Source: Clostridia bacterium
Lineage (GTDB): Bacteria; Bacillota; Clostridia; Oscillospirales; CAG-272
NCBI GenBank assembly: GCA_017416185.1
Contig: JAFQDF010000013.1
Coordinates: 62,001-126,000 of the forward strand
Length of the DNA stretch: 64,000 nucleotides
Direction of reading: 5' to 3'
The notes under the pieces: generated by a model
The model's database searches: none
What the model was told of the DNA's origin: nothing
The model's input: only the letters and a program-made list of their open reading frames with translations
Translations under genes and position numbers: made by a program
Shown here: positions 1 through 64,000 of the stretch, one piece after another
How positions within the stretch are numbered: position 1 is the stretch's first letter
How the letters are laid out: each line of letters begins with the position of its first letter

Positions 1-2370
1 AGCCCTTTTGCTCTTATACCCGCACTTTTCCCCGACGGCTTTATGACCGAGGGTCTTATGACCATGGTACTTCTGAAGGTCGGGCTGTCCGGAGCTACTA
101 TGGCGTTCTACCTCAACCGTACAGCAAAAGGAGACCGCATCAAATCCGTGATCATAGGTACTATGTATGCTATGTCCTCCTATGCGGTGGTACAGGCCCA
201 CAACACTATGTGGATCGATGCTCTCGTTTATCTGCCTCTTTTGACCTATGCGCTTGAACAGCTTATATGCAAGGGCCGCTTCAAGATGTTCGTCATTATA
301 CTGACCCTGACTCTTACAGCCAACTACTATATCGGATTTATGATATGCATATACGTTGTGCTGTACTCAATATACTACTATATTGCTCACAACGAAAATA
401 ACGAAAATAACTTCTACTATGAGGACAATCACCTGCCTAAGTCCATCCTTCGTGTAGGCGGTGCATCCATACTTGCCGCATCGATGTCAGCCTGGGTCCT
501 TATGCCGGCATACTATTCTCTTACTTTTGGTAAGACTACCTTTACCGATCCCAACTTTTATCCCCATCTACAATTCGATCCCCTTGATATGGTGTCAAAA
601 TTCTTTATCGGATCATATGACACCGTTGAGCCCTCCGGCCTGCCCTTCATATACTGCGGAACGCTTATGCTCATCCTCCTGCCTCTCTATTTTTTCTCAA
701 ACCGCTTCAGCGCAAGAAAAAAGATATGTGCGGGACTTATCCTCACGGTATTCTGCGTTTCATTTTCCATAAGCACCCTTGACCTTGTATGGCACGGATT
801 CCAGCATCCCAACTGGCTCAACTACCGTTACAGCTTTATATTCATCTTTCTATGTCTTATATTCTCTCACCGTGTTCTTTGCCAGCTTGACGGAATCAAA
901 TTCAAAAGTGTGGCAATAGTCACTCTTGTGGTGATCCTGATATCCTTCATAATTAAAAATTTCGGATACGTTCATTTCGATTCCGAGGCTGTGATAGGCA
1001 CATTTGCTTGCTGTATTGCAATCCTGCTTGTCCTTCATACGGTAAAGTACGGATATCTCGAAAGAGGCGGAGTTCTTATTCTCTGTGTTATCGTTATGGT
1101 AGAGATGTTCTCAGCAGGACTTCTTAACACCAACGCCCTGGATGAAGATGTTTACATCAGCTCCAGAGCTTCCTATAATGACTTTATCGATCGTGTCACC
1201 CCTCTGACCAGATCCATCCAGGCACAGGATAAGGGTTTCTACCGTATGGAAAAAACAATCCACCGTAAGACAAATGACAACCTTACACTTGACATAAAAG
1301 GACTATCTAACTCCACCTCCACCCTCCATGAGGAACAGATTGAATTTCTCAACAGAATGGGATATTCTTCAAAATCCCACTGGTCAAAATATCTCGGCGG
1401 CACACCTGTTTCGGATTCTCTTTTGGGCTTGAAATATATCATTTCAGACAGAGAGCTTGACACAGATCTGTTTGAAGTTATGGAATTCGATGAAGAAAAC
1501 AATCTTACAGCTTATTACAATCCCTACGCGTTACCTGTAGCTTACGGAGTTTCCACAGGTATAAAGGATGTAAAGCTCGACTCCTTTGAGACTCCCTTTG
1601 AACGTATGAACACTATGGTAACAGCAATGACGGGAGCCACAGAGGTAAAAGAGCTTTTCAAGGAGATACCCCTTGAGAATACAGAAACACACAACCTTAC
1701 AAGCTCTTTTGTCAACAATCATATCAAGTATGTTCCCAAAAACTCATCAGACACAGCACGTATCACCTACAAGATAACCGCAGTAAATGATGATGTGATC
1801 TATATGTACATCCCTACTAACTATCCCGTTGAAGCAAACCTCACTGTAAACTCCTATTCAAAGGGAACTTATTTCGGAAACGAGACTATGCGTATCGTTG
1901 AGTTGGGAAGTTTTAAAGCCGGTACTACTCTTTTAGTCACCTTGACCCTGAACGAGGAAAACCTGTATATCAGAAACAACGCCACGCAGTACTTCTACTA
2001 CCTTGATAAGGAGCTCTACCGTGAAACGATGACAGAGATAGCCGACAGCCCCTTCAATATAACAGAGCATTCGGATACTCTGCTCAAGGGTAATATCACC
2101 GTAAATGAAGGGGACGGTATTCTCTTTACAACCATTCCCTATGACGAGGGCTGGAATATCAAAATAGACGGTAAAAAGGCAGAGCTTATAAAAACTGCCG
2201 ATGCTCTCATTGCGGTCAGCATTACTCCCGGTGAGCACACCGTTGAAATGAGATATCTGCCCAATAACTTCGTCTGCGGTATAGCATTGAGCATTGCCGG
2301 TCTCGTTACCTTTGCCGCAACCTGGGTGATATACGATAAAAAGAGAAAGAAAAGAGTGCAAAACTGGTAG
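1..2370 (+). CDS. YfhO family membrane protein, 5' end outside window
   Basis: The frame is open from base 1, so the N-terminus lies upstream; the first internal Met is at 43. The visible part of about 790 residues has many hydrophobic segments in its first half (for example around codons 20-35, 60-75, 90-120, 230-250 and 310-365), then a long hydrophilic region, then a YfhO-like C-terminal beta domain containing PYDEGWNIKIDG, and a final membrane segment before a Lys/Arg tail. YfhO proteins are polytopic GT-C-like proteins; the Bacillus member has been linked to glycosylation of lipoteichoic acid. The substrate here cannot be read from sequence. It stands alone before the proS promoter. Confidence 0.85.
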   Translation, partial: SPFALIPALFPDGFMTEGLMTMVLLKVGLSGATMAFYLNRTAKGDRIKSVIIGTMYAMSSYAVVQAHNTMWIDALVYLPLLTYALEQLICKGRFKMFVIILTLTLTANYYIGFMICIYVVLYSIYYYIAHNENNENNFYYEDNHLPKSILRVGGASILAASMSAWVLMPAYYSLTFGKTTFTDPNFYPHLQFDPLDMVSKFFIGSYDTVEPSGLPFIYCGTLMLILLPLYFFSNRFSARKKICAGLILTVFCVSFSISTLDLVWHGFQHPNWLNYRYSFIFIFLCLIFSHRVLCQLDGIKFKSVAIVTLVVILISFIIKNFGYVHFDSEAVIGTFACCIAILLVLHTVKYGYLERGGVLILCVIVMVEMFSAGLLNTNALDEDVYISSRASYNDFIDRVTPLTRSIQAQDKGFYRMEKTIHRKTNDNLTLDIKGLSNSTSTLHEEQIEFLNRMGYSSKSHWSKYLGGTPVSDSLLGLKYIISDRELDTDLFEVMEFDEENNLTAYYNPYALPVAYGVSTGIKDVKLDSFETPFERMNTMVTAMTGATEVKELFKEIPLENTETHNLTSSFVNNHIKYVPKNSSDTARITYKITAVNDDVIYMYIPTNYPVEANLTVNSYSKGTYFGNETMRIVELGSFKAGTTLLVTLTLNEENLYIRNNATQYFYYLDKELYRETMTEIADSPFNITEHSDTLLKGNITVNEGDGILFTTIPYDEGWNIKIDGKKAELIKTADALIAVSITPGEHTVEMRYLPNNFVCGIALSIAGLVTFAATWVIYDKKRKKRVQNW

Positions 2371-2377
2371 CAATCGG

Positions 2378-2406
2378 TTGACATAAACGGCTGATTGATA
2401 TATAAT
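2378..2406 (+). promoter_or_regulatory. sigma-A promoter for proS
   Basis: TTGACA at 2378-2383, a 17-base spacer, then TATAAT at 2401-2406. This is an exact consensus match about 48 bases upstream of the proS start. No T-box or other leader structure fits in the short leader. Confidence 0.85.
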
Positions 2407-2453
2407 AGAGATTAACAATTTATCATCAATTTTTTAAGAAGGATCTTTTGAAA

Positions 2454-3890
2454 ATGGCAAACGATAAGAAATTAGTTGAAGAAATAACCTCTATGGATGA
2501 GGACTTTGCCCAGTGGTATACCGATATCGTAAAGAAGGCTGACCTTATTGACTATTCCTCAGTTAAGGGCTGTATGATCATCCGTCCCTACGGATATGCT
2601 ATCTGGGAAAACATCCAGCGTATCCTTGACACCCGCTTCAAGGAAACAGGCCACGAAAACGTGTGTATGCCTATGTTCATTCCCGAAAGCCTCCTCAACA
2701 AGGAGAAGGATCACGTTGCCGGCTTTGCTCCCGAGGTTGCGTGGGTAACCCACGGCGGCAGTGAAAAGCTCCAGGAAAGACTATGTGTAAGACCTACCTC
2801 CGAGACGCTTTTCTGCGAGCATTATGCAAACATCATCAAATCCTACAGAGATCTGCCCAAGCTCTACAATCAGTGGTGCAGCGTTGTAAGATGGGAAAAG
2901 ACCACCCGTCCCTTCCTTCGCTCAAGAGAATTTCTCTGGCAGGAGGGTCACACAATGCACGCAACTGCAGAAGAAGCAGAGGCAGAAACCGTACAGATGC
3001 TTAACATCTATGCAGACTTTTTCGAGAAGGATCTCTGTATTCCCGTAATAAAGGGTCAGAAGACAGATAAAGAAAAGTTTGCAGGCGCAAAGGCCACCTA
3101 CACCGTTGAGGCTCTTATGCATGACGGTAAGGCACTTCAGGGCGGCACCTCCCACAACTTCGGTTCCGGCTTCGCCGAAGCCTTCGGTATCCAGTATCTT
3201 GACAAAGATAATAAGCTTAAGCCCTGCTATCAGACCTCTTGGGGCGTTTCCACACGTATGATCGGTGCCATTATTATGGCTCACGGCGATAACAACGGTC
3301 TGGTGCTTCCTCCCTCTATCGCTCCCATTCAGGTAATGGTTATCCCCGTGCAGATGCACAAGGAGGGCGTTGTTGAAAAGGCTACCGAGATACAGGAAAG
3401 ACTTAACAAGACCTTCAGATGCAAGATAGACGTAAGCGACAAGAGTCCCGGATGGAAGTTCTCCGAGTATGAGATGAAGGGTGTTCCCCTCCGTCTTGAA
3501 ATCGGTCCCCGCGATATCGAGAGCAATCAGTGTGTTCTCGTACGCCGTGACAACCGTCAGAAGTACTTCGTATCCCTCGACGAGCTTGAAAGCAAGGTTG
3601 CAGAGCTTCTTGACGAGTTAGCAAAGGGTCTCTACGAGGATGCAATGGCACGCCGTGAGGCAATGACCGAAACTCCCGAGAATCTTGACGACTTCATCGA
3701 AAGCGCAAAGAACAAGCCCGGCTTTAAGAGAGCTATGTGGTGTGGCGACCCCGAGTGCGAACTGAAGCTCAAGGAGCTTGCCGACGTTTCCAGCCGTTGT
3801 ATGCCCTTTGATGAGGAGCCCTGCGGCGACAAGTGTATCGTCTGCGGCAAGCCTGCACACAAGCTTGTATACTGGGGTAAGGCTTATTAA
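2454..3890 (+). CDS. proS: Prolyl-tRNA synthetase, archaeal/eukaryote-like type
   Basis: Charges tRNA-Pro with proline. The 478-residue length is that of the short ProRS class that lacks the editing insertion between class II motifs 2 and 3. Motif 2 is seen as [14 protein letters not shown] and motif 3 as [16 protein letters not shown]. The C-terminal zinc-binding region carries cysteines (CGDPEC, then CGDKCIVCG), and the chain ends in Tyr, as is typical of this class. An in-frame TTG lies at 2448, but the Shine-Dalgarno AAGAAGGA (2436-2443) is ten bases from the ATG at 2454 and only four from the TTG, so I use the ATG. It is monocistronic behind its own consensus promoter. Confidence 0.95.
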
Positions 3891-3897
3891 GAATCAT

Positions 3898-3944
3898 AAT
3901 CAATACAGATTTTTTGACAATCGGTTAAAAAATCTGTATTGATT
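3898..3944 (+). promoter_or_regulatory. 18-bp perfect inverted repeat overlapping a possible promoter
   Basis: Left arm 3898-3915 and right arm 3927-3944 are exact reverse complements (core AATACAGATTTTTT) around an 11-base loop. A TTGACA lies at 3914-3919 at the loop edge, with a weak TATTGA 17 bases on at 3937-3942. The stem is AT-rich. It could terminate proS transcription or act as an operator over the promoter of the LRR lipoprotein at 3979. Confidence 0.5.
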
Positions 3945-3978
3945 GAATAACGTTCACATAAGTGAAAGGAGATAAAAA

Positions 3979-5808
3979 ATGAAAAAGACAAGAATACTCA
4001 TCGCATTGGTACTTTGTGTCCTTGCTGTATTTGCTCTGGCTTCCTGTAAGGGTGGCTCCAAGAACAGCTACAAGATGACCAAGGTAGATATGTCCCTCGA
4101 GGATGCCTGTGCCAAGGTAACCGAGGCAGGCTGCACTCCCGTTGTAGTTACTATCTATGACGAAAACAACGATGACGGTGCAGTTCTCTCTGTAGGCGAA
4201 TTCACCGGTAAGGCTGATAACGGCTACGTAACCGTTGCGGTAAACGACCTTTCCATCAAGGAAAAGGTTCTCAGCCAGCCCGTTGCTCCCCGTATCCTTC
4301 CCAAGGAAAGCTACGAGAGCAAGATCTTTGAAAAGATCTCTGCCGACGAAAGTCTTAAAAAAACATTTGAGTCCTTCTACACCTTAAAGGATGCAGCTAC
4401 CGCTTCCGAGAGAGAGGTAGATGTAATGAAGCGTGCATATCCCATTACCAACACCGAAGCTGTTTATGTTCTTGATACCGGTGTCAGTGCAAAGGAGCTT
4501 GCTACCATTGACGGCTACATCAAGGAAAAGACCGAATATACTGCTGAGGATATGTTCAATGACTACATTGCTGTAGGTATCGTTCCTACTCCCAACGAAA
4601 ATCTCAAATCTGAGGTTCTTTCTGCTGACAACTGCGAATTTGAAGAGATCGAGGGCGGCGTTAAAGTTACCCTTTACAACGGTGAGGCTCAGAGCATCGT
4701 AGTTCCCGCTGAGATTGACGGCAAGCCTGTTGTTACTATAGCAGACGGTGCTATCCCTCAGTCTACACTCCACGCGTTCACAACTGTAAGCGGTCTTGAG
4801 GTGATCGAGGCTGAAGCTTGCTCCAATGCTTTCGGACTTCTGAACATTACGCTTTCCGATACCATTCTTGATCTCGGCAAGGACGCCTTTGAAAATGTTC
4901 TTTTTACCGAGACAGACGGTGATTTCGTGACCTTTGCTGACGAGATCCTTCTCTCCTATACAGGCTCTGCTGCTGAGGTAGCAGTTCCCGAAGGTATCAG
5001 ATTCGTTGGTGCCGAGTCATTCCTTGAAAACGAGGCTCTTACCAAGATCACACTTCCCGAGGGAGTTCAGTCTATCGGCAATGCAGCTTTCAAGCTTTGT
5101 GAAAACGTAACCGAGTATAACATTCCTTCCACAACTCTTAAGATTTGTGACTCCGCTTTCCAGGGAATCAGACATATAACCGCACTCCACATTCCCGATT
5201 CCGTAATTGAGATCGGTAACTATGCATTCCACGAGAGCAATGACGTTGTTGAGTTCTCGCTCGGTCAGAATGTAAAAAAGATCGGCGATAATGCATTTGA
5301 ATATCTCCACCTCATTACCTCTCTTGATATTCCCGATTCGGTTGAATATCTCGGTAACGGCGCATTCCTTAAGTGTAAGGAAATCGCAACCGTTACGGGC
5401 GGTGCAGGTTTAAAGTTTGTCGGTACCGATGCTTTCGGTGAAGTTAAGTGGCTTATCGATCTTGCTGAGGATTACAACTACCTTGCAGACGGCATTCTCA
5501 TTAAGGTAGGTATAAACGAGCCCGAGATCATAGTTCCCGCAGAGGTTAAGTGTATCTCCGGTGCCTTCAACGGTAAGAAGAAGCTTACCAAAATAGTAAT
5601 CAACGACGGTTGTACCGCTATCACAAAGAGTTCCTTTACTGACTGTGCTAAGCTTACCGATGTTACCATCCCCGCATCCGTTACCTACATTGATGCAGGT
5701 GCATTTGATATGGGAGCTTTCGCCAATATGACCTTCCATGTTGAGGCAGGCTCTGTGGCGGAGCAGTTTGCAAAGGACAATCATATCAAATTTGATAATA
5801 ACATTTAA
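3979..5808 (+). CDS. BspA-type leucine-rich repeat lipoprotein
   Basis: A 609-residue exported lipoprotein. The signal peptide ends in the lipobox LASC (Cys 23). Residues of about 25-215 form a region I do not recognise. From about 215 to 605 the chain shows LRR_5/BspA-type repeats of about 23 residues, with signatures such as ITLPEGVQSIGNAAF and LHIPDSVIEIGNYAFHE. LRR_5 proteins are surface binding modules and no enzyme motif is visible. GAAAGGAGAT at 3964-3973 supports the ATG. It is a single-gene unit followed by a strong hairpin terminator. Confidence 0.9.
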   Translation: MKKTRILIALVLCVLAVFALASCKGGSKNSYKMTKVDMSLEDACAKVTEAGCTPVVVTIYDENNDDGAVLSVGEFTGKADNGYVTVAVNDLSIKEKVLSQPVAPRILPKESYESKIFEKISADESLKKTFESFYTLKDAATASEREVDVMKRAYPITNTEAVYVLDTGVSAKELATIDGYIKEKTEYTAEDMFNDYIAVGIVPTPNENLKSEVLSADNCEFEEIEGGVKVTLYNGEAQSIVVPAEIDGKPVVTIADGAIPQSTLHAFTTVSGLEVIEAEACSNAFGLLNITLSDTILDLGKDAFENVLFTETDGDFVTFADEILLSYTGSAAEVAVPEGIRFVGAESFLENEALTKITLPEGVQSIGNAAFKLCENVTEYNIPSTTLKICDSAFQGIRHITALHIPDSVIEIGNYAFHESNDVVEFSLGQNVKKIGDNAFEYLHLITSLDIPDSVEYLGNGAFLKCKEIATVTGGAGLKFVGTDAFGEVKWLIDLAEDYNYLADGILIKVGINEPEIIVPAEVKCISGAFNGKKKLTKIVINDGCTAITKSSFTDCAKLTDVTIPASVTYIDAGAFDMGAFANMTFHVEAGSVAEQFAKDNHIKFDNNI

Positions 5809-5816
5809 TGATGAGT

Positions 5817-5845
5817 AAAACCTGTTGCTTTAGCAACAGGTTTTT
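5817..5845 (+). terminator. Rho-independent terminator of the LRR lipoprotein gene
   Basis: AAAACCTGTTGC pairs with GCAACAGG and the following T-run across a TTTA loop, nine bases after the stop codon. Confidence 0.9.
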
Positions 5846-5871
5846 CACTTGCTTTATATCTTGAATTCTGT

Positions 5872-5906
5872 ATTAAATAAACGCCCTTTCGGGCGTTTTA
5901 TTTAAT
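5872..5906. terminator. Bidirectional terminator between convergent genes
   Basis: AACGCCC-TTTC-GGGCGTT with flanking ATTAAATA/TATTTAAT extensions, giving an A-rich side and a T-rich side in both directions. Its right arm overlaps the stop codon of the minus-strand 48-residue gene. The sequence directly before it belongs to a degenerate intergenic repeat seen elsewhere in the window. Confidence 0.8.
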
Positions 5907-6048
5907 GACAGCAGCGGTCAGAACCGTTATAGGTATTGTATCCGTTACCGCAACCGCAGCCGCTGTTGCAGAGTGCGGAGAGTACGAGAAGTATGATGAT
6001 CCATACCCAGATGTTTCCGTCTTCAAAAATATTGCAAAGGCAGTTCAT
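5902..6048 (-). CDS. Small Cys/Gly-rich membrane protein (48 aa)
   Basis: The minus-strand frame encodes 48 residues beginning MNCLCNIFEDGN, then a single hydrophobic segment (WVWIIILLVLSAL), then a Gly/Cys/Asn tail with CGCG and a terminal RCCH; there are seven cysteines in all. GGAGGA (complement of 6056-6061) sits seven bases upstream of the ATG, which strongly supports expression. It resembles the tiny high-cysteine membrane proteins common in Clostridia whose function is unknown. It is transcribed divergently from the BlaI-like gene and may share its operator region. Confidence 0.75.
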   Translation of the reverse strand: MNCLCNIFEDGNIWVWIIILLVLSALCNSGCGCGNGYNTYNGSDRCCH

Positions 6049-6186
6049 TATTTTATCCTCCAAGTTTTCGGCATCCCTTTCGGGGGTGCTCTGTTATTAT
6101 CTTATGACAAGAGATAAAAAGTGTTCCACACTTCTCATTTTGCAACGCAAAACATATCGACATAACATTAATATTATGTACACTTT

Positions 6187-6264
6187 ATTCTAACCGATTA
6201 GAATTTTTCTATTGACAAATTAATTCTAATGTGTTAGAATACAGTTGTACTAATCCGTTAGAAT
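6187..6264 (+). promoter_or_regulatory. BlaI-type promoter with three operator palindromes
   Basis: Two perfect 7-4-7 palindromes, ATTCTAA-n4-TTAGAAT at 6187-6204 and 6223-6240, and a half-degenerate third copy at 6247-6264 ending TTAGAAT. TTGACA (6212-6217) and TAGAAT (6235-6240) with a 17-base spacer form the promoter, and its -10 box is the right arm of the second palindrome. Repressor binding would therefore block RNA polymerase directly, as expected for autoregulation by the downstream BlaI/MecI-family protein. Confidence 0.85.
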
Positions 6265-6279
6265 AAAGAGGTGAATAAT

Positions 6280-6633
6280 ATGAGCACTCCGAAAATCTTT
6301 GAAAGCGAATACCGCTTCTGTCTTATTCTCTGGGATAACGAGCCGGTGTCGTCAAGACGCTTATCCGAGCTGTGCAGTGAAAAATTAGGTTGGTCAAAGA
6401 CCACCACCTACACGGTAATAAAGAGACTCTCCGAGCGCGGTGTACTGAAAAACGAAAAGACTATAGTTACCTCCCTTATATCAAAAGAGGAGGCGCAGAT
6501 ATCCGAAATAGACGAGCTTATCGAAAAGAAGTTTGAAGGCTCTCTGCCCGCTTTTGTTGCGGCGTTTGCCAAGCGAAAAAAGTTAAGCGATAAGGAGATC
6601 GAGGAGATCAGAAAGATCATAGAGGATCGATAA
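6280..6633 (+). CDS. BlaI/MecI/CopY family transcriptional repressor
   Basis: A 117-residue penicillinase-repressor-family protein. An N-terminal winged helix (residues of about 5-75) contains [17 protein letters not shown], typical of the recognition helix of this family, and the C-terminal helical part is the usual dimerisation region. AGAGGTG (6267-6273) is placed correctly for the ATG at 6280; an in-frame GTG at 6271 lies inside that ribosome-binding site and is rejected. The stop overlaps the next ATG by one base, so it is coupled to the M56 peptidase. It probably represses its own operon through the palindromes at 6187-6264 until cleaved by the partner. Confidence 0.9.
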
Positions 6634-9242
6634 TGGAAAACATCTTCTTACATTTTCTCAATATAAGTATTACCGCAGGATGGATAGTTTTGGCGGTGGT
6701 ACTTTTAAGATTGTTATTAAAAAAAGCACCCAAGTGGATAAGCTGTCTTTTGTGGGCAGTGGTAGGGATAAGACTGATACTTCCCTTTTCTATTGAAAGT
6801 ATATTCAGCCTTGTTCCTTCAACCAACACTGTTGACCCGGGTATAGTTTATCAGTCTCATCCAACTGTAAACACCGGTATAGATGCGGTTAATTCTGTGG
6901 TCAACCCCATCATTTCATCTACCTTTGCCCCCGACCCCGTAAGCTCCGCTAACCCTCTGCAGATCTGGACCTTTATTGCAGCCTGGGGGTGGATAATAGG
7001 TATCGGTATAATGCTTATCTATACCCTTATAAGCTATATTACCTTAAGAGTAAAGACCGGAACTGCCGTAAGACTTGAAGGCAATATCTATCAAAGTGAA
7101 AGAGTTTCTTCTCCCTTTATATTGGGGATTATAAAGCCTAAAATTTATCTGCCCTTTAAGATAGCAGATAAAGACATAAACCACGTTGTAGCTCACGAGC
7201 AGGCACATTTACGCCGCAAAGATCATCTTATAAAGCCGATAGCGTTTATACTGCTTTCGGTATATTGGTTCAATCCTCTTATGCGGGTAGCGTATATTCT
7301 TCTCTGCCGTGATATCGAGCTTGCCTGTGACGAAAAGGTCATTAAAGCTATGGCTGACGAGGACCGTAGAGAATATTCCAAGGCCCTGCTTGATTTAAGC
7401 GTAAGACGTATAAGCGTTGCCGCCTGTCCCCTTGCCTTCGGCGAGGTGGGAGTTAAGGCTCGGATCAAGAGTGTTATGAACTACAAAAAGCCTGCCTTCT
7501 GGATAATAATTGCGGCACTCATTATTTGTATCGTTGTAAGCGTATGCTTTTTGACAGACCCGATAAACGACAACAACCCCTACGGAGCAGAAGCAGAGTT
7601 GGCTGATCTAAGTGATATTGATAGATTTGAAAACGTAAGCCGTATAAAGCTTATATCTCCTGCCAACTACGTTACCGTTGTAGTTGAGGATGAGGTCGCA
7701 TATATCAGGGAAAAGATATCTCAGCTTATCATATCCGACAAGGAGATATCGCAAAGCAGAGCCGAGGACAGACCCTCTGATTACTGTATAATGATATATT
7801 ATGATATCAACAGCTACGTCACGTTAAACTTTAACGTAGGCTGCAGAGCGGTATGGTATAATAATTTCGTTAAGCCGAGCTTCAGCTACAAGGTAGAAAA
7901 TCCCGAGGTGGCAAAGGAGATATTCAAGCATAGCTATACCGATCCTGCGGTAATTCAGTATGAAAACGTGGAAGATGCTATCCTTGAGCATAATAAAAAC
8001 GCTTATCTCAAGGGAGATACGGGAGTCTGCGTATACAGAGAACTGCTTACCGAAGGAAAAGACGGCAAGATGTTTATATATCTTCAGGTTCTCTATGGCG
8101 AATATTCCTTAAACGATCAAAATGAAGTCGAACGGGTCAGCGGCGGTGCTTCTCCTGCAAGGCTGACCTTTGAAGAAACGGACGGAGTATGGAGCTGTAC
8201 GGAATATTTTGAGCCAAGTCCCGGAGAGAGTTATCACAAGGATCTTAAGGATAATTTCCCGCCCGATGCGATAACCGCATTGACCGATCTTGAATCAGGC
8301 AAGGTAGACCTGCAATCCGAGCTTGACCAAAAGGCAGAGCAAATGCTGACGGGTATAGGCTACCATTATTCCGACAAAAACGCAATGAAGGGGGCCTCCC
8401 TCACTCTCTGGGGAAAGGATAATTTCCAGTTCACCTATTCTATGCTGTCAAGCAATCTGTGTATCGGAAAGTACACCAAAGAGGACGGAAAGCTTATCCT
8501 TCACGAGGATGGCAGCGATAAAGTGTACACATTTATAATCAATGATAAGGACACAGATTCCCTTATTTTTGATGCAAAGAATTCCTCGGAATTGCCTAAA
8601 TACAAATACGGCACGTACGCCGAGCCTGAAGTATGCGTTCCCGACGGTGCAGTATTTTATGTTGTTGTTGAATTATACGAAAACGAAGAAAGGGAACTTA
8701 AACCCGAGCCTGAGCCTGAGCCTGAGCCTGTACCTGAACCCGAACCTGTGCCTGAGCCTGTACCCGAGCCCGAGCCTGTACCTGAACCCGAACCCGAGCC
8801 TGAGCCCGAGCCTGAGCCTGTACCTGAACCCGAACCTGTGCCTGAGGAACCTGACCCCTTTAGCTACAGACTGATAGTAGCCGGCAAGGACATTACGGAC
8901 GGCAATTATATCGAGGTGATAGGGGAAACTCCTTCCGCAAAGATCTATTTTGCCTTTACCGCTGTTTTAAAGGCGTTGGGTGCAACTGTAGAATGGCAAA
9001 ACTCCAATCTTGCTACGGTAACATATAACGGCGAAACACATATTCTTGACTGCAATGCTAAGACCTTTGGTGAAGAAGGAGAACTTATATTCCCTGCTCC
9101 GGGAAACAGTATGCGCTTTGAAGCTGTGGGTTATGAAGTAATTATTGACTTTGTAACTTTTCAATGTCTATGCCGAGATTATATGGGTATAACTAATATT
9201 CAAATCAGTACAGACCCCACGGCAGTTTATATAACAAAATAA
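6633..9242 (+). CDS. BlaR1/MecR1-like M56 metallopeptidase with Pro-Glu stalk
   Basis: An 869-residue membrane sensor-protease homologue. Four hydrophobic segments lie in residues of about 10-310. The zinc site HEQAH is at 188-192 ([13 protein letters not shown]), with DIELACDE at about 227-234 supplying the third ligand. The long extracellular part is not the beta-lactam-binding sensor of BlaR1: I see no SxxK-SxN-KTG set. Instead it has an unassigned domain, a Glu-Pro repeat (about residues 690-738), and a C-terminal domain resembling copper-amine-oxidase-N stalk modules (LRR-free, beta-rich, [16 protein letters not shown]). In BlaR1 systems the protease is activated by an external ligand and inactivates the repressor. 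The ligand here is unknown. Confidence 0.85.
8703..8850 (+). repeat. In-frame hexamer repeat encoding Glu-Pro/Val-Pro linker
   Basis: About 25 tandem variants of CCNGAR/CCTGTR hexamers encode an EPEPVPEP-type stalk inside the M56 peptidase. Such tracts usually act as rigid wall-spanning spacers and expand or contract by slippage in multiples of six bases without breaking the frame. Confidence 0.85.
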
Positions 9243-9246
9243 AATG

Positions 9247-9270
9247 ATATCCGTGCATCCGCACGGATAT
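9247..9270 (+). terminator. Hairpin after the M56 peptidase gene
   Basis: ATATCCGTGC-ATCC-GCACGGATAT, a ten-base-pair perfect stem a few bases after the stop codon. The trailing T-run is weak. Confidence 0.6.
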
Positions 9271-9273
9271 ATA

Positions 9274-9388
9274 CCTTAATTCTGCATTCTGCATTGCGAC
9301 AGTTTGCGTTCCGCAAACTCCTTGCATAATTCCACCAACCGTATCAAAGATACGGGGTGTCATGGATCTGCACTCTGTATTAAAATAA
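9274..9388. repeat. Degenerate intergenic repeat with TCTGCATT units
   Basis: Contains AATTCTGCATTCTGCATT at about 9278-9295, a GTTTGCG/CGCAAAC hairpin, and CTGCACTCTGTATTAAAATAAAC before the mntR-like terminator. Closely similar text occurs at 5862-5880 and 59630-59665, each directly beside a terminator hairpin. No coding capacity is seen. Confidence 0.5.
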
Positions 9389-9390
9389 AC

Positions 9391-9414
9391 AAGGAACTGC
9401 CAACGCAGTTCCTT
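9391..9414 (-). terminator. Terminator of the ten-gene minus-strand operon
   Basis: AAGGAACTGC-loop-GCAGTTCCTT, a ten-base-pair stem overlapping the last two bases of the DtxR/MntR-like gene. On the minus strand it is followed by TTGTTTATTTTAA. Confidence 0.8.
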
Positions 9415-9781
9415 ATTTATTTTCAATAAACCTTTTAAGGCACTCAACCGTTTCGGATGAAATATAGTGTTCAATTCGGCAGGCATCTTCCTCAGCGGTC
9501 TCACGCGAGACTCCTAAAAGGATAAGCGCTCTGGTCAGTATTCCGTGACGGGCATAAACGTCCTCGGCTATCCTGAGTCCCTCGTCGGTAAGACGGATAT
9601 ATCCGTCGCCGTCTATATCAATCATTCCGCCGTTCTTCAGTATTCCCATAGCGCGGCTGACGCTGGGCTTAGAGTAGCCTGTATGATTAGCCACGTCTAT
9701 GGCACGGACGTTTGCCTTTTCACGGGTCAGCACCAAGATAGTCTCAAGGTACATCTGCCCCGATTCCTGTATATTCATCAT
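9413..9781 (-). CDS. DtxR/MntR-family metal-dependent regulator
   Basis: A 122-residue protein with the iron/manganese-dependent repressor layout. The N-terminal winged helix has VANHTGYSKPSVSRAMGIL as its helix-turn-helix, and the dimerisation/metal region has RLTDEGLRIAEDVYARH followed by EEDACRIEHYIS, whose Glu, Cys and His residues match the family's metal-ligand positions. There is no SH3-like C-terminal domain, so it is closer in size to MntR than to DtxR or IdeR. It overlaps the CapA-like gene by four bases (ATGA) and is the last gene of the operon. No metal transporter lies nearby, so its targets are elsewhere. Confidence 0.85.
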   Translation of the reverse strand: MMNIQESGQMYLETILVLTREKANVRAIDVANHTGYSKPSVSRAMGILKNGGMIDIDGDGYIRLTDEGLRIAEDVYARHGILTRALILLGVSRETAEEDACRIEHYISSETVECLKRFIENK

Positions 9782-11022
9782 CTGAACTCCTCGGGTAAAA
9801 ATTCTGTATCTATCACATCACGCACAATATCCGAAAGGGACTGCTTGTTTGCGTTAATACCGTAGACCTTGGCAAAAGTGGATGCAAGCTCGTCTGTAAA
9901 GTCAGAAAGGTAATACAGCTTCCCATTATAATAGCTGGGGCCGAAATGGTGTACAACGGGATTGAACACCACGTTTTCTATTGTTACCTCATCACCTGTT
10001 TTTACGATATCAAAGGTACAAAGTCCGCCGAGCATATTTGATGCCTTCATCATAACAGCCACAAGGTCACCTAAAGAATATATACAAAGGGTCTTGTTGC
10101 CGTCACTTGAGGTAAGCCATTCTACAGGCTGGATAACGTGAGGATGTGTACCGATAATGACGTCAACACCCTCGTCACACATCATCTGTGCAAGCTCTCT
10201 CTGCTCAGCTGTAGGCTCAAACTGGTTTTCGTTACCCCAATGCACGGAAACGATAAGGGTATCACCGGCATCCTTTACACGACGGATATCCTCTTTTATC
10301 TGATCCTCGTCAATAAAGGGAACTACTACGTCATAGTTTGCCGAAGGCTGGAAACCGTTAGCGGAATAGGTATAAGAAAGAAATACCATAGATATTCCGT
10401 TTTTCTCAACTACTATAGGAGTGTTATATACCTCCTCGTTTTCATAGCCGCCAAGAAGAGTAACATTCTTTGTACGCCAGAATTCTATTGTATCAAGAAG
10501 TCCCTTGGTGGTCATATCAAGCATATGGTTGTTGGCGATATTGACAATATCAAAACCCATTTCCTCTAACTGATGTCCCAGATGCTGAGGACAGTTGAAC
10601 TGGGGATAGTCGCTGTAACCGTATTCAGCACCCGACATAAGCGTTTCCTGATTTATATAGGCAAGATCGGCTGCCTGGATCTCAGGAAGGATATTTTCAT
10701 ATATGGGAGTGAAATTATACTCGGGATACTGATCATTTGCGCGGTTACGTGCATCGGTGAAGCCTGCCTGATAGATAATGTTGTCACCAACTGCTGCAAA
10801 GGAAACCTTTGATACTGTAGGCTCCTCAGGCTCGGTCTCCTTATCGGTGGGCTTGGTTTCAACAGGAGTGGCATCATCAAAACCGGATACGTAAAAACCG
10901 GTATCATTACCCTTTGTGTTTTTGCTTGCAGAGGTATCGTCAGGTGCGGGAACGGGAGTCTTTGCACATGCGCAAAGACAGAAAACAAGAGTAAATATAA
11001 GGCATATTATCTTCTTAGTCAT
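9778..11022 (-). CDS. CapA/PGA_cap family lipoprotein, metallophosphatase fold
   Basis: A 414-residue exported protein. The signal peptide has a lipobox at LCAC (Cys 19), followed by a low-complexity Thr/Pro/Glu linker to about residue 70 and then the CapA-type domain with AVGDNI, NIANNHMLD, SVHWGNE and GTHPHVIQPVEW, the metal-site signatures of this calcineurin-like family. CapA proteins take part in poly-gamma-glutamate capsule assembly, but many clostridial homologues occur without pgs genes, as here, so the substrate is open. It sits 21 bases after the SGNH hydrolase gene and is coupled to the downstream regulator by a four-base overlap. Confidence 0.85.
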   Translation of the reverse strand: MTKKIICLIFTLVFCLCACAKTPVPAPDDTSASKNTKGNDTGFYVSGFDDATPVETKPTDKETEPEEPTVSKVSFAAVGDNIIYQAGFTDARNRANDQYPEYNFTPIYENILPEIQAADLAYINQETLMSGAEYGYSDYPQFNCPQHLGHQLEEMGFDIVNIANNHMLDMTTKGLLDTIEFWRTKNVTLLGGYENEEVYNTPIVVEKNGISMVFLSYTYSANGFQPSANYDVVVPFIDEDQIKEDIRRVKDAGDTLIVSVHWGNENQFEPTAEQRELAQMMCDEGVDVIIGTHPHVIQPVEWLTSSDGNKTLCIYSLGDLVAVMMKASNMLGGLCTFDIVKTGDEVTIENVVFNPVVHHFGPSYYNGKLYYLSDFTDELASTFAKVYGINANKQSLSDIVRDVIDTEFLPEEFR

Positions 11023-11043
11023 CAGAGTAATCTCCTTTTTTAA

Positions 11044-11976
11044 TCATTCTGTCACTATAAGTCTTCTGATTATAGGTTCAAGAATATCCGCAAATCTGAC
11101 AAAGGTTTCATCATGAGGATGAAGTCCGTCTGCGGTCATCTCGGGGATGGGCTTATTGTACATCCAGGCACCGTCAAGAAAATATACGTTTTTGTCCCCC
11201 TCACGCTGAGCATTGGAGTAGGTACGGTATATTACGTCACGGCGAAGGGAATTATTCACGTGATCGTTAAAAAGATCAGGCTTTGACAGGATAAGCACGG
11301 GAAGCTCGGGATGATACTTACGTACCGTCTTAAAGAATCTCTCATGTCTTTCTTCCAGCTCCTCCACGTTTAATGCGTTATGGTCGTAGCCTATAAGGAG
11401 CATGGACATATCGTGATTTTCGCAGATATACTCGGCAAATCTTACCTCACCTCTGCAAGAGCCTGCCATGCCGTAGTTATAATAATCACAGTCAAGACGG
11501 CGGGAAAGAATTGCGGGATAGGTGTTGCCGGGACGGCTTGCCGCAATGCCGTTGGTGATAGAAGAACCGTAGAAGACTACAGGCTTCTTTATAGTATAGT
11601 CCTTTGCGGGACGGATATCGTCGCACTCTACCTTGGTATCAAGCACCTGTGCGGCAATAGGCAGATTTATCTGTATCTGTTCACCTGTATTCTTAAAGCT
11701 GAACTCATATTCGGCAACACCAAAATCAGAGGGGCCAAAAGCTCCGATAAACTCTCCGTCTATATATACGTCGCAGCCTGCCGCACCTATGACAGTCATA
11801 GGGCCAAGAGGATTGCAACTGCCCAGAGTTATCTTTACTTTGATCACGGGGGAGCTTGATGCAAAACGAAGTCTGCCTCCTGCCGCGTAGGTACAGCTGG
11901 TCAGACCCACGTGACTGAGCGTTTCGATAACGTAATCGTTCACACGGCTGTAATCAGGGCGAAGTCCGTATAACAT
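11044..11976 (-). CDS. SGNH-hydrolase-type esterase with N-terminal beta domain
   Basis: A 310-residue protein without a visible signal peptide. Residues of about 1-125 form a beta-rich domain of the sort that precedes SGNH domains in carbohydrate esterases. The catalytic domain shows block I as YGSSITNG (Ser nucleophile, GSS rather than GDS), GMAGSCRGE as the Gly block, and DGLHPHD supplying Asp and His. The likely reaction is removal of acetyl or acyl groups from a sugar. It overlaps the tgt stop by one base, and GGGAGAA at the end of tgt serves as its ribosome-binding site. Its place between tgt and a capA-like gene does not reveal the substrate. Confidence 0.8.
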   Translation of the reverse strand: MLYGLRPDYSRVNDYVIETLSHVGLTSCTYAAGGRLRFASSSPVIKVKITLGSCNPLGPMTVIGAAGCDVYIDGEFIGAFGPSDFGVAEYEFSFKNTGEQIQINLPIAAQVLDTKVECDDIRPAKDYTIKKPVVFYGSSITNGIAASRPGNTYPAILSRRLDCDYYNYGMAGSCRGEVRFAEYICENHDMSMLLIGYDHNALNVEELEERHERFFKTVRKYHPELPVLILSKPDLFNDHVNNSLRRDVIYRTYSNAQREGDKNVYFLDGAWMYNKPIPEMTADGLHPHDETFVRFADILEPIIRRLIVTE

Positions 11977-13112
11977 TATATTTTTTCTCCCAGGATATTA
12001 ATATACTTTTTATAGAATGATTCGTAATATCCTCCGTCAAGAGCGTCTCTTATCTTCTGCATAAGCTCGTTGTAGAAATAGAGGTTATGAAGCACGCAAA
12101 GACGAGGTCCCAACACCTCTCTTGCCTTAAAGAGGTGGCGAATATAAGCCTTGGTGTAATGACGGCAGGCGGGACACTGACAGTCGGGGTCGATGGGAGT
12201 ATCGTCAAGAAGATACTTTTCGTTCATTACGTTGATCTTACCCTTCCAGGTGAAGAGATTACCGTGACGGGCGTTACGGCTGGGCATAACGCAGTCAAAG
12301 AAATCTACGCCTCTGTAAACCGCTTCAAGTATATTACAGGGTGTACCTACACCCATAAGATATCTGGGCTTATCTTTAGGCATATGAGGCTCTACCGCAT
12401 CAATAATACGGTACATTTCCCCTGCCTCCTCACCAACCGCAAGACCGCCTATTGCGTAACCGTCAAGGTCAAGCTCTGCTATCTCCTGCATATGAGCGAT
12501 ACGAAGATCCTCGTAGGTACCGCCCTGATTGATACCGAAGAGCATCTGCTCCTTGTTGATAGTTCCGGGAAGTGAGTTGAGTCTTGCCATCTCGTCCTTA
12601 CAGCGCTTGAGCCAACGGGTGGTACGGCGTGTCGAATCTCTGACATAATTATAGGGTGCGGGATTCTCGATACATTCGTCAAACGCCATCGCTATAGTGG
12701 AAGCGAGATTTGACTGTATCTGCATACTTTCCTCAGGACCCATAAATATCTTCTTACCGTCCATATGGGAGGCAAAGTAAACACCCTCCTCCTTGATACG
12801 GCGCAATTTTGCAAGAGAATATACCTGAAATCCGCCGCTGTCGGTAAGTACGGGCTTGTCCCAGTTAAAGAACTTGTGGATGCCGCCGAGATCTCTGATG
12901 AGTCCGTCACCGGGACGGATATGAAGGTGGTAAGTGTTAGAAAGCTCTACCTGACAGTTTATCTCTCTCAGATCCATAGTAGAAACACCGCCCTTGATAG
13001 CGGCAGACGTACCTACGTTCATAAAGACAGGAGTCTGTATAGTGCCGTGAGGGGTCTCAAACTGACCTCTTCTTGCCCTGCCTTCCTGTGCTAAAAGTGT
13101 GAATTTTCCCAT
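11976..13112 (-). CDS. tgt: tRNA-guanine transglycosylase
   Basis: A 378-residue bacterial-type TGT that exchanges guanine 34 of GUN-anticodon tRNAs for preQ1 on the queuosine pathway. Seen are the substrate loop DSGGFQVYSL, the second catalytic region (FFDCVMPSRNARHG) and the zinc site CQCPACRHY with a later His (VLHNLYF). The length is normal. The ribosome-binding site AGAGGA lies within the last codons of mutL, three bases of spacing separate the genes, and they are co-transcribed. No queC, queD, queE or queF genes are seen in the window. Confidence 0.95.
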   Translation of the reverse strand: MGKFTLLAQEGRARRGQFETPHGTIQTPVFMNVGTSAAIKGGVSTMDLREINCQVELSNTYHLHIRPGDGLIRDLGGIHKFFNWDKPVLTDSGGFQVYSLAKLRRIKEEGVYFASHMDGKKIFMGPEESMQIQSNLASTIAMAFDECIENPAPYNYVRDSTRRTTRWLKRCKDEMARLNSLPGTINKEQMLFGINQGGTYEDLRIAHMQEIAELDLDGYAIGGLAVGEEAGEMYRIIDAVEPHMPKDKPRYLMGVGTPCNILEAVYRGVDFFDCVMPSRNARHGNLFTWKGKINVMNEKYLLDDTPIDPDCQCPACRHYTKAYIRHLFKAREVLGPRLCVLHNLYFYNELMQKIRDALDGGYYESFYKKYINILGEKI

Positions 13113-13115
13113 AAT

Positions 13116-15011
13116 CTATGTCCTCTTAAATGATCTTTCCATTTCTTTTTTGGTAAGCTCTATAGCCACGGGACGACCGTGGGGACAGAACTTGATATCG
13201 GGAAGAGCCAGCAGATTATCGCATATCCATTTGATATGACCGCTATCCTCTATTCTTCCCGCCTTTATTGCCGCCTTGCAGGATGCCTGATAAAGAGCGC
13301 GCTCCATAAAGGAGTTGCGTGTCACCTCAGTCTTGCCTATACCGAGGGATAACTGTCTTGCAAGAACCTCTAAAAGCTCCTTTGCCGCTTCTTCGGTAAG
13401 GTCGGAGGGTATGCCTGCAACAGACAAAACATATCCGTCGGCAGTGTATTCGTAGCCTATGGCTCTTATCTCATTTTCGTGTTCAACTACCGCCGCGTAT
13501 TCTTCGGGAGTAAGAATAACGTTTATCGGAAACATAAGCATCTGCTGAGAGCTTTCTCCCTTTTGCATATTGCGCTTCATATTTTCAAATATTATGCGCT
13601 CGTGCGCCGCGTGCTTATCTATCATAAGCATCTTATCCTCAAGCTCCACCATAACGTAGGAGTTGAACGCCTCTCCTATTATCTTGTAATAGGGGATCTT
13701 TGTTTCCTCTATAGTACGGTGTACGGGAGTTTCGGTATGCTTTATTTCTATTTCAGGCTCGGGTTCGGGTTCCGGCTCTGTCATTATGAAAGGAACGTCC
13801 TCTTCCTTTTCTTCGGTTACAGGCTCAGGCTCAGACTCTACTATCTGTATTTTTGTAGGAGGTGTGGGTTCCTTTTCTCCTTCCTCTTCAAAAAATATCT
13901 TCTGCTCAGGCTTTTGTGAAAGTACCGTTTCCGCGTGGTCATATATCGGCACAAAGGCATTTTTTAATTTGATATCGTCATAGCTTACGGAAGAAGGCTC
14001 TATCTTCATCTGAGGTCTTCTGACCGAGTTTTCAAGAGCGTTTCTCACAGCACAGTATACCGCGTCAAATATCTTCTTATCGTCCGAGAACTTTACCTCT
14101 AACTTTGTAGGATGAACGTTTACGTCCACAAAGGCAGGGTGAATACTGATATTAAGCACACAGCAGGGGAACTTTTCGCCCGGTATAAAGGACTCGTATG
14201 CCTGCTCGGTGGCTGACATACAGGTGCGGCTCTTTACGTATCTTCCGTTGATAAAATAGTTCTGGAAGTTACGGTTTGCTCGCACGTTATCGGGCTGACC
14301 GATAAATCCGTATACCGTGATGCCCTCCATAAGACTCTCCACACGGATAAGCTTGGAGGCAAACTCACGTCCCAGCACCGCGTATATGGTGGCATAGAGG
14401 TCGCCCTTGCCATCGGTCATATAACGCATCTGTCCGTCGGTTATAAGCCTGAAGGATATCTCGGGGTGAGAAAGGGCTATCTTCTCTACCACGGCACAGC
14501 ACGCCATACCCTCGCTTACGTCCCTTTTAAGAAATTTTCGTCTTGCGGGTACGTTGGCAAACAGCTCTTCTATAATTACCGTCGTTCCGACCTGACAGCC
14601 TGCTCGGGTGACGGTGACGTTTTCACCGCCCTCGGACTCAAGTATAGTTCCCATCTCCTCATCGTGAGGTCTGGTCATAATACGAAGGCGGGATACCGAG
14701 GCTATAGCCGCCAGTGCCTCTCCTCGGAAACCGAGAGTAGCAATGCCGTCCAGATCTGTTGCATATTTGATTTTACTGGTTGCGTGACGCTTGATGCAGA
14801 CAGGCACGTCCTCCTCTCTCATACCGCAGCCGTCGTCGGTGACTCGAATAAAGGAAACTCCGCCGCGTTTCAGTTCAACGGTGACGTTTTTTGCTCCTGC
14901 ATCAATAGCGTTTTCAAGCAGCTCCTTCACCGCAGAGGCGGGTCTGTCAACAACCTCGCCTGCGGCAATAAGGTTTGCCACCTTGAAATCAAGCGTATTG
15001 ATTATTCCCAT
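13116..15011 (-). CDS. mutL: DNA mismatch repair protein MutL
   Basis: A 631-residue GHKL ATPase that links MutS mismatch recognition to strand incision. The N-terminal ATPase motifs are NAIDAGA, DDGCGM, ATSKI and GFRGEAL. The middle linker (about residues 330-430) is Pro/Glu-rich. The C-terminal domain carries the endonuclease metal motif as DKHAAHERIIFE (the usual DQHA with Gln replaced by Lys), plus ASCKAAIKAG and CPHGRP. It is therefore a nicking-type MutL, as expected in bacteria without MutH. It starts seven bases after mutS. Confidence 0.95.
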   Translation of the reverse strand: MGIINTLDFKVANLIAAGEVVDRPASAVKELLENAIDAGAKNVTVELKRGGVSFIRVTDDGCGMREEDVPVCIKRHATSKIKYATDLDGIATLGFRGEALAAIASVSRLRIMTRPHDEEMGTILESEGGENVTVTRAGCQVGTTVIIEELFANVPARRKFLKRDVSEGMACCAVVEKIALSHPEISFRLITDGQMRYMTDGKGDLYATIYAVLGREFASKLIRVESLMEGITVYGFIGQPDNVRANRNFQNYFINGRYVKSRTCMSATEQAYESFIPGEKFPCCVLNISIHPAFVDVNVHPTKLEVKFSDDKKIFDAVYCAVRNALENSVRRPQMKIEPSSVSYDDIKLKNAFVPIYDHAETVLSQKPEQKIFFEEEGEKEPTPPTKIQIVESEPEPVTEEKEEDVPFIMTEPEPEPEPEIEIKHTETPVHRTIEETKIPYYKIIGEAFNSYVMVELEDKMLMIDKHAAHERIIFENMKRNMQKGESSQQMLMFPINVILTPEEYAAVVEHENEIRAIGYEYTADGYVLSVAGIPSDLTEEAAKELLEVLARQLSLGIGKTEVTRNSFMERALYQASCKAAIKAGRIEDSGHIKWICDNLLALPDIKFCPHGRPVAIELTKKEMERSFKRT

Positions 15012-15018
15012 ATTTTAT

Positions 15019-17604
15019 TTATCCTAATATTTTCTTCAGATCTGCAATCAGATTAAGTGCCTCGAGGGGAGTTAAAAGATTTAGATCAGTATTTTTAAGC
15101 TTAGTTATCGCTTCATCCCTTGCAAAATCCTCGAAGGTAAGGTTATCTCCCTCGTTTTCTTCCTTTGCAATGGGGATACGTTTGTTTTCTGTCTCTATAT
15201 TGACAAGCACTTCCTTCGCTCTCTTGATAACAGGAGAAGGAACACCCGCCAGCTTTGCTACCTCGATACCGTAGCTTTCGTCTGTAGCTCCGCGGACTAT
15301 CTTACGAAGGAAGGTGATATCGTCCCCCTTCTTCTTTGCGGCGATATTGTAGTTACGAACACCCTCTACCTCACCCTCAAGGGCGGTAAGCTCGTGATAG
15401 TGGGTTGCAAAAAGGGTCTTTGCCATTATCTTCTTTGAAGCGGTGTACTCAACTACTGCTCTTGCGATACTCATACCGTCATAGGTAGATGTACCCCTGC
15501 CTATCTCGTCATAGATGATAAGGCTTCGCTTGGTGGCATTCTTTAAGATATAGGCAACCTCGTTCATCTCAAGCATAAAGGTGGAGTTACCGCTGGCAAG
15601 ATCGTCGCTTGCGCCCACACGGGTGAATATCTTGTCACAGACACCTATACGGGCATCCGCAGCAGGAACAAAGGAGCCTATCTGTGCCATAAGGGTAATA
15701 AGGGCAACCTGTCGCATAAAGGTGGATTTACCTGCCATATTCGGTCCCGTAATAAGTATCATACGGTTGTGAGCAGTATCAAGAAGAGTGTCGTTGGGAA
15801 CGAAATATCCGTCACGGGTAAAGCGCTCAACTACGGGGTGTCTGCCCTCTTTTATGGTAATAACGTCGCTGTAGTCCACCTCAGGACGTATGTAGTTGTT
15901 CTGGGCTGCAACTATGGCAAGGCTCAGATATACGTCAAGGGTGGCAAGAGCTGTTGCCGTTGTCTGTATACGCTTGACGTTCTCGGTTTTCTGAATATAC
16001 TGGCATACCTCGGTGAAAAGCTGATATTCAAGGGCAGCCAGCTTATCCGATGCTCCGAGGATAGAGCTTTCAAGCTCCTTTAACTCCTCTGTAATATATC
16101 TCTCGCAGTTGGTGAGGGTCTGCTTACGCATATAGGTCTCGGGAGCCTGGGACACGTAGGACTTTGATATCTCTATATAGTATCCGAAAACTCTGTTATA
16201 GCCTATCTTGAGCTTCGGGATTCCGGTTTCATCTCTTTCCCTCTGCTCTATTTCTTTGATATAGTTACTGCCGTTGTTCTTTATGGAATTAAGCCTGTCT
16301 ACCTCGGCATTGTAGCCCTCTTTTATCATTCCGCCTTCACGGACGGTAAAGGGAGGCTCGTCAACTATCGCACGCTCGATAAGTCCGTATATATCGGCAA
16401 GCTCATCAAGCTGATCGTATATATTGTTAATTTCGTCGCTTTTAGCACCCGACAAAAGCTCCTTGATTTTTGGGATAGCCGACACGGTTGCAGCTATAGC
16501 GCGAAGATCACGTCCGTTAGCCGAGCCGTAAACTATCTTTGACATAAGTCTTTCAAGGTCAAGTATGCCGCGTAATAACTCACCCAGCTCGTCACGGAGC
16601 ATCATATCAGAGTAAAGCTCCTCAACGGCTGACTGACGCATTACTATCTGGTTGGTATTTACAAGGGGAAGCTCCACCCATTTACGAAGAAGTCTTGCAC
16701 CGGGAGAGGTATGGGTCTTGTCAAGAACACCCAGCAGACTTCCCCTCTTTTCCTTTGAGCGCATGGTCTCGGTAAGCTCAAGGTTACGGCGGGTATTGGC
16801 ATCCATTTCAAGATACTGTCCGCTCTGATAAATGTTTATATCCTTGATATACGATACATCCGTCTTTTGTGTCTCGCAGATATAGTCTACAAGCGCGCCG
16901 ACAGAAGCACAAAGCAAAGCATCCGAACGAAGAGCTTCAAGATCCGCATCCTTAAAGCAACGATCCACAATACCTCTTACTCTGGTTATCTCAAAGCGGT
17001 CAGAGGCCTGATCTGTAACAAAGGCATTGAGTCTTTGGTCAAGGAAGACGGAAAGCTCGGGAATATCGTATCTCTTTATATTGATAAGCGCCTCGGAGGG
17101 AGCGTATGTAGCAATCTCGTTTATAAGGCGGGTAACGCAGTCAGCACCCGAAAACTTGGTCACCGCCATATCGCCCGTAGAAACATCGGCAAAGGCAACG
17201 CCTATCTCTCCGTGGAGGACACAGATAGAACAAAGGTAGTTGTTCTTTGTCTCACTCGGGATATTCTGACCGATGACGGTACCGGGGGTAACTATTCGGG
17301 TGACCTCACGGCGTACAAGTCCCTTTGCGGTTGCAGGATCCTCGGTCTGCTCGCAGACTACTACCTTGTAGCCCTTTGCCACCAATCTGCCTATATAGTT
17401 CTCTGCCGCGTGATAGGGTACACCGCACATAGGAGCGCGCTCCGCCTCACCGCAATCACGTCCGGTAAGGGTAAGCTCAAGCTCACGGGAAACCGTCTTT
17501 GCATCCTCGAAGAACATCTCGTAGAAGTCTCCCAGACGGTACATAAGTATAGCATCCTTATATCCCTCTTTTACAGCAAGGTACTGCTGCATCATAGGTG
17601 TCAT
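15019..17604 (-). CDS. mutS: DNA mismatch repair protein MutS
   Basis: An 861-residue MutS1 that binds mismatches through the Phe-x-Glu motif seen as GDFYEMF near residue 35 and signals through its ATPase (Walker A GPNMAGKST near residue 620, Walker B IIYDEIGRGTS). The frame extends upstream to 17631, but the ATG at 17604 is preceded at the right distance by GGAGGG (complement of 17613-17618), formed by the last codons of miaB, so I use it. Its N-terminus, MTPMMQQYLAVKEGY, matches the family. It is four bases after miaB. Confidence 0.95.
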   Translation of the reverse strand: MTPMMQQYLAVKEGYKDAILMYRLGDFYEMFFEDAKTVSRELELTLTGRDCGEAERAPMCGVPYHAAENYIGRLVAKGYKVVVCEQTEDPATAKGLVRREVTRIVTPGTVIGQNIPSETKNNYLCSICVLHGEIGVAFADVSTGDMAVTKFSGADCVTRLINEIATYAPSEALINIKRYDIPELSVFLDQRLNAFVTDQASDRFEITRVRGIVDRCFKDADLEALRSDALLCASVGALVDYICETQKTDVSYIKDINIYQSGQYLEMDANTRRNLELTETMRSKEKRGSLLGVLDKTHTSPGARLLRKWVELPLVNTNQIVMRQSAVEELYSDMMLRDELGELLRGILDLERLMSKIVYGSANGRDLRAIAATVSAIPKIKELLSGAKSDEINNIYDQLDELADIYGLIERAIVDEPPFTVREGGMIKEGYNAEVDRLNSIKNNGSNYIKEIEQRERDETGIPKLKIGYNRVFGYYIEISKSYVSQAPETYMRKQTLTNCERYITEELKELESSILGASDKLAALEYQLFTEVCQYIQKTENVKRIQTTATALATLDVYLSLAIVAAQNNYIRPEVDYSDVITIKEGRHPVVERFTRDGYFVPNDTLLDTAHNRMILITGPNMAGKSTFMRQVALITLMAQIGSFVPAADARIGVCDKIFTRVGASDDLASGNSTFMLEMNEVAYILKNATKRSLIIYDEIGRGTSTYDGMSIARAVVEYTASKKIMAKTLFATHYHELTALEGEVEGVRNYNIAAKKKGDDITFLRKIVRGATDESYGIEVAKLAGVPSPVIKRAKEVLVNIETENKRIPIAKEENEGDNLTFEDFARDEAITKLKNTDLNLLTPLEALNLIADLKKILG

Positions 17605-17608
17605 AAAT

Positions 17609-19006
17609 TTAACCCTCCATAAGCTCGCCAAATAAGGCGTAGGTTTCTGCTTTTGTTATCATAACGTTAGCAAACTGTCCGATAAGGCTGTCAGGACCTT
17701 CAAAGTGGACAAGTCTGTTCTTTTCGTTTCTGCCTGTGAGTTTTGATTCGTCGGTCTTGCTTCTGCCCTCTACAAGAACTCTTGTAGGCTTGCCCTCGTA
17801 GTCACGGTTACGGTTGACCGATATCTCGCTCTGTAATTCCAGCATACGGGTAAAGCGTGCCGACTGTACTTCATAGGGAATATGTCCCTCCATAGAGTAT
17901 GCAGGTGTTCCCTTTCGTGCCGAATAGATAAATGAATATATATTATCGAACCCTACACGGGAAAGAACGTCAAGAGTATCTTCAAATTCTTCCTCTGTTT
18001 CGGTAGGGAAGCCTACGATAATATCGGTGGTAAGTCCGATATCAGGCATCTTTTCTCTCATATAGTCAACAAGACTGAGATATCTTGCCTTGTCATAGTG
18101 ACGGTTCATCTTTTTAAGAACGCGGTCGTTGCCCGCCTGCAAGGGAAGATGAAAGTGCTTTGCTATTTTCGGCTCACGTGCCATCGTGTCGATAAGCTTG
18201 TGGGTCGCGTCCTTTGGGTGGCTGGTCATAAATCTTACAATAAAGTCGCCCTCGATCTTGCAGATGTCTGTAAGAAGATCGGCAAAATCGTATTCTTCAT
18301 CCAAGTCCTTACCGTAGGAGTTTACGTTCTGACCTAAAAGGGTTATCTCTTTATAGCCTGCATCTGCAAGCTCCTTTACCTCTTTTAAGATATCCTCTTT
18401 TTTGCGGCTTCTCTCTCTACCACGTACATAAGGTACGATACAGTAGGTACAGAAGTTGTTACAGCCGTACATGATGCTGACCCAGGCTTTAAAAGAGCTT
18501 TCACGGTGTACGGGAAGTCCCTCTGCTATATGACCCTCACAGCCTGTATCAAGCATAAACTGACGCTTGGCTCCCGAAAGTCTTGCAAGCAGTATCTCGG
18601 GAAAACGGTATACCATAGAGGTGTCAAAAACTATATCAACGTAAGGATAGCTGTGCTTTATCGCCTCTGCTCTATGCTCCTGTGTGACCATACATCCGCA
18701 CATAGCAATTACAAGAGAAGGGTTCTTGGTTTTTAAGTGCTTACACTGACCTGTGATGGACAGAGCCTTTTTTTCTGCGTGCTCACGGATGGCGCAGGTG
18801 TTTATAACTATAAGGTCAGCTTCTTCTATCTCGTGGGTTATGCCGTAACCCATCTCCTCTGCCATACCGCCAAACCTTTCGCTGTCCGCCTCGTTCTGCT
18901 GACAGCCGAAGGTGAGTATATACGCCTTCTTACCCTCGCCGATAATACTCTTTATCTGTGACATACAGACGTACTGTCTATCTATTTCGTGAGCGTCAAT
19001 TCTCAT
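17609..19006 (-). CDS. miaB: tRNA-2-methylthio-N6-dimethylallyladenosine synthase
   Basis: A 465-residue radical-SAM methylthiotransferase that modifies A37 of tRNAs reading UNN codons. The N-terminal cluster cysteines lie in FGCQQNE, NTCAIRE and CGCMV; the radical SAM motif is YGCNNFCTYC; a TRAM-like region ends the protein. The first ATG overlaps apbE by 11 bases, with GGAGG inside apbE 12 bases away, somewhat far; an in-frame ATG 14 codons on is an alternative. Co-transcription with mutS and mutL is common in Clostridia. Confidence 0.93.
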   Translation of the reverse strand: MRIDAHEIDRQYVCMSQIKSIIGEGKKAYILTFGCQQNEADSERFGGMAEEMGYGITHEIEEADLIVINTCAIREHAEKKALSITGQCKHLKTKNPSLVIAMCGCMVTQEHRAEAIKHSYPYVDIVFDTSMVYRFPEILLARLSGAKRQFMLDTGCEGHIAEGLPVHRESSFKAWVSIMYGCNNFCTYCIVPYVRGRERSRKKEDILKEVKELADAGYKEITLLGQNVNSYGKDLDEEYDFADLLTDICKIEGDFIVRFMTSHPKDATHKLIDTMAREPKIAKHFHLPLQAGNDRVLKKMNRHYDKARYLSLVDYMREKMPDIGLTTDIIVGFPTETEEEFEDTLDVLSRVGFDNIYSFIYSARKGTPAYSMEGHIPYEVQSARFTRMLELQSEISVNRNRDYEGKPTRVLVEGRSKTDESKLTGRNEKNRLVHFEGPDSLIGQFANVMITKAETYALFGELMEG

Positions 19007-19976
19007 AGGTGAACATTTCCTCCATACCCTTTGTCATAAGTATATCGTCATCGGTGATAAAAAGGGCTTCAAAATCGTATATTCCGCTATTGTAAAATTC
19101 CATTGCCTTATCGTATCCCATTACAAACAGGGCTGTGGACAAAGCATCTCCGAGCACCGCATCCTCGGTATATACCGCAACGCTGTGCAGACCGTTGTTA
19201 ACGGGGTAGCCCGTTTCAGGATCAAAAATATGATGGTATCTCTTACCCTCATATTCAAAATATCTTTCATAGTCCCCCGACACCGAGACAAATCCTCCGT
19301 CGGTTATTATCTTACCGACTATCCCCTCGGTATCAAAGGGATCTTTAATTCCTATCTCCCAGGCACCGCCTTCAGGCTTTTCACCGAATACTCCTATGTT
19401 GCCGCCGAAGGAGACCATGCCGTAAGGTATATTCTCGGAAAGAGTATCGACCACCTTACCTAACGCGTAGCCCTTGGCTATACCGCCGAGATCCACACAG
19501 ACGGCAGTTGACTTGTTTATCATATTCCCCTCAACACTGAGAGCGGTATGATCAACATTTGAACACGCCATAGCCACCTCGGTCTCGGTGGGAAGATATC
19601 CGCCTTCGGTAATATTCCAGAGCTTTGTAAGAGGAAGGACCGTGGGATCATAAGCACCCTCAGTCGCCTGTGCTATATCTATCGCATATTTCATAACATC
19701 AAGAAATTCACTGTCAGCATTATAGGGCTCTGAGGTCGAATTGAATTTACTGACAAAGCTTTCGGTATTATTAGCTGAAAACTTTGACTCAAGCTCATAA
19801 ATATAATATATGGTATCGTTACAGATACCCTCTATGTTTCTCACGTTGGGTGAAACGTTGATATCTATTACCGTGTTCATACAGTATACCTCACGAGTAT
19901 AGTATCCGTCCTGTTTTTTTACACAAGATGTGAAGAACGCAAGAATGCAAAGCATTAAAATAATTATTCTACGCAT
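18996..19976 (-). CDS. apbE: FAD:protein FMN transferase, lipoprotein
   Basis: A 326-residue ApbE. The signal peptide has lipobox FTSC (Cys 18). ApbE domain signatures include the conserved GGIAKGYALGKV, FGGNIGVFGEKPEGG and HHIFDPETGYP. It covalently attaches FMN to Thr residues of respiratory or redox flavoproteins outside the membrane. Upstream in the operon are a Gx transporter-family protein and a NusG_II-domain protein, a trio often found together in Clostridia and linked to Rnf-like or FMN-binding systems; the flavoprotein acceptor is not in this window. It overlaps both neighbours by a few bases. Confidence 0.92.
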   Translation of the reverse strand: MRRIIILMLCILAFFTSCVKKQDGYYTREVYCMNTVIDINVSPNVRNIEGICNDTIYYIYELESKFSANNTESFVSKFNSTSEPYNADSEFLDVMKYAIDIAQATEGAYDPTVLPLTKLWNITEGGYLPTETEVAMACSNVDHTALSVEGNMINKSTAVCVDLGGIAKGYALGKVVDTLSENIPYGMVSFGGNIGVFGEKPEGGAWEIGIKDPFDTEGIVGKIITDGGFVSVSGDYERYFEYEGKRYHHIFDPETGYPVNNGLHSVAVYTEDAVLGDALSTALFVMGYDKAMEFYNSGIYDFEALFITDDDILMTKGMEEMFTYEN

Positions 19977-20475
19977 TTTTAAATAACCTCATGATCGGAG
20001 TAATTACAGCCCCTGTGACAAGTCCGAAAGCTACGGCAAATATAAGCAAAAGGGGCAGATATGAAAATATGGAAAAACTAAAAAGAAGAACTGATCCCGC
20101 AAGACACTGACCGATATTATGCAGCGCCGCGCACAGCACCGATATGCCGTAATAACTGACCTTATCCCCGAAGAATTTACAGAGCCACATTCCGGCATAT
20201 GCAAAAAAACCTCCAAAGAGCGAAAATATAAAGGAGCTTACATTCCCAAACAAAAGAGACGTAAGAGTAATTCTCATCAGGCTGACTATACCCGCATCAA
20301 GGGGGGATACCGCATAAAAGCACAATGTGACCACCACGTTGCAAAGTCCAAGCTTCGCTCCCGGTATGGGGATAACAAGGGACAGCGGTAACACAGCTTC
20401 AAGATAGGAGAGCATCATTGCAACGCCGAGAAGCATTGCATCAAGAGTAAGACGCTTAACCCGCGACGAAGTCAT
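19969..20475 (-). CDS. Gx transporter family / heptaprenyl-diphosphate synthase component I-like membrane protein
   Basis: A 168-residue membrane protein with about five hydrophobic segments and the conserved IPIPGAKLGLCNVV stretch near the N-terminus. It belongs to the Hpre_diP_synt_I family, now usually described as ECF-type S-component-like transporters; the older name is misleading and no prenyl synthase partner is nearby. It has a strong GGAGG ribosome-binding site. Overlaps with both neighbours (20 and 8 bases) point to one transcript with apbE, so a role in flavin or redox-cofactor supply is plausible but unproved. Confidence 0.8.
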   Translation of the reverse strand: MTSSRVKRLTLDAMLLGVAMMLSYLEAVLPLSLVIPIPGAKLGLCNVVVTLCFYAVSPLDAGIVSLMRITLTSLLFGNVSSFIFSLFGGFFAYAGMWLCKFFGDKVSYYGISVLCAALHNIGQCLAGSVLLFSFSIFSYLPLLLIFAVAFGLVTGAVITPIMRLFKNA

Positions 20476-20845
20476 AGCCGTCCTCCTCTCCTATGATACG
20501 AAGGGTAATACCTGACGGAACACAGGCTATAAGCTTTCCCGGCCTGTCTATCCTGCCTGTATGTACGCAAGTCTTATCGGGACAGTCTGAGCTTGCTACG
20601 TAAGCAGATCCATCCTCTATACATACCCTCAATGTATATCCTTTCGACTCAAGGACGATTTCCCTGTTCTCACTTACGGTATATACCATTTTTTCGTTAT
20701 TACAGCTTATCTCAAGTACGGCGGCAGTATCGGAAAGGGACGGAATAAGAAAAAGCAAAAATACGGTAACAGCAAGTAAAATCACACCGGCAATTATTAC
20801 AATATCTCCTGCTTTTATTCTGTCCTTCATACTGTTTTCCACCAT
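20456..20845 (-). CDS. NusG domain II-containing protein
   Basis: A 129-residue protein with one N-terminal membrane segment (IVIIAGVILLAVTVFLLFLIP) and an extracytoplasmic NusG_II-like beta domain that includes SSDCPDKTCVHTGRI and IACVPSGITLRIIGE. The paired cysteines in CPDKTC are typical of this family. An in-frame ATG at codon 6 has a slightly better ribosome-binding context than the first one. It is the first gene of the operon that runs to the MntR-like gene. The function of the family is unknown; it is usually followed by a Gx transporter and apbE, exactly as here. Confidence 0.85.
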   Translation of the reverse strand: MVENSMKDRIKAGDIVIIAGVILLAVTVFLLFLIPSLSDTAAVLEISCNNEKMVYTVSENREIVLESKGYTLRVCIEDGSAYVASSDCPDKTCVHTGRIDRPGKLIACVPSGITLRIIGEEDGYDFVAG

Positions 20846-20863
20846 ACAAACATAGTTAAATAT

Positions 20864-20892
20864 ATTCTATCAAAAAAACCGAAAAATTACAA
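20864..20892 (-). promoter_or_regulatory. Promoter of the NusG_II-to-mntR-like operon
   Basis: On the minus strand, TTGTAA (20887-20892), a 17-base spacer and TAGAAT (20864-20869). No other strong promoter is seen before 9.4 kb, so it may drive all ten genes. Confidence 0.6.
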
Positions 20893-20897
20893 TAGAA

Positions 20898-20930
20898 AAA
20901 AGAAGATTTTCACTCAGAAAATCTTCTTTT
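20898..20930 (-). terminator. Terminator of the SulP transporter gene
   Basis: A perfect 13-base-pair stem, AAAAGAAGATTTT / AAAATCTTCTTTT, around a short loop. It is A/T rich on both flanks, so it could act in both directions. It lies between the SulP stop codon and the next operon's promoter. Confidence 0.75.
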
Positions 20931-20939
20931 ACAGTATGT

Positions 20940-22586
20940 TTATATATTTTTCGCATGTGTCAATGCCGAGGTAATATCAGGCATAAAATTCTGTGCACCT
21001 ATACGCTTGTAAAAGCCTGATTTTTTCATAGCCTTGAGAGGCTGTGAATTCACGTGGGAGAGGATGATCTTAACACCCTTTTCATCGCAGCGGTCGGCTA
21101 AATGCTCAAGGCTGTTCAAAGCCGTTGCATCAATAGCCGTCATTGAACGCATACGGAGAATGAGCACGGTGGTGTATTCTTTAAGATTAACGTCAAGAAG
21201 CTTATCTGCCGCTCCGAAGAACATAGGCCCGTTTACCTCAAACACACGAACGTTATCCGGAACCAAAAGCATGTCGCTATCATCCTCTACGTCGTATTTC
21301 CAGGAGGCAACACCGCTTTCGTCACTGACACGCTTCATAAGAAGCACCGCCGCCAGCACCATACCTACGGCAATTGCTACCACAAGGTCAAATATAACTG
21401 TAAGAAGGAAGGTCACTACAAGCACCAATATATCACTCTTGGGCGCAGTCTTTACGGTATGCACAAACTTTTTCCATTCGCTCATATTATAGGCCACCAT
21501 AAAGAGTATAGCAGCAATAGTAGGCATGGGAATGAGACCCGCAAGAGGCATAAGGAAAAGAAGCACTATAAGCAGTACAACTGCGTGTACCATACCCGCA
21601 ACGGGAGTTCTTCCGCCGTTCTTGGCATTGGCTGCAGTTCTTGCTATTGCGCCTGTGGCAGGTATACCTCCGAAAAGCACAGATGCGATATTTCCCGCAC
21701 CCTGAGCCACAAGCTCTGCATTGGGATTATGCTTTGAGTTCACCATACCGTCGGCAACCACACAGGACAAAAGTGACTCTATCGCCGCCAGTATCGCTAT
21801 GGTAAAGGCATCGGGAACCACGGCAGTTATCTTTGAAAAGCTTATATCCATACCTGCAAGCGCAAATTTCGGCAGACCTGAGGGTATTGTATAAAGCTCC
21901 CCGATAGTAAATACCCCTTCATCCAGTCCGGGAATGAATTTTACCATCAATACACCTGCGATAACGGCAATAAGTGACGGAGGGACTCTCTTTTCAAGCT
22001 TAGGATAAATAATAAGTATAGCAAGACAGACTAATCCTACAAGAAGCGCCTGCCAGCTAAAGCTACCCATAGCGTGGATGTTAGCTTCGATCTTTTCAAC
22101 GGTTTCGACAGGCTTTACTCCATCTGCATACTGCAGTCCGAGAAAATCCTTGACCTGTCCTATAAGGATAGTCACGGCGATTCCTGAGGTAAAGCCGGTG
22201 GTTATGGTGTAAGGTATGTACTTTATAAGCCCACCCAGCTTAAAAACACCCATAAGCACAAGAATGATACCCGCAAGAATAGTGGCAATAACAAGACCGT
22301 CCATGCCCTGGGTGGCAACTATACCTGCAACTATAGACGCAAATGCAGCGGTAGGACCTGCGATCTGCACACGGCTTCCGCCGAGGAAAGATACTATAAA
22401 ACCGGCAAAAATTGCAGTATAAACACCGCAGGCAGGCTCAACGCCCGAGGCAAGGGCCAAAGCTATAGACAAGGGCAGAGCGATGATAGCAACTATCACA
22501 CCGGCTATGATATCCTTGGTCAACTGCGGGCCGGAGTAATTCTTCATAACCGAGAACAACTTGGGTTTAAGATAAAACGACTTCAA
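20940..22586 (-). CDS. SulP family inorganic anion transporter with STAS domain
   Basis: A SulP (SLC26-like) permease of about 548 residues. Ten or more membrane segments fill residues of about 20-430, with the family stretch QIAGPTAAFASIVAGI near residue 80. A C-terminal STAS domain (about 440-545) contains MTAIDATALNSLEHL. Substrate is sulfate, bicarbonate or a related anion and cannot be told from sequence. The frame has an ATG at 22610, but AAAGGAGA lies just after it and is correctly spaced (nine bases) for the TTG at 22586, giving MKSFYLKPKLFS, which I prefer. It is a single-gene unit with its own promoter and terminator. Confidence 0.9.
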   Translation of the reverse strand: MKSFYLKPKLFSVMKNYSGPQLTKDIIAGVIVAIIALPLSIALALASGVEPACGVYTAIFAGFIVSFLGGSRVQIAGPTAAFASIVAGIVATQGMDGLVIATILAGIILVLMGVFKLGGLIKYIPYTITTGFTSGIAVTILIGQVKDFLGLQYADGVKPVETVEKIEANIHAMGSFSWQALLVGLVCLAILIIYPKLEKRVPPSLIAVIAGVLMVKFIPGLDEGVFTIGELYTIPSGLPKFALAGMDISFSKITAVVPDAFTIAILAAIESLLSCVVADGMVNSKHNPNAELVAQGAGNIASVLFGGIPATGAIARTAANAKNGGRTPVAGMVHAVVLLIVLLFLMPLAGLIPMPTIAAILFMVAYNMSEWKKFVHTVKTAPKSDILVLVVTFLLTVIFDLVVAIAVGMVLAAVLLMKRVSDESGVASWKYDVEDDSDMLLVPDNVRVFEVNGPMFFGAADKLLDVNLKEYTTVLILRMRSMTAIDATALNSLEHLADRCDEKGVKIILSHVNSQPLKAMKKSGFYKRIGAQNFMPDITSALTHAKNI

Positions 22587-22626
22587 AACAATCCATCTCC
22601 TTTTATTCATTTAAACAACGCAAGAT

Positions 22627-22655
22627 ATCGTAGCACACTTATTTACCATTGTCAA
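22627..22655 (-). promoter_or_regulatory. Promoter of the SulP transporter gene
   Basis: Minus strand TTGACA (22650-22655), 17-base spacer, TACGAT (22627-22632), about 40 bases upstream of the proposed TTG start. Confidence 0.7.
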
Positions 22656-22697
22656 TAAATCTTTTATAAAAAACTTTAATTTTTCTTCGAAAAAGAC

Positions 22698-22726
22698 TTG
22701 ACAAATGCATTTTATCGTGTTATACT
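22698..22726 (+). promoter_or_regulatory. Promoter of tRNA-Leu
   Basis: TTGACA (22698-22703), 17-base spacer, TATACT (22721-22726), 32 bases before the tRNA 5' end. It is a near-consensus sigma-A promoter as expected for a stable RNA. Confidence 0.85.
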
Positions 22727-22758
22727 AATACCCGCACCGCAAGGGTGCAACTAAATAT

Positions 22759-22843
22759 GCGAGAGTGGCGGAACTGGCAGACGCGCACGTTTGAGGGGCG
22801 TGTGGTTCACACCGTACGGGTTCAAGTCCCGTTTCTCGCACCA
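22759..22843 (+). tRNA. tRNA-Leu (GAG anticodon)
   Basis: A type II tRNA with long variable arm. The acceptor stem GCGAGAG pairs with the 3' TTCTCGC (one G-T pair), and the CCA is encoded. The anticodon stem CACGT/GCGTG closes a seven-base loop TTGAGGG with anticodon GAG at 22793-22795, reading CUC and CUU. The T arm is CGGG-TTCAAGT-CCCG. A promoter lies upstream and a terminator hairpin follows at once. Confidence 0.95.
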
Positions 22844-22844
22844 C

Positions 22845-22881
22845 AGGGATTCTCCATTGGAGAGTCCCTGATTTGTTTTTT
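22845..22881 (+). terminator. Terminator of tRNA-Leu
   Basis: AGGGATTCTCC pairs with GGAGAGTCCCT (one T-G pair), followed by GATTTGTTTTTT. Confidence 0.85.
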
Positions 22882-22901
22882 CGCAAGTTAACTCAAAGCC
22901 A

Positions 22902-22968
22902 AACGCCTATAGCTCCCACAAGGAGTTATAGGCGTTCAGGCTATTGACAGGCAGGATGTCCTGCCTGT
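22902..22968. terminator. Two consecutive hairpins between tRNA-Leu and the amidase
   Basis: The first stem, AACGCCTATAGCTCC with GGAGTTATAGGCGTT (22902-22936), has one mismatched or wobble pair. The second, ACAGGCAGGA-TG-TCCTGCCTGT (22947-22968), is perfect and followed on the plus strand by T-rich sequence. They probably isolate the tRNA from the convergent phage-like cassette. Confidence 0.6.
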
Positions 22969-22970
22969 TT

Positions 22971-23912
22971 TTATTCGTTTATCTGATACTCCAACTTTCC
23001 ATCCGCCTTCAGCGCACGTGCAAGCACTACAAGAGTACGCATCGTACCGTAGGACAGATCAAGATCTCCGGGATTATTGCCGAAGAAATACTTCTTGTCG
23101 TAGAGTGCCTTAATGGGATCGTACGCCCACTCGGGAAGCTCATCCCAATAATGATAAATCTTTTCTTTTTCGGGAATGCTGTTCTTTAATGATTCAACCT
23201 CTTTCTTCAAATTATCAAAAGCTGCCTTTTCTGCTGCTGTCATTTCTTCTTCCTCCTTTTCCTCATTAGTGTTATTCATAATATCCGCAACGTCACGGCG
23301 GACATCTTCCATTGATTTTTCGTATCTGTTAAACCAATGGTATACGTCGCTGTGATTTCCTCCAAGACCAAGCTTGTAGCTGTCCTGGTGACACAGTATT
23401 ACGGGAACGTTTATTCCCGCGTAAGAGACGGTTCCTGTGGGATCAAGTCCGTAAAGCTTGCAGAGATATGCTGTAAGCTCGCAGGCCTCCTTATAGACCG
23501 CATCAAAGTATTCCCTGTCATCAAGAGAATCCTCACAGATCTCAAACTGAATCCAACCGTTGTTGCAGCTGCCTCTGAAGCCGCTGCCACATCCCCACGG
23601 TGCATAATCCCAGGGCATACTCTGAACAGTGGCTATACTTCCGTCCGCCAGCTTGCCTATCCAGGCATTAAGTCCGGCAGTACGGTAAATATGGTTCCAG
23701 TCATTTCCGTTTCTGTTTACTCCTAAAAGCTCAAGCATTTCGGCACGGTCAGAAGCATTATCGCTGGGCTGAACGTAACGGCTCAGCCTCGGATTATTCG
23801 CTCCTGTGGAGTGCCACAGGATACCGCGCACCTTCATTTTGCTTGTACCCTTGTAGCAAGTACTCTGTGTCTGCATACAGACAAGAGGCTTGCTGTTCTG
23901 ATTATATTTCAT
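22971..23912 (-). CDS. Phage-type N-acetylmuramoyl-L-alanine amidase (endolysin)
   Basis: A 313-residue amidase without a signal peptide, as in endolysins that rely on a holin. The N-terminal two-thirds is an Amidase_2/PGRP-like domain with zinc-ligand histidines in GILWHSTGA and VILCHQDSY and the substrate region around HIYRTAGLNAW. After about residue 215 comes a Glu-rich coiled coil, then a short C-terminal domain (DELPEWAYDPIKALYDKKYF) resembling wall-associated modules of clostridial lysins. GGAGGG five bases before the ATG at 23912 decides that start over the one 11 codons earlier. It begins one base after the holin-like gene. Confidence 0.88.
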   Translation of the reverse strand: MKYNQNSKPLVCMQTQSTCYKGTSKMKVRGILWHSTGANNPRLSRYVQPSDNASDRAEMLELLGVNRNGNDWNHIYRTAGLNAWIGKLADGSIATVQSMPWDYAPWGCGSGFRGSCNNGWIQFEICEDSLDDREYFDAVYKEACELTAYLCKLYGLDPTGTVSYAGINVPVILCHQDSYKLGLGGNHSDVYHWFNRYEKSMEDVRRDVADIMNNTNEEKEEEEMTAAEKAAFDNLKKEVESLKNSIPEKEKIYHYWDELPEWAYDPIKALYDKKYFFGNNPGDLDLSYGTMRTLVVLARALKADGKLEYQINE

Positions 23913-23913
23913 A

Positions 23914-24090
23914 TCATCCCTCCTTTTTCTCGTGCTGTGTGCCAAAGTAGAATGCTATTACCGAGGATGTGATTATCATTACGTTATCCGGGGAAATCTC
24001 TCCCTTCAGTCCGAGGACAGCAAAGACCAAAAGTACCACGAAGGTCACTATTGTCTTTACCTTAATCAAATTTGCAAGGTTTTTAAGCAT
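23914..24090 (-). CDS. Small holin-like membrane protein (58 aa)
   Basis: The minus-strand frame starts MLKNLANLIKVKTIV, has a hydrophobic segment (VTFVVLLVFAVLGL), a short polar turn with GEISPDN, then a second hydrophobic segment (VMIITSSVIAFYFG), and a charged tail HEKKEG. This two-pass layout with a charged C-terminus is that of small phage holins. AAGGAGG (around 24096-24101) is well placed. It sits immediately before the amidase, as in phage lysis cassettes. Confidence 0.8.
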   Translation of the reverse strand: MLKNLANLIKVKTIVTFVVLLVFAVLGLKGEISPDNVMIITSSVIAFYFGTQHEKKEG

Positions 24091-24100
24091 TTTTACCTCC

Positions 24101-24382
24101 TTATGTGACTATCTCCCAGGATTGTACCTCACTGTATATTTTATCTATAAAGGAGTTACCCTTGAGAGTTTTATACGCTTCGTAAAGAAGCACAAAATTT
24201 TCGTATTCATACTGCCGTATCTCTTCTTTTTCACGGTTATGATAGTAAATACGCAGCATCTCACTTCTTAACTGGCAAAGCTGCCCCCTTTTTATTTTAT
24301 GATTGTTCACCCACACAGGTGCCATCATACCAAGCAGGGCAAGGATCTCCGCCACGAAGAAGGAAAGTGTTGTTTTATCCAT
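24101..24382 (-). CDS. Phage holin-associated membrane protein (93 aa)
   Basis: One N-terminal membrane segment (FFVAEILALLGMMAPVWV), then a basic helical region including LCQLRSEMLRIYYHN and the ending YENFVLLYEAYKTLKGNSF. This matches a protein family found next to holins and endolysins in many Firmicutes phages, where it is variously labelled holin or hypothetical. Its exact role is unknown. A strong ribosome-binding site (GGAGGG) precedes the ATG. Confidence 0.7.
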   Translation of the reverse strand: MDKTTLSFFVAEILALLGMMAPVWVNNHKIKRGQLCQLRSEMLRIYYHNREKEEIRQYEYENFVLLYEAYKTLKGNSFIDKIYSEVQSWEIVT

Positions 24383-24396
24383 TTTCCCTCCGTTCG

Positions 24397-27006
24397 TCAG
24401 GCAAAGTTTATCTTTCTTGCCAGCTCTTTACCAAGCGCTATATGACATGCTTCATTTGGATGTGTGTTATCATAAAGTACGCTTGTAAGATTATATTTGT
24501 TTATTACCGAGCTGTGTGTCATATCAATGACCTCAACGCCGTAATCTTTGCAAGCAGAAATTTGCCCCGCTACGAAGTCCTCAAGAGTTATTCCGTTCTG
24601 CTCATATCCCAAAGCCCAGTTAGTTTCCTTTGTGCCTCTGTTCTTATTAAAGGGAGTGATAAAGAATATTTTGCAATAGGGATTTTCGGACAGAATTTTA
24701 TCAAAACAAGCTATCATCGCAGTTTTGACATCATCTATTGAGCAGTTATTTTGCCAGTCATTAATACCTACGGCAACTGTAACAAGATCCACCGCAGAGA
24801 AATTATTATTTTCTATAATGTCTTGTATCACATTTCCATCGGTAGGATCTTCTCTTACGAATCCGATACCGGCAACTCCGAGGTTCTTTGATTCTTCCGA
24901 ATAGCCATTATATTTCATAACGTGAGCCACCCATGTTTTAGAAGGTCCGCCTATCAGATATCCGCTTGTTATACTATCACCTATCGCATACCATACTGTA
25001 TCCGATTGAGTAATAGTGGTATTATTACCCGAGGAATTGTAAAGCTCTCCTGTGTTTACAAATTCAATCCGTGTTGTGCCTTCAGTGGTTTCGTTATAAA
25101 CATCAAAAGTAATTACCGCATCCTTAATATCATCCCAGCCTATTTCTGCTGTCGCTATTTGATATTGTAGTTTTACATGAGTTACTCTATTCCACTCTGT
25201 AGGCAACATCGAAGAACTATCACCTTTTACTACTAAATCACTAACAGCTTCACCATTAGCTACTGTAGTATTGGTAGTAGTTAAAATATTTGCGCCAGCG
25301 CGCTGCAAAGCCCCTGTGTCCGCACTTGTATAAAAGAACACTACTTTACTCTGTGTGCCTAATATCGCTGTGCCATTAAATCTGATTTTAAATGTAGAAA
25401 CAACATTTCCATTTTCGTCAACAAACAAGCTTTTGCCATTATCATCGACTACCGATATATGGTCAGTTATAAAAGAACCATTAGAAGAAGATTCCGATCC
25501 GCTGCTTCCCGACAATCTCTTATTTAAATAGGTTGATGCTGTTGCCTCTGTAGGATTAAATAAGTCGGGTGATGTTGTTTCACCTTCCGTTACTACTGTC
25601 CGTGCCTCATAGATATATCCGTTTAATACATATTTCTTTTCGGTATCTGTCATTTCATCAATAGAAGAGACAATAGTATAACCATCATCTACTACAGGCG
25701 CTGATAATTCAGCCTTGATATCAGCTATTTCCTTGGGAGTGAAATAATCAACACCCTTTACAGGTGTATAGCCGTCTTCGCCGTCAAACTCACCGCTCTC
25801 CTTCGCTTCGGCAAGAGCTGTGTTGATGGCGTCTGTAAGTCCTGACATATCCAGCTTGTCTGCCTTAAGCTCACTAACAGACCGACGGATATCCGAATGT
25901 GAGGTCTCGCCGGTGTTGTGTACTGCAATCAACATTGCAGCTTTGGTTTCTGATACACCGCCCAGTTTAGCCAAAGTAGGGATATCCGTAAGCTTAGCAT
26001 AGCCTGTAAGATTTACCTCCTGAGCACCGAGACATTCCCATAAACCGTTTACATATATATATTCGATATACAGATTCTGAGAGCTTTCACCATCTCTCAA
26101 AAGATATATCGTTTCCGTGCTTATATCCTCGGTGGGAAGAGAATCAACAGGTTGTATGGCAAACTTTGGTATGGATGTTATCAGTGCCTTTACCTCATCG
26201 CGTGTATAGGTATCACTCTTGAGATAATAATTGACCAGATCATTAACAGATCTGTCAATAAACCTTCGTTCTGTTTCAAGATAGCTGTCAACTGCAGTCC
26301 TGACAGTATTATCATCAAGTCTGCCTGCTAAAAGGATGGCCTCAGATATACCCGTGAGTGTCCCTTTGTCACTGTTGATACCAAATTCAGCATCATAAAC
26401 ACCGTATTTTCTTAACTGTGCCGACATACTGTCATAATTATAAACAGTATCCTCACCCGCCCAGATAAATCGTACCGTTGTCGCGTTAGTTCCCGTGATA
26501 TATGAGTTTAGCTGATCCGTGTCTGAGAACACCTCAAAGGAAGCTCCGTCAGCTCCGTCCATACCGTTGAATACACCGTTTGAAGCATCCTTCCTGATGT
26601 TTTCTGCGATATCAAGAGTATGACCTGCCATAGCTTTCAGCTGTTCGATTTCAGTTGCGGTGGGTACAGAGGCATTATCCGCCTCAAGCACAGGTCCCGG
26701 GCACACCGATACCTTTACCTGCTCTGTAGTAATACGCACAGACGAATCGCTTTTTTTCGTACCTATAAGAGACACAAAAAATTCGCCTGCACCTAACACC
26801 TCATAGGGTACAGTACAACAACCGTTACCCTCAAGAACAACGTGATAGGTACTTACTTTTTTGCAAAAGCAAGCCGTTATTATATAATTCTCCCATACAG
26901 GATCTGTTTTAAACTCAGCTTTCAGGTACTTCTGTCCGTTTGCCGCTATTTTAAAGTCGTCGCAGCGTATCAACGACTGACCATTGGTTCTGAATTTTAT
27001 ATTCAT
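24397..27006 (-). CDS. Phage tail/baseplate-like protein with C-terminal SGNH hydrolase domain
   Basis: An 869-residue protein. The first 110 residues resemble the BppU-type N-terminal domain of phage baseplate upper proteins. A long middle part has a short collagen-like GMDGADGAS patch, helical segments and an EDGYTPVKGVDYFT motif typical of phage tail fibres. The last 200 residues are an SGNH/GDSL hydrolase with IGDSITSG, AVGINDW and DNTHPNE supplying Ser, Asn, Asp and His. Such domains on tail proteins deacetylate capsule or wall polymers during adsorption. It has AGGAGG six bases upstream and begins the cassette; no other tail or capsid genes lie upstream. Confidence 0.8.
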   Translation of the reverse strand: MNIKFRTNGQSLIRCDDFKIAANGQKYLKAEFKTDPVWENYIITACFCKKVSTYHVVLEGNGCCTVPYEVLGAGEFFVSLIGTKKSDSSVRITTEQVKVSVCPGPVLEADNASVPTATEIEQLKAMAGHTLDIAENIRKDASNGVFNGMDGADGASFEVFSDTDQLNSYITGTNATTVRFIWAGEDTVYNYDSMSAQLRKYGVYDAEFGINSDKGTLTGISEAILLAGRLDDNTVRTAVDSYLETERRFIDRSVNDLVNYYLKSDTYTRDEVKALITSIPKFAIQPVDSLPTEDISTETIYLLRDGESSQNLYIEYIYVNGLWECLGAQEVNLTGYAKLTDIPTLAKLGGVSETKAAMLIAVHNTGETSHSDIRRSVSELKADKLDMSGLTDAINTALAEAKESGEFDGEDGYTPVKGVDYFTPKEIADIKAELSAPVVDDGYTIVSSIDEMTDTEKKYVLNGYIYEARTVVTEGETTSPDLFNPTEATASTYLNKRLSGSSGSESSSNGSFITDHISVVDDNGKSLFVDENGNVVSTFKIRFNGTAILGTQSKVVFFYTSADTGALQRAGANILTTTNTTVANGEAVSDLVVKGDSSSMLPTEWNRVTHVKLQYQIATAEIGWDDIKDAVITFDVYNETTEGTTRIEFVNTGELYNSSGNNTTITQSDTVWYAIGDSITSGYLIGGPSKTWVAHVMKYNGYSEESKNLGVAGIGFVREDPTDGNVIQDIIENNNFSAVDLVTVAVGINDWQNNCSIDDVKTAMIACFDKILSENPYCKIFFITPFNKNRGTKETNWALGYEQNGITLEDFVAGQISACKDYGVEVIDMTHSSVINKYNLTSVLYDNTHPNEACHIALGKELARKINFA

Positions 27007-27089
27007 TTCATACCTCCTTTTTTCTATATCATACCATACCTGTTTTCACGGCGGTAGGGTACCACCCCCCACTTTTTTCATATATGATA

Positions 27090-27118
27090 TTGAAAAATAC
27101 AGAAAAAAGATATATAAT
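27090..27118 (+). promoter_or_regulatory. Promoter of the metallophosphoesterase gene
   Basis: TTGAAA (27090-27095), 17-base spacer, TATAAT (27113-27118), 27 bases before the start codon. The 139-base intergenic region must also hold the promoter of the divergent phage-like cassette. I see only weak candidates for it, and a GGGTGGTACCC-type palindrome near 27052-27065. Confidence 0.8.
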
Positions 27119-27145
27119 CATATCAATGAATTAAGGAGATGTTAT

Positions 27146-28372
27146 ATGAAAATCGCTTTTGTCGGAGATCTTCAGTACTGGAAGGCCGAAATAGAAAATC
27201 TCGAATACAAAATGAAGCAGATAGCCGAGCATAATCCGGATCTTGCAATAGTTATGGGGGATTTCGGTGGTTCTAAAATGAGAAGCGTTGAGGGTCTCGA
27301 GGAAACTAAGCATCACGTTGACCTGATAGGATGTCCCTGGCAGGCAATAATGGGAAACCACGACGTTGAATACAACGAAGAATATATGATAAACTACGAC
27401 CCCGTTGCCACCTTCAGGGAGGTTTTTGGCAAGGAGCCGTATTCTGCCACCGTCATCGACGGAGTGCTTATTCTCTGTGTAACAATAGAGCGTCAGCCTC
27501 TTGATACTCTGCGTACCATACACGCGGTATACGTAAGCGACGAGCAGTATAAATGGGCAAGAGAACAGTTAAAAAAACACGAGGGTATGCCGACAATACT
27601 TGTTACCCATGCTCATATGGTCGGTTCGGGACTTCGATGTGACAGACCGCTTCATACCTCTGCCACCGATACATATCTGGAGCAAACCTTCAAACCCAAA
27701 CGATGGCAGACTCTTTTAAAAGAATTCCCCCAGATAAAGGCATGGTGCTCGGCACATCTGCATATGGGACATAATTATGATTCTGCCATAACCTACCGTG
27801 ACGGTGTAATGCATATCTCCTGCGGAGTAATGACCTGTTGCACAAGAGACGAGAGCTGTAATACACGATTTATCGATATAAATGACGGCAGGCTGTTCGT
27901 GCTTACACTGGATCATAATAATGACGAAAATCTTGTGCTTGACGCTTGTCTTGACCTGAACTCAAATAATCCGCCCAAGGGCAGATATTATATTCCCCAA
28001 AAAGGTGAGATACTTGTCGGTGCGGAGGATATCCCTACAGCGGTATACAAGCATCCATATCTTGACAGATATTACGTCTCTACAGAAAAGGATCTGCTGT
28101 GGGAATATGACGCAGAGCTGTGGGATTTTACCGGAACTATAGCCTACGAGCGAAAAATAAAAAATCTGTCGGCAGATACCGACAGACTGTATATAGAGTT
28201 TGTGGATGGTGAAATAGTCTCAATAGACCTTAATTCTCGAAAAAGATGGCAGTACACCGACCATATAAATCGGGATGCTGTATCCGAAAAAGGACTCAAG
28301 GGAGAAATACTTGAGTCCATCCCCTTCACTACCTTCACCAAAAAAGAAGGGGTATACGTTAAGTTTATATAA
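27146..28372 (+). CDS. Calcineurin-like metallophosphoesterase with C-terminal beta domain
   Basis: A 408-residue cytoplasmic protein. Metallophosphoesterase motifs in order: FVGDLQ, VMGDFGG, MGNHDVEY, VTHAHM and SAHLHMGH, giving the two-metal site. After about residue 265 comes a domain with short beta-strand repeats (KDLLWEYDAELWDFTG, RLYIEFVDGEIVSIDL) that looks propeller-like and may bind a ligand. AAGGAGATG precedes the ATG at 27146; upstream in-frame starts overlap the promoter and are rejected. The substrate is unknown. It is divergent from the phage-like cassette and convergent with the SLH genes. Confidence 0.8.
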   Translation: MKIAFVGDLQYWKAEIENLEYKMKQIAEHNPDLAIVMGDFGGSKMRSVEGLEETKHHVDLIGCPWQAIMGNHDVEYNEEYMINYDPVATFREVFGKEPYSATVIDGVLILCVTIERQPLDTLRTIHAVYVSDEQYKWAREQLKKHEGMPTILVTHAHMVGSGLRCDRPLHTSATDTYLEQTFKPKRWQTLLKEFPQIKAWCSAHLHMGHNYDSAITYRDGVMHISCGVMTCCTRDESCNTRFIDINDGRLFVLTLDHNNDENLVLDACLDLNSNNPPKGRYYIPQKGEILVGAEDIPTAVYKHPYLDRYYVSTEKDLLWEYDAELWDFTGTIAYERKIKNLSADTDRLYIEFVDGEIVSIDLNSRKRWQYTDHINRDAVSEKGLKGEILESIPFTTFTKKEGVYVKFI

Positions 28373-28379
28373 TAAAATC

Positions 28380-28405
28380 GAAAGCAGCGGATATCCGCTG
28401 CTTTC
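28380..28405. terminator. Bidirectional terminator, perfect 26-base palindrome
   Basis: GAAAGCAGCGGAT/ATCCGCTGCTTTC is a complete palindrome between the convergent metallophosphoesterase and SLH-SGNH genes, with T-rich tails both ways. Confidence 0.85.
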
Positions 28406-28421
28406 TTCCTTGATTTTGCAT

Positions 28422-30020
28422 TTATTTAGTTGCTTCTATATATCCGAGCTCAACAAGCTTTTTGTAAACCTGCTGGCCGAGGAGGGTGTTATAGATGTGG
28501 TTGCCGTGCTCGTAGTCGGAGAGCATGGAGTAAGGGATCTCGCCCTTAGCGATGTTCTCATCGTCCTTCTGTTTAGTTTCCTCATCTCTTGCACCAAGGT
28601 CGATAAGACCCTGTGCGTGAGCATCCTCAAGACCGTGCTCAATGGCATAGGTTCTGAAATCAAGGAAATGCTCGCCCCAATACTCCGCAAGATCAGCATT
28701 AAACTCCCAGATCTGAGGCATATAATAAAGGCTGGTAAGACTGATGATGATATAGTTGTCCGTACCGATATCGTCAACCATTCTCTGTTGTGTAGCTATA
28801 AGCTTGTCGGCCTCATCGTAATTGTATTCGTTACTGGGACCTGTAAAGATAACGTGGAAATCGTCAGAATCGGGCATGATCATACCGTTGGTAACAACGC
28901 GGGTAAGGCGGTCTACATATACTTCCTCAAATGATCCTGTACCCTGACGTGTAAAGAAATACATGTCGTTGTCGTCTTCGTCATACTGGTGGGATATCTG
29001 ACCCTTCTGACCTGCGATGGTAACGGGAGAAAGACCCTTGGTGCCGAGATCGGCAAGAGACTCTACCAGCTCGTAGTTTTCGTCATAGAGATATATTCTT
29101 ACGGGAGTCTTGTCTGCGGGGATCTTAAAGGGAGCAACGTACATAGGCATAGCACCCTGCTTCATTGCAACGTGCTCTGCGGTATCCCCTCCCGCACCGT
29201 AGTTATAAACCTTGAATTCTCTGGTGCCGTAGCCCTGTGCAAAGGCGTAGTCACGCAGCTCCTCGGGATAACCGCCTGCGGTCATACTGTCACCCCAGCA
29301 GAAGATCTGTATAGCATCTGATTCTTTGATCTCGATAGCATCAAAATCCTTAGTGTCGGGAGGAAGAACAGAGTCTGTCTTCATAAAGTGGAGAGTATAG
29401 AAAAGCTGAGCTGCCTGTGCACGGGTAGCGGTACCTCTGGGATCAAGCATTTCGTTACCTACACCGGTAATAACTCCGTTATATATAGCCCATTCTACGT
29501 CTTCCACAGCCCATGAACCGACCTTGGTACCGTCATTGAAGCTGTAAACACTGAGAGGACCTGCGGGGAATTTGTTAGTTATATTATACTTTACCGCAAA
29601 CTGATGTATCATACGGGCAAGCTGCTCACGGGTAACGCTGGAGTTGGGATTGAACTTACCGTCCATACCCACAACTATCCCTTTATCTACTGCCCAGGCA
29701 ACTGCCGTTTCAAACCAAGCACCGTCGGGTACGTCGGGAAAATCGGTATCGGTATAACCGGACAGATCATCGCCCGATAGCTGAGAAAGCACCTGCACGG
29801 TCATAGCACGGGTAAATTTTACATTAGGGTTAAAAACACCTTCACCCGTTCCTACCATAAGGCCCTTTTCGGCAACGTATGTAACCGCTTTATAGAACCA
29901 ATGGGTGGTCTTGACGTCGATAAAAGAGGTTGCTTCTTTTGCGGCAAAAGGCACTATAGCCGAGCTCATCATAAGCACAGCCAAAGCCAATACCGCAAGC
30001 TTGCGAATAATGTTTTTCAT
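28422..30020 (-). CDS. SLH-domain surface protein with SGNH-like domain (paralogue 1)
   Basis: A 532-residue secreted protein. The signal peptide ends near VPFAAKEA (residue 28). Three S-layer-homology repeats lie at about 32-75, 92-140 and 160-210, each with the FxDV...W and TR-type core (FTRAMTVQVLSQL, VTREQLARMIHQF, ATRAQAAQLFYTL); they anchor proteins to wall polymers. A C-terminal SGNH-like domain starts with CWGDSMTAGG (Ser 245) and ends with SDYEHGNH holding the Asp/His pair. A GGAGG ribosome-binding site and its own promoter precede it. It is about half identical to the next gene upstream, from which it is separated by its own promoter, so both come from a local duplication. Confidence 0.88.
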   Translation of the reverse strand: MKNIIRKLAVLALAVLMMSSAIVPFAAKEATSFIDVKTTHWFYKAVTYVAEKGLMVGTGEGVFNPNVKFTRAMTVQVLSQLSGDDLSGYTDTDFPDVPDGAWFETAVAWAVDKGIVVGMDGKFNPNSSVTREQLARMIHQFAVKYNITNKFPAGPLSVYSFNDGTKVGSWAVEDVEWAIYNGVITGVGNEMLDPRGTATRAQAAQLFYTLHFMKTDSVLPPDTKDFDAIEIKESDAIQIFCWGDSMTAGGYPEELRDYAFAQGYGTREFKVYNYGAGGDTAEHVAMKQGAMPMYVAPFKIPADKTPVRIYLYDENYELVESLADLGTKGLSPVTIAGQKGQISHQYDEDDNDMYFFTRQGTGSFEEVYVDRLTRVVTNGMIMPDSDDFHVIFTGPSNEYNYDEADKLIATQQRMVDDIGTDNYIIISLTSLYYMPQIWEFNADLAEYWGEHFLDFRTYAIEHGLEDAHAQGLIDLGARDEETKQKDDENIAKGEIPYSMLSDYEHGNHIYNTLLGQQVYKKLVELGYIEATK

Positions 30021-30053
30021 TTTCTTTTCCTCCGTGGAAATAAGTATATGATA

Positions 30054-30082
30054 ATTATATCAACACATATTGAATTTGTCAA
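30054..30082 (-). promoter_or_regulatory. Promoter of SLH-SGNH paralogue 1
   Basis: Minus strand TTGACA (30077-30082), 17-base spacer, TATAAT (30054-30059): exact consensus, 34 bases before the start codon. Confidence 0.85.
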
Positions 30083-30124
30083 CAAATTTACTGATATGAA
30101 AAACTACGGATACGGACAGAAAAG

Positions 30125-30141
30125 CCACGGAAAATCCGTGG
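30125..30141 (-). terminator. Terminator of SLH-SGNH paralogue 2
   Basis: CCACGGA-TTT-TCCGTGG on the minus strand followed by CTTTTC, six bases after the stop codon of the gene ending at 30148. A separate terminator and the promoter at 30054 make the two paralogues independent units. Confidence 0.75.
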
Positions 30142-30147
30142 TTTTTC

Positions 30148-31668
30148 TCAAGACTCCGGCGTGATATATCCGAGCTCTGTAAGCTTTTTATAAAGCTGCT
30201 CGGCAAGAAGCTGATCAAACAGGCTGTTTCCGTGAACCGAATCGGAACGGAAGGACTCCGGCAGTCTGCCGTCGGCAATATTTTGAAGATCCTCCTCTGT
30301 AGGCTCAATGCCTGCATCCTTGAAGCCGTCGCTCAGAAGATAGCTACTGAAATCTAGGAAATGTTCTCCGTAATGATCCTCAAGGGATTTGTTGAAGGTA
30401 ACAAGAGCCTCCTTGCTACGGTGTCCCGCAAAACCTATGATGATGTATTTATCGGTATCAGCATACTCAAGCATGCTACTCTGTGTCTTGATAAGCTCGG
30501 AGGCATCTCCTGTTTTGTATGCATTGTTTGCGCCGCTGTATATGATGTGTATATCTTCTGATCTCTGATCGCACATAGCAGAGGAAACTACTCTTGTAAG
30601 GCGGTCTACCCTGACCTCCTCGCCTGCCTCTTCACGTTCGAAATAATATTGATCGCCGTCTCTGTAGTAGAGAGCACCCTTGATACCTGCAATATAAGCA
30701 GGCGTAAGTCCGATACCGCCGAGATCTGCCATAGATATAACGGGCTGATAGTTGTAATCAAGCAGAGGAACCAACACTGCAGTTTTTTCGGCAGGTATGG
30801 TAAAAGGCGCTGCATAGAGAGCAAGACCGCCCTGCTTCATAGCGATATGCTCTGCGGTATCTCCGCCCGCGCTGTAACTGCGCACCGAAACACCTGATGC
30901 TATAGCTCTCAGCTTTTTAGGATATCCCTGGCTCATACTGTCACCCCAACAAAGTACACGAGGCTTGTCGGACTCGGTAACCGTAAGAGCATCAAAATCC
31001 TTGGTATCGGGAGGAAGCATCTCCTCGTACTTCATATAATGAACGCTGTAGAATAACTGTGCCGCCTGTGCTCTTGTGGCAGTGCCTCCGGGATCAAGCC
31101 TATTATTGCCTACACCCGAGATAACACCGTTGTATACAGCCCACTCAACATCGTCTTTAGCCCAAGTGCCTATTCTGTTCGCATCCGCAAAATCATCTGT
31201 ACTATACTCTGCCGGGAACAAATTGTATATACCGTATTTCTCTGCAAACTGATGTATCATACGGGCGAGCTGTTCACGGGTAACGGAATCGTTAGGCTTA
31301 AACTTACCGTCAACGCCTACGACTATCTCCTTATCCGCAGCCCACGAAACCGCAGTTTCAAACCAAGCTCCTTCGGGTACGTCGGGGAAATCGGTGTCGG
31401 TATAAGCGGACAGATCATCCCCTGAAAGCTGTGAAAGAACCTGCACCGTCATAGCACGGGTAAACTTTACGTTAGGTGAGAACACCCCTTCATCCGTTCC
31501 TACCATAAGTCCCTTTTCGGCTACATAGGTAACTGCTTTACAGAACCAGTGGTTAGACTTAACGTCTGTAAAGGATGTTGCCTCCTTTGCTGCGAAAGGT
31601 ACCGCTGCAGAGCTCATCATAAGGAGTGCCAGCGCCAGCACCAGCATTCTGCTAATAATCTTTTTCAT
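30148..31668 (-). CDS. SLH-domain surface protein with SGNH-like domain (paralogue 2)
   Basis: A 506-residue paralogue of the gene at 28422-30020 with the same order: signal peptide, three SLH repeats (about 32-75, 92-140, 158-210), a PPDTKDFDAL linker shared by both, then the SGNH-like domain with CWGDSMSQG (Ser 244) and SDSVHGNS for Asp/His. The SLH half is strongly conserved between the two copies and the catalytic half has diverged (different loops, 26 residues shorter), which suggests a shared wall anchor and different substrates. A TTGACA at 31725-31730 on the minus strand may be its -35 box, but no good -10 box follows. Confidence 0.88.
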   Translation of the reverse strand: MKKIISRMLVLALALLMMSSAAVPFAAKEATSFTDVKSNHWFCKAVTYVAEKGLMVGTDEGVFSPNVKFTRAMTVQVLSQLSGDDLSAYTDTDFPDVPEGAWFETAVSWAADKEIVVGVDGKFKPNDSVTREQLARMIHQFAEKYGIYNLFPAEYSTDDFADANRIGTWAKDDVEWAVYNGVISGVGNNRLDPGGTATRAQAAQLFYSVHYMKYEEMLPPDTKDFDALTVTESDKPRVLCWGDSMSQGYPKKLRAIASGVSVRSYSAGGDTAEHIAMKQGGLALYAAPFTIPAEKTAVLVPLLDYNYQPVISMADLGGIGLTPAYIAGIKGALYYRDGDQYYFEREEAGEEVRVDRLTRVVSSAMCDQRSEDIHIIYSGANNAYKTGDASELIKTQSSMLEYADTDKYIIIGFAGHRSKEALVTFNKSLEDHYGEHFLDFSSYLLSDGFKDAGIEPTEEDLQNIADGRLPESFRSDSVHGNSLFDQLLAEQLYKKLTELGYITPES

Positions 31669-31738
31669 TATCTTTTCTCCTTGGAAACCTGTATATGATA
31701 ATTTCGATAAAATGGTTATTAATTGTCAATAAAGACAG

Positions 31739-32470
31739 TTATAATTCCGGCTTAAAGCAGGGCATAAATTCAAGCTTGAAGAGATTCGCCTTATGCTTAC
31801 GGTCAATAAGCTCTTTGGTTTCGGCATCCTCTATCTCGCCGGTTCTGATATATCTGTCAAGCTCGGCATAGGTAAAGCCGAGGTTTTCTTCGTCAGTCTT
31901 TCCGCAAAGACCGTCGATAGGTACCTTATCCACCAGCTCACCGGGAAGCCCAAGCAAGCGGCCTATCTCCTTGACCTCGCTCACGGTAATAAAGGACATG
32001 GGAGAAAAATCTCCTACAGAGTCACCGTATCTGGTAGAATAGCCGACCCAGTCCTCGGAGAGGTTACAGGTATTGCACACTCTGCCGTTAACGCTCTGGG
32101 ATACGGCATAAAGGGTAGACATTCTTATTCTCGGTGGTATGTTCTGTACGGTCTGAGGGGTTACGTCTATATCATCGGGAAGATTCTTCAATATTCCGTC
32201 CACTGCATCCTTGATGTTAACAACATAATGCTTTATTCCCAAATGGTTTACCAGCTGATAAGCCTTGTCAATGTCGTGCTGTTCACCCTGAGGCATAAGG
32301 ACACCTATAACTCTGTCCTTACCAAGTGCTTCGACACATAGTGCCGCCGCAACAGACGAATCCTTACCGCCGGATATACCTATCACCGCATTACATCCGG
32401 GTCCGTTCTTTTCAAAGAAATCGCGTATCCACGCCACACATTCGTTTTTTACCTTTTCCGCATTAAACAT
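31739..32470 (-). CDS. nadE: NAD(+) synthase, ammonia-dependent type
   Basis: A 243-residue NadE that converts nicotinate adenine dinucleotide to NAD using ATP and ammonia. The ATP-pyrophosphatase loop is IGISGGKDSSVAAA. There is no N-terminal nitrilase (glutaminase) domain, so free ammonia is the nitrogen source. It follows a nicotinamidase-like gene by 15 bases on the same strand, which makes a two-gene NAD salvage unit. Confidence 0.93.
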   Translation of the reverse strand: MFNAEKVKNECVAWIRDFFEKNGPGCNAVIGISGGKDSSVAAALCVEALGKDRVIGVLMPQGEQHDIDKAYQLVNHLGIKHYVVNIKDAVDGILKNLPDDIDVTPQTVQNIPPRIRMSTLYAVSQSVNGRVCNTCNLSEDWVGYSTRYGDSVGDFSPMSFITVSEVKEIGRLLGLPGELVDKVPIDGLCGKTDEENLGFTYAELDRYIRTGEIEDAETKELIDRKHKANLFKLEFMPCFKPEL

Positions 32471-32485
32471 TTTATATATCCTCCG

Positions 32486-33016
32486 TTATTCTCCTGTTAT
32501 ATTGATCTGGCACATCTTCATAGTTATAAGTGCCGCCCTGTGGCTGTCGGGAGTTACTCCCGCACAGCAGCTTGCGTCTACACTTACAGTAGTTTCAAGG
32601 AAATTAGCCTTTATCAAAAGTGCATTGGATACAACACATATATCGGTACAAAGACCGATCAATTCTATTGTAATATCATTCTCATCATAATTTTCTTTGA
32701 TATATTCAACAAGCTCGGTAGATCCGAAGGTAGGCTTCTCGATAGCCTTGTACTGATTTTTATCAAGAGCAGCCTGAACCTTTTTGTCTAACTGCCAGCC
32801 GTCAGTATCCTTGATACAGTGGGGTACGGGAAGGTTCTTGCCCTCCTGAGTTTCCATATAGTTTTCGGCGTGGGTATCGTAGGTAACGATAATGTCCCCT
32901 TCAAAGCTATCTATCTTATTTACCACATTGTCAACTATATTAACCGCCTCGGCTGTACCCAGCGCTCCGTCGACAAAATCCTTCTGCATATCTACAACTA
33001 TCAGTATCTTCTTCAT
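32486..33016 (-). CDS. Nicotinamidase-like cysteine hydrolase (isochorismatase fold)
   Basis: A 176-residue isochorismatase-superfamily enzyme with the catalytic Asp in VVDMQKDFVDG, Lys in EKPTFGSTE and nucleophile Cys in GLCTDICVVSNAL. Metal-ligand candidates are in YDTHAENY and VPHC, as in PncA. The likely reaction is deamidation of nicotinamide to nicotinate, which the following nadE pathway would use after phosphoribosylation. The pairing with nadE supports the call over other isochorismatase-like amidases. GGGAG precedes the ATG. Confidence 0.85.
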   Translation of the reverse strand: MKKILIVVDMQKDFVDGALGTAEAVNIVDNVVNKIDSFEGDIIVTYDTHAENYMETQEGKNLPVPHCIKDTDGWQLDKKVQAALDKNQYKAIEKPTFGSTELVEYIKENYDENDITIELIGLCTDICVVSNALLIKANFLETTVSVDASCCAGVTPDSHRAALITMKMCQINITGE

Positions 33017-33041
33017 AGCGTTGCTCCCTTCTGTTTTCGTT

Positions 33042-33070
33042 ATTATACCACATTGTCACATAAAAAACAA
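33042..33070 (-). promoter_or_regulatory. Promoter of the nicotinamidase-nadE unit
   Basis: Minus strand TTGTTT (33065-33070), 17-base spacer, TATAAT (33042-33047). Confidence 0.6.
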
Positions 33071-33113
33071 TACGTTACGCAAGAGAGTTGTACCTACCGT
33101 ATTATAAGCAAAA

Positions 33114-33142
33114 AAGAGGACAGAGCATCGCCCCATCCTCTT
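33114..33142 (-). terminator. Terminator after the rubrerythrin-BFD unit
   Basis: AAGAGGA ... TCCTCTT with a 15-base loop followed on the minus strand by TTTTTTGC, 11 bases after the BFD-like stop codon. Confidence 0.65.
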
Positions 33143-33152
33143 AATTATTAAC

Positions 33153-33347
33153 TTAACCCATCATTTCCTTTGAAATGACGTCAAGCACTTTCTGATAGCA
33201 GCCGCCGCAGCCTGTGGAGCAGTTGGTGATCTTCTGTACACCCTCAAATGCTCCGAGAACGTCGTCAAAGCTCTTCATTGAATGAAGCGCCACGACGATA
33301 TCGTTATAGGATACCTGCTTGCAGTTGCAGATTATAGTGTTTTCCAT
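33153..33347 (-). CDS. BFD-like [2Fe-2S]-binding protein
   Basis: 64 residues, starting MENTIICNCKQV, with CNC near the N-terminus and STGCGGCYQ near residue 45; this Cys spacing is that of bacterioferritin-associated ferredoxin-like domains. The ATG at 33347 lies one base after the rubrerythrin stop with no clear ribosome-binding site, so translation is probably coupled. It probably passes electrons or iron to or from the rubrerythrin; this is inferred from the pairing. Confidence 0.85.
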   Translation of the reverse strand: MENTIICNCKQVSYNDIVVALHSMKSFDDVLGAFEGVQKITNCSTGCGGCYQKVLDVISKEMMG

Positions 33348-33348
33348 C

Positions 33349-33903
33349 TTATTTGAAATATCTGTTGAGAAGTCCCTGGAAAGCCTTGCCGTGACGAGCT
33401 TCGTCGCGTGCCATCTCGTGAACGGTATCATGGATAGCGTCGAGGTTATTCATCTTTGCCATCTTAGCAAGCTCAAACTTACCCTCGGTTGCACCGCACT
33501 CAGCTTCAACTCTCATCTCAAGATTCTTCTTGGTGGAGGTAGTAACTACCTCGCCGAGGAGCTCTGCAAACTTAGCTGCGTGCTCTGCTTCCTCGTAAGC
33601 TGCCTTTTCCCAGTAAAGACCGATCTCGGGATAGCCCTCGCGGTGTGCAACTCTTGCCATAGCAAGGTACATACCAACCTCGGTGCACTCGCCCTCAAAG
33701 TTAGCTCTGAGACCGTCGATGATCTCCTGAGGAACGCCCTCTGCCTTACCTACGCCAACCTCGTGCTCGCAAGCCCAAACCATTTCGCCGTTATCTACAA
33801 GCTCTACAAACTTTTCTGCAGGCTGCTTACAAAGGGGGCACTGCTCGGGTGCGTGATCTCCTTCAACTATCTGTCCGCAAACTGTACATTTCCACTTTTT
33901 CAT
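33349..33903 (-). CDS. Reverse rubrerythrin, NADH peroxidase-type
   Basis: 184 residues. The rubredoxin domain is N-terminal (CTVCGQ ... CPLCKQ), followed by a ferritin-like di-iron domain with ligands in [27 protein letters not shown] and [11 protein letters not shown]. This reversed order defines clostridial reverse rubrerythrins, which reduce hydrogen peroxide and help oxygen tolerance. A two-gene unit with the BFD-like protein. Its promoter is well defined. Confidence 0.93.
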
Positions 33904-33956
33904 AATTAAGTACTCCTTTTTATGTAAAAAATATTGTCTTTTATTTTGACAAGATT

Positions 33957-33985
33957 ATTCTATCATATAAAGTTAAAAAAATCAA
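33957..33985 (-). promoter_or_regulatory. Promoter of the rubrerythrin gene
   Basis: Minus strand TTGATT (33980-33985), 17-base spacer, TAGAAT (33957-33962); its -35 overlaps the end of the acyltransferase gene. No clear PerR box could be assigned by eye. Confidence 0.6.
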
Positions 33986-35094
33986 CTATTTTTCTTTGAC
34001 AATTTTGCCTTTATCCACCTGTATGTATACACCCAATTACAGCTGTTGCAGGCTGATTTGTAGGGTATTCCCGTTGCGATAAAACAGAGGGGTTTTACCG
34101 TGGCAACCGTCTTTAAAACAATGAAGCAGATAACGAAATTCGCCGCCGTTATCCAGATGGGATCAATAAAGCTGTTGACGCTTATGCCGGCGGTATACAT
34201 CATACTTAAAAGAATATTATGCATAAAATACACCGAAAGAGACAGGGGAACTATGGGAACTACCTTTAAAAGCTTGCTTTCTTTATTTAAGCATTGCTTG
34301 AAGATGAGGAATATTGCCGCCGCTAAAAGTATCTCAAACCCCTTGCTTTGTGTCTGGAAGGTCTGGGTATATACGCCCTTATCCAGAGTGATGAAATAGG
34401 TTCCTGCCGTTATGATTCCCCACGTTATTAAAGCAACGCCGAAGAGCAGAAGGTTCGGTATCTTCTTTTTAAGTGAACCGAGATAATATCCCAGTATAAA
34501 CGTAGACAGATGCCCTGAAAATACGGTGAGCTTGTTAATGATATCTATCTGCATATACTTATCAATGCTGTCCGGCAAGACAGCGGTAATCATAGCGTGC
34601 AGGGATATGACCGATGCCAAAGTAAACAGATATATATGACCTTTTCGGTCAAGGCTCTTTATCGCACCTCTGAGAAAAGGGGAGATCATATACAGAGCTA
34701 TAAGTGTATACATATACCAGAAGTGCACCGCCGCAGGGCTGTTGAGCGAAGAGACAAGCTTTTGGGCAAAAAGCTTTATATCAAAGCCGAAAAGGATCTG
34801 CCATATCACCGCAACCAAAGTCCAGCCTACAAGAGGAACGGCAAGTCTGGGTAAGCGCTTCTTTATAAGCACGGATATATCAAGAGTCTTGTCGCTTGAG
34901 AGAAGCAGATACCCCGACATCATAAAGAAGAATGGTACTGCGGTAAACATAAGACTTGTTATGGTGTTTGTTATATGCCAACCCGCGTTTATCTCACCAC
35001 GAAGAAGTGAGGACGCCGCGTGCATATATATTACACCGAACATCGCAAAAACTCTCAAATAATCAAAATAATGTATATGCTTTTTTTCTTCCAT
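33982..35094 (-). CDS. Acyltransferase 3 family membrane protein
   Basis: A 370-residue protein with about ten membrane segments. The family signature at the N-terminus is FDYLRVFAMFGVIYMHA, with the His used for acyl transfer, then FFFMMSGYLLL. The C-terminus has the LCFIATGIPYKSACNSCNW signature common in clostridial members. Such proteins O-acetylate exopolysaccharides or other envelope glycans. GGAGT precedes the ATG at 35094; an upstream in-frame ATG at 35112 falls in the terminator hairpin of the capsule operon. Its position directly after that operon suggests, but does not prove, that the capsule is a substrate. Confidence 0.88.
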   Translation of the reverse strand: MEEKKHIHYFDYLRVFAMFGVIYMHAASSLLRGEINAGWHITNTITSLMFTAVPFFFMMSGYLLLSSDKTLDISVLIKKRLPRLAVPLVGWTLVAVIWQILFGFDIKLFAQKLVSSLNSPAAVHFWYMYTLIALYMISPFLRGAIKSLDRKGHIYLFTLASVISLHAMITAVLPDSIDKYMQIDIINKLTVFSGHLSTFILGYYLGSLKKKIPNLLLFGVALITWGIITAGTYFITLDKGVYTQTFQTQSKGFEILLAAAIFLIFKQCLNKESKLLKVVPIVPLSLSVYFMHNILLSMMYTAGISVNSFIDPIWITAANFVICFIVLKTVATVKPLCFIATGIPYKSACNSCNWVYTYRWIKAKLSKKNS

Positions 35095-35110
35095 AAATAC
35101 TCCGTATATC

Positions 35111-35134
35111 AAAAGGGCGAAATATTCGCCCTTT
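35111..35134 (-). terminator. Terminator of the capsule operon
   Basis: AAAAGGGCGAA-n2-4-TTCGCCCTTTT, a strong stem 28 bases after the BY-kinase stop codon. Confidence 0.85.
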
Positions 35135-35161
35135 TGTTATTTTATTACTTACCTGAAAGAC

Positions 35162-35908
35162 TTATTCCTTATCCGTCTTCTGGCCGTAGCCGTATGCACC
35201 GTACTGACCGTAGCCGTACTTCTTGCCATAGCCGTATTTCTTACCGTAGCCGTACTTGGAATAGTAATAGCCCTTGTTTTTTGAACTGGTGTTATTACGT
35301 ACAACACCCAGAATCTTACAGTTACTCATCTTGAGCTGAGCAACTACCTCCTTTGCCTGCTTGGAACGCACACGGTTGCCGCCCATAAGAAGAACTGTAC
35401 CGTCGGCGATAGCTGCAATAACCGCCGCATCAATAACTCGGCCGAGAGGAGGAGTATCTATGATAACGTAGTCATAAACAGCTCTTGCCTCCTCGATAAG
35501 CCTGTTAAAATGCTTACCGCTGACAAGCTCAACGGGGTTAGGGGGATACTGTCCCGAGAAAAGGATATTGAGCTTGGAATACTGGGTGTCGTAAAGACAC
35601 TCCTCAAGCTTATTCATACCTGTAAGAACCTCACTTAAGCCCTTGGTATTCTTGGCGGTGGTATTACGTCCCGCCATAACCGATTTACGCATATCAGCGT
35701 CAACCAAAAGCACTTTTTTGCCCAGCTCGGCAAAGCTCTTTGCAAGATGAAGCGCAACGGTGGTCTTACCCTCGTTCTCGTTACAGCTTGTGATGGCGAT
35801 AACCTTGATATCCGAACCGCAGAACTGTATGTTGGTACGGAGGACCTTGTATGCTTCCTGTGTGAAAAAGTCATTTGCGCCCGGAAGCTTCAATGAAATG
35901 TTTTCCAT
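35162..35908 (-). CDS. CpsD/CapB-type tyrosine autokinase (BY-kinase)
   Basis: A 248-residue cytoplasmic P-loop kinase that autophosphorylates on a C-terminal tyrosine cluster and, with the Wzz-like partner, controls capsule polymer length and export. Walker A is SCNENEGKTT, which departs from the usual PGEGKS/T; Walker A' is VLLVDADMRKS and Walker B is YVIIDTPP. Residues of about 214-241 form a tail with 12 tyrosines in YGYGKK-type repeats. It starts one base over the end of the Wzz-like gene and is the last gene of the operon. Confidence 0.92.
   Translation of the reverse strand: MENISLKLPGANDFFTQEAYKVLRTNIQFCGSDIKVIAITSCNENEGKTTVALHLAKSFAELGKKVLLVDADMRKSVMAGRNTTAKNTKGLSEVLTGMNKLEECLYDTQYSKLNILFSGQYPPNPVELVSGKHFNRLIEEARAVYDYVIIDTPPLGRVIDAAVIAAIADGTVLLMGGNRVRSKQAKEVVAQLKMSNCKILGVVRNNTSSKNKGYYYSKYGYGKKYGYGKKYGYGQYGAYGYGQKTDKE
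35186..35269 (-). repeat. Tyr-Gly repeat tract of the BY-kinase tail
   Basis: Imperfect tandem repeats of TACGGCTACGGTAAGAAG-type units encode YGYGKK. The same unit family, and the identical ending YGAYGYGQ, occur at 36025-36141 in the upstream gene. Confidence 0.8.
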
Positions 35909-36855
35909 TATTTATTATCCTCCTTCTTGTTCTTATTCTTATTCTTTGTTTTCTTTTCTTTTACAGGCTTGCGGATGGTCTGTGTGCCGTCCATAGCGAT
36001 CTCCTCAATAGGCTCCTCGGGACCTTGACCATAGCCGTAGGCTCCGTACTTGCCGTAGCCGTATCTACCGTACTTTCCGTAACCGTAACGGGAATATCTG
36101 CGATAACCGTACTTCTTACCGTACTTGTAGTAGCCGTACTTGTGATTCTTATGCTCGTCGGCATTGGGTATATCACCTATAACGGTAAGCTCAAGTGCGC
36201 GCTCGATCTCCTCATCGGTCTTTAGTCTGTCATCAAACAGATAGGTAAGGAAGAATATTATATATACCGCAGCCATCGCCGCAACGCCTAAAATCATGTA
36301 GGACATAGGGGAGGTGGTGTTGCTGGGAGAGGTGTTGAGAATACCGTATTCATAGAGGTTGACCTGCTTAAAGCCCATTGCCTCGGTGATCTTGGCAACA
36401 CCCACATCACACACACAGTCAACTATCCTCTTTGCAAGTTCGGGAGTTGCCGCCCTTACCGTAACCTCAAGGATTCGTGTTTCCTCGGGATTGGAAGTGG
36501 ATATACTACCACGGAGAGCACCGTAGGACATCTCAAGACCCAGATCCTCAATAACCGTATCAAGAACGCTGTGGCTCTTAAGAAGCTGGTTACAGTCATT
36601 TACGACCTTAAGCGCCAGTGTAAAGTCCTCGTAGTCCTGACTGTAGTACTGATTCTGGTTCGTCTCGTTGGTCTGTTTAAGAATATAAAGCGTAGCGGTA
36701 GAGCTATACTCGGGAACGTAGGTGAGCTTGTCATAAGCTATATAGCTTCCCATAACGATGACCATAGCGAGTATCATTATCCACAGCCTGTGGAGAAATA
36801 TCCGCCACAAATCGCTTAAGGTTATCTCTCTGATAAATGAAGATTTGTTTTCCAT
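35908..36855 (-). CDS. Wzz/YveK-type chain-length and kinase-modulator protein with Tyr-rich cytoplasmic tail
   Basis: 315 residues with two membrane segments: one near residues 20-38 and one near 183-205 (SYMILGVAAMAAVYIIFFLTYLF). Between them is the external Wzz domain. This is the CapA/CpsC-like partner that activates BY-kinases through its cytoplasmic C-terminus. Here that tail is unusually long: residues of about 239-277 hold 15 tyrosines in YGYGKYG-type repeats almost copying the kinase tail, followed by an acidic patch and a Lys/Asn-rich end. The stop and the kinase ATG overlap by one base. Confidence 0.88.
   Translation of the reverse strand: MENKSSFIREITLSDLWRIFLHRLWIMILAMVIVMGSYIAYDKLTYVPEYSSTATLYILKQTNETNQNQYYSQDYEDFTLALKVVNDCNQLLKSHSVLDTVIEDLGLEMSYGALRGSISTSNPEETRILEVTVRAATPELAKRIVDCVCDVGVAKITEAMGFKQVNLYEYGILNTSPSNTTSPMSYMILGVAAMAAVYIIFFLTYLFDDRLKTDEEIERALELTVIGDIPNADEHKNHKYGYYKYGKKYGYRRYSRYGYGKYGRYGYGKYGAYGYGQGPEEPIEEIAMDGTQTIRKPVKEKKTKNKNKNKKEDNK
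36025..36141 (-). repeat. Tyr-Gly repeat tract in the Wzz-like protein tail
   Basis: About ten imperfect units encoding KYGYG/RYGYG. It is related in DNA and protein sequence to the tract at 35186-35269 in the adjoining kinase gene. Confidence 0.8.
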
Positions 36856-36861
36856 TTTATT

Positions 36862-37593
36862 TTATTCCTTTCCTAACTGTCTGTTTTCTAATATTGCATA
36901 GGGATTATGAACACAGACGGTCTCGGCATATTTTTTTCCGAAGTGTTTTTCTATATATTTATAGCTCTCGGTAATTGACGGCGGCCGCAGTATCGAACCG
37001 TGGGCATCGGTGGCAACAACATCCACAAGATGATGCATAAACATCCTCTTGCAGCAACGCTTTGAGCCGAAGCCGAAAACCCCCAAAATGCTCTGCGCAT
37101 CTACCTGTATTATAACGCCGTTTTCGCGAAGCTCACGGATAAAATCCATATCGCTTGATATCTTGCGATATCTTTCCACATGGGCAAGCACCGGAATAAA
37201 CCCTGCACTCAGAATACTGTTTGTGCCCTTGACTATAACGTCCCCGTCCTCGTTGTGAGAGAAGTCTATAAGAACGTAGTTTGTGTCATTGATAGAATGG
37301 CATTTGCCTTCCTTCACCCATTCAACGCACCCTCTGTTATACCGAAGCTCGTTGCCGCGATAAAGCTTAAGATCGGGATACTTTTCGGATACATATTCAG
37401 AAAGCTTTGCAAAGGATCTGTCTGCCCTCTGCGAGTTCTCTCCGAAATACCCCGGATGATAGTGGGGGGTAAGACACAGATGCCTTATGTTATCCTTGTA
37501 TATAGCATCTACAAGGCTCTGCATATCCTTTTCGCTTTTCGGCCCGTCATCACAGGCATAGAGGGCGTGGTTATGAAGATCGGTGAACTTCAT
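36862..37593 (-). CDS. CpsB/YwqE-type PHP-fold tyrosine phosphatase
   Basis: 243 residues. The metal-binding PHP motifs are TDLHNHALY, LTPHYHPGYF, RGNELRYN, AHVERYR and ATDAHGS. These metal-dependent phosphatases dephosphorylate the BY-kinase tail and complete the phosphorylation cycle. The ATG at 37593 overlaps the stop of the epimerase gene (TAATG) and has GGAAGGA upstream; an in-frame ATG at 37611 inside the epimerase gene is less likely. Confidence 0.9.
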   Translation of the reverse strand: MKFTDLHNHALYACDDGPKSEKDMQSLVDAIYKDNIRHLCLTPHYHPGYFGENSQRADRSFAKLSEYVSEKYPDLKLYRGNELRYNRGCVEWVKEGKCHSINDTNYVLIDFSHNEDGDVIVKGTNSILSAGFIPVLAHVERYRKISSDMDFIRELRENGVIIQVDAQSILGVFGFGSKRCCKRMFMHHLVDVVATDAHGSILRPPSITESYKYIEKHFGKKYAETVCVHNPYAILENRQLGKE

Positions 37594-38780
37594 TACTTGT
37601 CCTTCCTCCATACCATACGGTCTACTATGTCGGTATAGCTCTGTATGATCTTTACCACCTTGGTGCTGACGTTTGTATCAATATAATCGGGAACGGGTAT
37701 TCCGTAATCTCCCGTATCATTCATTGTAATCGCCGTATGCACAGCCTGTACAAGGCTCTTTTCATTGATACCGGCAAGCACGAAGCACGCCTTGTCAAGA
37801 GCCTCGGGTCTCTCGGTAGAGGTACGTATACATACTGCGGGGAAGGGTTTTCCGATGGAGGTAAAATAGGAGCTTTCCTCGGGAAGGGTTCCGCTGTCCG
37901 AGATGACCGCGTAGGCGTTCATCTGTAAGCAGTTGTAATCGTGGAAGCCTAAAGGCTGCTGACGGATAACACGGGGATCCAGCTCAAATCCGCTTGCCTC
38001 AAGCCGCTTGGCGCTTCTCGGATGGCAGGAATAGAGGATAGGCATATCATATTTCCGTGCTATGGCATTTATTGCGTTGAAAAGACTTAAGAAATTCTTT
38101 TCGGTGTCTATGTTCTCCTCACGGTGAGCCGAAAGAAGTATGTATTTTCCCTTTTCAAGACCCAGCCTTTCGTGAACGTCGCTTGCCTCGATCTTATCAA
38201 GATTGTCGGACAGCACCTCCGCCATAGGAGAGCCTGTAACGTAGGTACGTTCCTTTGGCAGACCGCAATCGGCAAGATAACGTCTTGCGTGCTCGGAGTA
38301 AGCCAAATTGACATCAGAAATGATGTCAACTATACGGCGGTTCGTCTCCTCGGGCAGACATTCATCCTTACAGCGGTTTCCTGCCTCCATATGAAATATG
38401 GGAATATGTAATCTCTTTGCGGCTATTGCCGACAGGCAGGAATTTGTATCTCCCAATATCAGCATAGCATCAGGCTTGATCTGTACCATCAGCTTGTATG
38501 AGCAATTAATGATATTGCCTACGGTTGCACCAAGATCGTCTCCCACCGCATCCATATACACCTCGGGATCGTCTAACCCAAGATCGCGGAAGAAGATTCC
38601 GTTCAGGTTGTAATCATAATTCTGTCCCGTGTGGGCAAGTATACAGTCAAAATATTTTCTGCATTTCTGTATTACCGCACCTAATCTTATTATCTCGGGT
38701 CGGGTACCCACGATGATAAGCAGCTTTAATCTGCCGTCATCCTTAAATTTTATATCAGAATAATCAGTTCTTATTTCCAT
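37593..38780 (-). CDS. UDP-N-acetylglucosamine 2-epimerase family enzyme, CapG/FnlC-like
   Basis: A 395-residue non-hydrolysing WecB-type fold with IVGTRPEIIRLGAVI at the N-terminus, HMEAGNRCKDECLPEETNR and SDSGTLPEESSYF. Because it lies directly after CapE- and CapF-like genes, the better reading is the 2-epimerase CapG/FnlC that makes UDP-L-FucNAc from UDP-2-acetamido-2,6-dideoxy-L-talose, rather than ManNAc formation. The insert KDECLPEE rather than the WecB-like form agrees with this, but assays would be needed to separate the two. It overlaps both neighbours by one base. Confidence 0.85.
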   Translation of the reverse strand: MEIRTDYSDIKFKDDGRLKLLIIVGTRPEIIRLGAVIQKCRKYFDCILAHTGQNYDYNLNGIFFRDLGLDDPEVYMDAVGDDLGATVGNIINCSYKLMVQIKPDAMLILGDTNSCLSAIAAKRLHIPIFHMEAGNRCKDECLPEETNRRIVDIISDVNLAYSEHARRYLADCGLPKERTYVTGSPMAEVLSDNLDKIEASDVHERLGLEKGKYILLSAHREENIDTEKNFLSLFNAINAIARKYDMPILYSCHPRSAKRLEASGFELDPRVIRQQPLGFHDYNCLQMNAYAVISDSGTLPEESSYFTSIGKPFPAVCIRTSTERPEALDKACFVLAGINEKSLVQAVHTAITMNDTGDYGIPVPDYIDTNVSTKVVKIIQSYTDIVDRMVWRKDK

Positions 38781-39943
38781 TATTCCACCGCCTCAAAAAA
38801 TGTGTCAGGCTTTGCGGGATCAAAGGCTTCGTTTGCCCACATCACCGTTACAAGGTCATCGGTATCGCTTAAATTGATTATGTTATGGGTATATCCGGGA
38901 AGCATATGAACCGCTTCGATCTTATCTCCGGAAACCTCAAAGTTAAGTACCTCGTCGGTATCTATTTTTCTCTGCTGTATCAAAGCCTTGCCTGATACGA
39001 CTATAAAGAACTCCCACTTGGTGTTATGCCAATGCTGTCCTTTGGTGATGCCGGGCTTTGAAATGTTTACGCTTACCTGACCTCCCGATACCGTACGAAG
39101 AAGCTCAGTAAAGCTGCCTCTGTCATCACGGTTCATCTTCAAGGGAAAAGCGGTCTTTTCCTTGGGCAGATAAGAAAGATAGGTCGAATAAAGCTTCTTT
39201 GCAAAAGATCCTTTCCGGATCTCGGGAATAATAAGTGTCTCGGGCTGAGCCTTAAAGGACTCAAGAAGCTCCACTATTTCACCCAAGGTAACCTTATGTG
39301 TGGTAGGAACGTAACAGAATTTTTCACCGCGGTGTTCTTTTCCTTCAAGCGCCGCTATCATCTCATCACAGAGGTCGTCTATATAGAGAAGCTCAAGCTC
39401 AACTTTAGGATCGTTTACCGTAATGGGCAGATCATTTGCAATATTGTTGCAGAAGGTAGCAACGGCGGAATTGTAGTTAGGTCTGCACCACTTACCGAAA
39501 AGATTGGGAAATCTGTATACAAGCACCTTTATATCATTTTCGGCAGCATAGCCGAAAACGTATTCCTCGCCTGCAAGCTTTGACCTTCCGTACTCGGTGT
39601 CATATCTGCCCTCAAGGGTAGCCTGCACCGAGCTCGATATCATAAGGGGTGCTTTGTTGTTATACCTCTTAAGGGTATTACAAAGCTTTTCGATAAAGCT
39701 ACAATTACCCTGCATAAACTCAGAAGGGTCCTTCGGTCTGTTGACACCGGCAAGGTTAAAAACGAAATCCGCTTTTTTGCAATACTCGTTCAGCTCTTCT
39801 TCGCTCGAATTAATATCGTACTGATATATTTCATCTATTTTAAGCTCGGGATGGGTACGGTCCTTTTGGTCACGGATATTTGCAAGGGCGTGGCAGAGAT
39901 TTCTGCCCACAAAGCCTCCTGCTCCGGTAACTAAAATATTCAT
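38780..39943 (-). CDS. CapF-like bifunctional reductase/epimerase for UDP-L-FucNAc synthesis
   Basis: A 387-residue two-domain enzyme. The N-terminal extended SDR domain has the NAD(P) loop GAGGFVGRNL and YGRSKLAGE in the active site. A C-terminal cupin domain (from about residue 265) has metal-ligand histidines in GQHWHNTKWEFF and PGYTHNI. This fusion is diagnostic of CapF/WbjC, which performs C3 epimerisation and C4 reduction after CapE. It overlaps capE by four bases. Confidence 0.9.
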   Translation of the reverse strand: MNILVTGAGGFVGRNLCHALANIRDQKDRTHPELKIDEIYQYDINSSEEELNEYCKKADFVFNLAGVNRPKDPSEFMQGNCSFIEKLCNTLKRYNNKAPLMISSSVQATLEGRYDTEYGRSKLAGEEYVFGYAAENDIKVLVYRFPNLFGKWCRPNYNSAVATFCNNIANDLPITVNDPKVELELLYIDDLCDEMIAALEGKEHRGEKFCYVPTTHKVTLGEIVELLESFKAQPETLIIPEIRKGSFAKKLYSTYLSYLPKEKTAFPLKMNRDDRGSFTELLRTVSGGQVSVNISKPGITKGQHWHNTKWEFFIVVSGKALIQQRKIDTDEVLNFEVSGDKIEAVHMLPGYTHNIINLSDTDDLVTVMWANEAFDPAKPDTFFEAVE

Positions 39944-40986
39944 CTGTTCTCCCAGGCCTCTATCTCGTCACGGATATACTGAAGGCTCAGGAGCTTTTTC
40001 TTGACACCTTCAACATCAAGAAGATCTGTATTATTGGAATTGAACTCAGTGAGAGGATTACGCTCGGTATCCCCGTCCTTGAAATATTTATCGTAGTTAA
40101 GATCGCGCTTGTCACAGGGAACACGGTAGAAGTCTCCAAGATCAAGAGCGTTGGCGCATTCCTCGTTGGTTAAGAGCGTTTCGTACATCTTTTCACCGTG
40201 GCGGATACCGATGACCTTGATCTCGGTCTTAGGCTCAAAGAGCTCGCATACGGCCTTTGCTAAGGTCTCTATAGTGCAAGCCGGCGCCTTCTGAACGAGG
40301 ATATCACCGCTGACACCGTTTTCAAATGCAAAAAGCACAAGGTCAACGGCCTCGTCGAGAGACATAATAAATCTCGTCATATTCGGCTCTGTTATGGTAA
40401 TAGGCTGACCTGCCTTTATCTGCTCTATCCAGAGAGGGATAACGGAGCCGCGGCTGCACATTACGTTACCGTATCTGGTACAGCATATTTTGGTCTTGTC
40501 GGGGGATACCGTTCTCGCCTTGGCAACCACTACCTTCTCCATCATAGCCTTAGAGGTACCCATTGCATTTACGGGATAAGCCGCCTTGTCGGTGGAGAGG
40601 CATATTACAGAGCCCACTCCCTCGGAGATAGCCGCATTAAGCACGTTCTCGGTACCGAGGACGTTGGTCTTTACAGCCTCGATAGGGAAAAACTCGCAGG
40701 AAGGAACCTGCTTCAACGCTGCCGCGTGAAAGATATAGTCTACGCCGTACATAGCGTTCTTTACGCTGTTATAATCACGTACGTCACCTATAAAGAATTT
40801 TATCTTACCGGCAACCTCGGGCATCTTAGCCTGAAACTCGTGACGCATATCGTCCTGCTTCTTTTCGTCTCTTGAAAATATTCTTATTTCGGCAATATCG
40901 GTCTGTAAAAATCTGTTCAGAACCGCATTACCAAAGGAGCCTGTACCTCCGGTTATAAGTAATACCTTGTCCTTAAAAAGACTCAT
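39940..40986 (-). CDS. CapE-like UDP-GlcNAc 4,6-dehydratase/5-epimerase
   Basis: A 348-residue extended SDR of the polysaccharide biosynthesis protein CapD/CapE family. The NAD loop is LLITGGTGSFGNAV and the catalytic region is CLSTDKAAYPVNAMGTSK, where the SDR Tyr of YxxxK is replaced by Met (MGTSK), as I recall for CapE. It makes the first step of UDP-L-FucNAc synthesis from UDP-GlcNAc. It is the first gene of the six-gene capsule operon and has its own promoter and a good ribosome-binding site (GAAGGAGA). Confidence 0.9.
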   Translation of the reverse strand: MSLFKDKVLLITGGTGSFGNAVLNRFLQTDIAEIRIFSRDEKKQDDMRHEFQAKMPEVAGKIKFFIGDVRDYNSVKNAMYGVDYIFHAAALKQVPSCEFFPIEAVKTNVLGTENVLNAAISEGVGSVICLSTDKAAYPVNAMGTSKAMMEKVVVAKARTVSPDKTKICCTRYGNVMCSRGSVIPLWIEQIKAGQPITITEPNMTRFIMSLDEAVDLVLFAFENGVSGDILVQKAPACTIETLAKAVCELFEPKTEIKVIGIRHGEKMYETLLTNEECANALDLGDFYRVPCDKRDLNYDKYFKDGDTERNPLTEFNSNNTDLLDVEGVKKKLLSLQYIRDEIEAWENR

Positions 40987-41024
40987 TTTCCCGTCTCCTT
41001 CAAATAGTTATAATCAATCAGTTT

Positions 41025-41053
41025 ATTATATCACACTTTTTTACAAAAATCAA
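41025..41053 (-). promoter_or_regulatory. Promoter of the capsule operon
   Basis: Minus strand TTGATT (41048-41053), 17-base spacer, TATAAT (41025-41030). It is followed by about 40 bases of leader to the capE ATG. Confidence 0.7.
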
Positions 41054-41071
41054 CACCAAGATATGGGAAAA

Positions 41072-41090
41072 CCCCGCGAAAAACGCGGGG
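41072..41090 (-). terminator. Terminator of the deacetylase-mutase-SGNH unit
   Basis: CCCCGCG-TTTTT-CGCGGGG followed by TTTTCCC on the minus strand, ten bases after the SGNH lipoprotein stop. Confidence 0.85.
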
Positions 41091-41100
41091 TAGTATTATT

Positions 41101-42012
41101 TTAATTAAATTCGCGAAGAAGCTCGTTTGATATGCGCTTGCCTATACGGGTATTGCCCTTGGAATTAAGGTGTGTTCCGTCGCCTTCAAGATAATAATAC
41201 TTGAAGTTATAAGCGTTAAATCCGAGAGTTCTGTAAAGATCGATATAGGGAAGCTTATACTCCTCGGCTACAGAAATGATCGCATCAATATACTGCTCGT
41301 AGGTACTGCCGTTATAGAGTATTTCGTCGCAGCCCACGTTGGAATTATACATATACCTGTAGGTGGGGGTAAGCACCATTATCTTGAGGTGAGGATATTT
41401 GGTAAGAAGTGTCTCAATAGAGTAACGGAGTGCTCCTTTTACCGTGGTTATATCCTTTGCGTTCTCGGCATTCTCGATAACGTAACCGTCGTTTATGTCG
41501 TTTAAGCCCATCCCCAGAGTCACAACGCTTACCTTAGACCAGTCTACCTCCTTGAGAGCGGCAAGACGGGCAGCGGAGTTAGGGAGAGGAAGCTCCGCAA
41601 CTCTTGCATCCTGAAGGGTCCAGTCTCCGTTCACCACGGCGTTGACAAGGCGGCAAAGCGAAAATGCGTCATACGCTTCATTGGGATTCTTGGCAATGCT
41701 TGCAGCGCCGAAGCCGGCATTTACCGTAGTAAGCCCTGTTTCAGCCGCTATAACCGAGGCATAATCCTCTCCGGACTCGGGAAGACCTAAAAGCGAATCT
41801 CCAAAGCATACGCATATCTCGCCCTCAGCAAACTTGCCTGCAGTACCGTTTTCAAGAGCGTCGATAGCATATTCCTGCTCCATAACACTCTGATAGAGTC
41901 TGTCATAGGAGTCCTTGTAATCGTAGCTCTTCTCGCCGCCGGAAATGTTACAGCCGGTCAGAACGGAAAGCAACACTATAACTGAAAGTAATAATGATAT
42001 TGTCCTTTTCAT
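41101..42012 (-). CDS. SGNH/GDSL hydrolase lipoprotein
   Basis: 303 residues. The lipobox is LTGC (Cys 21). The SGNH motifs are CFGDSLLG, NAGFGAAS, MGLNDIND and DGTHLNS. It is exported and membrane-anchored, and its likely substrate is an acetylated envelope glycan. It starts 16 bases after the phosphosugar mutase gene with a GAGGT ribosome-binding site, so it belongs to the deacetylase-mutase unit. It is separated from the capsule operon by a terminator and a promoter. Confidence 0.85.
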   Translation of the reverse strand: MKRTISLLLSVIVLLSVLTGCNISGGEKSYDYKDSYDRLYQSVMEQEYAIDALENGTAGKFAEGEICVCFGDSLLGLPESGEDYASVIAAETGLTTVNAGFGAASIAKNPNEAYDAFSLCRLVNAVVNGDWTLQDARVAELPLPNSAARLAALKEVDWSKVSVVTLGMGLNDINDGYVIENAENAKDITTVKGALRYSIETLLTKYPHLKIMVLTPTYRYMYNSNVGCDEILYNGSTYEQYIDAIISVAEEYKLPYIDLYRTLGFNAYNFKYYYLEGDGTHLNSKGNTRIGKRISNELLREFN

Positions 42013-42028
42013 TATACTACCTCACTTA

Positions 42029-43738
42029 TTAAAATCCAAGAAGTTCCGTACCTGCATTTTCAAGACGGCAAAGCAGCTTTTCAGCAGATTCTTTATCTAC
42101 GCCTACGGCGCTCAAATACATCTTTATCTTAGGCTCGGTGCCGGAAGGACGAACTATTACGGAACTGCCGTCCGAGAGGTGGAAGCCGATAACGTTAGAG
42201 GAAGGAAGCTCGATTACGGTCTTTACTCCGCTTTCAATATCGGTAGAAACGCTCTCACCGTAGTCCTTCATACAAGCTATCTTCATACCGTCGATCTCGG
42301 TATATCCGCCCGTACGCAGCCTTGTCATAATATCCTTTATATGCTGCATACCGCTCTGACCCTCACAGGTAAAGCTCTTCTGTGAGCAAACGTAGCAGCC
42401 GTGTTTCTTATAAAGCTCAAGCAGTACATCCATAAGGGTAAGACCAAGAGTTTTATAATATGCGGTCATCTCGCAGATGAGCATAGATGCAACAACGGCA
42501 TCCTTATCTCTTACGTAGCTGCCGGCAAGATATCCGTAGCTTTCCTCAAAGCCGAAGATATAACGGTCTTCTTCGCCCTTTTCCTCTAAAAGACCTATCT
42601 GCTCACCGATAAACTTAAAGCCTGTAAGAACGTCGATAAGCTGTACGCCGTATTCATCTGCTATCTTCTTTGTAAGATCCGAGGTAACTATAGTCTTAAC
42701 AGCAACGGGAGCTTCGGGAAGTGTCCCCTTCTCTGTTCTTCTCTTGAGGATATAATCAAGCAGAAGTGTTCCTACCTCGTTACCGGTAAAGAGTCTGAAC
42801 TCACCGTCAAGATTTACTGCAATACCCACACGGTCACAGTCGGGGTCGGTGGCAAGAAGGATATCAGGCTTTACCTCATCCGCAAGCTTAAGAGCGCATT
42901 CAAACGCCTGTCTTATCTCGGGATTGGGATAGGATGCTGTGGGGAAGTTACCGTCCGGCTTTTCCTGCTCGGGAACTACGGTAACACCGCTTATACCTAT
43001 ACGGTCAAGGATGGCACGGACAGGCTTATTGCCCGAGCCGTGAAGAGGTGTATATATAACCTTAAGTCCGGACATATCTACCTCTTCCGAAACTCTCTGC
43101 TTTGCAACTTCACACAAATACGCGTTTATAACGTCCTCGGTGATATATTCAATTTTGCCTTCGGCTAAAGCAGTATCGAAATCACAGGTCTTAACACCGT
43201 CAAACTCGTCAACCTTGTTCATTATGGACAGAACGTATTCCGCCGCCTCAAGGCAGAGCTGACAGCCGTCGGGACCGTAAGCTTTATAACCGTTATACTT
43301 TGCGGGATTATGGCTTGCGGTAAGCACGATACCCGCATCGCACTTATAATATCTTACCGCAAAGGAAAGCATAGGTGTGGGCATAAGCTCGGGATATATA
43401 TAGACCTTAATGCCGTTTGCCGCAAGGATAGCGGCACTGTGACGTGCAAAAACGTCCGACTTTATACGGCTGTCATAAGCGATAGCTACACTGCCCTTAT
43501 CTGTTACCGAATTCACGTAAGCGGCAAGACCTTGGGTCGCCTTACCTACGGTATATATATTAAGTCTGTTGGTGCCCGCTCCTATAACTCCGCGAAGACC
43601 GCCCGTACCGAACTCAAGATCCTGATAAAAGGCCTCGGAGATCGCCTCCTCGTTACCCTCCATCTCCTTTAATTCACGGATGAGATCTTCGTCTCCCGTA
43701 GCCCGTTCGCACCAGCGCTGATATCTTTCTTTTATCAT
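42029..43738 (-). CDS. Phosphoglucomutase/phosphomannomutase family enzyme
   Basis: 569 residues, the length of alpha-phosphoglucomutases of the PgcA type. It has the phosphoserine loop TASHNPAKYNGYK, the metal loop DPDCDRVG, the sugar-binding loop GFEESYGYL and the phosphate-binding RPSGTEPKIK. It converts glucose-6-phosphate to glucose-1-phosphate (or the mannose pair), feeding nucleotide-sugar synthesis for envelope glycans. The N-terminal GTGGLRGVIGAGTN is as expected. It lies 43 bases after the deacetylase gene. Confidence 0.92.
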   Translation of the reverse strand: MIKERYQRWCERATGDEDLIRELKEMEGNEEAISEAFYQDLEFGTGGLRGVIGAGTNRLNIYTVGKATQGLAAYVNSVTDKGSVAIAYDSRIKSDVFARHSAAILAANGIKVYIYPELMPTPMLSFAVRYYKCDAGIVLTASHNPAKYNGYKAYGPDGCQLCLEAAEYVLSIMNKVDEFDGVKTCDFDTALAEGKIEYITEDVINAYLCEVAKQRVSEEVDMSGLKVIYTPLHGSGNKPVRAILDRIGISGVTVVPEQEKPDGNFPTASYPNPEIRQAFECALKLADEVKPDILLATDPDCDRVGIAVNLDGEFRLFTGNEVGTLLLDYILKRRTEKGTLPEAPVAVKTIVTSDLTKKIADEYGVQLIDVLTGFKFIGEQIGLLEEKGEEDRYIFGFEESYGYLAGSYVRDKDAVVASMLICEMTAYYKTLGLTLMDVLLELYKKHGCYVCSQKSFTCEGQSGMQHIKDIMTRLRTGGYTEIDGMKIACMKDYGESVSTDIESGVKTVIELPSSNVIGFHLSDGSSVIVRPSGTEPKIKMYLSAVGVDKESAEKLLCRLENAGTELLGF

Positions 43739-43781
43739 TGATTTTTCTCCTGAAATATTCTCTTTATATGGTACTACATTT

Positions 43782-44645
43782 TCAGCACAATGTCAATGTC
43801 TGACCGCTTTTTACCTCGAAAAGTTTACCGTCAAAATCAAACCATACATCAATAAGAGTGGGGTTGTATACCATATTGCCCTCTGCGTTCCACACAAGGG
43901 ATTCGTATGCCTTGCTATACTCGTAGATCTCCATATTCGTGGCATACCATACGTCCTTTTCACCCGCCAGACGTCCGCAGATATATTCTATGCGGCTCCA
44001 GCTATCGTCATGCGAAAACTCGGCAGAGTGACCCCATACGTAGAAAACAAGGGGAACCGCATCCGAGGCGGGATGTCCCTTTGGAGAACGGTCGATGGCA
44101 AGAAAAGCATCTATATAATTATCAATTTTTTCACTGCCGTGATGTGCCGTGGGATGCCAGTCGTACCAGTCGTCGGGCAGAGAAATATTGAAATTTCCTT
44201 CGTCAAGACTTCTGGCATAGGCAATATCAAGACCGCGGAGATAGCCGTAGACCTCCTCCTTTGTTGCACCGTTACAGAAGCCGCTGATACCTCCGTCGGG
44301 ATAAGCATAGCCGCGGATGATACGTCCGTAGCGCTTTTCAAGCTCACGGCGACAGTCAAGGATCTCCTTGATGCCCTCGACTGAACGCAGAGTTCCGGGC
44401 GCACGGTGTTCAAGACCGTGGATAGCTATTTCGTGACCCGCATCCAAAATAGCCTTTGCCTCCTCGGTACTCATACAGTAGTCCCAATCTGCACGCAAAG
44501 CCTCACCGTTAAGGTTAAACGTACACTTTAAATTATGTTTATTGAAAATTTCAGCTAATCTCACATCGTGCTTAGACCCGTCGTCATAGCTGAAGGTCAC
44601 TGCCTTCCCCTTTCCTTCGGGAAATCTCATAAAACGGTATCTCAT
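43782..44645 (-). CDS. Polysaccharide deacetylase family protein
   Basis: A 287-residue NodB-fold protein without a signal peptide. Block 1 is FSYDDGSKHD (Asp-Asp metal/catalytic pair), the His pair is in IAIHGLEHRAP (HxxxH), and GYAYPDGG matches the RxPxG-type block with changes. The C-terminal part is family-specific. GAGG sits seven bases from the ATG at 44645. The substrate cannot be predicted; being cytoplasmic, it may act on a precursor rather than on wall polymer. Confidence 0.82.
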   Translation of the reverse strand: MRYRFMRFPEGKGKAVTFSYDDGSKHDVRLAEIFNKHNLKCTFNLNGEALRADWDYCMSTEEAKAILDAGHEIAIHGLEHRAPGTLRSVEGIKEILDCRRELEKRYGRIIRGYAYPDGGISGFCNGATKEEVYGYLRGLDIAYARSLDEGNFNISLPDDWYDWHPTAHHGSEKIDNYIDAFLAIDRSPKGHPASDAVPLVFYVWGHSAEFSHDDSWSRIEYICGRLAGEKDVWYATNMEIYEYSKAYESLVWNAEGNMVYNPTLIDVWFDFDGKLFEVKSGQTLTLC

Positions 44646-44813
44646 ATATTACCTCGCAAAAGTATAATTAAACATCTTTTCAAGTATATGATATCACAAC
44701 CCGCTGTAACATTCAACATATTCGTTAAAGTTATTTTTAAAATATTCAGAACTTTCACAAATATATTAAATCTAAAATTACGGCAAAAGTATACTTGCTT
44801 ATAATGATACAAA

Positions 44814-44851
44814 AAACAGCACCCTGAGTACAAATGAACCGGGTACTGTTA
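44814..44851 (-). terminator. Terminator of the small XRE regulator gene
   Basis: AACAGTACCC pairs with GGGTGCTGTT (one G-T pair), followed by TTTTTGTATC on the minus strand; its arm overlaps the last codon. The rest of the 44646-44813 gap is AT-rich with no gene seen. Confidence 0.65.
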
Positions 44852-45049
44852 TTTTATCAATTCTATTATTTCATTTATATCACAGCTAAGGGCAAGGCAT
44901 ATACGCTCCAAAACAAAGCCATCGTATCTTTTCACCCTGTTTTTAAAGTAATTGTCTATTATCTGATATTGTATCCCCGTACGCTTTGCGAGTTCGTAAC
45001 GGCTGATACCGTATTTGTCAAGAGCCTTATCTAAGCATATTCTTATCAT
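44849..45049 (-). CDS. Small XRE/Cro-type HTH regulator (66 aa)
   Basis: A single-domain Cro/CI-like helix-turn-helix protein: YELAKRTGIQYQIIDNYFKN is the HTH core, ending with a short dimerisation helix (CALSCDINEIIELIK). GAGGTGAGG precedes the ATG. It is divergent from the AT-rich gene group at 45156-47674, with overlapping -35 boxes and AGTA/TACT-type palindromes in both promoters, so it is the probable repressor or switch of that group. Confidence 0.85.
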   Translation of the reverse strand: MIRICLDKALDKYGISRYELAKRTGIQYQIIDNYFKNRVKRYDGFVLERICLALSCDINEIIELIK

Positions 45050-45070
45050 AACCTCACCTCACTCAACTAT

Positions 45071-45122
45071 ATTTTAGTAAATATATACTCTCTTGACAAT
45101 TTACTTAATTAAGTATATACTT
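45071..45122. promoter_or_regulatory. Overlapping divergent promoters with AGTA/TACT operator palindromes
   Basis: Plus strand: TTGACA (45093-45098), 17-base spacer, TATACT (45116-45121). Minus strand: TTGTCA (45094-45099), 17-base spacer, TAAAAT (45071-45076). The two -35 boxes share five bases, so both promoters cannot be occupied at once. The plus spacer contains the perfect palindrome TACTTAATTAAGTA (45102-45115), its -10 lies in AAGTATATACTT (45111-45122), and the minus spacer holds AGTAAATATATACT (45076-45089). Confidence 0.75.
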
Positions 45123-45155
45123 ATATAAATATATAATGTATGAGAGGTGAGTATT

Positions 45156-45326
45156 ATGGCACGCTGTCCATATTTAGAGTATGAATCAAGAGGAGCCTTT
45201 TTTTCACAGGGAGACTATTACTGTGATCTCTGCAAGAAAAAGCTGTCCGAGGCGGAAATCAAAAACAAATGTAACGTTGATTACGGAGAAAGCTACACGG
45301 ATTGTCCCGTGTATAAGAACAGGTAG
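45156..45326 (+). CDS. Small Cys-rich protein (56 aa), function unknown
   Basis: Begins MARCPYLEYESRGAFFS and has five cysteines, as CPYLEY, YYCDLCKKKL, KNKCNVD and TDCPVYK, a spacing that could bind a metal or an iron-sulfur cluster. Similar short CPYL...CPIY proteins are common in Clostridia without a known role. GAGAGGTGA is seven bases upstream of the ATG. It is the first gene after the regulated promoter at 45093-45121 and is followed after ten bases by a membrane-protein gene. Confidence 0.75.
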   Translation: MARCPYLEYESRGAFFSQGDYYCDLCKKKLSEAEIKNKCNVDYGESYTDCPVYKNR

Positions 45327-45335
45327 GTGTAAGGT

Positions 45336-46238
45336 ATGGGATTTTTAAGTGTATTGGCAACTATAGGTAAGATATTGTTGGGAATCGTTATATTTATTGT
45401 CACGGTCACAATAATTATCCTTATCATCGCTTTAATAAAAAACAAAAAGGACGAAGAAAACGAAAGACTGGTGCGCGAAAGTGACGAGGGCGATATGATC
45501 TCCTCAAAGCTTTTGGAGCATATGCTTAAAGACGGCAGGATAACAAAAGAAAAGATAAACGATTACAGAGAAAGTATAAGACGTAAAAAAATAAGGCAAT
45601 ACAAAAGTACTGTAGAAAGAGCAGACTCAGGTGACAAATACGCCGCCAATGAACTCGTTGAATGCTTTAAAACCAACAAATTAACACCTGCTTTCGTTAA
45701 GGAAATAAGAAAGGAAATAGCCAAAGAAAAAGAAGAAAAAAGAAAACAAGAGGCAGAGAAAAAGAGAAGGATAGAGGAAGAAATAAAGAAATCCCTACAG
45801 TATAGATTTTCTAACAATCGTATCGTTAAAAATGCAATTGAAGAAATATCTAACGATATGCTCGAGGATATTAAAAAATCATATCCGTATCATATCGAGA
45901 AAATCAATATAGAACGTTGTCTTTTTGTATATTCTAATCAACTCAATTACGGTTATGGTAGAACTGTTGATTTTAATAGAGAAAGACTTTACGATTTGAA
46001 TTCTTCAGGCGAGAGGAGACTTGTTGCGGAAATAATCTCCGAAGGTATCAAAAAACAAATTTTGGTTAAATACCCTCAAGATCCTGCGGGTAATATTCCG
46101 CAAATAGCAATATCTTATGATAATTGCAGTACATCTCGTTATCGCTACGGTAAAGATGATGAAATAATATATTTCGTTAAGGCAACAATAAATTATACGT
46201 GTAAAAATCATAACTACAGAGAAAAAGAACCCTGGTGA
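45336..46238 (+). CDS. Membrane-anchored coiled-coil protein, function unknown
   Basis: 300 residues. A single N-terminal membrane helix (about 5-35), then a charged helical region with a strong Lys/Glu coiled coil at about 140-170 (KEIAKEKEEKRKQEAEKKRR), then a C-terminal domain (about 175-300) of mixed alpha/beta character that I do not recognise; it has NYGYGRTVDF and NCSTSRYRYG. Base composition is visibly more AT-rich than that of the genes around the locus. It lies in the same direction and close to the small Cys-rich gene and the DUF5685 gene. Confidence 0.7.
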   Translation: MGFLSVLATIGKILLGIVIFIVTVTIIILIIALIKNKKDEENERLVRESDEGDMISSKLLEHMLKDGRITKEKINDYRESIRRKKIRQYKSTVERADSGDKYAANELVECFKTNKLTPAFVKEIRKEIAKEKEEKRKQEAEKKRRIEEEIKKSLQYRFSNNRIVKNAIEEISNDMLEDIKKSYPYHIEKINIERCLFVYSNQLNYGYGRTVDFNRERLYDLNSSGERRLVAEIISEGIKKQILVKYPQDPAGNIPQIAISYDNCSTSRYRYGKDDEIIYFVKATINYTCKNHNYREKEPW

Positions 46239-46275
46239 ACACTGTACAATAAATACGAAAGATATAGAAGTATAT

Positions 46276-47202
46276 ATGTTTGGATACGTAAAGTCCTACA
46301 AGCCCGAATTAAAAATCAAGGAAATGTCTTTTTATAAAAGTGCCTATTGCGCGCTCTGCGATCAGTTAAAAAGAGATTATGGGTTTATCGGAAGATTTGT
46401 ATTGAGTTATGACATTACATTCTTATTACTCTGCTTGAATCATTTCGAATATGATGATAAGGAAAAAAGAAAAATACGTTGTCCTTATTCTCCCACGAGA
46501 GTTAAAAAAGTCACTTTATCAAAAGAAGCGTTACAGTATTCGGCATTTATAAATTACTGGCTTGTTATTCAAAAATTATTTGATGATTACATAGATGAAA
46601 GAAATATTATCAAATCGTTTTTTAGAAAAATCCTTATATCCAAAAAGCGGTATAAAGATATACGAATATGTTATGGGGATCATATCAACAGGCTTGAAGA
46701 CTCGCTTCACGTGGTATATATGAACGAAAGTGATATCAAGGATTCCTTTGATTTTGACAGAATCACAAATGCCTTTGGCTATTTCTTTGCCGAAATATTC
46801 ACCGTAATAAAAGCTGGTGAAGAGGACAAGGTGTTATTGAATAAACTGTTTTTTCAAATCGGAAAATGGATATACATTATTGATGCTTACGACGATTTTG
46901 AGAAGGACAGACAAAAGAATAAGTTTAATCTACTACTTTCTCTGAAAAATGAGGCTGATATGAGTAAAGAAACAGTTTTTGAAAAGACGTTATCACTTCA
47001 TTTTCAGTTAAAGCAAAAAATAGATATCCTACTTGACCAGTTGAAAAGTAAGCTTGACGAACCGTGTGTAATAAACATTTTATCTTACGGTTTGGATAAT
47101 GTGTTTTATGAGATAACAAACAAAAAATACAAAGAATTTGTGGAAAGGTTGACCGAATATGGAAGCAACAGCTTGGGATATATGGATAAACAGAATAAAT
47201 AA
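46276..47202 (+). CDS. DUF5685 family protein
   Basis: 308 residues. The family opening is MFGYVKSYKPELKIKE followed by SAYCALCDQLKRDYGF, with further Cys at 69 (RCPYSP), together with C25/C28 a possible metal site. Almost all alpha-helical. Two Asp-rich motifs stand out: KLFDDYIDERN (Asp 103, 104, 107) and IDAYDDFEKDRQKNKFN (Asp 203, 206, 207, 211), about 100 residues apart on predicted helices. This recalls class I isoprenoid synthases of the squalene/phytoene type; that link is my inference, not a family annotation. It overlaps the next gene by 44 bases. Confidence 0.8.
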   Translation: MFGYVKSYKPELKIKEMSFYKSAYCALCDQLKRDYGFIGRFVLSYDITFLLLCLNHFEYDDKEKRKIRCPYSPTRVKKVTLSKEALQYSAFINYWLVIQKLFDDYIDERNIIKSFFRKILISKKRYKDIRICYGDHINRLEDSLHVVYMNESDIKDSFDFDRITNAFGYFFAEIFTVIKAGEEDKVLLNKLFFQIGKWIYIIDAYDDFEKDRQKNKFNLLLSLKNEADMSKETVFEKTLSLHFQLKQKIDILLDQLKSKLDEPCVINILSYGLDNVFYEITNKKYKEFVERLTEYGSNSLGYMDKQNK

Positions 47203-47674
47203 CAGTTCTGTTGACGATATAGACACCGAAATATTATGTTTGGAAAAAACAAATATGCCTTATGTTGAAAAGAATTTGAAATTAGGCTATCTTTATTACA
47301 GTAAGGATTTTCTCGGTACCGCCACCAACATTTTCAAAAGTCTGTCTAAAAAGATTTCTTCTGAAAGAACAAATTTTGAATTTATTAAAGAAAATGAACA
47401 GGGACTCAATATTTTATATATGGGTTTTAGGCTTGAACCTGACGGATGCGGTGGGTTTGAAATCATCGAAACCGGGTGTGGAGCAGATTGCTGCGGTCCG
47501 GTTTGCGGTTGTATAGGAATCGCTGCGGTAATGGCTTGTTGCGGTATAAATTCAGATGATATTACAACATGTGATACGGAAGATGGTCAGGGTTGTTTGG
47601 ATAACGGTATAAATAGTTGTTGTAATTGTGGCGAATATTGGTGCGGAGATGGAAATCCCAATTCAATTTGTTGA
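47159..47674 (+). CDS. Cys/Gly-rich protein overlapping DUF5685, function unknown
   Basis: 171 residues in a different frame, with its first 44 bases inside the DUF5685 gene. The N-terminal 95 residues are helical, with a possible TPR-like hairpin (LKLGYLYYSKDFLGTATNIF). The last 78 residues contain 15 cysteines, for example GCGADCCGPVC, MACCG and NSCCNCGEYWC, around a short hydrophobic stretch (IGIAAVM). Cys-rich partners after DUF5685 genes recur in Clostridia as far as I recall. The ribosome-binding site is modest (AAAGG, ten bases away). There are no peptide-modification enzymes beside it. Confidence 0.7.
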   Translation: MEATAWDIWINRINNSSVDDIDTEILCLEKTNMPYVEKNLKLGYLYYSKDFLGTATNIFKSLSKKISSERTNFEFIKENEQGLNILYMGFRLEPDGCGGFEIIETGCGADCCGPVCGCIGIAAVMACCGINSDDITTCDTEDGQGCLDNGINSCCNCGEYWCGDGNPNSIC

Positions 47675-47711
47675 CTTTAAACACTTTTACCTTTAATGAA
47701 TTTTTTAACAT

Positions 47712-47739
47712 AAAAGACGATGCACTCGCATCGTCTTTT
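47712..47739. terminator. Bidirectional terminator between convergent genes
   Basis: AAAAGACGATGC-ACTC-GCATCGTCTTTT, a 12-base-pair perfect stem with A- and T-tracts, between the Cys-rich gene and the 1086-residue surface protein gene. Confidence 0.9.
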
Positions 47740-47746
47740 TGGTTTA

Positions 47747-50700
47747 TTATTTCGCTGCCCACTTTGCGGTGAGGACTATATCCTCGGTATAGGTGTTTGC
47801 CGCAAGAGCAGTTACCTTTTTGCCGTTAAGATACCAGCCCTTGAAGGTATAGCCTGCAAGAGTAGGATTCTTAAGTGTGGTCTTGGCTGAATAGGTATAT
47901 ACGGTAGGTGCGCCTGCGGGAAGAACATAACCCTCATCGTCGGCATAGGTATCTACATATATGATCTTATATGTGTTTACCTCCCACTTTGCATATACCG
48001 TGATAGCAGCGGTGATATCCTGTCCGCCGATAACCTCGATAGCCTTGGTACAAGCCTTATCGGTATACCAGCCGAGGAAGGTATAACCTGTCTTTGTAGG
48101 TGTGGGGAGTGTGGTATCAACATCATATGTATGCTTTGCAGGATAGCCTGTAGGCAGCTTACCCGAGAAGGACTTATTGTTTTGATCCTTATAGGTTATC
48201 TTATAGCTGTTAGCCGTCCACTTTGCATAGAGGTCGATGTCCTCCGTGTACTTACCCTTTGCAAGGCTCGTCACCTTGGTACCGTTACTGAGATACCAGC
48301 CGCCGAAGGTGTAGCCTGTCTTTGTAGGATTGAGGAGTGTGGTAGCCTTGCTGTAATCGTATACGGTAGGAGCTTCTTTAGCAAACGTACCTGTAAATAC
48401 GGTGGAATCCATATCATAGTAACGGATAGCACAGGGATTTACCTCCCACTTGGCGTATACCGTTATATTTGCGGTAATACTGTAAGCCTCGATGGTCTCT
48501 ATAGGCTTGGTACAAGCCTTATCACTGTACCAGCCGAGGAAGGTATAACCGCTTCTTGTAGGTGTGGGAAGGGTCGTGTCTGCATCATAGGTGTGCTTTG
48601 TGGGATAGCCCGCAGGATTCTTTCCTGTAAAAGCCTTGTTGTTTTGATCCTTATAGGTTACAGTATAGGTATTTGCCGTCCATTTTGCAAACAGACGAAC
48701 AGTATCCGTATATGTCTTTGCCGCAAGAGCGGTAACCTTGGTTCCTGCCTCGGTGTACCAGCCGCCGAAGGTGTAAGCGGTCTTTGTGGGATTTACAAGT
48801 GTAGTCTTTGCTGTATACGTATATGTTACGGGAGTATTCTTGCCGTAGGTACCGCTGAACTCATATCCGCCCATATCATAATACTCGATATCATAGCCCT
48901 TTACCTCCCACTTTGCATAGAGGGTAAACGCTGCGGTATAAGCGTCTGCCGCGATCTCCGTTACAAGCTTGGTACAAGCCTTGTCTGTGTGCCAGCCGAG
49001 GAAGGTGTAGCCCTTCTTTACTGCGGGAACAAGCTCGGTCACAGAGCCGTAGCTGTGATTAACAGGTGCCCCCTCTCCGAGAGTACCTGAGAAGGTCTTG
49101 TTGTTATAATCCTTGTATGTTATCTTGTAGCTGTTTGCCGTCCACTTGGCGTAAAGAGTAATATCATCGGTATAGGTAGTTGCAGCAAGAGAAGTTACCT
49201 TCTTACCGGCATCATTATACCAGCCGTCGAAGGTATAGCCTACTCTTGTAGGAGCAACCAGCTTTGTTTCAGTACCGAATGTATGTGTAACAGGAGTATT
49301 TTTGCCGAACTCACCGTCGCCCATATTCATATAGATGATGGTGTACTCGTTGTTTCTTGTTTCGGTAGCGCCGCAGTCAACGCACGCTCTTGTGCTGTGA
49401 CCCTTTCCGTCGTTCTTCCATTCACCGTAAGCGTGGGGGAGTGCCATAAGACCCTCAACGTAGGAAAATCCGCACTGAACACAGGTATGGTATGCAACAC
49501 CCTCGCTTGTACAGGTGGGTGCAGGGTCGTAAACGGTATTATATGTATGCTTACCCATCTCCTCCCATACCGCATAAAGGGTAACCCCCTTGTTGGCTGT
49601 GTATACTGAGCCCGCAAGGTAGGTGGGAGTCTCTGCTGTCTTGCTCTCTGACCATCCCTCAAAGATATAGCCTGTTCTCTTGGGAATAACGGTGGTAAGC
49701 TTAAGATCTACGTCCTCGGTCTTGGTCTGAGCAGCAGGTGTGGGAGTACCGCCGTTGGCATCATACTTCACCGCATACTTCTCTATTACGTCAACGTAAA
49801 CCTTGTCTGTCCACTGTGCATAGAGGGTAACGGGATCGGAGTTGCCTCTGTTACCGCCTATATTCTTACCGATGGCATAGGATTTACCGCTGCCGTCAGG
49901 CTCGGTGTTCCAGCCTGTAAAGGTAGCACCGTCCTTGGTAAAGGAATTGCTTCTTACCTTATAGCTGAGATACATATGGAGACCGTCCCAGTCCCACTCG
50001 ATATACTCAACGATATCCTTACCTACGCCGCCGTTAGCCTTGTAGGTTACCGAAGGCTCCCAGATAGCATAAAACTCTACCGCTGTATCACCGTACTCAC
50101 AGGTCGTGGTATGGAATACGCTCCAGGGAAGCTTGCCGCCCGTGGGGGGAATGGTGAGGTTCTGCTGTGCAGTCTCTGTGGTAAAGAAGGTCATATCATC
50201 GTACAGAAGTCCGTAGAATACTCTGCCGTCTGACATTGTGTAAAGCCTGCAGCCTGTCTTGACAGGCTTATTTGAACCTTCGGGAAGGTCAAAGTTGCCG
50301 TAAAGAGTTTTGGGATTCTGATAGTTGTTGTCATCGCAGTCGCAAACGTACTTTAAGAATATATCGTTTCCTGTCTTGGGGAAGGTACCGCCGTCAGCGT
50401 TATACTGGATACGGTAGCCCCAGATAGCGTAGAGAGTAGTATTTGCATTTGCGGTATATACATCACGGTAGGTAGTGCCCGTACCCTTGGAGGTGGTAGA
50501 ACTCTGCTTGGTATTCCACTCGATAAACACACGCTGGTCGCTGTTCTTGGGATACATACCGTAGCTTGACTTTATCTTGGACTTAGACGTCAAAAGCTCA
50601 AGGTCAGCGCCGGGGAACTTATAAAGTGTTTTTGTAACAGTTCCTGCGCCCTCAGCACCTCTGTTAAGGGTAACCGTATACGCCCATACAGCATAAAGCA

Positions 50701-51007
50701 CGGTATCGGATGTAACGGTGATCTTGGATGCACCGCCCAACTTTGCGCCGTAGCTGTATGCAATAATACCCTTAGCCGCGTTCTCCGCATTAGTTGCCCA
50801 TCCGCGGAAAACCATTTGGTCCTTTGCGGGAACGCCGGAAGGTATTGTCAAAGTCCCCGTTGTGCTTACTGCACCGGGACCGCCGACGCCTGTATTGGCA
50901 TTAAAAATAACGGTATATCCACCGTCTGCCATAGAGGTTATTGCCAAAGCAGGTACAAGCATAGCCAGCACCATAACAAGGGCAATTATCCTTTTTGTCA
51001 TATTCAT
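47747..51007 (-). CDS. Secreted InlB B-repeat protein (1086 aa)
   Basis: A signal peptide ends near ITSMADGG (residue 28). The rest is about 12 InlB/Flg_new-type beta repeats of 60-85 residues, each with a TYKDQNNK or YYDMGG-type first strand, a GYTFLGWY turn and a TLYAKW ending. After the fifth repeat, near residues 500-570, sits a Cys/His module with CVQCGFSY and CVDCGATETR. I see no LPXTG, SLH or other wall anchor and no enzyme motif. Repeats alternate in pairs (YKDQNNK-type with YYDMG-type), which suggests growth by duplicating two-repeat blocks. The likely role is adhesion or surface structure. It has its own consensus-like promoter. Confidence 0.88.
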   Translation of the reverse strand: MNMTKRIIALVMVLAMLVPALAITSMADGGYTVIFNANTGVGGPGAVSTTGTLTIPSGVPAKDQMVFRGWATNAENAAKGIIAYSYGAKLGGASKITVTSDTVLYAVWAYTVTLNRGAEGAGTVTKTLYKFPGADLELLTSKSKIKSSYGMYPKNSDQRVFIEWNTKQSSTTSKGTGTTYRDVYTANANTTLYAIWGYRIQYNADGGTFPKTGNDIFLKYVCDCDDNNYQNPKTLYGNFDLPEGSNKPVKTGCRLYTMSDGRVFYGLLYDDMTFFTTETAQQNLTIPPTGGKLPWSVFHTTTCEYGDTAVEFYAIWEPSVTYKANGGVGKDIVEYIEWDWDGLHMYLSYKVRSNSFTKDGATFTGWNTEPDGSGKSYAIGKNIGGNRGNSDPVTLYAQWTDKVYVDVIEKYAVKYDANGGTPTPAAQTKTEDVDLKLTTVIPKRTGYIFEGWSESKTAETPTYLAGSVYTANKGVTLYAVWEEMGKHTYNTVYDPAPTCTSEGVAYHTCVQCGFSYVEGLMALPHAYGEWKNDGKGHSTRACVDCGATETRNNEYTIIYMNMGDGEFGKNTPVTHTFGTETKLVAPTRVGYTFDGWYNDAGKKVTSLAATTYTDDITLYAKWTANSYKITYKDYNNKTFSGTLGEGAPVNHSYGSVTELVPAVKKGYTFLGWHTDKACTKLVTEIAADAYTAAFTLYAKWEVKGYDIEYYDMGGYEFSGTYGKNTPVTYTYTAKTTLVNPTKTAYTFGGWYTEAGTKVTALAAKTYTDTVRLFAKWTANTYTVTYKDQNNKAFTGKNPAGYPTKHTYDADTTLPTPTRSGYTFLGWYSDKACTKPIETIEAYSITANITVYAKWEVNPCAIRYYDMDSTVFTGTFAKEAPTVYDYSKATTLLNPTKTGYTFGGWYLSNGTKVTSLAKGKYTEDIDLYAKWTANSYKITYKDQNNKSFSGKLPTGYPAKHTYDVDTTLPTPTKTGYTFLGWYTDKACTKAIEVIGGQDITAAITVYAKWEVNTYKIIYVDTYADDEGYVLPAGAPTVYTYSAKTTLKNPTLAGYTFKGWYLNGKKVTALAANTYTEDIVLTAKWAAK

Positions 51008-51045
51008 AAAATACTCCTTTTGTATTTACATTCATTCAATCCTAA

Positions 51046-51074
51046 ATTCTACCAAATTTTCATTGAACTGTCAA
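51046..51074 (-). promoter_or_regulatory. Promoter of the 1086-residue InlB-repeat protein gene
   Basis: Minus strand TTGACA (51069-51074), 17-base spacer, TAGAAT (51046-51051). A second TTGACA lies ten bases further upstream. Confidence 0.8.
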
Positions 51075-51110
51075 CAAATGTCAATGTTTGTTTATAAATA
51101 CCACCATGAA

Positions 51111-51147
51111 AATTAATAAAAGGGGCAAGCTGCCCCTTTTATTAATT
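51111..51147. terminator. Terminator of the 1895-residue surface hydrolase gene
   Basis: A 17-base-pair perfect stem with GGGGCA-AGC-TGCCCC at its core, flanked by TTAATAAAA/TTTTATTAA, just after the stop codon at 51162. Confidence 0.9.
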
Positions 51148-51161
51148 GTCAATAATAACGT

Positions 51162-54100
51162 TTATTCTACCGTAACTGTAAAATAGTTAAATGACTCGTC
51201 GGTATACTGAACACAGAAGGTATATATGCCGGGCTCAAGCTTGACGGTAATGTAACCGTCAACTATGCTTGAGGACTTAAGAGCCACGGAGCCCTCTGCT
51301 GCCTTGATCTGCGATGAGGTGGTATACTCACCCATAGCATATCTGATATTATACAGGCCGTCGAGATCACCGAAGGTAACTGTATTGCCGTTCTGAACCA
51401 TAGAGGGGATTCTCTTGGCTACCTCATATAAGAAGATCTCCTCATATCCGTCCTCGTATACGACGGCTACAGTAACGGTACCGTTCTCACGGTACTGTAT
51501 GGTATAGCTGTCCTGTCCCTTGATATCGTTCTGTGTAAACGCTCTGTGAGTTTCAGCCCTCTTGACAGCTCCTGCAGTGGTATATTCGCCGTAAGCGGTA
51601 CGGATGACTCTGACACCCTCAAGGTTGCCGATAGTAAGCTGAAGTCCGTTGGTCATAACCTCAGGCTCGTTACCTGTAACGTCTAACTTCAGTACAAGGA
51701 AGCTGCCGTCATTGTATCTGATATATACTGTATGTCTGCCGTGATTCTTGACGGTATAGGTATATTCGGTTGCCGTTCCTATCTTAGCAGAGGTTATCTG
51801 TACAAGCAGGTTGTCCTTGACCTCTCGATAGGTGTCATAATCGCCCTCGGCAATGAAGAGATCCCTAACGTCATAGAGCTTGTGTGCGGTAAGCTTAACA
51901 CCCTCGGAGCTAAGATATGCACCCTCAGGTTCAATAAGCATATCAAGCTCGTTTCTCTCGACAAGACCGCAGTTGCCGCAAGCTCTTGTTTCTTCACCCT
52001 TGGAGGTATACGTAGGCTTGACGGTAACGCTCCATTCGCTGAAGCTGTGACCCGTAGCCGTAACGGTTTCGGTGTAGCTGTTGCCGCAATGAATACAGGT
52101 GTAGACCGTAACACCGTCGGCGGTACAGCTGACAGGTGTGGTCGAAGCTATGTAATAGCTATGTCCCTCTGCCTTGATAACTACCGTATAGCTGTCACCG
52201 CAGGCACAGGTATAAACCTTTTTACCGTCCTCGGTACAGGTAACCTCCGTGATCACAACTTTATAGCTGTGTCCCTTAGCGGTAAGCACCTCGGTATAGC
52301 TGTCACCGCATTCGCAGGTATAAACAGCCCATCCGTCCTCTGTGCAGGTAGCGGGATGAGAATCTACCGTATAATCGTGACCCTTGGCGGGAATGACCAC
52401 CTGAGGCATAAATACTATGTCACACGCAGAGCATTTAAGTCCCGAGGACATACCGTTCTCGGTACAGGTAGCTGATACGGAGGGGAGGCTTATGGGCGAG
52501 TGACCCGCTGCCGCCACACTCTCCGAATAGCTGTTTGAACATACCGTACAGGTGATCACTTTTTCTCCTGCGGCGGTACAGGTAGGCTGCTTGGTAATAA
52601 CGCCGCCGTCATAGCTGTGTCCCTTTGCCGAGCCTGTGTCTGCTATTGTGTTCTTTGTGCCGCAACCGTTATTACAGCTTGCGGTCTTTGTGCCGTCTGC
52701 GGTACAGGTAGCATTATTATTGCTTACATAGTTAGTGTAGCTGTGACCCTTCTTTGTTCCCGTATCGGTCACGGTGTTGGTGGTACCGCAGCCGTTGTTA
52801 CATCTTGCGGTCTTGGTACCGTCTGCGGTACAGGTAGCATTATTATTGCTTACGTAGTTGGTATAGCTGTGACCCTTGGCTGCTATCGCTTCGGTATAGC
52901 TTGTGCCGCAGTAACAGGTATAGGTACGTACACCTGCAGACGTACATCCGGGCTGTGTGGTAACAGCCGAGTTGTAGGTGTGTGAAGTATGGTCGGCTGC
53001 CTTTTCCCACTTAGCATATACGTAGATAGTCGTACCGCTGTCGGGATAATCGTACGCACCGAGAGAGGTCACGGGGCTTGTGGTACAAGCCTTGTCAAGA
53101 TACCAGCCGAGGAAATAATAATTACTTCTTACAGGCTTAAGACCAGAAAGGTCAAATTCTGTTCCATAGCTATAGGCTCTTGAAGGAAGTCCGTTGGGCC
53201 AGTATGACGCGTTGGTACTGATACCCGTGGTACCGCCGCCGTTACGGTAGGTGATGGTAGCCGTATTATGTACCCACTTGCAGTAGAGCTTGATATCCTT
53301 AGGATATGTATTCTTGGCAAGGGCAGTACCTATCTTGACGGTACAAGCGGGATCGGTATACCAGCCGTCAAAGGTATAGCCTGACTTTGTAGCCGCCTTA
53401 AGAGTGTAAGCGGTATCATACTTGAATTCGGTTATCTGACCCGACTTATGTGTGCCGGAGAATGCCGCACCGCCCTGATCGTAATATGTGATCTTATAAG
53501 TATTTACATTAAACTTTGTATAGAGCTTAAGCGTATCGCCGTCAGAGGCGGTATCCGGATAAGCATCTGCCGCTATAGACATAAATCCGCCGGCAGGAGT
53601 GGTACAGGCAGCGTTTGTATACCACGCACCGAGCCAGGTCCAGCCGGGACGGTTGGGAGTGGGCAGAGTAGTCGTTGCATCATACTGATGAGATGCCGCA
53701 TAGCCTGCAGGGAACCAGCTTGTGTCCATAGAATTGTTGGTGGTGCTTGTATTGTTTCTATAGCTGTAGCTGAGCTTAAGTGTAACGGGAGTCCAGAGCG
53801 CATATAGGTCTATATCCTGTGTATAGCCCTTTGCCGCCAAGGAGGTCACCTTTGTACCCGAACAGTCCCCTGCTACAAACCAACCACCGAAAACATATCC
53901 TGTTCTGGTAGGGTTCTTAAGAGTGGTTGCCGTACCGTAGGTATGTGTCGCAGGTGAGCCGCTTGCAAGCGAACCTGTCAGGTCCTCACCGTAGGGATCA
54001 TAATAATTGATGGTATAGGTGTTTGCCTGCCACTTTGCATATACCGTGATATTGGCATCGTAAGTATTTGCCGCAAGCACGCTTACGGGAGATGCGGTAC

Positions 54101-56849
54101 AAGCCTTGTCAAGATACCAGCCGAGGAAGGTATAGCCTACCTTAGAGGGTGCAAGAAGTCTTGTTTCATACTCATAATAGTGAAATGTGGGATATTCAGG
54201 ATCGTGGGTACCTGAGAATGTAGCCGCATTATAGTCCTTATAGGTTATGGTATAAGCATTAAGTTCCCACTTGGCATAAAGCTTGATAGTAGCAAGATAG
54301 CTCTTTGCTGCAAGAGAAGTAACCTTCGTACCCGAGCAATCTGCGGTAGTATACCAGCCCTTGAAGGTATAGCCTGCCTTGGTGGGATTCTTCAAGGTCA
54401 CGGAGGAACTGTATGTATAGGTGGTGGGATAGCCTGACGCGTGTGTACCCGAGAAGGTCTCGCCGCCCTGGTCGTAATACTTGATACGGTACTTGTTAGC
54501 CGTCCATACCGCCTCAAAGGTTCCGTTTGCTTTAAGTGCATAATAATTATTGCCCCAAGTGTCGGTAAACTGTGTACCGGAAGCAGAATGGAGCCAGCCC
54601 TCAAAGGAATAACCCGTTCTGGTAGGAATGGGGAATCCGCCTATAACAGAGGCATAGGTCTGACCGTACTTGAATTTATAGGTAGTACTGTAGCCTGAAG
54701 GCATAGTTCCGCTGTTCAGGTCAAAGGTCAGAGTATAGGTATCGGTAGTGGAGCCGCTTGTGCTTCCCTGCTTCCACACAGCCTTGAAGGTGGCATTCTC
54801 TGCTATTGCAAAATACTCGGTGGAGGCAAGAGAGAGGGTATAACCGTACTTTTCGTTATACCAGCTGTCAAGAGTGTAACCGCTCTTAGTCGCCTTAGGC
54901 ATAGAGCCGAAGATATCAACGTACTTGTCGCCTGTGTTGATACCGTATTTGGTGGGTCCCACCATAGTACCGCCGTTGGGATCAAAGGTTATGGTGTATT
55001 TCTTTGAAAGATCGGGGGTATTGGTATCGTTTTCCGGAGTATCGTTATCGTCGGGTGCGGGAGATGTGACCTCCTCGTTTTTCGTCCACTGTGCCTTCAG
55101 GGTGATATTTTCCGAAACATTGAAGAACTCAGATTCTGCTAATGAAAGAGTATATCCGTACTTTTCGTTATACCAGCTCTTCAAGGTATAACCGCTTCTG
55201 GTAGCTCGGGGCAATGAGGTAAACACCTCATAGTAATACTGACCCTTCTGTATCTTATATGTGGTGGAGCCTACTACAGTACCGCCGTTACCGTCGAGAG
55301 TGATAGTCCAGGTCGGCTCGGTGTCCTCGGGAGTGGTGTCGGGAGAGTTCGCTACCCATACAGCCTTGAAGGTTGCGTTTTCTGTTATTGCAAAATAATC
55401 GTTTACATTGAGGGTATAGGAATACTTTTCGTTATACCAGCCTGCAAAGGTATATCCGCTTCTGGTAGCGGTGGGGCCGTTTCCCATTACGTCCTTATAG
55501 TACTGTCCTGTCTTTATCTTGTAGCTGGATGTGCCTGACACACTGCCGCCGTTGCCGTTGAAGGTTACTGTGTAAGTGGTATCGGTAACGGTACCGGAAA
55601 GGAAGTAGTCTGCCTCGCCTGTTCGTCTTGCCGTAAGCCCGGGAAGCACCTGTCCTCCCGCCTTGTTGAACTCACAGAACGCCGCCTTTACCTGAGACGC
55701 CGAATAGTTTGATACTCCGTTGATAAGATATGTCTTTAGGGTAAAGCTGTCTCCCCATACGTTACCTAAATTATAGGTAAAGCTGCAGAGTGCGTCATAC
55801 TGATTCTGATTTAATTTGATATTATTGTCAGCTAAGAAATCGTTGACATAAAGCTCGTATTTTACAAGTGCCTGTTTAAGCAGGGTTTCAGCCTGAGCTT
55901 GGGTTATACCGTTGGGGTATTCGTTCTGTCCGCAGGCAGTTCCGTAGCCTATAGACCACTGGGAAACGTCCCAGTACGCGTATTGGCTGTAGCCTTCAAA
56001 GCCCTTGATAAGATCAACACCTGCAGAGCTTATCGAATACTTAACGTTAGCCGCACTGATAAGATAGCTCATAGAGCACCAACCGTATTTGCCGTTATAG
56101 TTACAGTAAGCCCAGCTGCCTGAAAATCCGTGAACCGTTACTGCCGCAAGCTGAGGAAGTGTTGCAACTATGGTAGCCGAGGAGGATGCGCTAGCTCTCA
56201 TATTGAGAGTAGATGCCAATACGTAATATGTACCGTAGTTTGCCTGTGAGCCGCTGTTGGAATATGCAGGCAGACCGTAGCCAAAGATATAATCGTCGGT
56301 AAGAGAATAGGAATATGTCTTTGAAACGTTGCTCTTGTTACCCTCAACGGTATATACCTTGGAGGAATCAACGCCCGTTACGATAGCAACGTGTGTTGAG
56401 TCGTTAAGGTTAGAGGGATTGTTACCGAAATAGATGATATCTCCGCGCTTGGGGGTATAGCTGCCGCCGAAAGCTCGGCTGTACTGCCAGCGTCCGTTAT
56501 TTTTGAACCAAGCCATACCCACGTCACAGCTTGCGTGCTTAGGTATAACGGACGTGGAAATACCTGCCTGGTTAGCACACCAGGACACGAACATAGCACA
56601 CCAGGCACCGGGGTTGATACCGTACCATTTGCCGTACTTGGTGTAGTTACCGCTGCCGGCAACGGTACCGCTCAACTGCGAGGAAGAATTTCCTTCCTTG
56701 TAGCCAACCTGTGTCATTGCCACGCCGATGATGTCCTCGATCTGATTGCCTGTATTGACGTGAGTGTTCTCATATGCAGCCGAGCTGTACACGGCAAACA
56801 TCGGAACGAGCATTACACATACAAGCAATACCGATACTATTCTTTTCAT
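51162..56849 (-). CDS. Giant multidomain surface protein: CHAP, SH3, lysozyme, InlB repeats, Cys modules
   Basis: 1895 residues. Signal peptide to about 25. CHAP amidase/peptidase at 36-195 (Cys 84 in GAWCAMF, His 153 in STHVAIV). SH3b at 205-265. A GH24 phage-type lysozyme at 272-418 with Glu 285 (KGFEGYSQYAYWD), Asp 294 and Ser 299 where Thr is usual. Ten InlB B-repeats at about 425-1245. About nine Cys/His modules at 1250-1600, each like TCTADGTKTARC...AKGHSY. Three repeats of about 75 residues end the protein (YGEYTT signature in the last two). It has no LPXTG or SLH. Two peptidoglycan-cutting domains on one adhesin-like scaffold suggest wall turnover, attack on neighbours or lysis. Confidence 0.88.
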   Translation of the reverse strand: MKRIVSVLLVCVMLVPMFAVYSSAAYENTHVNTGNQIEDIIGVAMTQVGYKEGNSSSQLSGTVAGSGNYTKYGKWYGINPGAWCAMFVSWCANQAGISTSVIPKHASCDVGMAWFKNNGRWQYSRAFGGSYTPKRGDIIYFGNNPSNLNDSTHVAIVTGVDSSKVYTVEGNKSNVSKTYSYSLTDDYIFGYGLPAYSNSGSQANYGTYYVLASTLNMRASASSSATIVATLPQLAAVTVHGFSGSWAYCNYNGKYGWCSMSYLISAANVKYSISSAGVDLIKGFEGYSQYAYWDVSQWSIGYGTACGQNEYPNGITQAQAETLLKQALVKYELYVNDFLADNNIKLNQNQYDALCSFTYNLGNVWGDSFTLKTYLINGVSNYSASQVKAAFCEFNKAGGQVLPGLTARRTGEADYFLSGTVTDTTYTVTFNGNGGSVSGTSSYKIKTGQYYKDVMGNGPTATRSGYTFAGWYNEKYSYTLNVNDYFAITENATFKAVWVANSPDTTPEDTEPTWTITLDGNGGTVVGSTTYKIQKGQYYYEVFTSLPRATRSGYTLKSWYNEKYGYTLSLAESEFFNVSENITLKAQWTKNEEVTSPAPDDNDTPENDTNTPDLSKKYTITFDPNGGTMVGPTKYGINTGDKYVDIFGSMPKATKSGYTLDSWYNEKYGYTLSLASTEYFAIAENATFKAVWKQGSTSGSTTDTYTLTFDLNSGTMPSGYSTTYKFKYGQTYASVIGGFPIPTRTGYSFEGWLHSASGTQFTDTWGNNYYALKANGTFEAVWTANKYRIKYYDQGGETFSGTHASGYPTTYTYSSSVTLKNPTKAGYTFKGWYTTADCSGTKVTSLAAKSYLATIKLYAKWELNAYTITYKDYNAATFSGTHDPEYPTFHYYEYETRLLAPSKVGYTFLGWYLDKACTASPVSVLAANTYDANITVYAKWQANTYTINYYDPYGEDLTGSLASGSPATHTYGTATTLKNPTRTGYVFGGWFVAGDCSGTKVTSLAAKGYTQDIDLYALWTPVTLKLSYSYRNNTSTTNNSMDTSWFPAGYAASHQYDATTTLPTPNRPGWTWLGAWYTNAACTTPAGGFMSIAADAYPDTASDGDTLKLYTKFNVNTYKITYYDQGGAAFSGTHKSGQITEFKYDTAYTLKAATKSGYTFDGWYTDPACTVKIGTALAKNTYPKDIKLYCKWVHNTATITYRNGGGTTGISTNASYWPNGLPSRAYSYGTEFDLSGLKPVRSNYYFLGWYLDKACTTSPVTSLGAYDYPDSGTTIYVYAKWEKAADHTSHTYNSAVTTQPGCTSAGVRTYTCYCGTSYTEAIAAKGHSYTNYVSNNNATCTADGTKTARCNNGCGTTNTVTDTGTKKGHSYTNYVSNNNATCTADGTKTASCNNGCGTKNTIADTGSAKGHSYDGGVITKQPTCTAAGEKVITCTVCSNSYSESVAAAGHSPISLPSVSATCTENGMSSGLKCSACDIVFMPQVVIPAKGHDYTVDSHPATCTEDGWAVYTCECGDSYTEVLTAKGHSYKVVITEVTCTEDGKKVYTCACGDSYTVVIKAEGHSYYIASTTPVSCTADGVTVYTCIHCGNSYTETVTATGHSFSEWSVTVKPTYTSKGEETRACGNCGLVERNELDMLIEPEGAYLSSEGVKLTAHKLYDVRDLFIAEGDYDTYREVKDNLLVQITSAKIGTATEYTYTVKNHGRHTVYIRYNDGSFLVLKLDVTGNEPEVMTNGLQLTIGNLEGVRVIRTAYGEYTTAGAVKRAETHRAFTQNDIKGQDSYTIQYRENGTVTVAVVYEDGYEEIFLYEVAKRIPSMVQNGNTVTFGDLDGLYNIRYAMGEYTTSSQIKAAEGSVALKSSSIVDGYITVKLEPGIYTFCVQYTDESFNYFTVTVE
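52680..52866 (-). repeat. Near-identical tandem copies of a Cys/His module
   Basis: Two units of about 120 bases encode HSYTNYVSNNNATCTADGTK nearly unchanged (positions about 52690-52746 and 52812-52866 in the compared part). High DNA identity over diverged flanking modules implies recent duplication or gene conversion. Confidence 0.75.
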
Positions 56850-56884
56850 AGTATTTCTCCGTAACGTTTTTATTTATGACATAT

Positions 56885-56912
56885 ATTATACATATTTTGG
56901 GAATATTTTCAA
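56885..56912 (-). promoter_or_regulatory. Promoter of the giant surface protein gene
   Basis: Minus strand TTGAAA (56907-56912), 16-base spacer, TATAAT (56885-56890), 36 bases before the ATG. The rest of the 56850-57037 gap holds only the terminator at 56994. Confidence 0.65.
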
Positions 56913-56993
56913 GCATTTCGTACATTTTTCAGCTTTTTCAACGAAATCGCTCCTGTTTTTTTGTATTATTAACTTATAACGAGAAATATAAAA

Positions 56994-57020
56994 ATGGCAT
57001 AAACCTGAGGCTTATGCCAT
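56994..57020 (-). terminator. Terminator of the ireB-ribF-carboxypeptidase-like operon
   Basis: ATGGCATAA ... TTATGCCAT stem with an inner CCT/AGG pairing, followed by TTTTTATA on the minus strand. Confidence 0.75.
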
Positions 57021-57037
57021 TACTGTAAAATATAAGA

Positions 57038-58390
57038 TCAACGGTTCTGCTTGTATTTTACTACCTGTCGTTTACGTGCAAGATACCTAGCCTTGAATAT
57101 CACGTATATTATGACAAGCAGAATAAATAGTGCAAACACCGTCAGCACAAGAGGATTGGTAACAAATCCAAGAATAACATCCAATACAAGAAGTCCGTTG
57201 GAGCGGTCAACATTGTTTCTGGCGATAAGATTTACCGTTCCTGCCTTTTCACCGTGAATATAGACGTTCATCTCTCCCACAACCTGTCCCTGACTGATAG
57301 GAGCCTTCAGGGTCTTGCTTTTAAGCGTATATTCCTTTGTTACCACCGATTCTATATCGGTATCGATGGGAAGAAAGGAAACAAGCTTTTCCTCGGGAAG
57401 AAGAACCACGTGATCAACCTTATTTGAAAGCTTTACAGGTACGTCACAGACCATAGTGGAGGTATCCACCAAGGTAAAGTAACCAAAATTATTATACGCC
57501 CAATCAAGCAGCATCAGAGCATCCTCATAACCGCTGACAAAGAACTTATCCTCGTTTTCTATTTCCTCTCCGTTTTCGTCAAGCTCAGGCTCAGGATCAC
57601 GTCCTCCCAAAACCACAACAACATAGGTCAGTCCCGAATTACTGCGTCCTATGGCAGTAACGCACCAGCCTGCTTTATAGCTGTATCCTGCGTTAAGACC
57701 CATAACCGAGGGGGTCAGGTATTTGGTATTGTAATAATTGGAAACAAAATAGTTTCTGTTATAAAGATTTCGTCCGTTATTCTTATTGGTCGCCTCCATT
57801 GCCACAGAAGGAGCATCGGATATCTCTATATATTTTGAAAGGGTATATGCATAACAAGAAAGCTTGACCACGTCGGCAGCAGTTGTATACGCTCCCTCCT
57901 CGTCGGTTCCTGCGGGATTGACGTACCGGGTATTCTCCATACCCATTTCCTTTGCCTTTTCGTTCATCATTGCGACAAACGTCTCCTCTGAGCCTGCTAT
58001 AGCATGGGCAAGGACATAGGCTGCATCATTACCATTTCCTATAATAAGGGCAGAAATGACCTTTTCTGCGGTAATGTTCTCTCCTATCATAAAACCGGCA
58101 GTGAGACCTGTCACCTCGGTCAGCCAGCTCTGACCTACCGTAATGACAGCGTCAAAATTATTTTCATAATGTTCTATTGCCAATATCGCCGTCATGATCT
58201 TGGTGGTACCCGCAGGGGCAATACGGTCATCGGGATAATATTCGTAACAGGTTTTTTGATTCTCTATATTATATACCATACAGCTCGACGAATAAAGAGG
58301 CGCGGGAGCATCCTTAGCAAAGCCGTACAGAGGAAGGCTCAGCATCAGCATAACCGATACCAGCAGTATAATTATAACTTTTTTAGTCAT
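57038..58390 (-). CDS. D-Ala-D-Ala carboxypeptidase homologue (S11) with degenerate active site
   Basis: 450 residues with a signal peptide (to about 25), an S11 peptidase-like domain, a PBP5-like C-terminal beta domain and a C-terminal membrane helix (about 412-435). The fold signatures are clear (NPAGTDEEGAYTTAADV, AGYSYKAGWC), but all three catalytic motifs are changed: SxxK reads GTTK (Gly 61), SxN reads NGN (Asn 119) and KTG reads NAG (233-235). Loss of the nucleophile Ser predicts no carboxypeptidase activity and poor beta-lactam binding. It could be a peptidoglycan-binding regulator. It overlaps ribF by four bases. Confidence 0.85.
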   Translation of the reverse strand: MTKKVIIILLVSVMLMLSLPLYGFAKDAPAPLYSSSCMVYNIENQKTCYEYYPDDRIAPAGTTKIMTAILAIEHYENNFDAVITVGQSWLTEVTGLTAGFMIGENITAEKVISALIIGNGNDAAYVLAHAIAGSEETFVAMMNEKAKEMGMENTRYVNPAGTDEEGAYTTAADVVKLSCYAYTLSKYIEISDAPSVAMEATNKNNGRNLYNRNYFVSNYYNTKYLTPSVMGLNAGYSYKAGWCVTAIGRSNSGLTYVVVVLGGRDPEPELDENGEEIENEDKFFVSGYEDALMLLDWAYNNFGYFTLVDTSTMVCDVPVKLSNKVDHVVLLPEEKLVSFLPIDTDIESVVTKEYTLKSKTLKAPISQGQVVGEMNVYIHGEKAGTVNLIARNNVDRSNGLLVLDVILGFVTNPLVLTVFALFILLVIIYVIFKARYLARKRQVVKYKQNR

Positions 58391-59271
58391 TTGAAATATT
58401 CCTTTGTCTTTTCAACGTCAAGGGCTATCTGACAGGATAGCTCCTCAAAGCTTGAAAACTTCTTTTCGGGACGTATCATAAGGTGAAAATCCACCATTAT
58501 GTCCTCATCATACAAATCTCCATCGTAATCAAGTATAAAGGTCTCAAAAAAAGCTTCGTTCTTATCTGTAACCGTTGGCCTTACTCCGAAGTTTGTAACG
58601 GCGGGATGTCCCATACAACTGCATATATAAACTCCGAAAGGTAGCTTTACTCTGCTTTCATCATACGACTGATTGATAGTGGGAAAACCAAGAGATCTTC
58701 CTATACCATTTCCCCGAGAAACGTGATAATCAACAGAATATGGCCTGCCCAACATCATATTTGCCGATTTGATATCCCCTATACTCAAGGCATCGCGTAT
58801 ACGTGAGGAACTTACCGCTTCACCACCGAAGTTAACCGGATCGCAAACAATCACTCTTTTGCCAATTGCTTCCATACGTTCTCTCAGCATTATGCTGTCC
58901 CCGATGGCTCCCTTGCCAAATCTGAAATTGAATCCGCATACAGCACATACACAGTTAAGCTTTCCGATTAGTATATCCGAAATAAAGTTTTCTGCAGACA
59001 TATCCTTAATTTGCGAAAAATCAAAAACACAGGCATAGTCTACACCCATAGCTGATAAAAGCTCCAGCTTTTTTTCCGTGCCGATAATACGCGGAGATGA
59101 AAAGGGATTATCTCTGAAAGTAAAAACGCAGCATTTCATAGCGCTGCATTTTGCCTGCCGTATAAGTTCACAGTGCCCAATATGCAATCCGTCAAAATTG
59201 CCGAGCGCGACTGATACAGGAAGGTCGATCTTTTCGATCTCGCTTCCCGCCTTTAAATCGTATACGGTCAT
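58387..59271 (-). CDS. ribF: Bifunctional riboflavin kinase / FAD synthetase
   Basis: 294 residues. The N-terminal nucleotidyltransferase domain has ALGNFDGLHIGHCELI. The C-terminal flavokinase domain has GRPYSVDYHVSRGNGIGRSLGFPT and VKLPFGVYIC. Makes FMN and FAD from riboflavin. It lies three bases after ireB and overlaps the carboxypeptidase homologue by four bases. No FMN riboswitch is seen upstream of the operon. Confidence 0.95.
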   Translation of the reverse strand: MTVYDLKAGSEIEKIDLPVSVALGNFDGLHIGHCELIRQAKCSAMKCCVFTFRDNPFSSPRIIGTEKKLELLSAMGVDYACVFDFSQIKDMSAENFISDILIGKLNCVCAVCGFNFRFGKGAIGDSIMLRERMEAIGKRVIVCDPVNFGGEAVSSSRIRDALSIGDIKSANMMLGRPYSVDYHVSRGNGIGRSLGFPTINQSYDESRVKLPFGVYICSCMGHPAVTNFGVRPTVTDKNEAFFETFILDYDGDLYDEDIMVDFHLMIRPEKKFSSFEELSCQIALDVEKTKEYFK

Positions 59272-59274
59272 ATT

Positions 59275-59535
59275 TTACTTAAGTCCGAGATAATTTTTAA
59301 CCAGATTGTTCATCAGTTCGTCTCTGTCGATACGGCAGATAAGTGAACGGGCATTCTTGTGGTTGGTGATGTAGGTGGGATCCTCGGACAGGATGTAGCC
59401 CACTATCTGATTGAGAGGATTATAGCCCTTCTCCACCAATGCCTGATAAACGGTCAAAAGTATGCTCTTTGCCTCAAGCTCCTTGGTATCCTTAAGTGAA
59501 AAGGTTATGGTTTTTTCTTTCTCGTTGTTTGTCAT
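59275..59535 (-). CDS. IreB family regulatory phosphoprotein (UPF0297)
   Basis: 86 residues, the usual length of the family, with [36 protein letters not shown] and [17 protein letters not shown]. In enterococci IreB is phosphorylated by the wall-sensing Ser/Thr kinase IreK and affects cephalosporin resistance. It is normally next to ruvX; here it leads ribF and an S11 homologue instead. First gene of the operon. Confidence 0.92.
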
Positions 59536-59553
59536 CTATATCACCTCATTATA

Positions 59554-59582
59554 ATTGTACACTACAATTTAAAAATTTGCAA
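59554..59582 (-). promoter_or_regulatory. Promoter of the ireB-ribF operon
   Basis: Minus strand TTGCAA (59577-59582), 17-base spacer, TACAAT (59554-59559). Confidence 0.6.
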
Positions 59583-59629
59583 GTAGTTTTATAATATTTA
59601 AGAGAAAACCGTTATGGCGGTTTTCAACA

Positions 59630-59665
59630 ATAATTCTGCACTCTGCATTCTTCATTCTGCATTCA
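59630..59665. repeat. TCTGCATT-type intergenic repeat beside a terminator
   Basis: ATTCTGCACTCTGCATTCTT followed by CATTCTGCATTC: degenerate direct repeats of about nine bases. They are closely related to the text at 9278-9295 and 9367-9384. Confidence 0.5.
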
Positions 59666-59667
59666 AA

Positions 59668-59694
59668 AAGGCGGTGTTATCACAACACCGCCTT
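59668..59694 (-). terminator. Terminator of pduL
   Basis: AAGGCGGTGTT-loop-AACACCGCCTT, an 11-base-pair perfect stem with TTTTT on the minus strand, 12 bases after the stop codon. Confidence 0.9.
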
Positions 59695-59706
59695 AAAAAT
59701 GCAAAA

Positions 59707-60279
59707 TTACTTAACGATCTCACCCATTACCGCACCGAATGCACAAGCTGCATTGGACTCGTCGGTGTCGATGTGCATTGCAAGAGCAAAGTTAGGATTA
59801 ACTCTTACAACAACGTCACCGAAGATAACGGGTCTGTCGGTATCAAGCTTAACGCCTACTATCTCCTTATCGGAAACGCCAAGCTTCTCTGCATCAGCAG
59901 GTGTCATATGTATGTGGCGCTTAGCTGCGATAACGCCGCAGTCAAGCTCAACCTCACCGCAAGGACCAACCAGCTTGCAGCCGGGAGTACCTGCGATATC
60001 GCCGCTCTCACGAACGGGAGGAACAACGCCGAGGGTTCTTGCGTCGGTAAGAGAAACCTCTACCTGGCTTGCGGGTCTTGCAGGACCGAGAACGATAACG
60101 TTTGCGATCTCCTTCTTGGGACCTACGACGGTAACTCTCTCCTCGCAAGCAAACTGACCGGGCTGGCTGAGGTCCTTCTTGTGGGTAAGCTCGTGACCAC
60201 GACCAAAGAGGATCTCGATGTGCTCTGCAGCCAGATGCACGTGGCGGGCAGATGTTTCTACAATAAATTTGTTATCCAT
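59707..60279 (-). CDS. pduL: Phosphate propanoyltransferase (PduL-type phosphotransacylase)
   Basis: 190 residues with two PTAC-like halves. Metal-binding histidines appear in SARHVHLA and AAKRHIHMT, the duplicated signature of PduL, with GPARPASQVEVS and VRVNPNFALAMHIDTDE also typical. It exchanges CoA and phosphate on propionyl or acetyl groups. There is no N-terminal microcompartment-targeting peptide and no pdu or eut shell genes nearby, so it is probably the housekeeping phosphotransacetylase paired with an acetate kinase elsewhere. It is a single-gene unit with AAAGGAGA upstream. Confidence 0.92.
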   Translation of the reverse strand: MDNKFIVETSARHVHLAAEHIEILFGRGHELTHKKDLSQPGQFACEERVTVVGPKKEIANVIVLGPARPASQVEVSLTDARTLGVVPPVRESGDIAGTPGCKLVGPCGEVELDCGVIAAKRHIHMTPADAEKLGVSDKEIVGVKLDTDRPVIFGDVVVRVNPNFALAMHIDTDESNAACAFGAVMGEIVK

Positions 60280-60364
60280 AATATATCTCCTTTAGTATAA
60301 ATATCAATTTATTTCATTATACTATGATTAACCAAAAAAGTAAAGAAAAAAGTGAGATAAAATA

Positions 60365-61024
60365 ATGAACAATTCGCAAAAAAATGAAAATATTGAAGAT
60401 AACGGCAGTATTACCACTAAAAGAGACGGAATTTCCATCGAAACGATAACCGTTATAGGTCAGGTGGAGGGGCACTACCTCCTGCCCGAAAATCAGAAAT
60501 CCACAAAATACGAGCATCTTATCCCCCTTATCGTAGAAGCAGAGCAAAACGAGGAGATCACAGGTGTGCTTGTCATCTTAAACACAGTAGGAGGAGACGT
60601 GGAGGCAGGACTTGCCCTTGCTGAGATGATCGCGGGAATGAGTAAACCCACCGTTTCTCTCGTCGTAGGCGGAGGACACTCTATAGGAGTCCCCCTTGCC
60701 GTATCCGCAAAGCGTTCTTTTATCGTTCCCTCTGCCACTATGACGGTACACCCCGTCCGTATCACGGGACTGGTGGTGGGCGCACCCCAGACCTATACCT
60801 ATTTTGAAAAAATGCAGGAAAGGATCACGGATTTTATCACAAACCACTCAAACTGCCAAAAAGAAAAATTCGACTCTCTTCTTAAGGGAAGCTTCGATAT
60901 GGCAACGGACCAAGGAACTATCCTTGACGGTAAACAAGCGGTGGATATCGGTCTTATAGACGAGGTCGGGGGACTAAACGAAGCTTTGCGTTGTCTTAAT
61001 GAAATGATAGAACAAGACAAATAG
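60365..61024 (+). CDS. TepA-like ClpP-fold serine protease
   Basis: 219 residues. ClpP/crotonase-fold protease with the Ser nucleophile in GGGHSIGVPLA, the His in TMTVHPVR and NTVGGDVEAGLALAE as the substrate-binding strand. It matches the TepA (YmfB) branch rather than true ClpP. These proteins are cytoplasmic; the Bacillus member was linked to secretion and SASP degradation. The ribosome-binding site is weak. It is divergent from pduL and convergent with the V-ATPase operon. Confidence 0.88.
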   Translation: MNNSQKNENIEDNGSITTKRDGISIETITVIGQVEGHYLLPENQKSTKYEHLIPLIVEAEQNEEITGVLVILNTVGGDVEAGLALAEMIAGMSKPTVSLVVGGGHSIGVPLAVSAKRSFIVPSATMTVHPVRITGLVVGAPQTYTYFEKMQERITDFITNHSNCQKEKFDSLLKGSFDMATDQGTILDGKQAVDIGLIDEVGGLNEALRCLNEMIEQDK

Positions 61025-61029
61025 AAAAA

Positions 61030-61052
61030 GCCCGCGGACAAAAGCCGCGGGC
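61030..61052 (-). terminator. Terminator of the V-ATPase operon
   Basis: GCCCGCGG-n7-CCGCGGGC with TTTTTCTAT on the minus strand. It can also serve the convergent TepA-like gene. Confidence 0.85.
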
Positions 61053-61065
61053 ATTGTCTTTATTA

Positions 61066-61491
61066 TTAACCGAGGGCAACCATACTGAATACGAGTGCAA
61101 AGAGCGCAACCGTTTCGCAAAGACCGACAACGGTAATGTACTGTGAAAAGCCCTTGCCTGTCTCAGCCAGAGCATCTGCGCCTGCCGCGCCTGCCTTACC
61201 CTGGAATACTGCGGAAAACGCCATAGCCACAGCCGAAGCTATACCGAGACCCAAAAGGAATGCAGGGTCAGCGGAGGAACCCTTCATCTGCTGCATAAGA
61301 AGGAAGCCGTAAATAGTCTGGGTAAGAGGAGCACCCGCAAAAACGGTAAGAATAAAGGGTGCTGCCTTATTGGTCATATAACACTTTTTCCAAGCTCCTA
61401 TAGACGCCTGACCTGCAATACCGATACCGATAGCAGAGCCTATTGCCGCAATGCCCATTGCCAATGCTGTTGCTAAAGATCCTAAATTCAT
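61066..61491 (-). CDS. atpK: V-type ATP synthase subunit K (proteolipid)
   Basis: 141 residues with four membrane helices, a doubled c-subunit. The ion-binding Glu is likely in the fourth helix, TVVGLCETVALFALVF; in the second helix the matching position (FAGAPLTQTIYGFLL) has Gln, so each subunit would carry one carboxylate. AAGGAGA is six bases from the ATG at 61491; the ATG seven codons upstream lies before this site. It is the last gene of the operon, 114 bases after subunit I, with two hairpins between. Confidence 0.93.
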   Translation of the reverse strand: MNLGSLATALAMGIAAIGSAIGIGIAGQASIGAWKKCYMTNKAAPFILTVFAGAPLTQTIYGFLLMQQMKGSSADPAFLLGLGIASAVAMAFSAVFQGKAGAAGADALAETGKGFSQYITVVGLCETVALFALVFSMVALG

Positions 61492-61575
61492 AATATTTCT
61501 CCTTAAAATCAATTAAATATATAGAAAATTTCTTCAAATCGGGTACTGAAAAATCAGTTTTAATTCAATAAAAGT

Positions 61576-61604
61576 CCCGATTATCCGGGCGGTCCGATGA
61601 CCGC
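61576..61604 (-). promoter_or_regulatory. Two hairpins between V-ATPase subunits I and K
   Basis: On the minus strand, GCGGTC-ATCG-GACCGC (61589-61604) begins one base after the subunit I stop, then CCCG-GATAAT-CGGG (61576-61589) followed by ACTTTTATT. They may be a partial terminator or an RNA-stabilising or processing element that favours the proteolipid message, which is needed in excess. Confidence 0.5.
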
Positions 61605-61605
61605 T

Positions 61606-63510
61606 TTATTCTTCAAAGGGTTTAAATTTGCGTCCGCTCCAGGACATATCCAGGTGCGAAGAAAATTCAAGTGTATTAAGTCTGATTCCGTGTACGATAA
61701 CAGACAGAATATTCAGTACCATATTGAGTCCGTGACCGAACACCAGAAGAATGATAGCAAGTATCATAAACATAAAGTTGCCCAAGAGCGGTCCCGCAAG
61801 CTCGTTTACGGTCGCGGAAATTGCCGCACCTGCAAGGCCAACCGCCCAGAGTCGTATATAAGAAACGATATCCGAGAACAGGTTCACTACGCCCAGCAGC
61901 ACCGATACTATGTTGGTGAGGCTTGAAAGTATAGCCTTAACGATACTTCCCTCGTAATTTGAAAATACGAAGCTTGTAACAAAGCCGACGGCTATAAGGA
62001 TTATTGCCACCGTGCCCACGGGCACACCGCCGAGCACCAGACCGAAGCTGAATACTTCTGCGTTCACAACAAGACTGAGTACCAAATAATAAATACCCAA
62101 AAGCTGTAATACCGAGCCTATATCACCAAGCATTTTAAGTGATCTTCTGTTCCGCACTGCCCCCATAACGTGTGCTACGTTTAGCTGTATAAGAGCCAGA
62201 GTGAAGCAGAATATCTGCAGATTCTGCGCGGTGGTAAGACCTACACCCTCGGGTGTCCAAGGCAGCTGCCAGAGCTTATCTCCGTATACGTTTGATATCA
62301 CGGGTACCGACAGGGACTTGAGCCATTCGGGAAGCACCTCGGGAGAAAGACCGAACCAGGTACAGGTGAGAGTTCCCCAGAGTATTGTTGACAATCCGAA
62401 GAGACCCACCAGCAAAAATGCCGCATTGACCTGCTTTTTGCTTATAACGGCCTTCAGTATCGGTACGGCGGCAACCGCACAGATAAATAGTCCGTATCCT
62501 CCGTCACCGAAGATTATTCCGAAGAATATGAGTATAAATGCCAGAAACCAGCCTGAAATATCATACTCAAAATAACCCGGTACCGTTCCTAAGAAATCCG
62601 TCAGCGGATATATAAGGCTTACAAACTTATTGTTTTTAAGCTTGGTGGGAACGTTATCCTCCTCGGTGGGATCCTCAACAATAAGTCCCCAGGAGTTTTC
62701 CCTTGCAGCCTGCTTCAGGGCATCGACCTCGGAGGCTTCTGCATAGCCCTTGAAATAAGCAACCGATACACCCTCAGAGGACAGCTCCTCGTTCTCCATA
62801 CCCGTAGCGTAGGTCTCAAACTCGATCTCCTTTTCAAGAGTCCTTACAGCACCCTGTATGCCTTCGATATAGCAACCGTAGGATGAAATTTTCTCATCCG
62901 TCGCCGCGATACGTCCCTGCAATTCAGAGATCCTTTTCTTCATTTCCGAAGTAGACAATTCAGGCAATTCTACCCTGTAGCCGGAAAGGGATGCTATAAA
63001 ATCCTCTCCCTTATCCCTATCGTATCCGATGAGTATAAACTTCACCGAGCTTCTTTCCGAAGCTACCTTTACCGTCTTCACATAGTCGGGCAGCGACTTA
63101 TACTCGCCCTTTGGCATTTCGTATAAGGAAAGCTCCACACCCTTTGATACAAGAGCCTTTATACCCTCCGGGTCTATCTCGCCCCAGGAGCTTAGTCTTT
63201 CAAGCTCTGTCTCAAGGGATACCATCTCGGTACGGCAAGCCTTAGCCTCATCGTCGAGAGAAGCGATCTGTGATGCAATTTCAAGAGCCTCGGAAAGTTC
63301 TATCTCTTTTTGCTCTGTTTGCTTGATCTTTCCTACGGTATATACCGCATTTTCAAGCAAGGTTATCTGTTCACCCAGCTCGTTCAGTCTGGGGCCTGAG
63401 CCCTCGGATATTTCTATTTGAACCAGACCCAGTTTACGGAGCTTTTTAAGTGTTTGGGATTTTTTATCTCCCATAGTTATGAGGGAGATCTTTTTCATTG
63501 GCAGGATCAT
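61606..63510 (-). CDS. atpI: V-type ATP synthase subunit I
   Basis: 634 residues, the a-subunit equivalent. Residues of about 1-330 are the cytoplasmic stator part with coiled coils. The C-terminal half has about seven or eight membrane helices, from FLAFILIFFGIIFGDGGYGL to the last helix FMFMILAIILLVFGHGLNMV. The proton- or sodium-path Arg is probably in SYIRLWAVGLAGA. It couples to subunit D by an ATGA overlap. An ATG at codon 5 is a possible alternative start. Confidence 0.93.
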   Translation of the reverse strand: MILPMKKISLITMGDKKSQTLKKLRKLGLVQIEISEGSGPRLNELGEQITLLENAVYTVGKIKQTEQKEIELSEALEIASQIASLDDEAKACRTEMVSLETELERLSSWGEIDPEGIKALVSKGVELSLYEMPKGEYKSLPDYVKTVKVASERSSVKFILIGYDRDKGEDFIASLSGYRVELPELSTSEMKKRISELQGRIAATDEKISSYGCYIEGIQGAVRTLEKEIEFETYATGMENEELSSEGVSVAYFKGYAEASEVDALKQAARENSWGLIVEDPTEEDNVPTKLKNNKFVSLIYPLTDFLGTVPGYFEYDISGWFLAFILIFFGIIFGDGGYGLFICAVAAVPILKAVISKKQVNAAFLLVGLFGLSTILWGTLTCTWFGLSPEVLPEWLKSLSVPVISNVYGDKLWQLPWTPEGVGLTTAQNLQIFCFTLALIQLNVAHVMGAVRNRRSLKMLGDIGSVLQLLGIYYLVLSLVVNAEVFSFGLVLGGVPVGTVAIILIAVGFVTSFVFSNYEGSIVKAILSSLTNIVSVLLGVVNLFSDIVSYIRLWAVGLAGAAISATVNELAGPLLGNFMFMILAIILLVFGHGLNMVLNILSVIVHGIRLNTLEFSSHLDMSWSGRKFKPFEE

Positions 63511-64000
63511 AACGAATACACCTGCCCTTCATTGCCCTCGCTGTCACGTTGGGCTATCTTGCGCTTGGATATTTTAGAGCGCACGACGGCACTGACCTGC
63601 TGGTCTGCCATATATATTGATATTTTTTTGATATTTGCCTGAGTTTCGGGTATCTTGACCTTCTCAAAGAGATTGACTCTCTGTGAGGTGGCAAGCAGCT
63701 CCTTTTCAAGAAGTCTGACCTGCTCATCCAACACCTGCGCTTCAAGGTCAAGGGATATAGCCTTCTCCAGACGACCCGCGGCAATATCCACCCAAAGGGG
63801 AGTCGTATACAGATCGTAGTCGCCTCTGGTGAAATCCGCACCCTCGAAGGTAGGAATATCAACGCCCGCAATATTCCCCTTTCCTCTGCGGATATTGCTG
63901 ACGCTTACTGCACCTTCGGGAAAGGCTTCCTTCTCGCTGAAAACGGCGATCCAATCCCTGAAGCCCTGCTCAAGCTCTTCTCTTTGTTTTCTCACAGCTC
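63507..64000 (-). CDS. atpD: V-type ATP synthase subunit D, 5' end outside window
   Basis: The frame stays open to the window edge, so about the last 165 residues are present. It is helical, ending with VNLFEKVKIPETQANIKKIS and YMADQQVSAVVRSKISKRKIA, the family's C-terminal coiled coil of the central rotor stalk. The gene order D-I-K on one strand agrees with an A-B-D-I-K operon as in spirochaetes and Chlamydia, and differs from the I-K-E-C-F-A-B-D order of Enterococcus. Confidence 0.88.
   Translation of the reverse strand, partial: AVRKQREELEQGFRDWIAVFSEKEAFPEGAVSVSNIRRGKGNIAGVDIPTFEGADFTRGDYDLYTTPLWVDIAAGRLEKAISLDLEAQVLDEQVRLLEKELLATSQRVNLFEKVKIPETQANIKKISIYMADQQVSAVVRSKISKRKIAQRDSEGNEGQVYSL

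Follow-up and report, generated by a model that had tools for sequence, protein, structure and literature searches.

ComQ and PalQ, enzymes of the isoprenoid synthase fold, prenylate a peptide which is encoded alongside them, ComX and PalX, respectively (PMC10853753, PMC13290415). All trans-IDS-like peptide prenyltransferases characterised so far target Trp and have a Gln directly preceding the second motif (PMC13290415), and cysteine prenylation of bacteria's own has been described as largely unknown (PMC8669142). The DUF5685 protein analysed here, which is encoded in a window of 64,000 nucleotides (the whole stretch of DNA under study), resembles ComQ and PalQ in that a candidate acceptor is encoded in the same cluster, yet in DUF5685 the Gln is absent and the second Asp motif intact, and its partners end in Cys. 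With the squalene and phytoene synthases (PF00494) of the same superfamily it shares the predicted fold and two Asp-rich motifs, the second of which, (N/D)xxxDxxxD...Y in these synthases, is similarly spaced in DUF5685. There is, however, no Pfam-level similarity, and DUF5685 is set apart from these synthases by a conserved Cys/His set and a beta hairpin near its N-terminus, by about 104 residues between the motifs and by neighbours which are almost always proteins with a Cys-rich tail rather than products of terpenoid genes. The partner encoded next to most Clostridial DUF5685 genes, in the following termed canonical, is reminiscent of the cysteine-string protein (DNAJC5), as both are J-domain proteins with a terminal cysteine string. 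The canonical partner, however, is bacterial and contains a TPR-like part between J domain and tail, and the partner in the window differs from DNAJC5 in having no J domain. In eukaryotes, farnesylated DnaJ proteins exist. A further DUF5685 gene, present in genome G260, belongs to a cluster which, like RiPP clusters of the GrrM/DynA type, encodes short peptides in tandem and a maturase from the radical-SAM/SPASM superfamily but adds DUF5685, a second UppS and DUF92, its peptides ending in CCC. No described RiPP class with this gene set was found here.

In the window, four genes on the plus strand are faced by a divergent gene for an XRE regulator (Table 1). A sequence-only reading had described this locus as a compact, AT-rich module consisting of the XRE gene and the genes of a Cys-rich 56-residue protein, a membrane coiled-coil protein, DUF5685 and a Cys-rich partner. 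Its gene calls and coordinates agree with those obtained here, and its statements on composition and spacing hold as well, since the GC content of the module amounts to 33.7% compared to 45.7% in the remaining window, and the plus-strand genes are separated, in order, by 9 bp and 37 bp, followed by an overlap of 44 nt.

Table 1. Position and nature of the features of the cassette within the window.
Feature	Position	Strand	Basis
Inserted segment, ~3.1 kb, flanked by a polysaccharide deacetylase gene and a gene for an InlB/List_Bact-repeat protein	44660..47745	.	Sister-genome comparison
Predicted terminator 3' of XRE gene (approximate bounds)	44812..44852	-	RNA fold -18.8 kcal/mol, z -4.9
XRE regulator, 66 aa, Cro/C1-type HTH	44849..45049	-	Pfam HTH_26, E 8.6e-15
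Predicted divergent promoters that overlap, two mutually overlapping 14-bp palindromes, candidate operator	45071..45123	.	Consensus matches only
Cys-rich protein, 56 aa, possibly zinc-binding	45156..45326	+	ORF; G113 relative
300-aa protein, hydrophobic N-terminal segment (membrane) and coiled coil	45336..46238	+	ORF
DUF5685 protein, predicted isoprenoid-synthase fold	46276..47202	+	PF18937, AF2, Foldseek
C25-x-x-C28, with C69 (46480-46482) and usually H72 a possible metal site	46348..46359	+	Conservation
First Asp-rich motif D103-D104-x-x-D107	46582..46596	+	Both outer Asp residues invariant (64 sequences)
Second Asp-rich motif D203-xxx-D207-xxx-D211, then N218	46882..46908	+	Conservation, profile alignment
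171-aa Cys-tail partner, start inside DUF5685 gene	47159..47674	+	ORF, composition
Predicted bidirectional terminator at right end, probably part of flanking gene	47712..47739	.	Fold -19.6 kcal/mol, z -7.8

The cassette, its insertion, the predicted fold, the conserved motifs and the linkage to Cys-tail proteins are results of computation. In the sister genome G004 (L175) the two genes which flank the cassette lie only 75 bp apart, while in a second sister genome, G003 (L176), the same site is occupied by another insert, about 6.3 kb long, including several XRE-type genes. Hence, the cassette constitutes an insertion into a variable site. Searched against 295 genomes of the order, the 300-aa protein matched nothing apart from its copy in the window, and in a sample of the class its matches were weak and partial. 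Likewise, only weak partial matches were obtained for the 171-aa protein, which has no convincing relatives in the sampled order including the sister species. In a phylogenetic tree the DUF5685 protein of the window falls outside the well-supported DUF5685 clade of its own genus, although its branch is long and its exact place unsure. Within this uncertainty of placement the tree rules out a recent duplication within the genus. The notion that the module was acquired by transfer is borne out by its low GC content, the lack of convincing relatives of the 171-aa and 300-aa genes in the remaining sampled order, the empty site in a sister species and the position of DUF5685 outside the genus clade, so that horizontal acquisition appears supported. 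The earlier interpretation of the locus is supported in part. The association of DUF5685 with a partner bearing a Cys-rich tail recurs (see below), but the complete five-gene set was not found in any other sampled genome. The 56-aa protein has a relative of 73% identity in G113 whose gene adjoins a divergent XRE gene as well, but DUF5685 is absent there.

The putative promoter of the plus-strand genes, TTGACA-17-TATACT, agrees with the consensus in 11 of 12 positions and that of the XRE gene, TTGTCA-17-TAAAAT, in 10 of 12, the -35 boxes of both strands overlapping each other. As promoter-like matches across the region in total are no more numerous than in shuffles, the use of these promoters is a prediction. 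The two palindromes (45102-45115 and 45110-45123) are located in and beside the spacer and the -10 box of the plus-strand promoter, and two or more palindromes of this kind occur in just 0.16% of Markov-simulated sequences. The architecture as a whole exceeds chance. Control of the cassette by the XRE protein is plausible, as is a single transcript under this control. No internal terminator was found. A terminator had been proposed for each end, and both stems indeed fold well (Table 1). The right one, however, also adjoins the same flanking gene in G003 in spite of the different insert present there, and therefore probably represents the bidirectional terminator of the flank itself, i.e. part of the backbone.

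It is conceivable, though in our estimation unlikely, that accessory genes came together by chance at an integration hotspot to form the cassette and that joint function is limited to DUF5685 and its partner. The variability of the site between species, the occurrence of the 56-aa gene elsewhere with XRE but without DUF5685 and the failure to find the 300-aa gene elsewhere would fit such an origin; the narrow gaps, the gene overlap, the one strong promoter match and the lack of any detected internal terminator speak against it.

The DUF5685 protein of the window matches Pfam family PF18937 over residues 1-275 (E 7.8e-62; 209.6 bits at a gathering score of 26.7). Genes of this family are present in 218 of the 295 sampled genomes of the order, i.e. 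in about three quarters, yet almost nothing has been published on them within the literature searched: the library used, with subscription journals and preprints outside its scope, names DUF5685 in a single paper, where it is part of a domain listing, and other work may exist. Two AF2 models were calculated, one of the window protein folded together with 63 relatives (pLDDT 90.1) and one of DUF5685 from Clostridium tetanomorphum with 56 relatives which are mostly shared with the first model but exclude the window protein (pLDDT 94.3). Among the best 50 Foldseek matches of each model in the PDB, nearly all are isoprenoid synthases, comprising polyprenyl and farnesyl diphosphate synthases, MoeN5 and terpene synthases. 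The sole other type within the best 50 of the window model is one UbiA-type protein. Foldseek probabilities mostly range from 0.97 to 1.00 and TM values from 0.5 to 0.64; with E-values of about 2e-3 at best the relationship is distant but consistent. Very probably, DUF5685 thus adopts the isoprenoid synthase fold, as suggested by both models, and the “unknown function” formerly assigned to the module is narrowed to this extent by models, Foldseek matches and motifs. A search of solved structures by sequence yielded nothing meaningful for DUF5685.

In the isoprenoid synthase superfamily two Asp motifs are positioned at the C-terminal ends of helices. The same is observed in the AF2 model of the window protein, the helices in question being 83-108 and 182-206. 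Within 64 DUF5685 sequences Asp203, Asp207 and Asn218 are invariant, like the two outer residues of the first motif, while Asp211 is conserved in at least 90%; the pattern DxxxDxxxD...(Y/F)N is present in 78 of 79 relatives. The consensus of the second motif reads GKFIYLxDAYDDLEKD with no Gln preceding it. Profile alignment of DUF5685 with four squalene/phytoene synthase sequences of the phylum by hhalign (score 35.0, 56 columns, P 4.5e-4) places the second Asp motifs of both families in register. While 120 column shuffles reached 22.2 at most, an unrelated J-protein control attained 25.3 (P 0.0085), which renders the margin only moderate. No signal was obtained by hhalign against polyprenyl synthases.

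The similarity of the second motif to squalene and phytoene synthases raises the question of whether DUF5685 makes a small isoprenoid of squalene or terpene type itself, with the Cys-tail protein serving as a chaperone or membrane tether instead of a substrate. As the genome of the window encodes one PF00348 enzyme and no PF00494 enzyme, an orphan synthase is conceivable. Yet within the clustered neighbours of DUF5685 no terpene-tailoring genes turned up repeatedly, its constant neighbour being the Cys-tail protein or, in G260, RiPP-like peptides ending in CCC, and we regard this function as improbable.

In addition to the Asp motifs, Cys25, Cys28 and Cys69 are invariant in the 64 sequences and His72 is conserved in at least 90% of them, the window copy having Ser72. 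To judge from this conservation, the four residues may bind a metal.

The genomic context of DUF5685 was assessed by means of 80 loci from the genome collection, 79 of which have readable neighbours, plus loci of the order. Nearly all of the 79 Clostridial DUF5685 genes are directly followed, often with overlap, by a gene encoding a J-domain protein with a Cys tail, exceptions being L083, L126 and L139, while two further partners are J-like without an exact HPD. In these canonical partners a J domain at the N-terminus is followed by a TPR-like region, and the protein closes with a Cys-rich stretch of the pattern CADxLCECxGGDLIxCC. At least four Cys residues within the last 50 positions are present in 83 of 84 J proteins compared to 4% of other neighbours, and a Cys in last or penultimate position in 72 of 84 compared to 2.7%. 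In 47 Clostridial loci a third gene follows which encodes a small membrane protein without any Pfam or PDB match; it is absent from the window. The genome of the window contains a second, canonical DUF5685 gene which is followed by that of a J-domain protein.

The 171-aa partner of the window contains 16 Cys residues, 15 of which fall within the last 77 residues (the tail starting from about position 47441), and its last residue is Cys. It has no J domain and no Pfam match, and comparison with J proteins by HMM and hhalign produced neither an alignment nor homology. A TPR-like motif was seen in it by eye only, and even canonical partners match TPR models weakly. The protein nevertheless keeps the canonical position, its gene being directly downstream of DUF5685 with a 44-nt overlap, and the Cys-rich C-terminus. 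As it is not alignable to J proteins, its status as their counterpart is based on position and composition, not on homology. The pair of DUF5685 and Cys-rich protein in the window is a local form of a wide Clostridial pattern, and a functional link between DUF5685 and Cys-tail proteins is highly probable.

The combination of the invariant Cys residues and mostly conserved His72, suggestive of a metal site, with very Cys-rich partner tails may also be read differently: DUF5685 could be a repurposed or inactive isoprenoid synthase fold which functions as a metal-containing scaffold for a Cys-tail co-chaperone, the Cys residues holding metal or sensing redox state. Some genomes in which a degenerate DUF5685 occurs beside the third membrane gene while the J protein is missing would be in line with this. 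The Asp residues of both motifs are, however, nearly invariant, as binding of diphosphate and Mg would require, and one DUF5685 copy clusters with UppS and DUF92. We consider a scaffold rather unlikely.

Instead, we favour an enzymatic function. DUF5685 would be an isoprenoid-synthase-fold enzyme with a motif layout nearest to that of squalene and phytoene synthases, whose two Asp-rich motifs bind a prenyl diphosphate and which transfers the prenyl group to one or more Cys in the C-terminal Cys-rich tail of the protein or peptide encoded next to it. Prenylation would then anchor the acceptor in the membrane or mature it. In most Clostridia the acceptor would be the J-domain/TPR co-chaperone with its cysteine-string tail, in the window the 171-aa Cys-tail protein, encoded in a horizontally acquired cassette over which the divergent XRE protein probably exerts control. 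Cys is proposed as acceptor because the partners carry Cys tails; likewise, catalysis, prenyl donor, membrane anchoring and XRE control are what we infer. This account as a whole, comprising Cys prenylation, acquisition and XRE control, is a tentative one to which we assign slightly less than an even chance, and the transfer of a prenyl group to Cys by DUF5685, taken by itself, is to be viewed with a shade more reserve. Several observations speak against prenylation of Cys: all trans-IDS-like peptide prenyltransferases characterised so far act on Trp and carry the Gln which DUF5685 lacks, and the G260 peptides hold a conserved Trp; metal binding or acylation could instead be the purpose of Cys-rich tails; no alignment of the window partner with J proteins was obtained, and residue 72 of the window protein is Ser, not His.

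A second context of DUF5685 is provided by G260, a genome from the same family as that of the window. Its divergent DUF5685 (PF18937, E 1.8e-24) is encoded downstream of three tandem homologous peptides which all end in CCC, and the gene overlaps the following radical-SAM/SPASM gene, whose product is most similar to peptide maturases. Upstream, the cluster comprises genes for a cis-prenyltransferase of UppS type and for a membrane protein of the DUF92 family. Relatives of DUF92 include a phytyl-phosphate kinase. G260 possesses another UppS outside the cluster, while in each of five further genomes a single UppS was detected, so that the UppS of the cluster may serve the cluster itself. This one cluster, RiPP-like by its gene content, again places DUF5685 next to acceptor-like peptides with C-terminal Cys as well as next to isoprenoid genes.

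A DWTY motif, and with it a conserved Trp, is common to the G260 peptides, and LWC occurs in many J-protein tails. All characterised enzymes of the type modify Trp (PMC13290415), which suggests that DUF5685 might prenylate a Trp of its partner in the manner of ComQ and PalQ, the Cys tail having another purpose. As many other J tails read LLC or LIC, however, Trp is not conserved in them, and DUF5685 has no Gln ahead of its second motif. We therefore rate Trp as acceptor as quite improbable.

Extended to all contexts, Cys prenylation would make DUF5685 a widespread bacterial cysteine prenyltransferase acting on J co-chaperones in Clostridia and, in side branches, on CCC-terminated RiPP-like peptides and accessory Cys-tail proteins such as that of the window, a generalisation which we put forward with distinct caution and consider somewhat doubtful. 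If true, cysteine prenylation would be carried out by a fold for which this reaction is not known, and a testable enzyme-substrate pair would join DUF5685, cysteine-string co-chaperones of bacterial Hsp70 and what may be a new type of RiPP.

As for mobile elements, a phage or plasmid origin of the cassette was rejected, as its DUF5685 has no relative in viral contigs and matches in phages and plasmids are weak and partial. A defence system was discarded likewise, PADLOC returning no match of note. Further CCC peptides were not present in the phages and plasmids searched. One match of the phage and plasmid search is a canonical DUF5685/J pair located among housekeeping genes.

In 18 loci a gene near DUF5685, in most cases the one immediately upstream, encodes a membrane protein that has a zinc ribbon at its C-terminus. 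Among the 14 control genomes a DUF5685 match is found in a single one, that of Thermotoga maritima.

In L195 and L196 the degenerate DUF5685-like gene is followed by the gene for the small membrane protein known from canonical loci, and the J protein is missing. The tail of the J-like protein encoded in L127 represents an extreme form of the Cys-rich tail. In the cluster of G260, which belongs to the same family as the window genome, all three tandem peptides end C-terminally in CCC. The insert of the sister genome G003 contains several XRE-type genes along with short repeated ORFs bearing MQH/CNI motifs.

Features of the compared loci
Locus	Positions	Feature	Detail
L195	3960-5380	degenerate second DUF5685-like gene, then small membrane protein gene	YCxLC absent from DUF5685-like gene
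L196	4035-5431	degenerate second DUF5685-like gene, then small membrane protein gene	YCxLC absent from DUF5685-like gene
L081	3540-3941	membrane protein, C-terminal zinc ribbon (example)	near DUF5685
L084	6561-6989	membrane protein, C-terminal zinc ribbon (example)	near DUF5685
L127	5581-6495	J-like protein gene 3' of DUF5685	17 Cys within last 60 residues
L199 (G260)	7752-14062	RiPP-like cluster	DUF92, second UppS, 307-aa and 196-aa proteins, three tandem peptides, DUF5685, radical-SAM/SPASM maturase
L176 (G003)	1900-8115	insert other than the window's, same site (between polysaccharide deacetylase and InlB/List_Bact-repeat protein genes)	~6.3 kb
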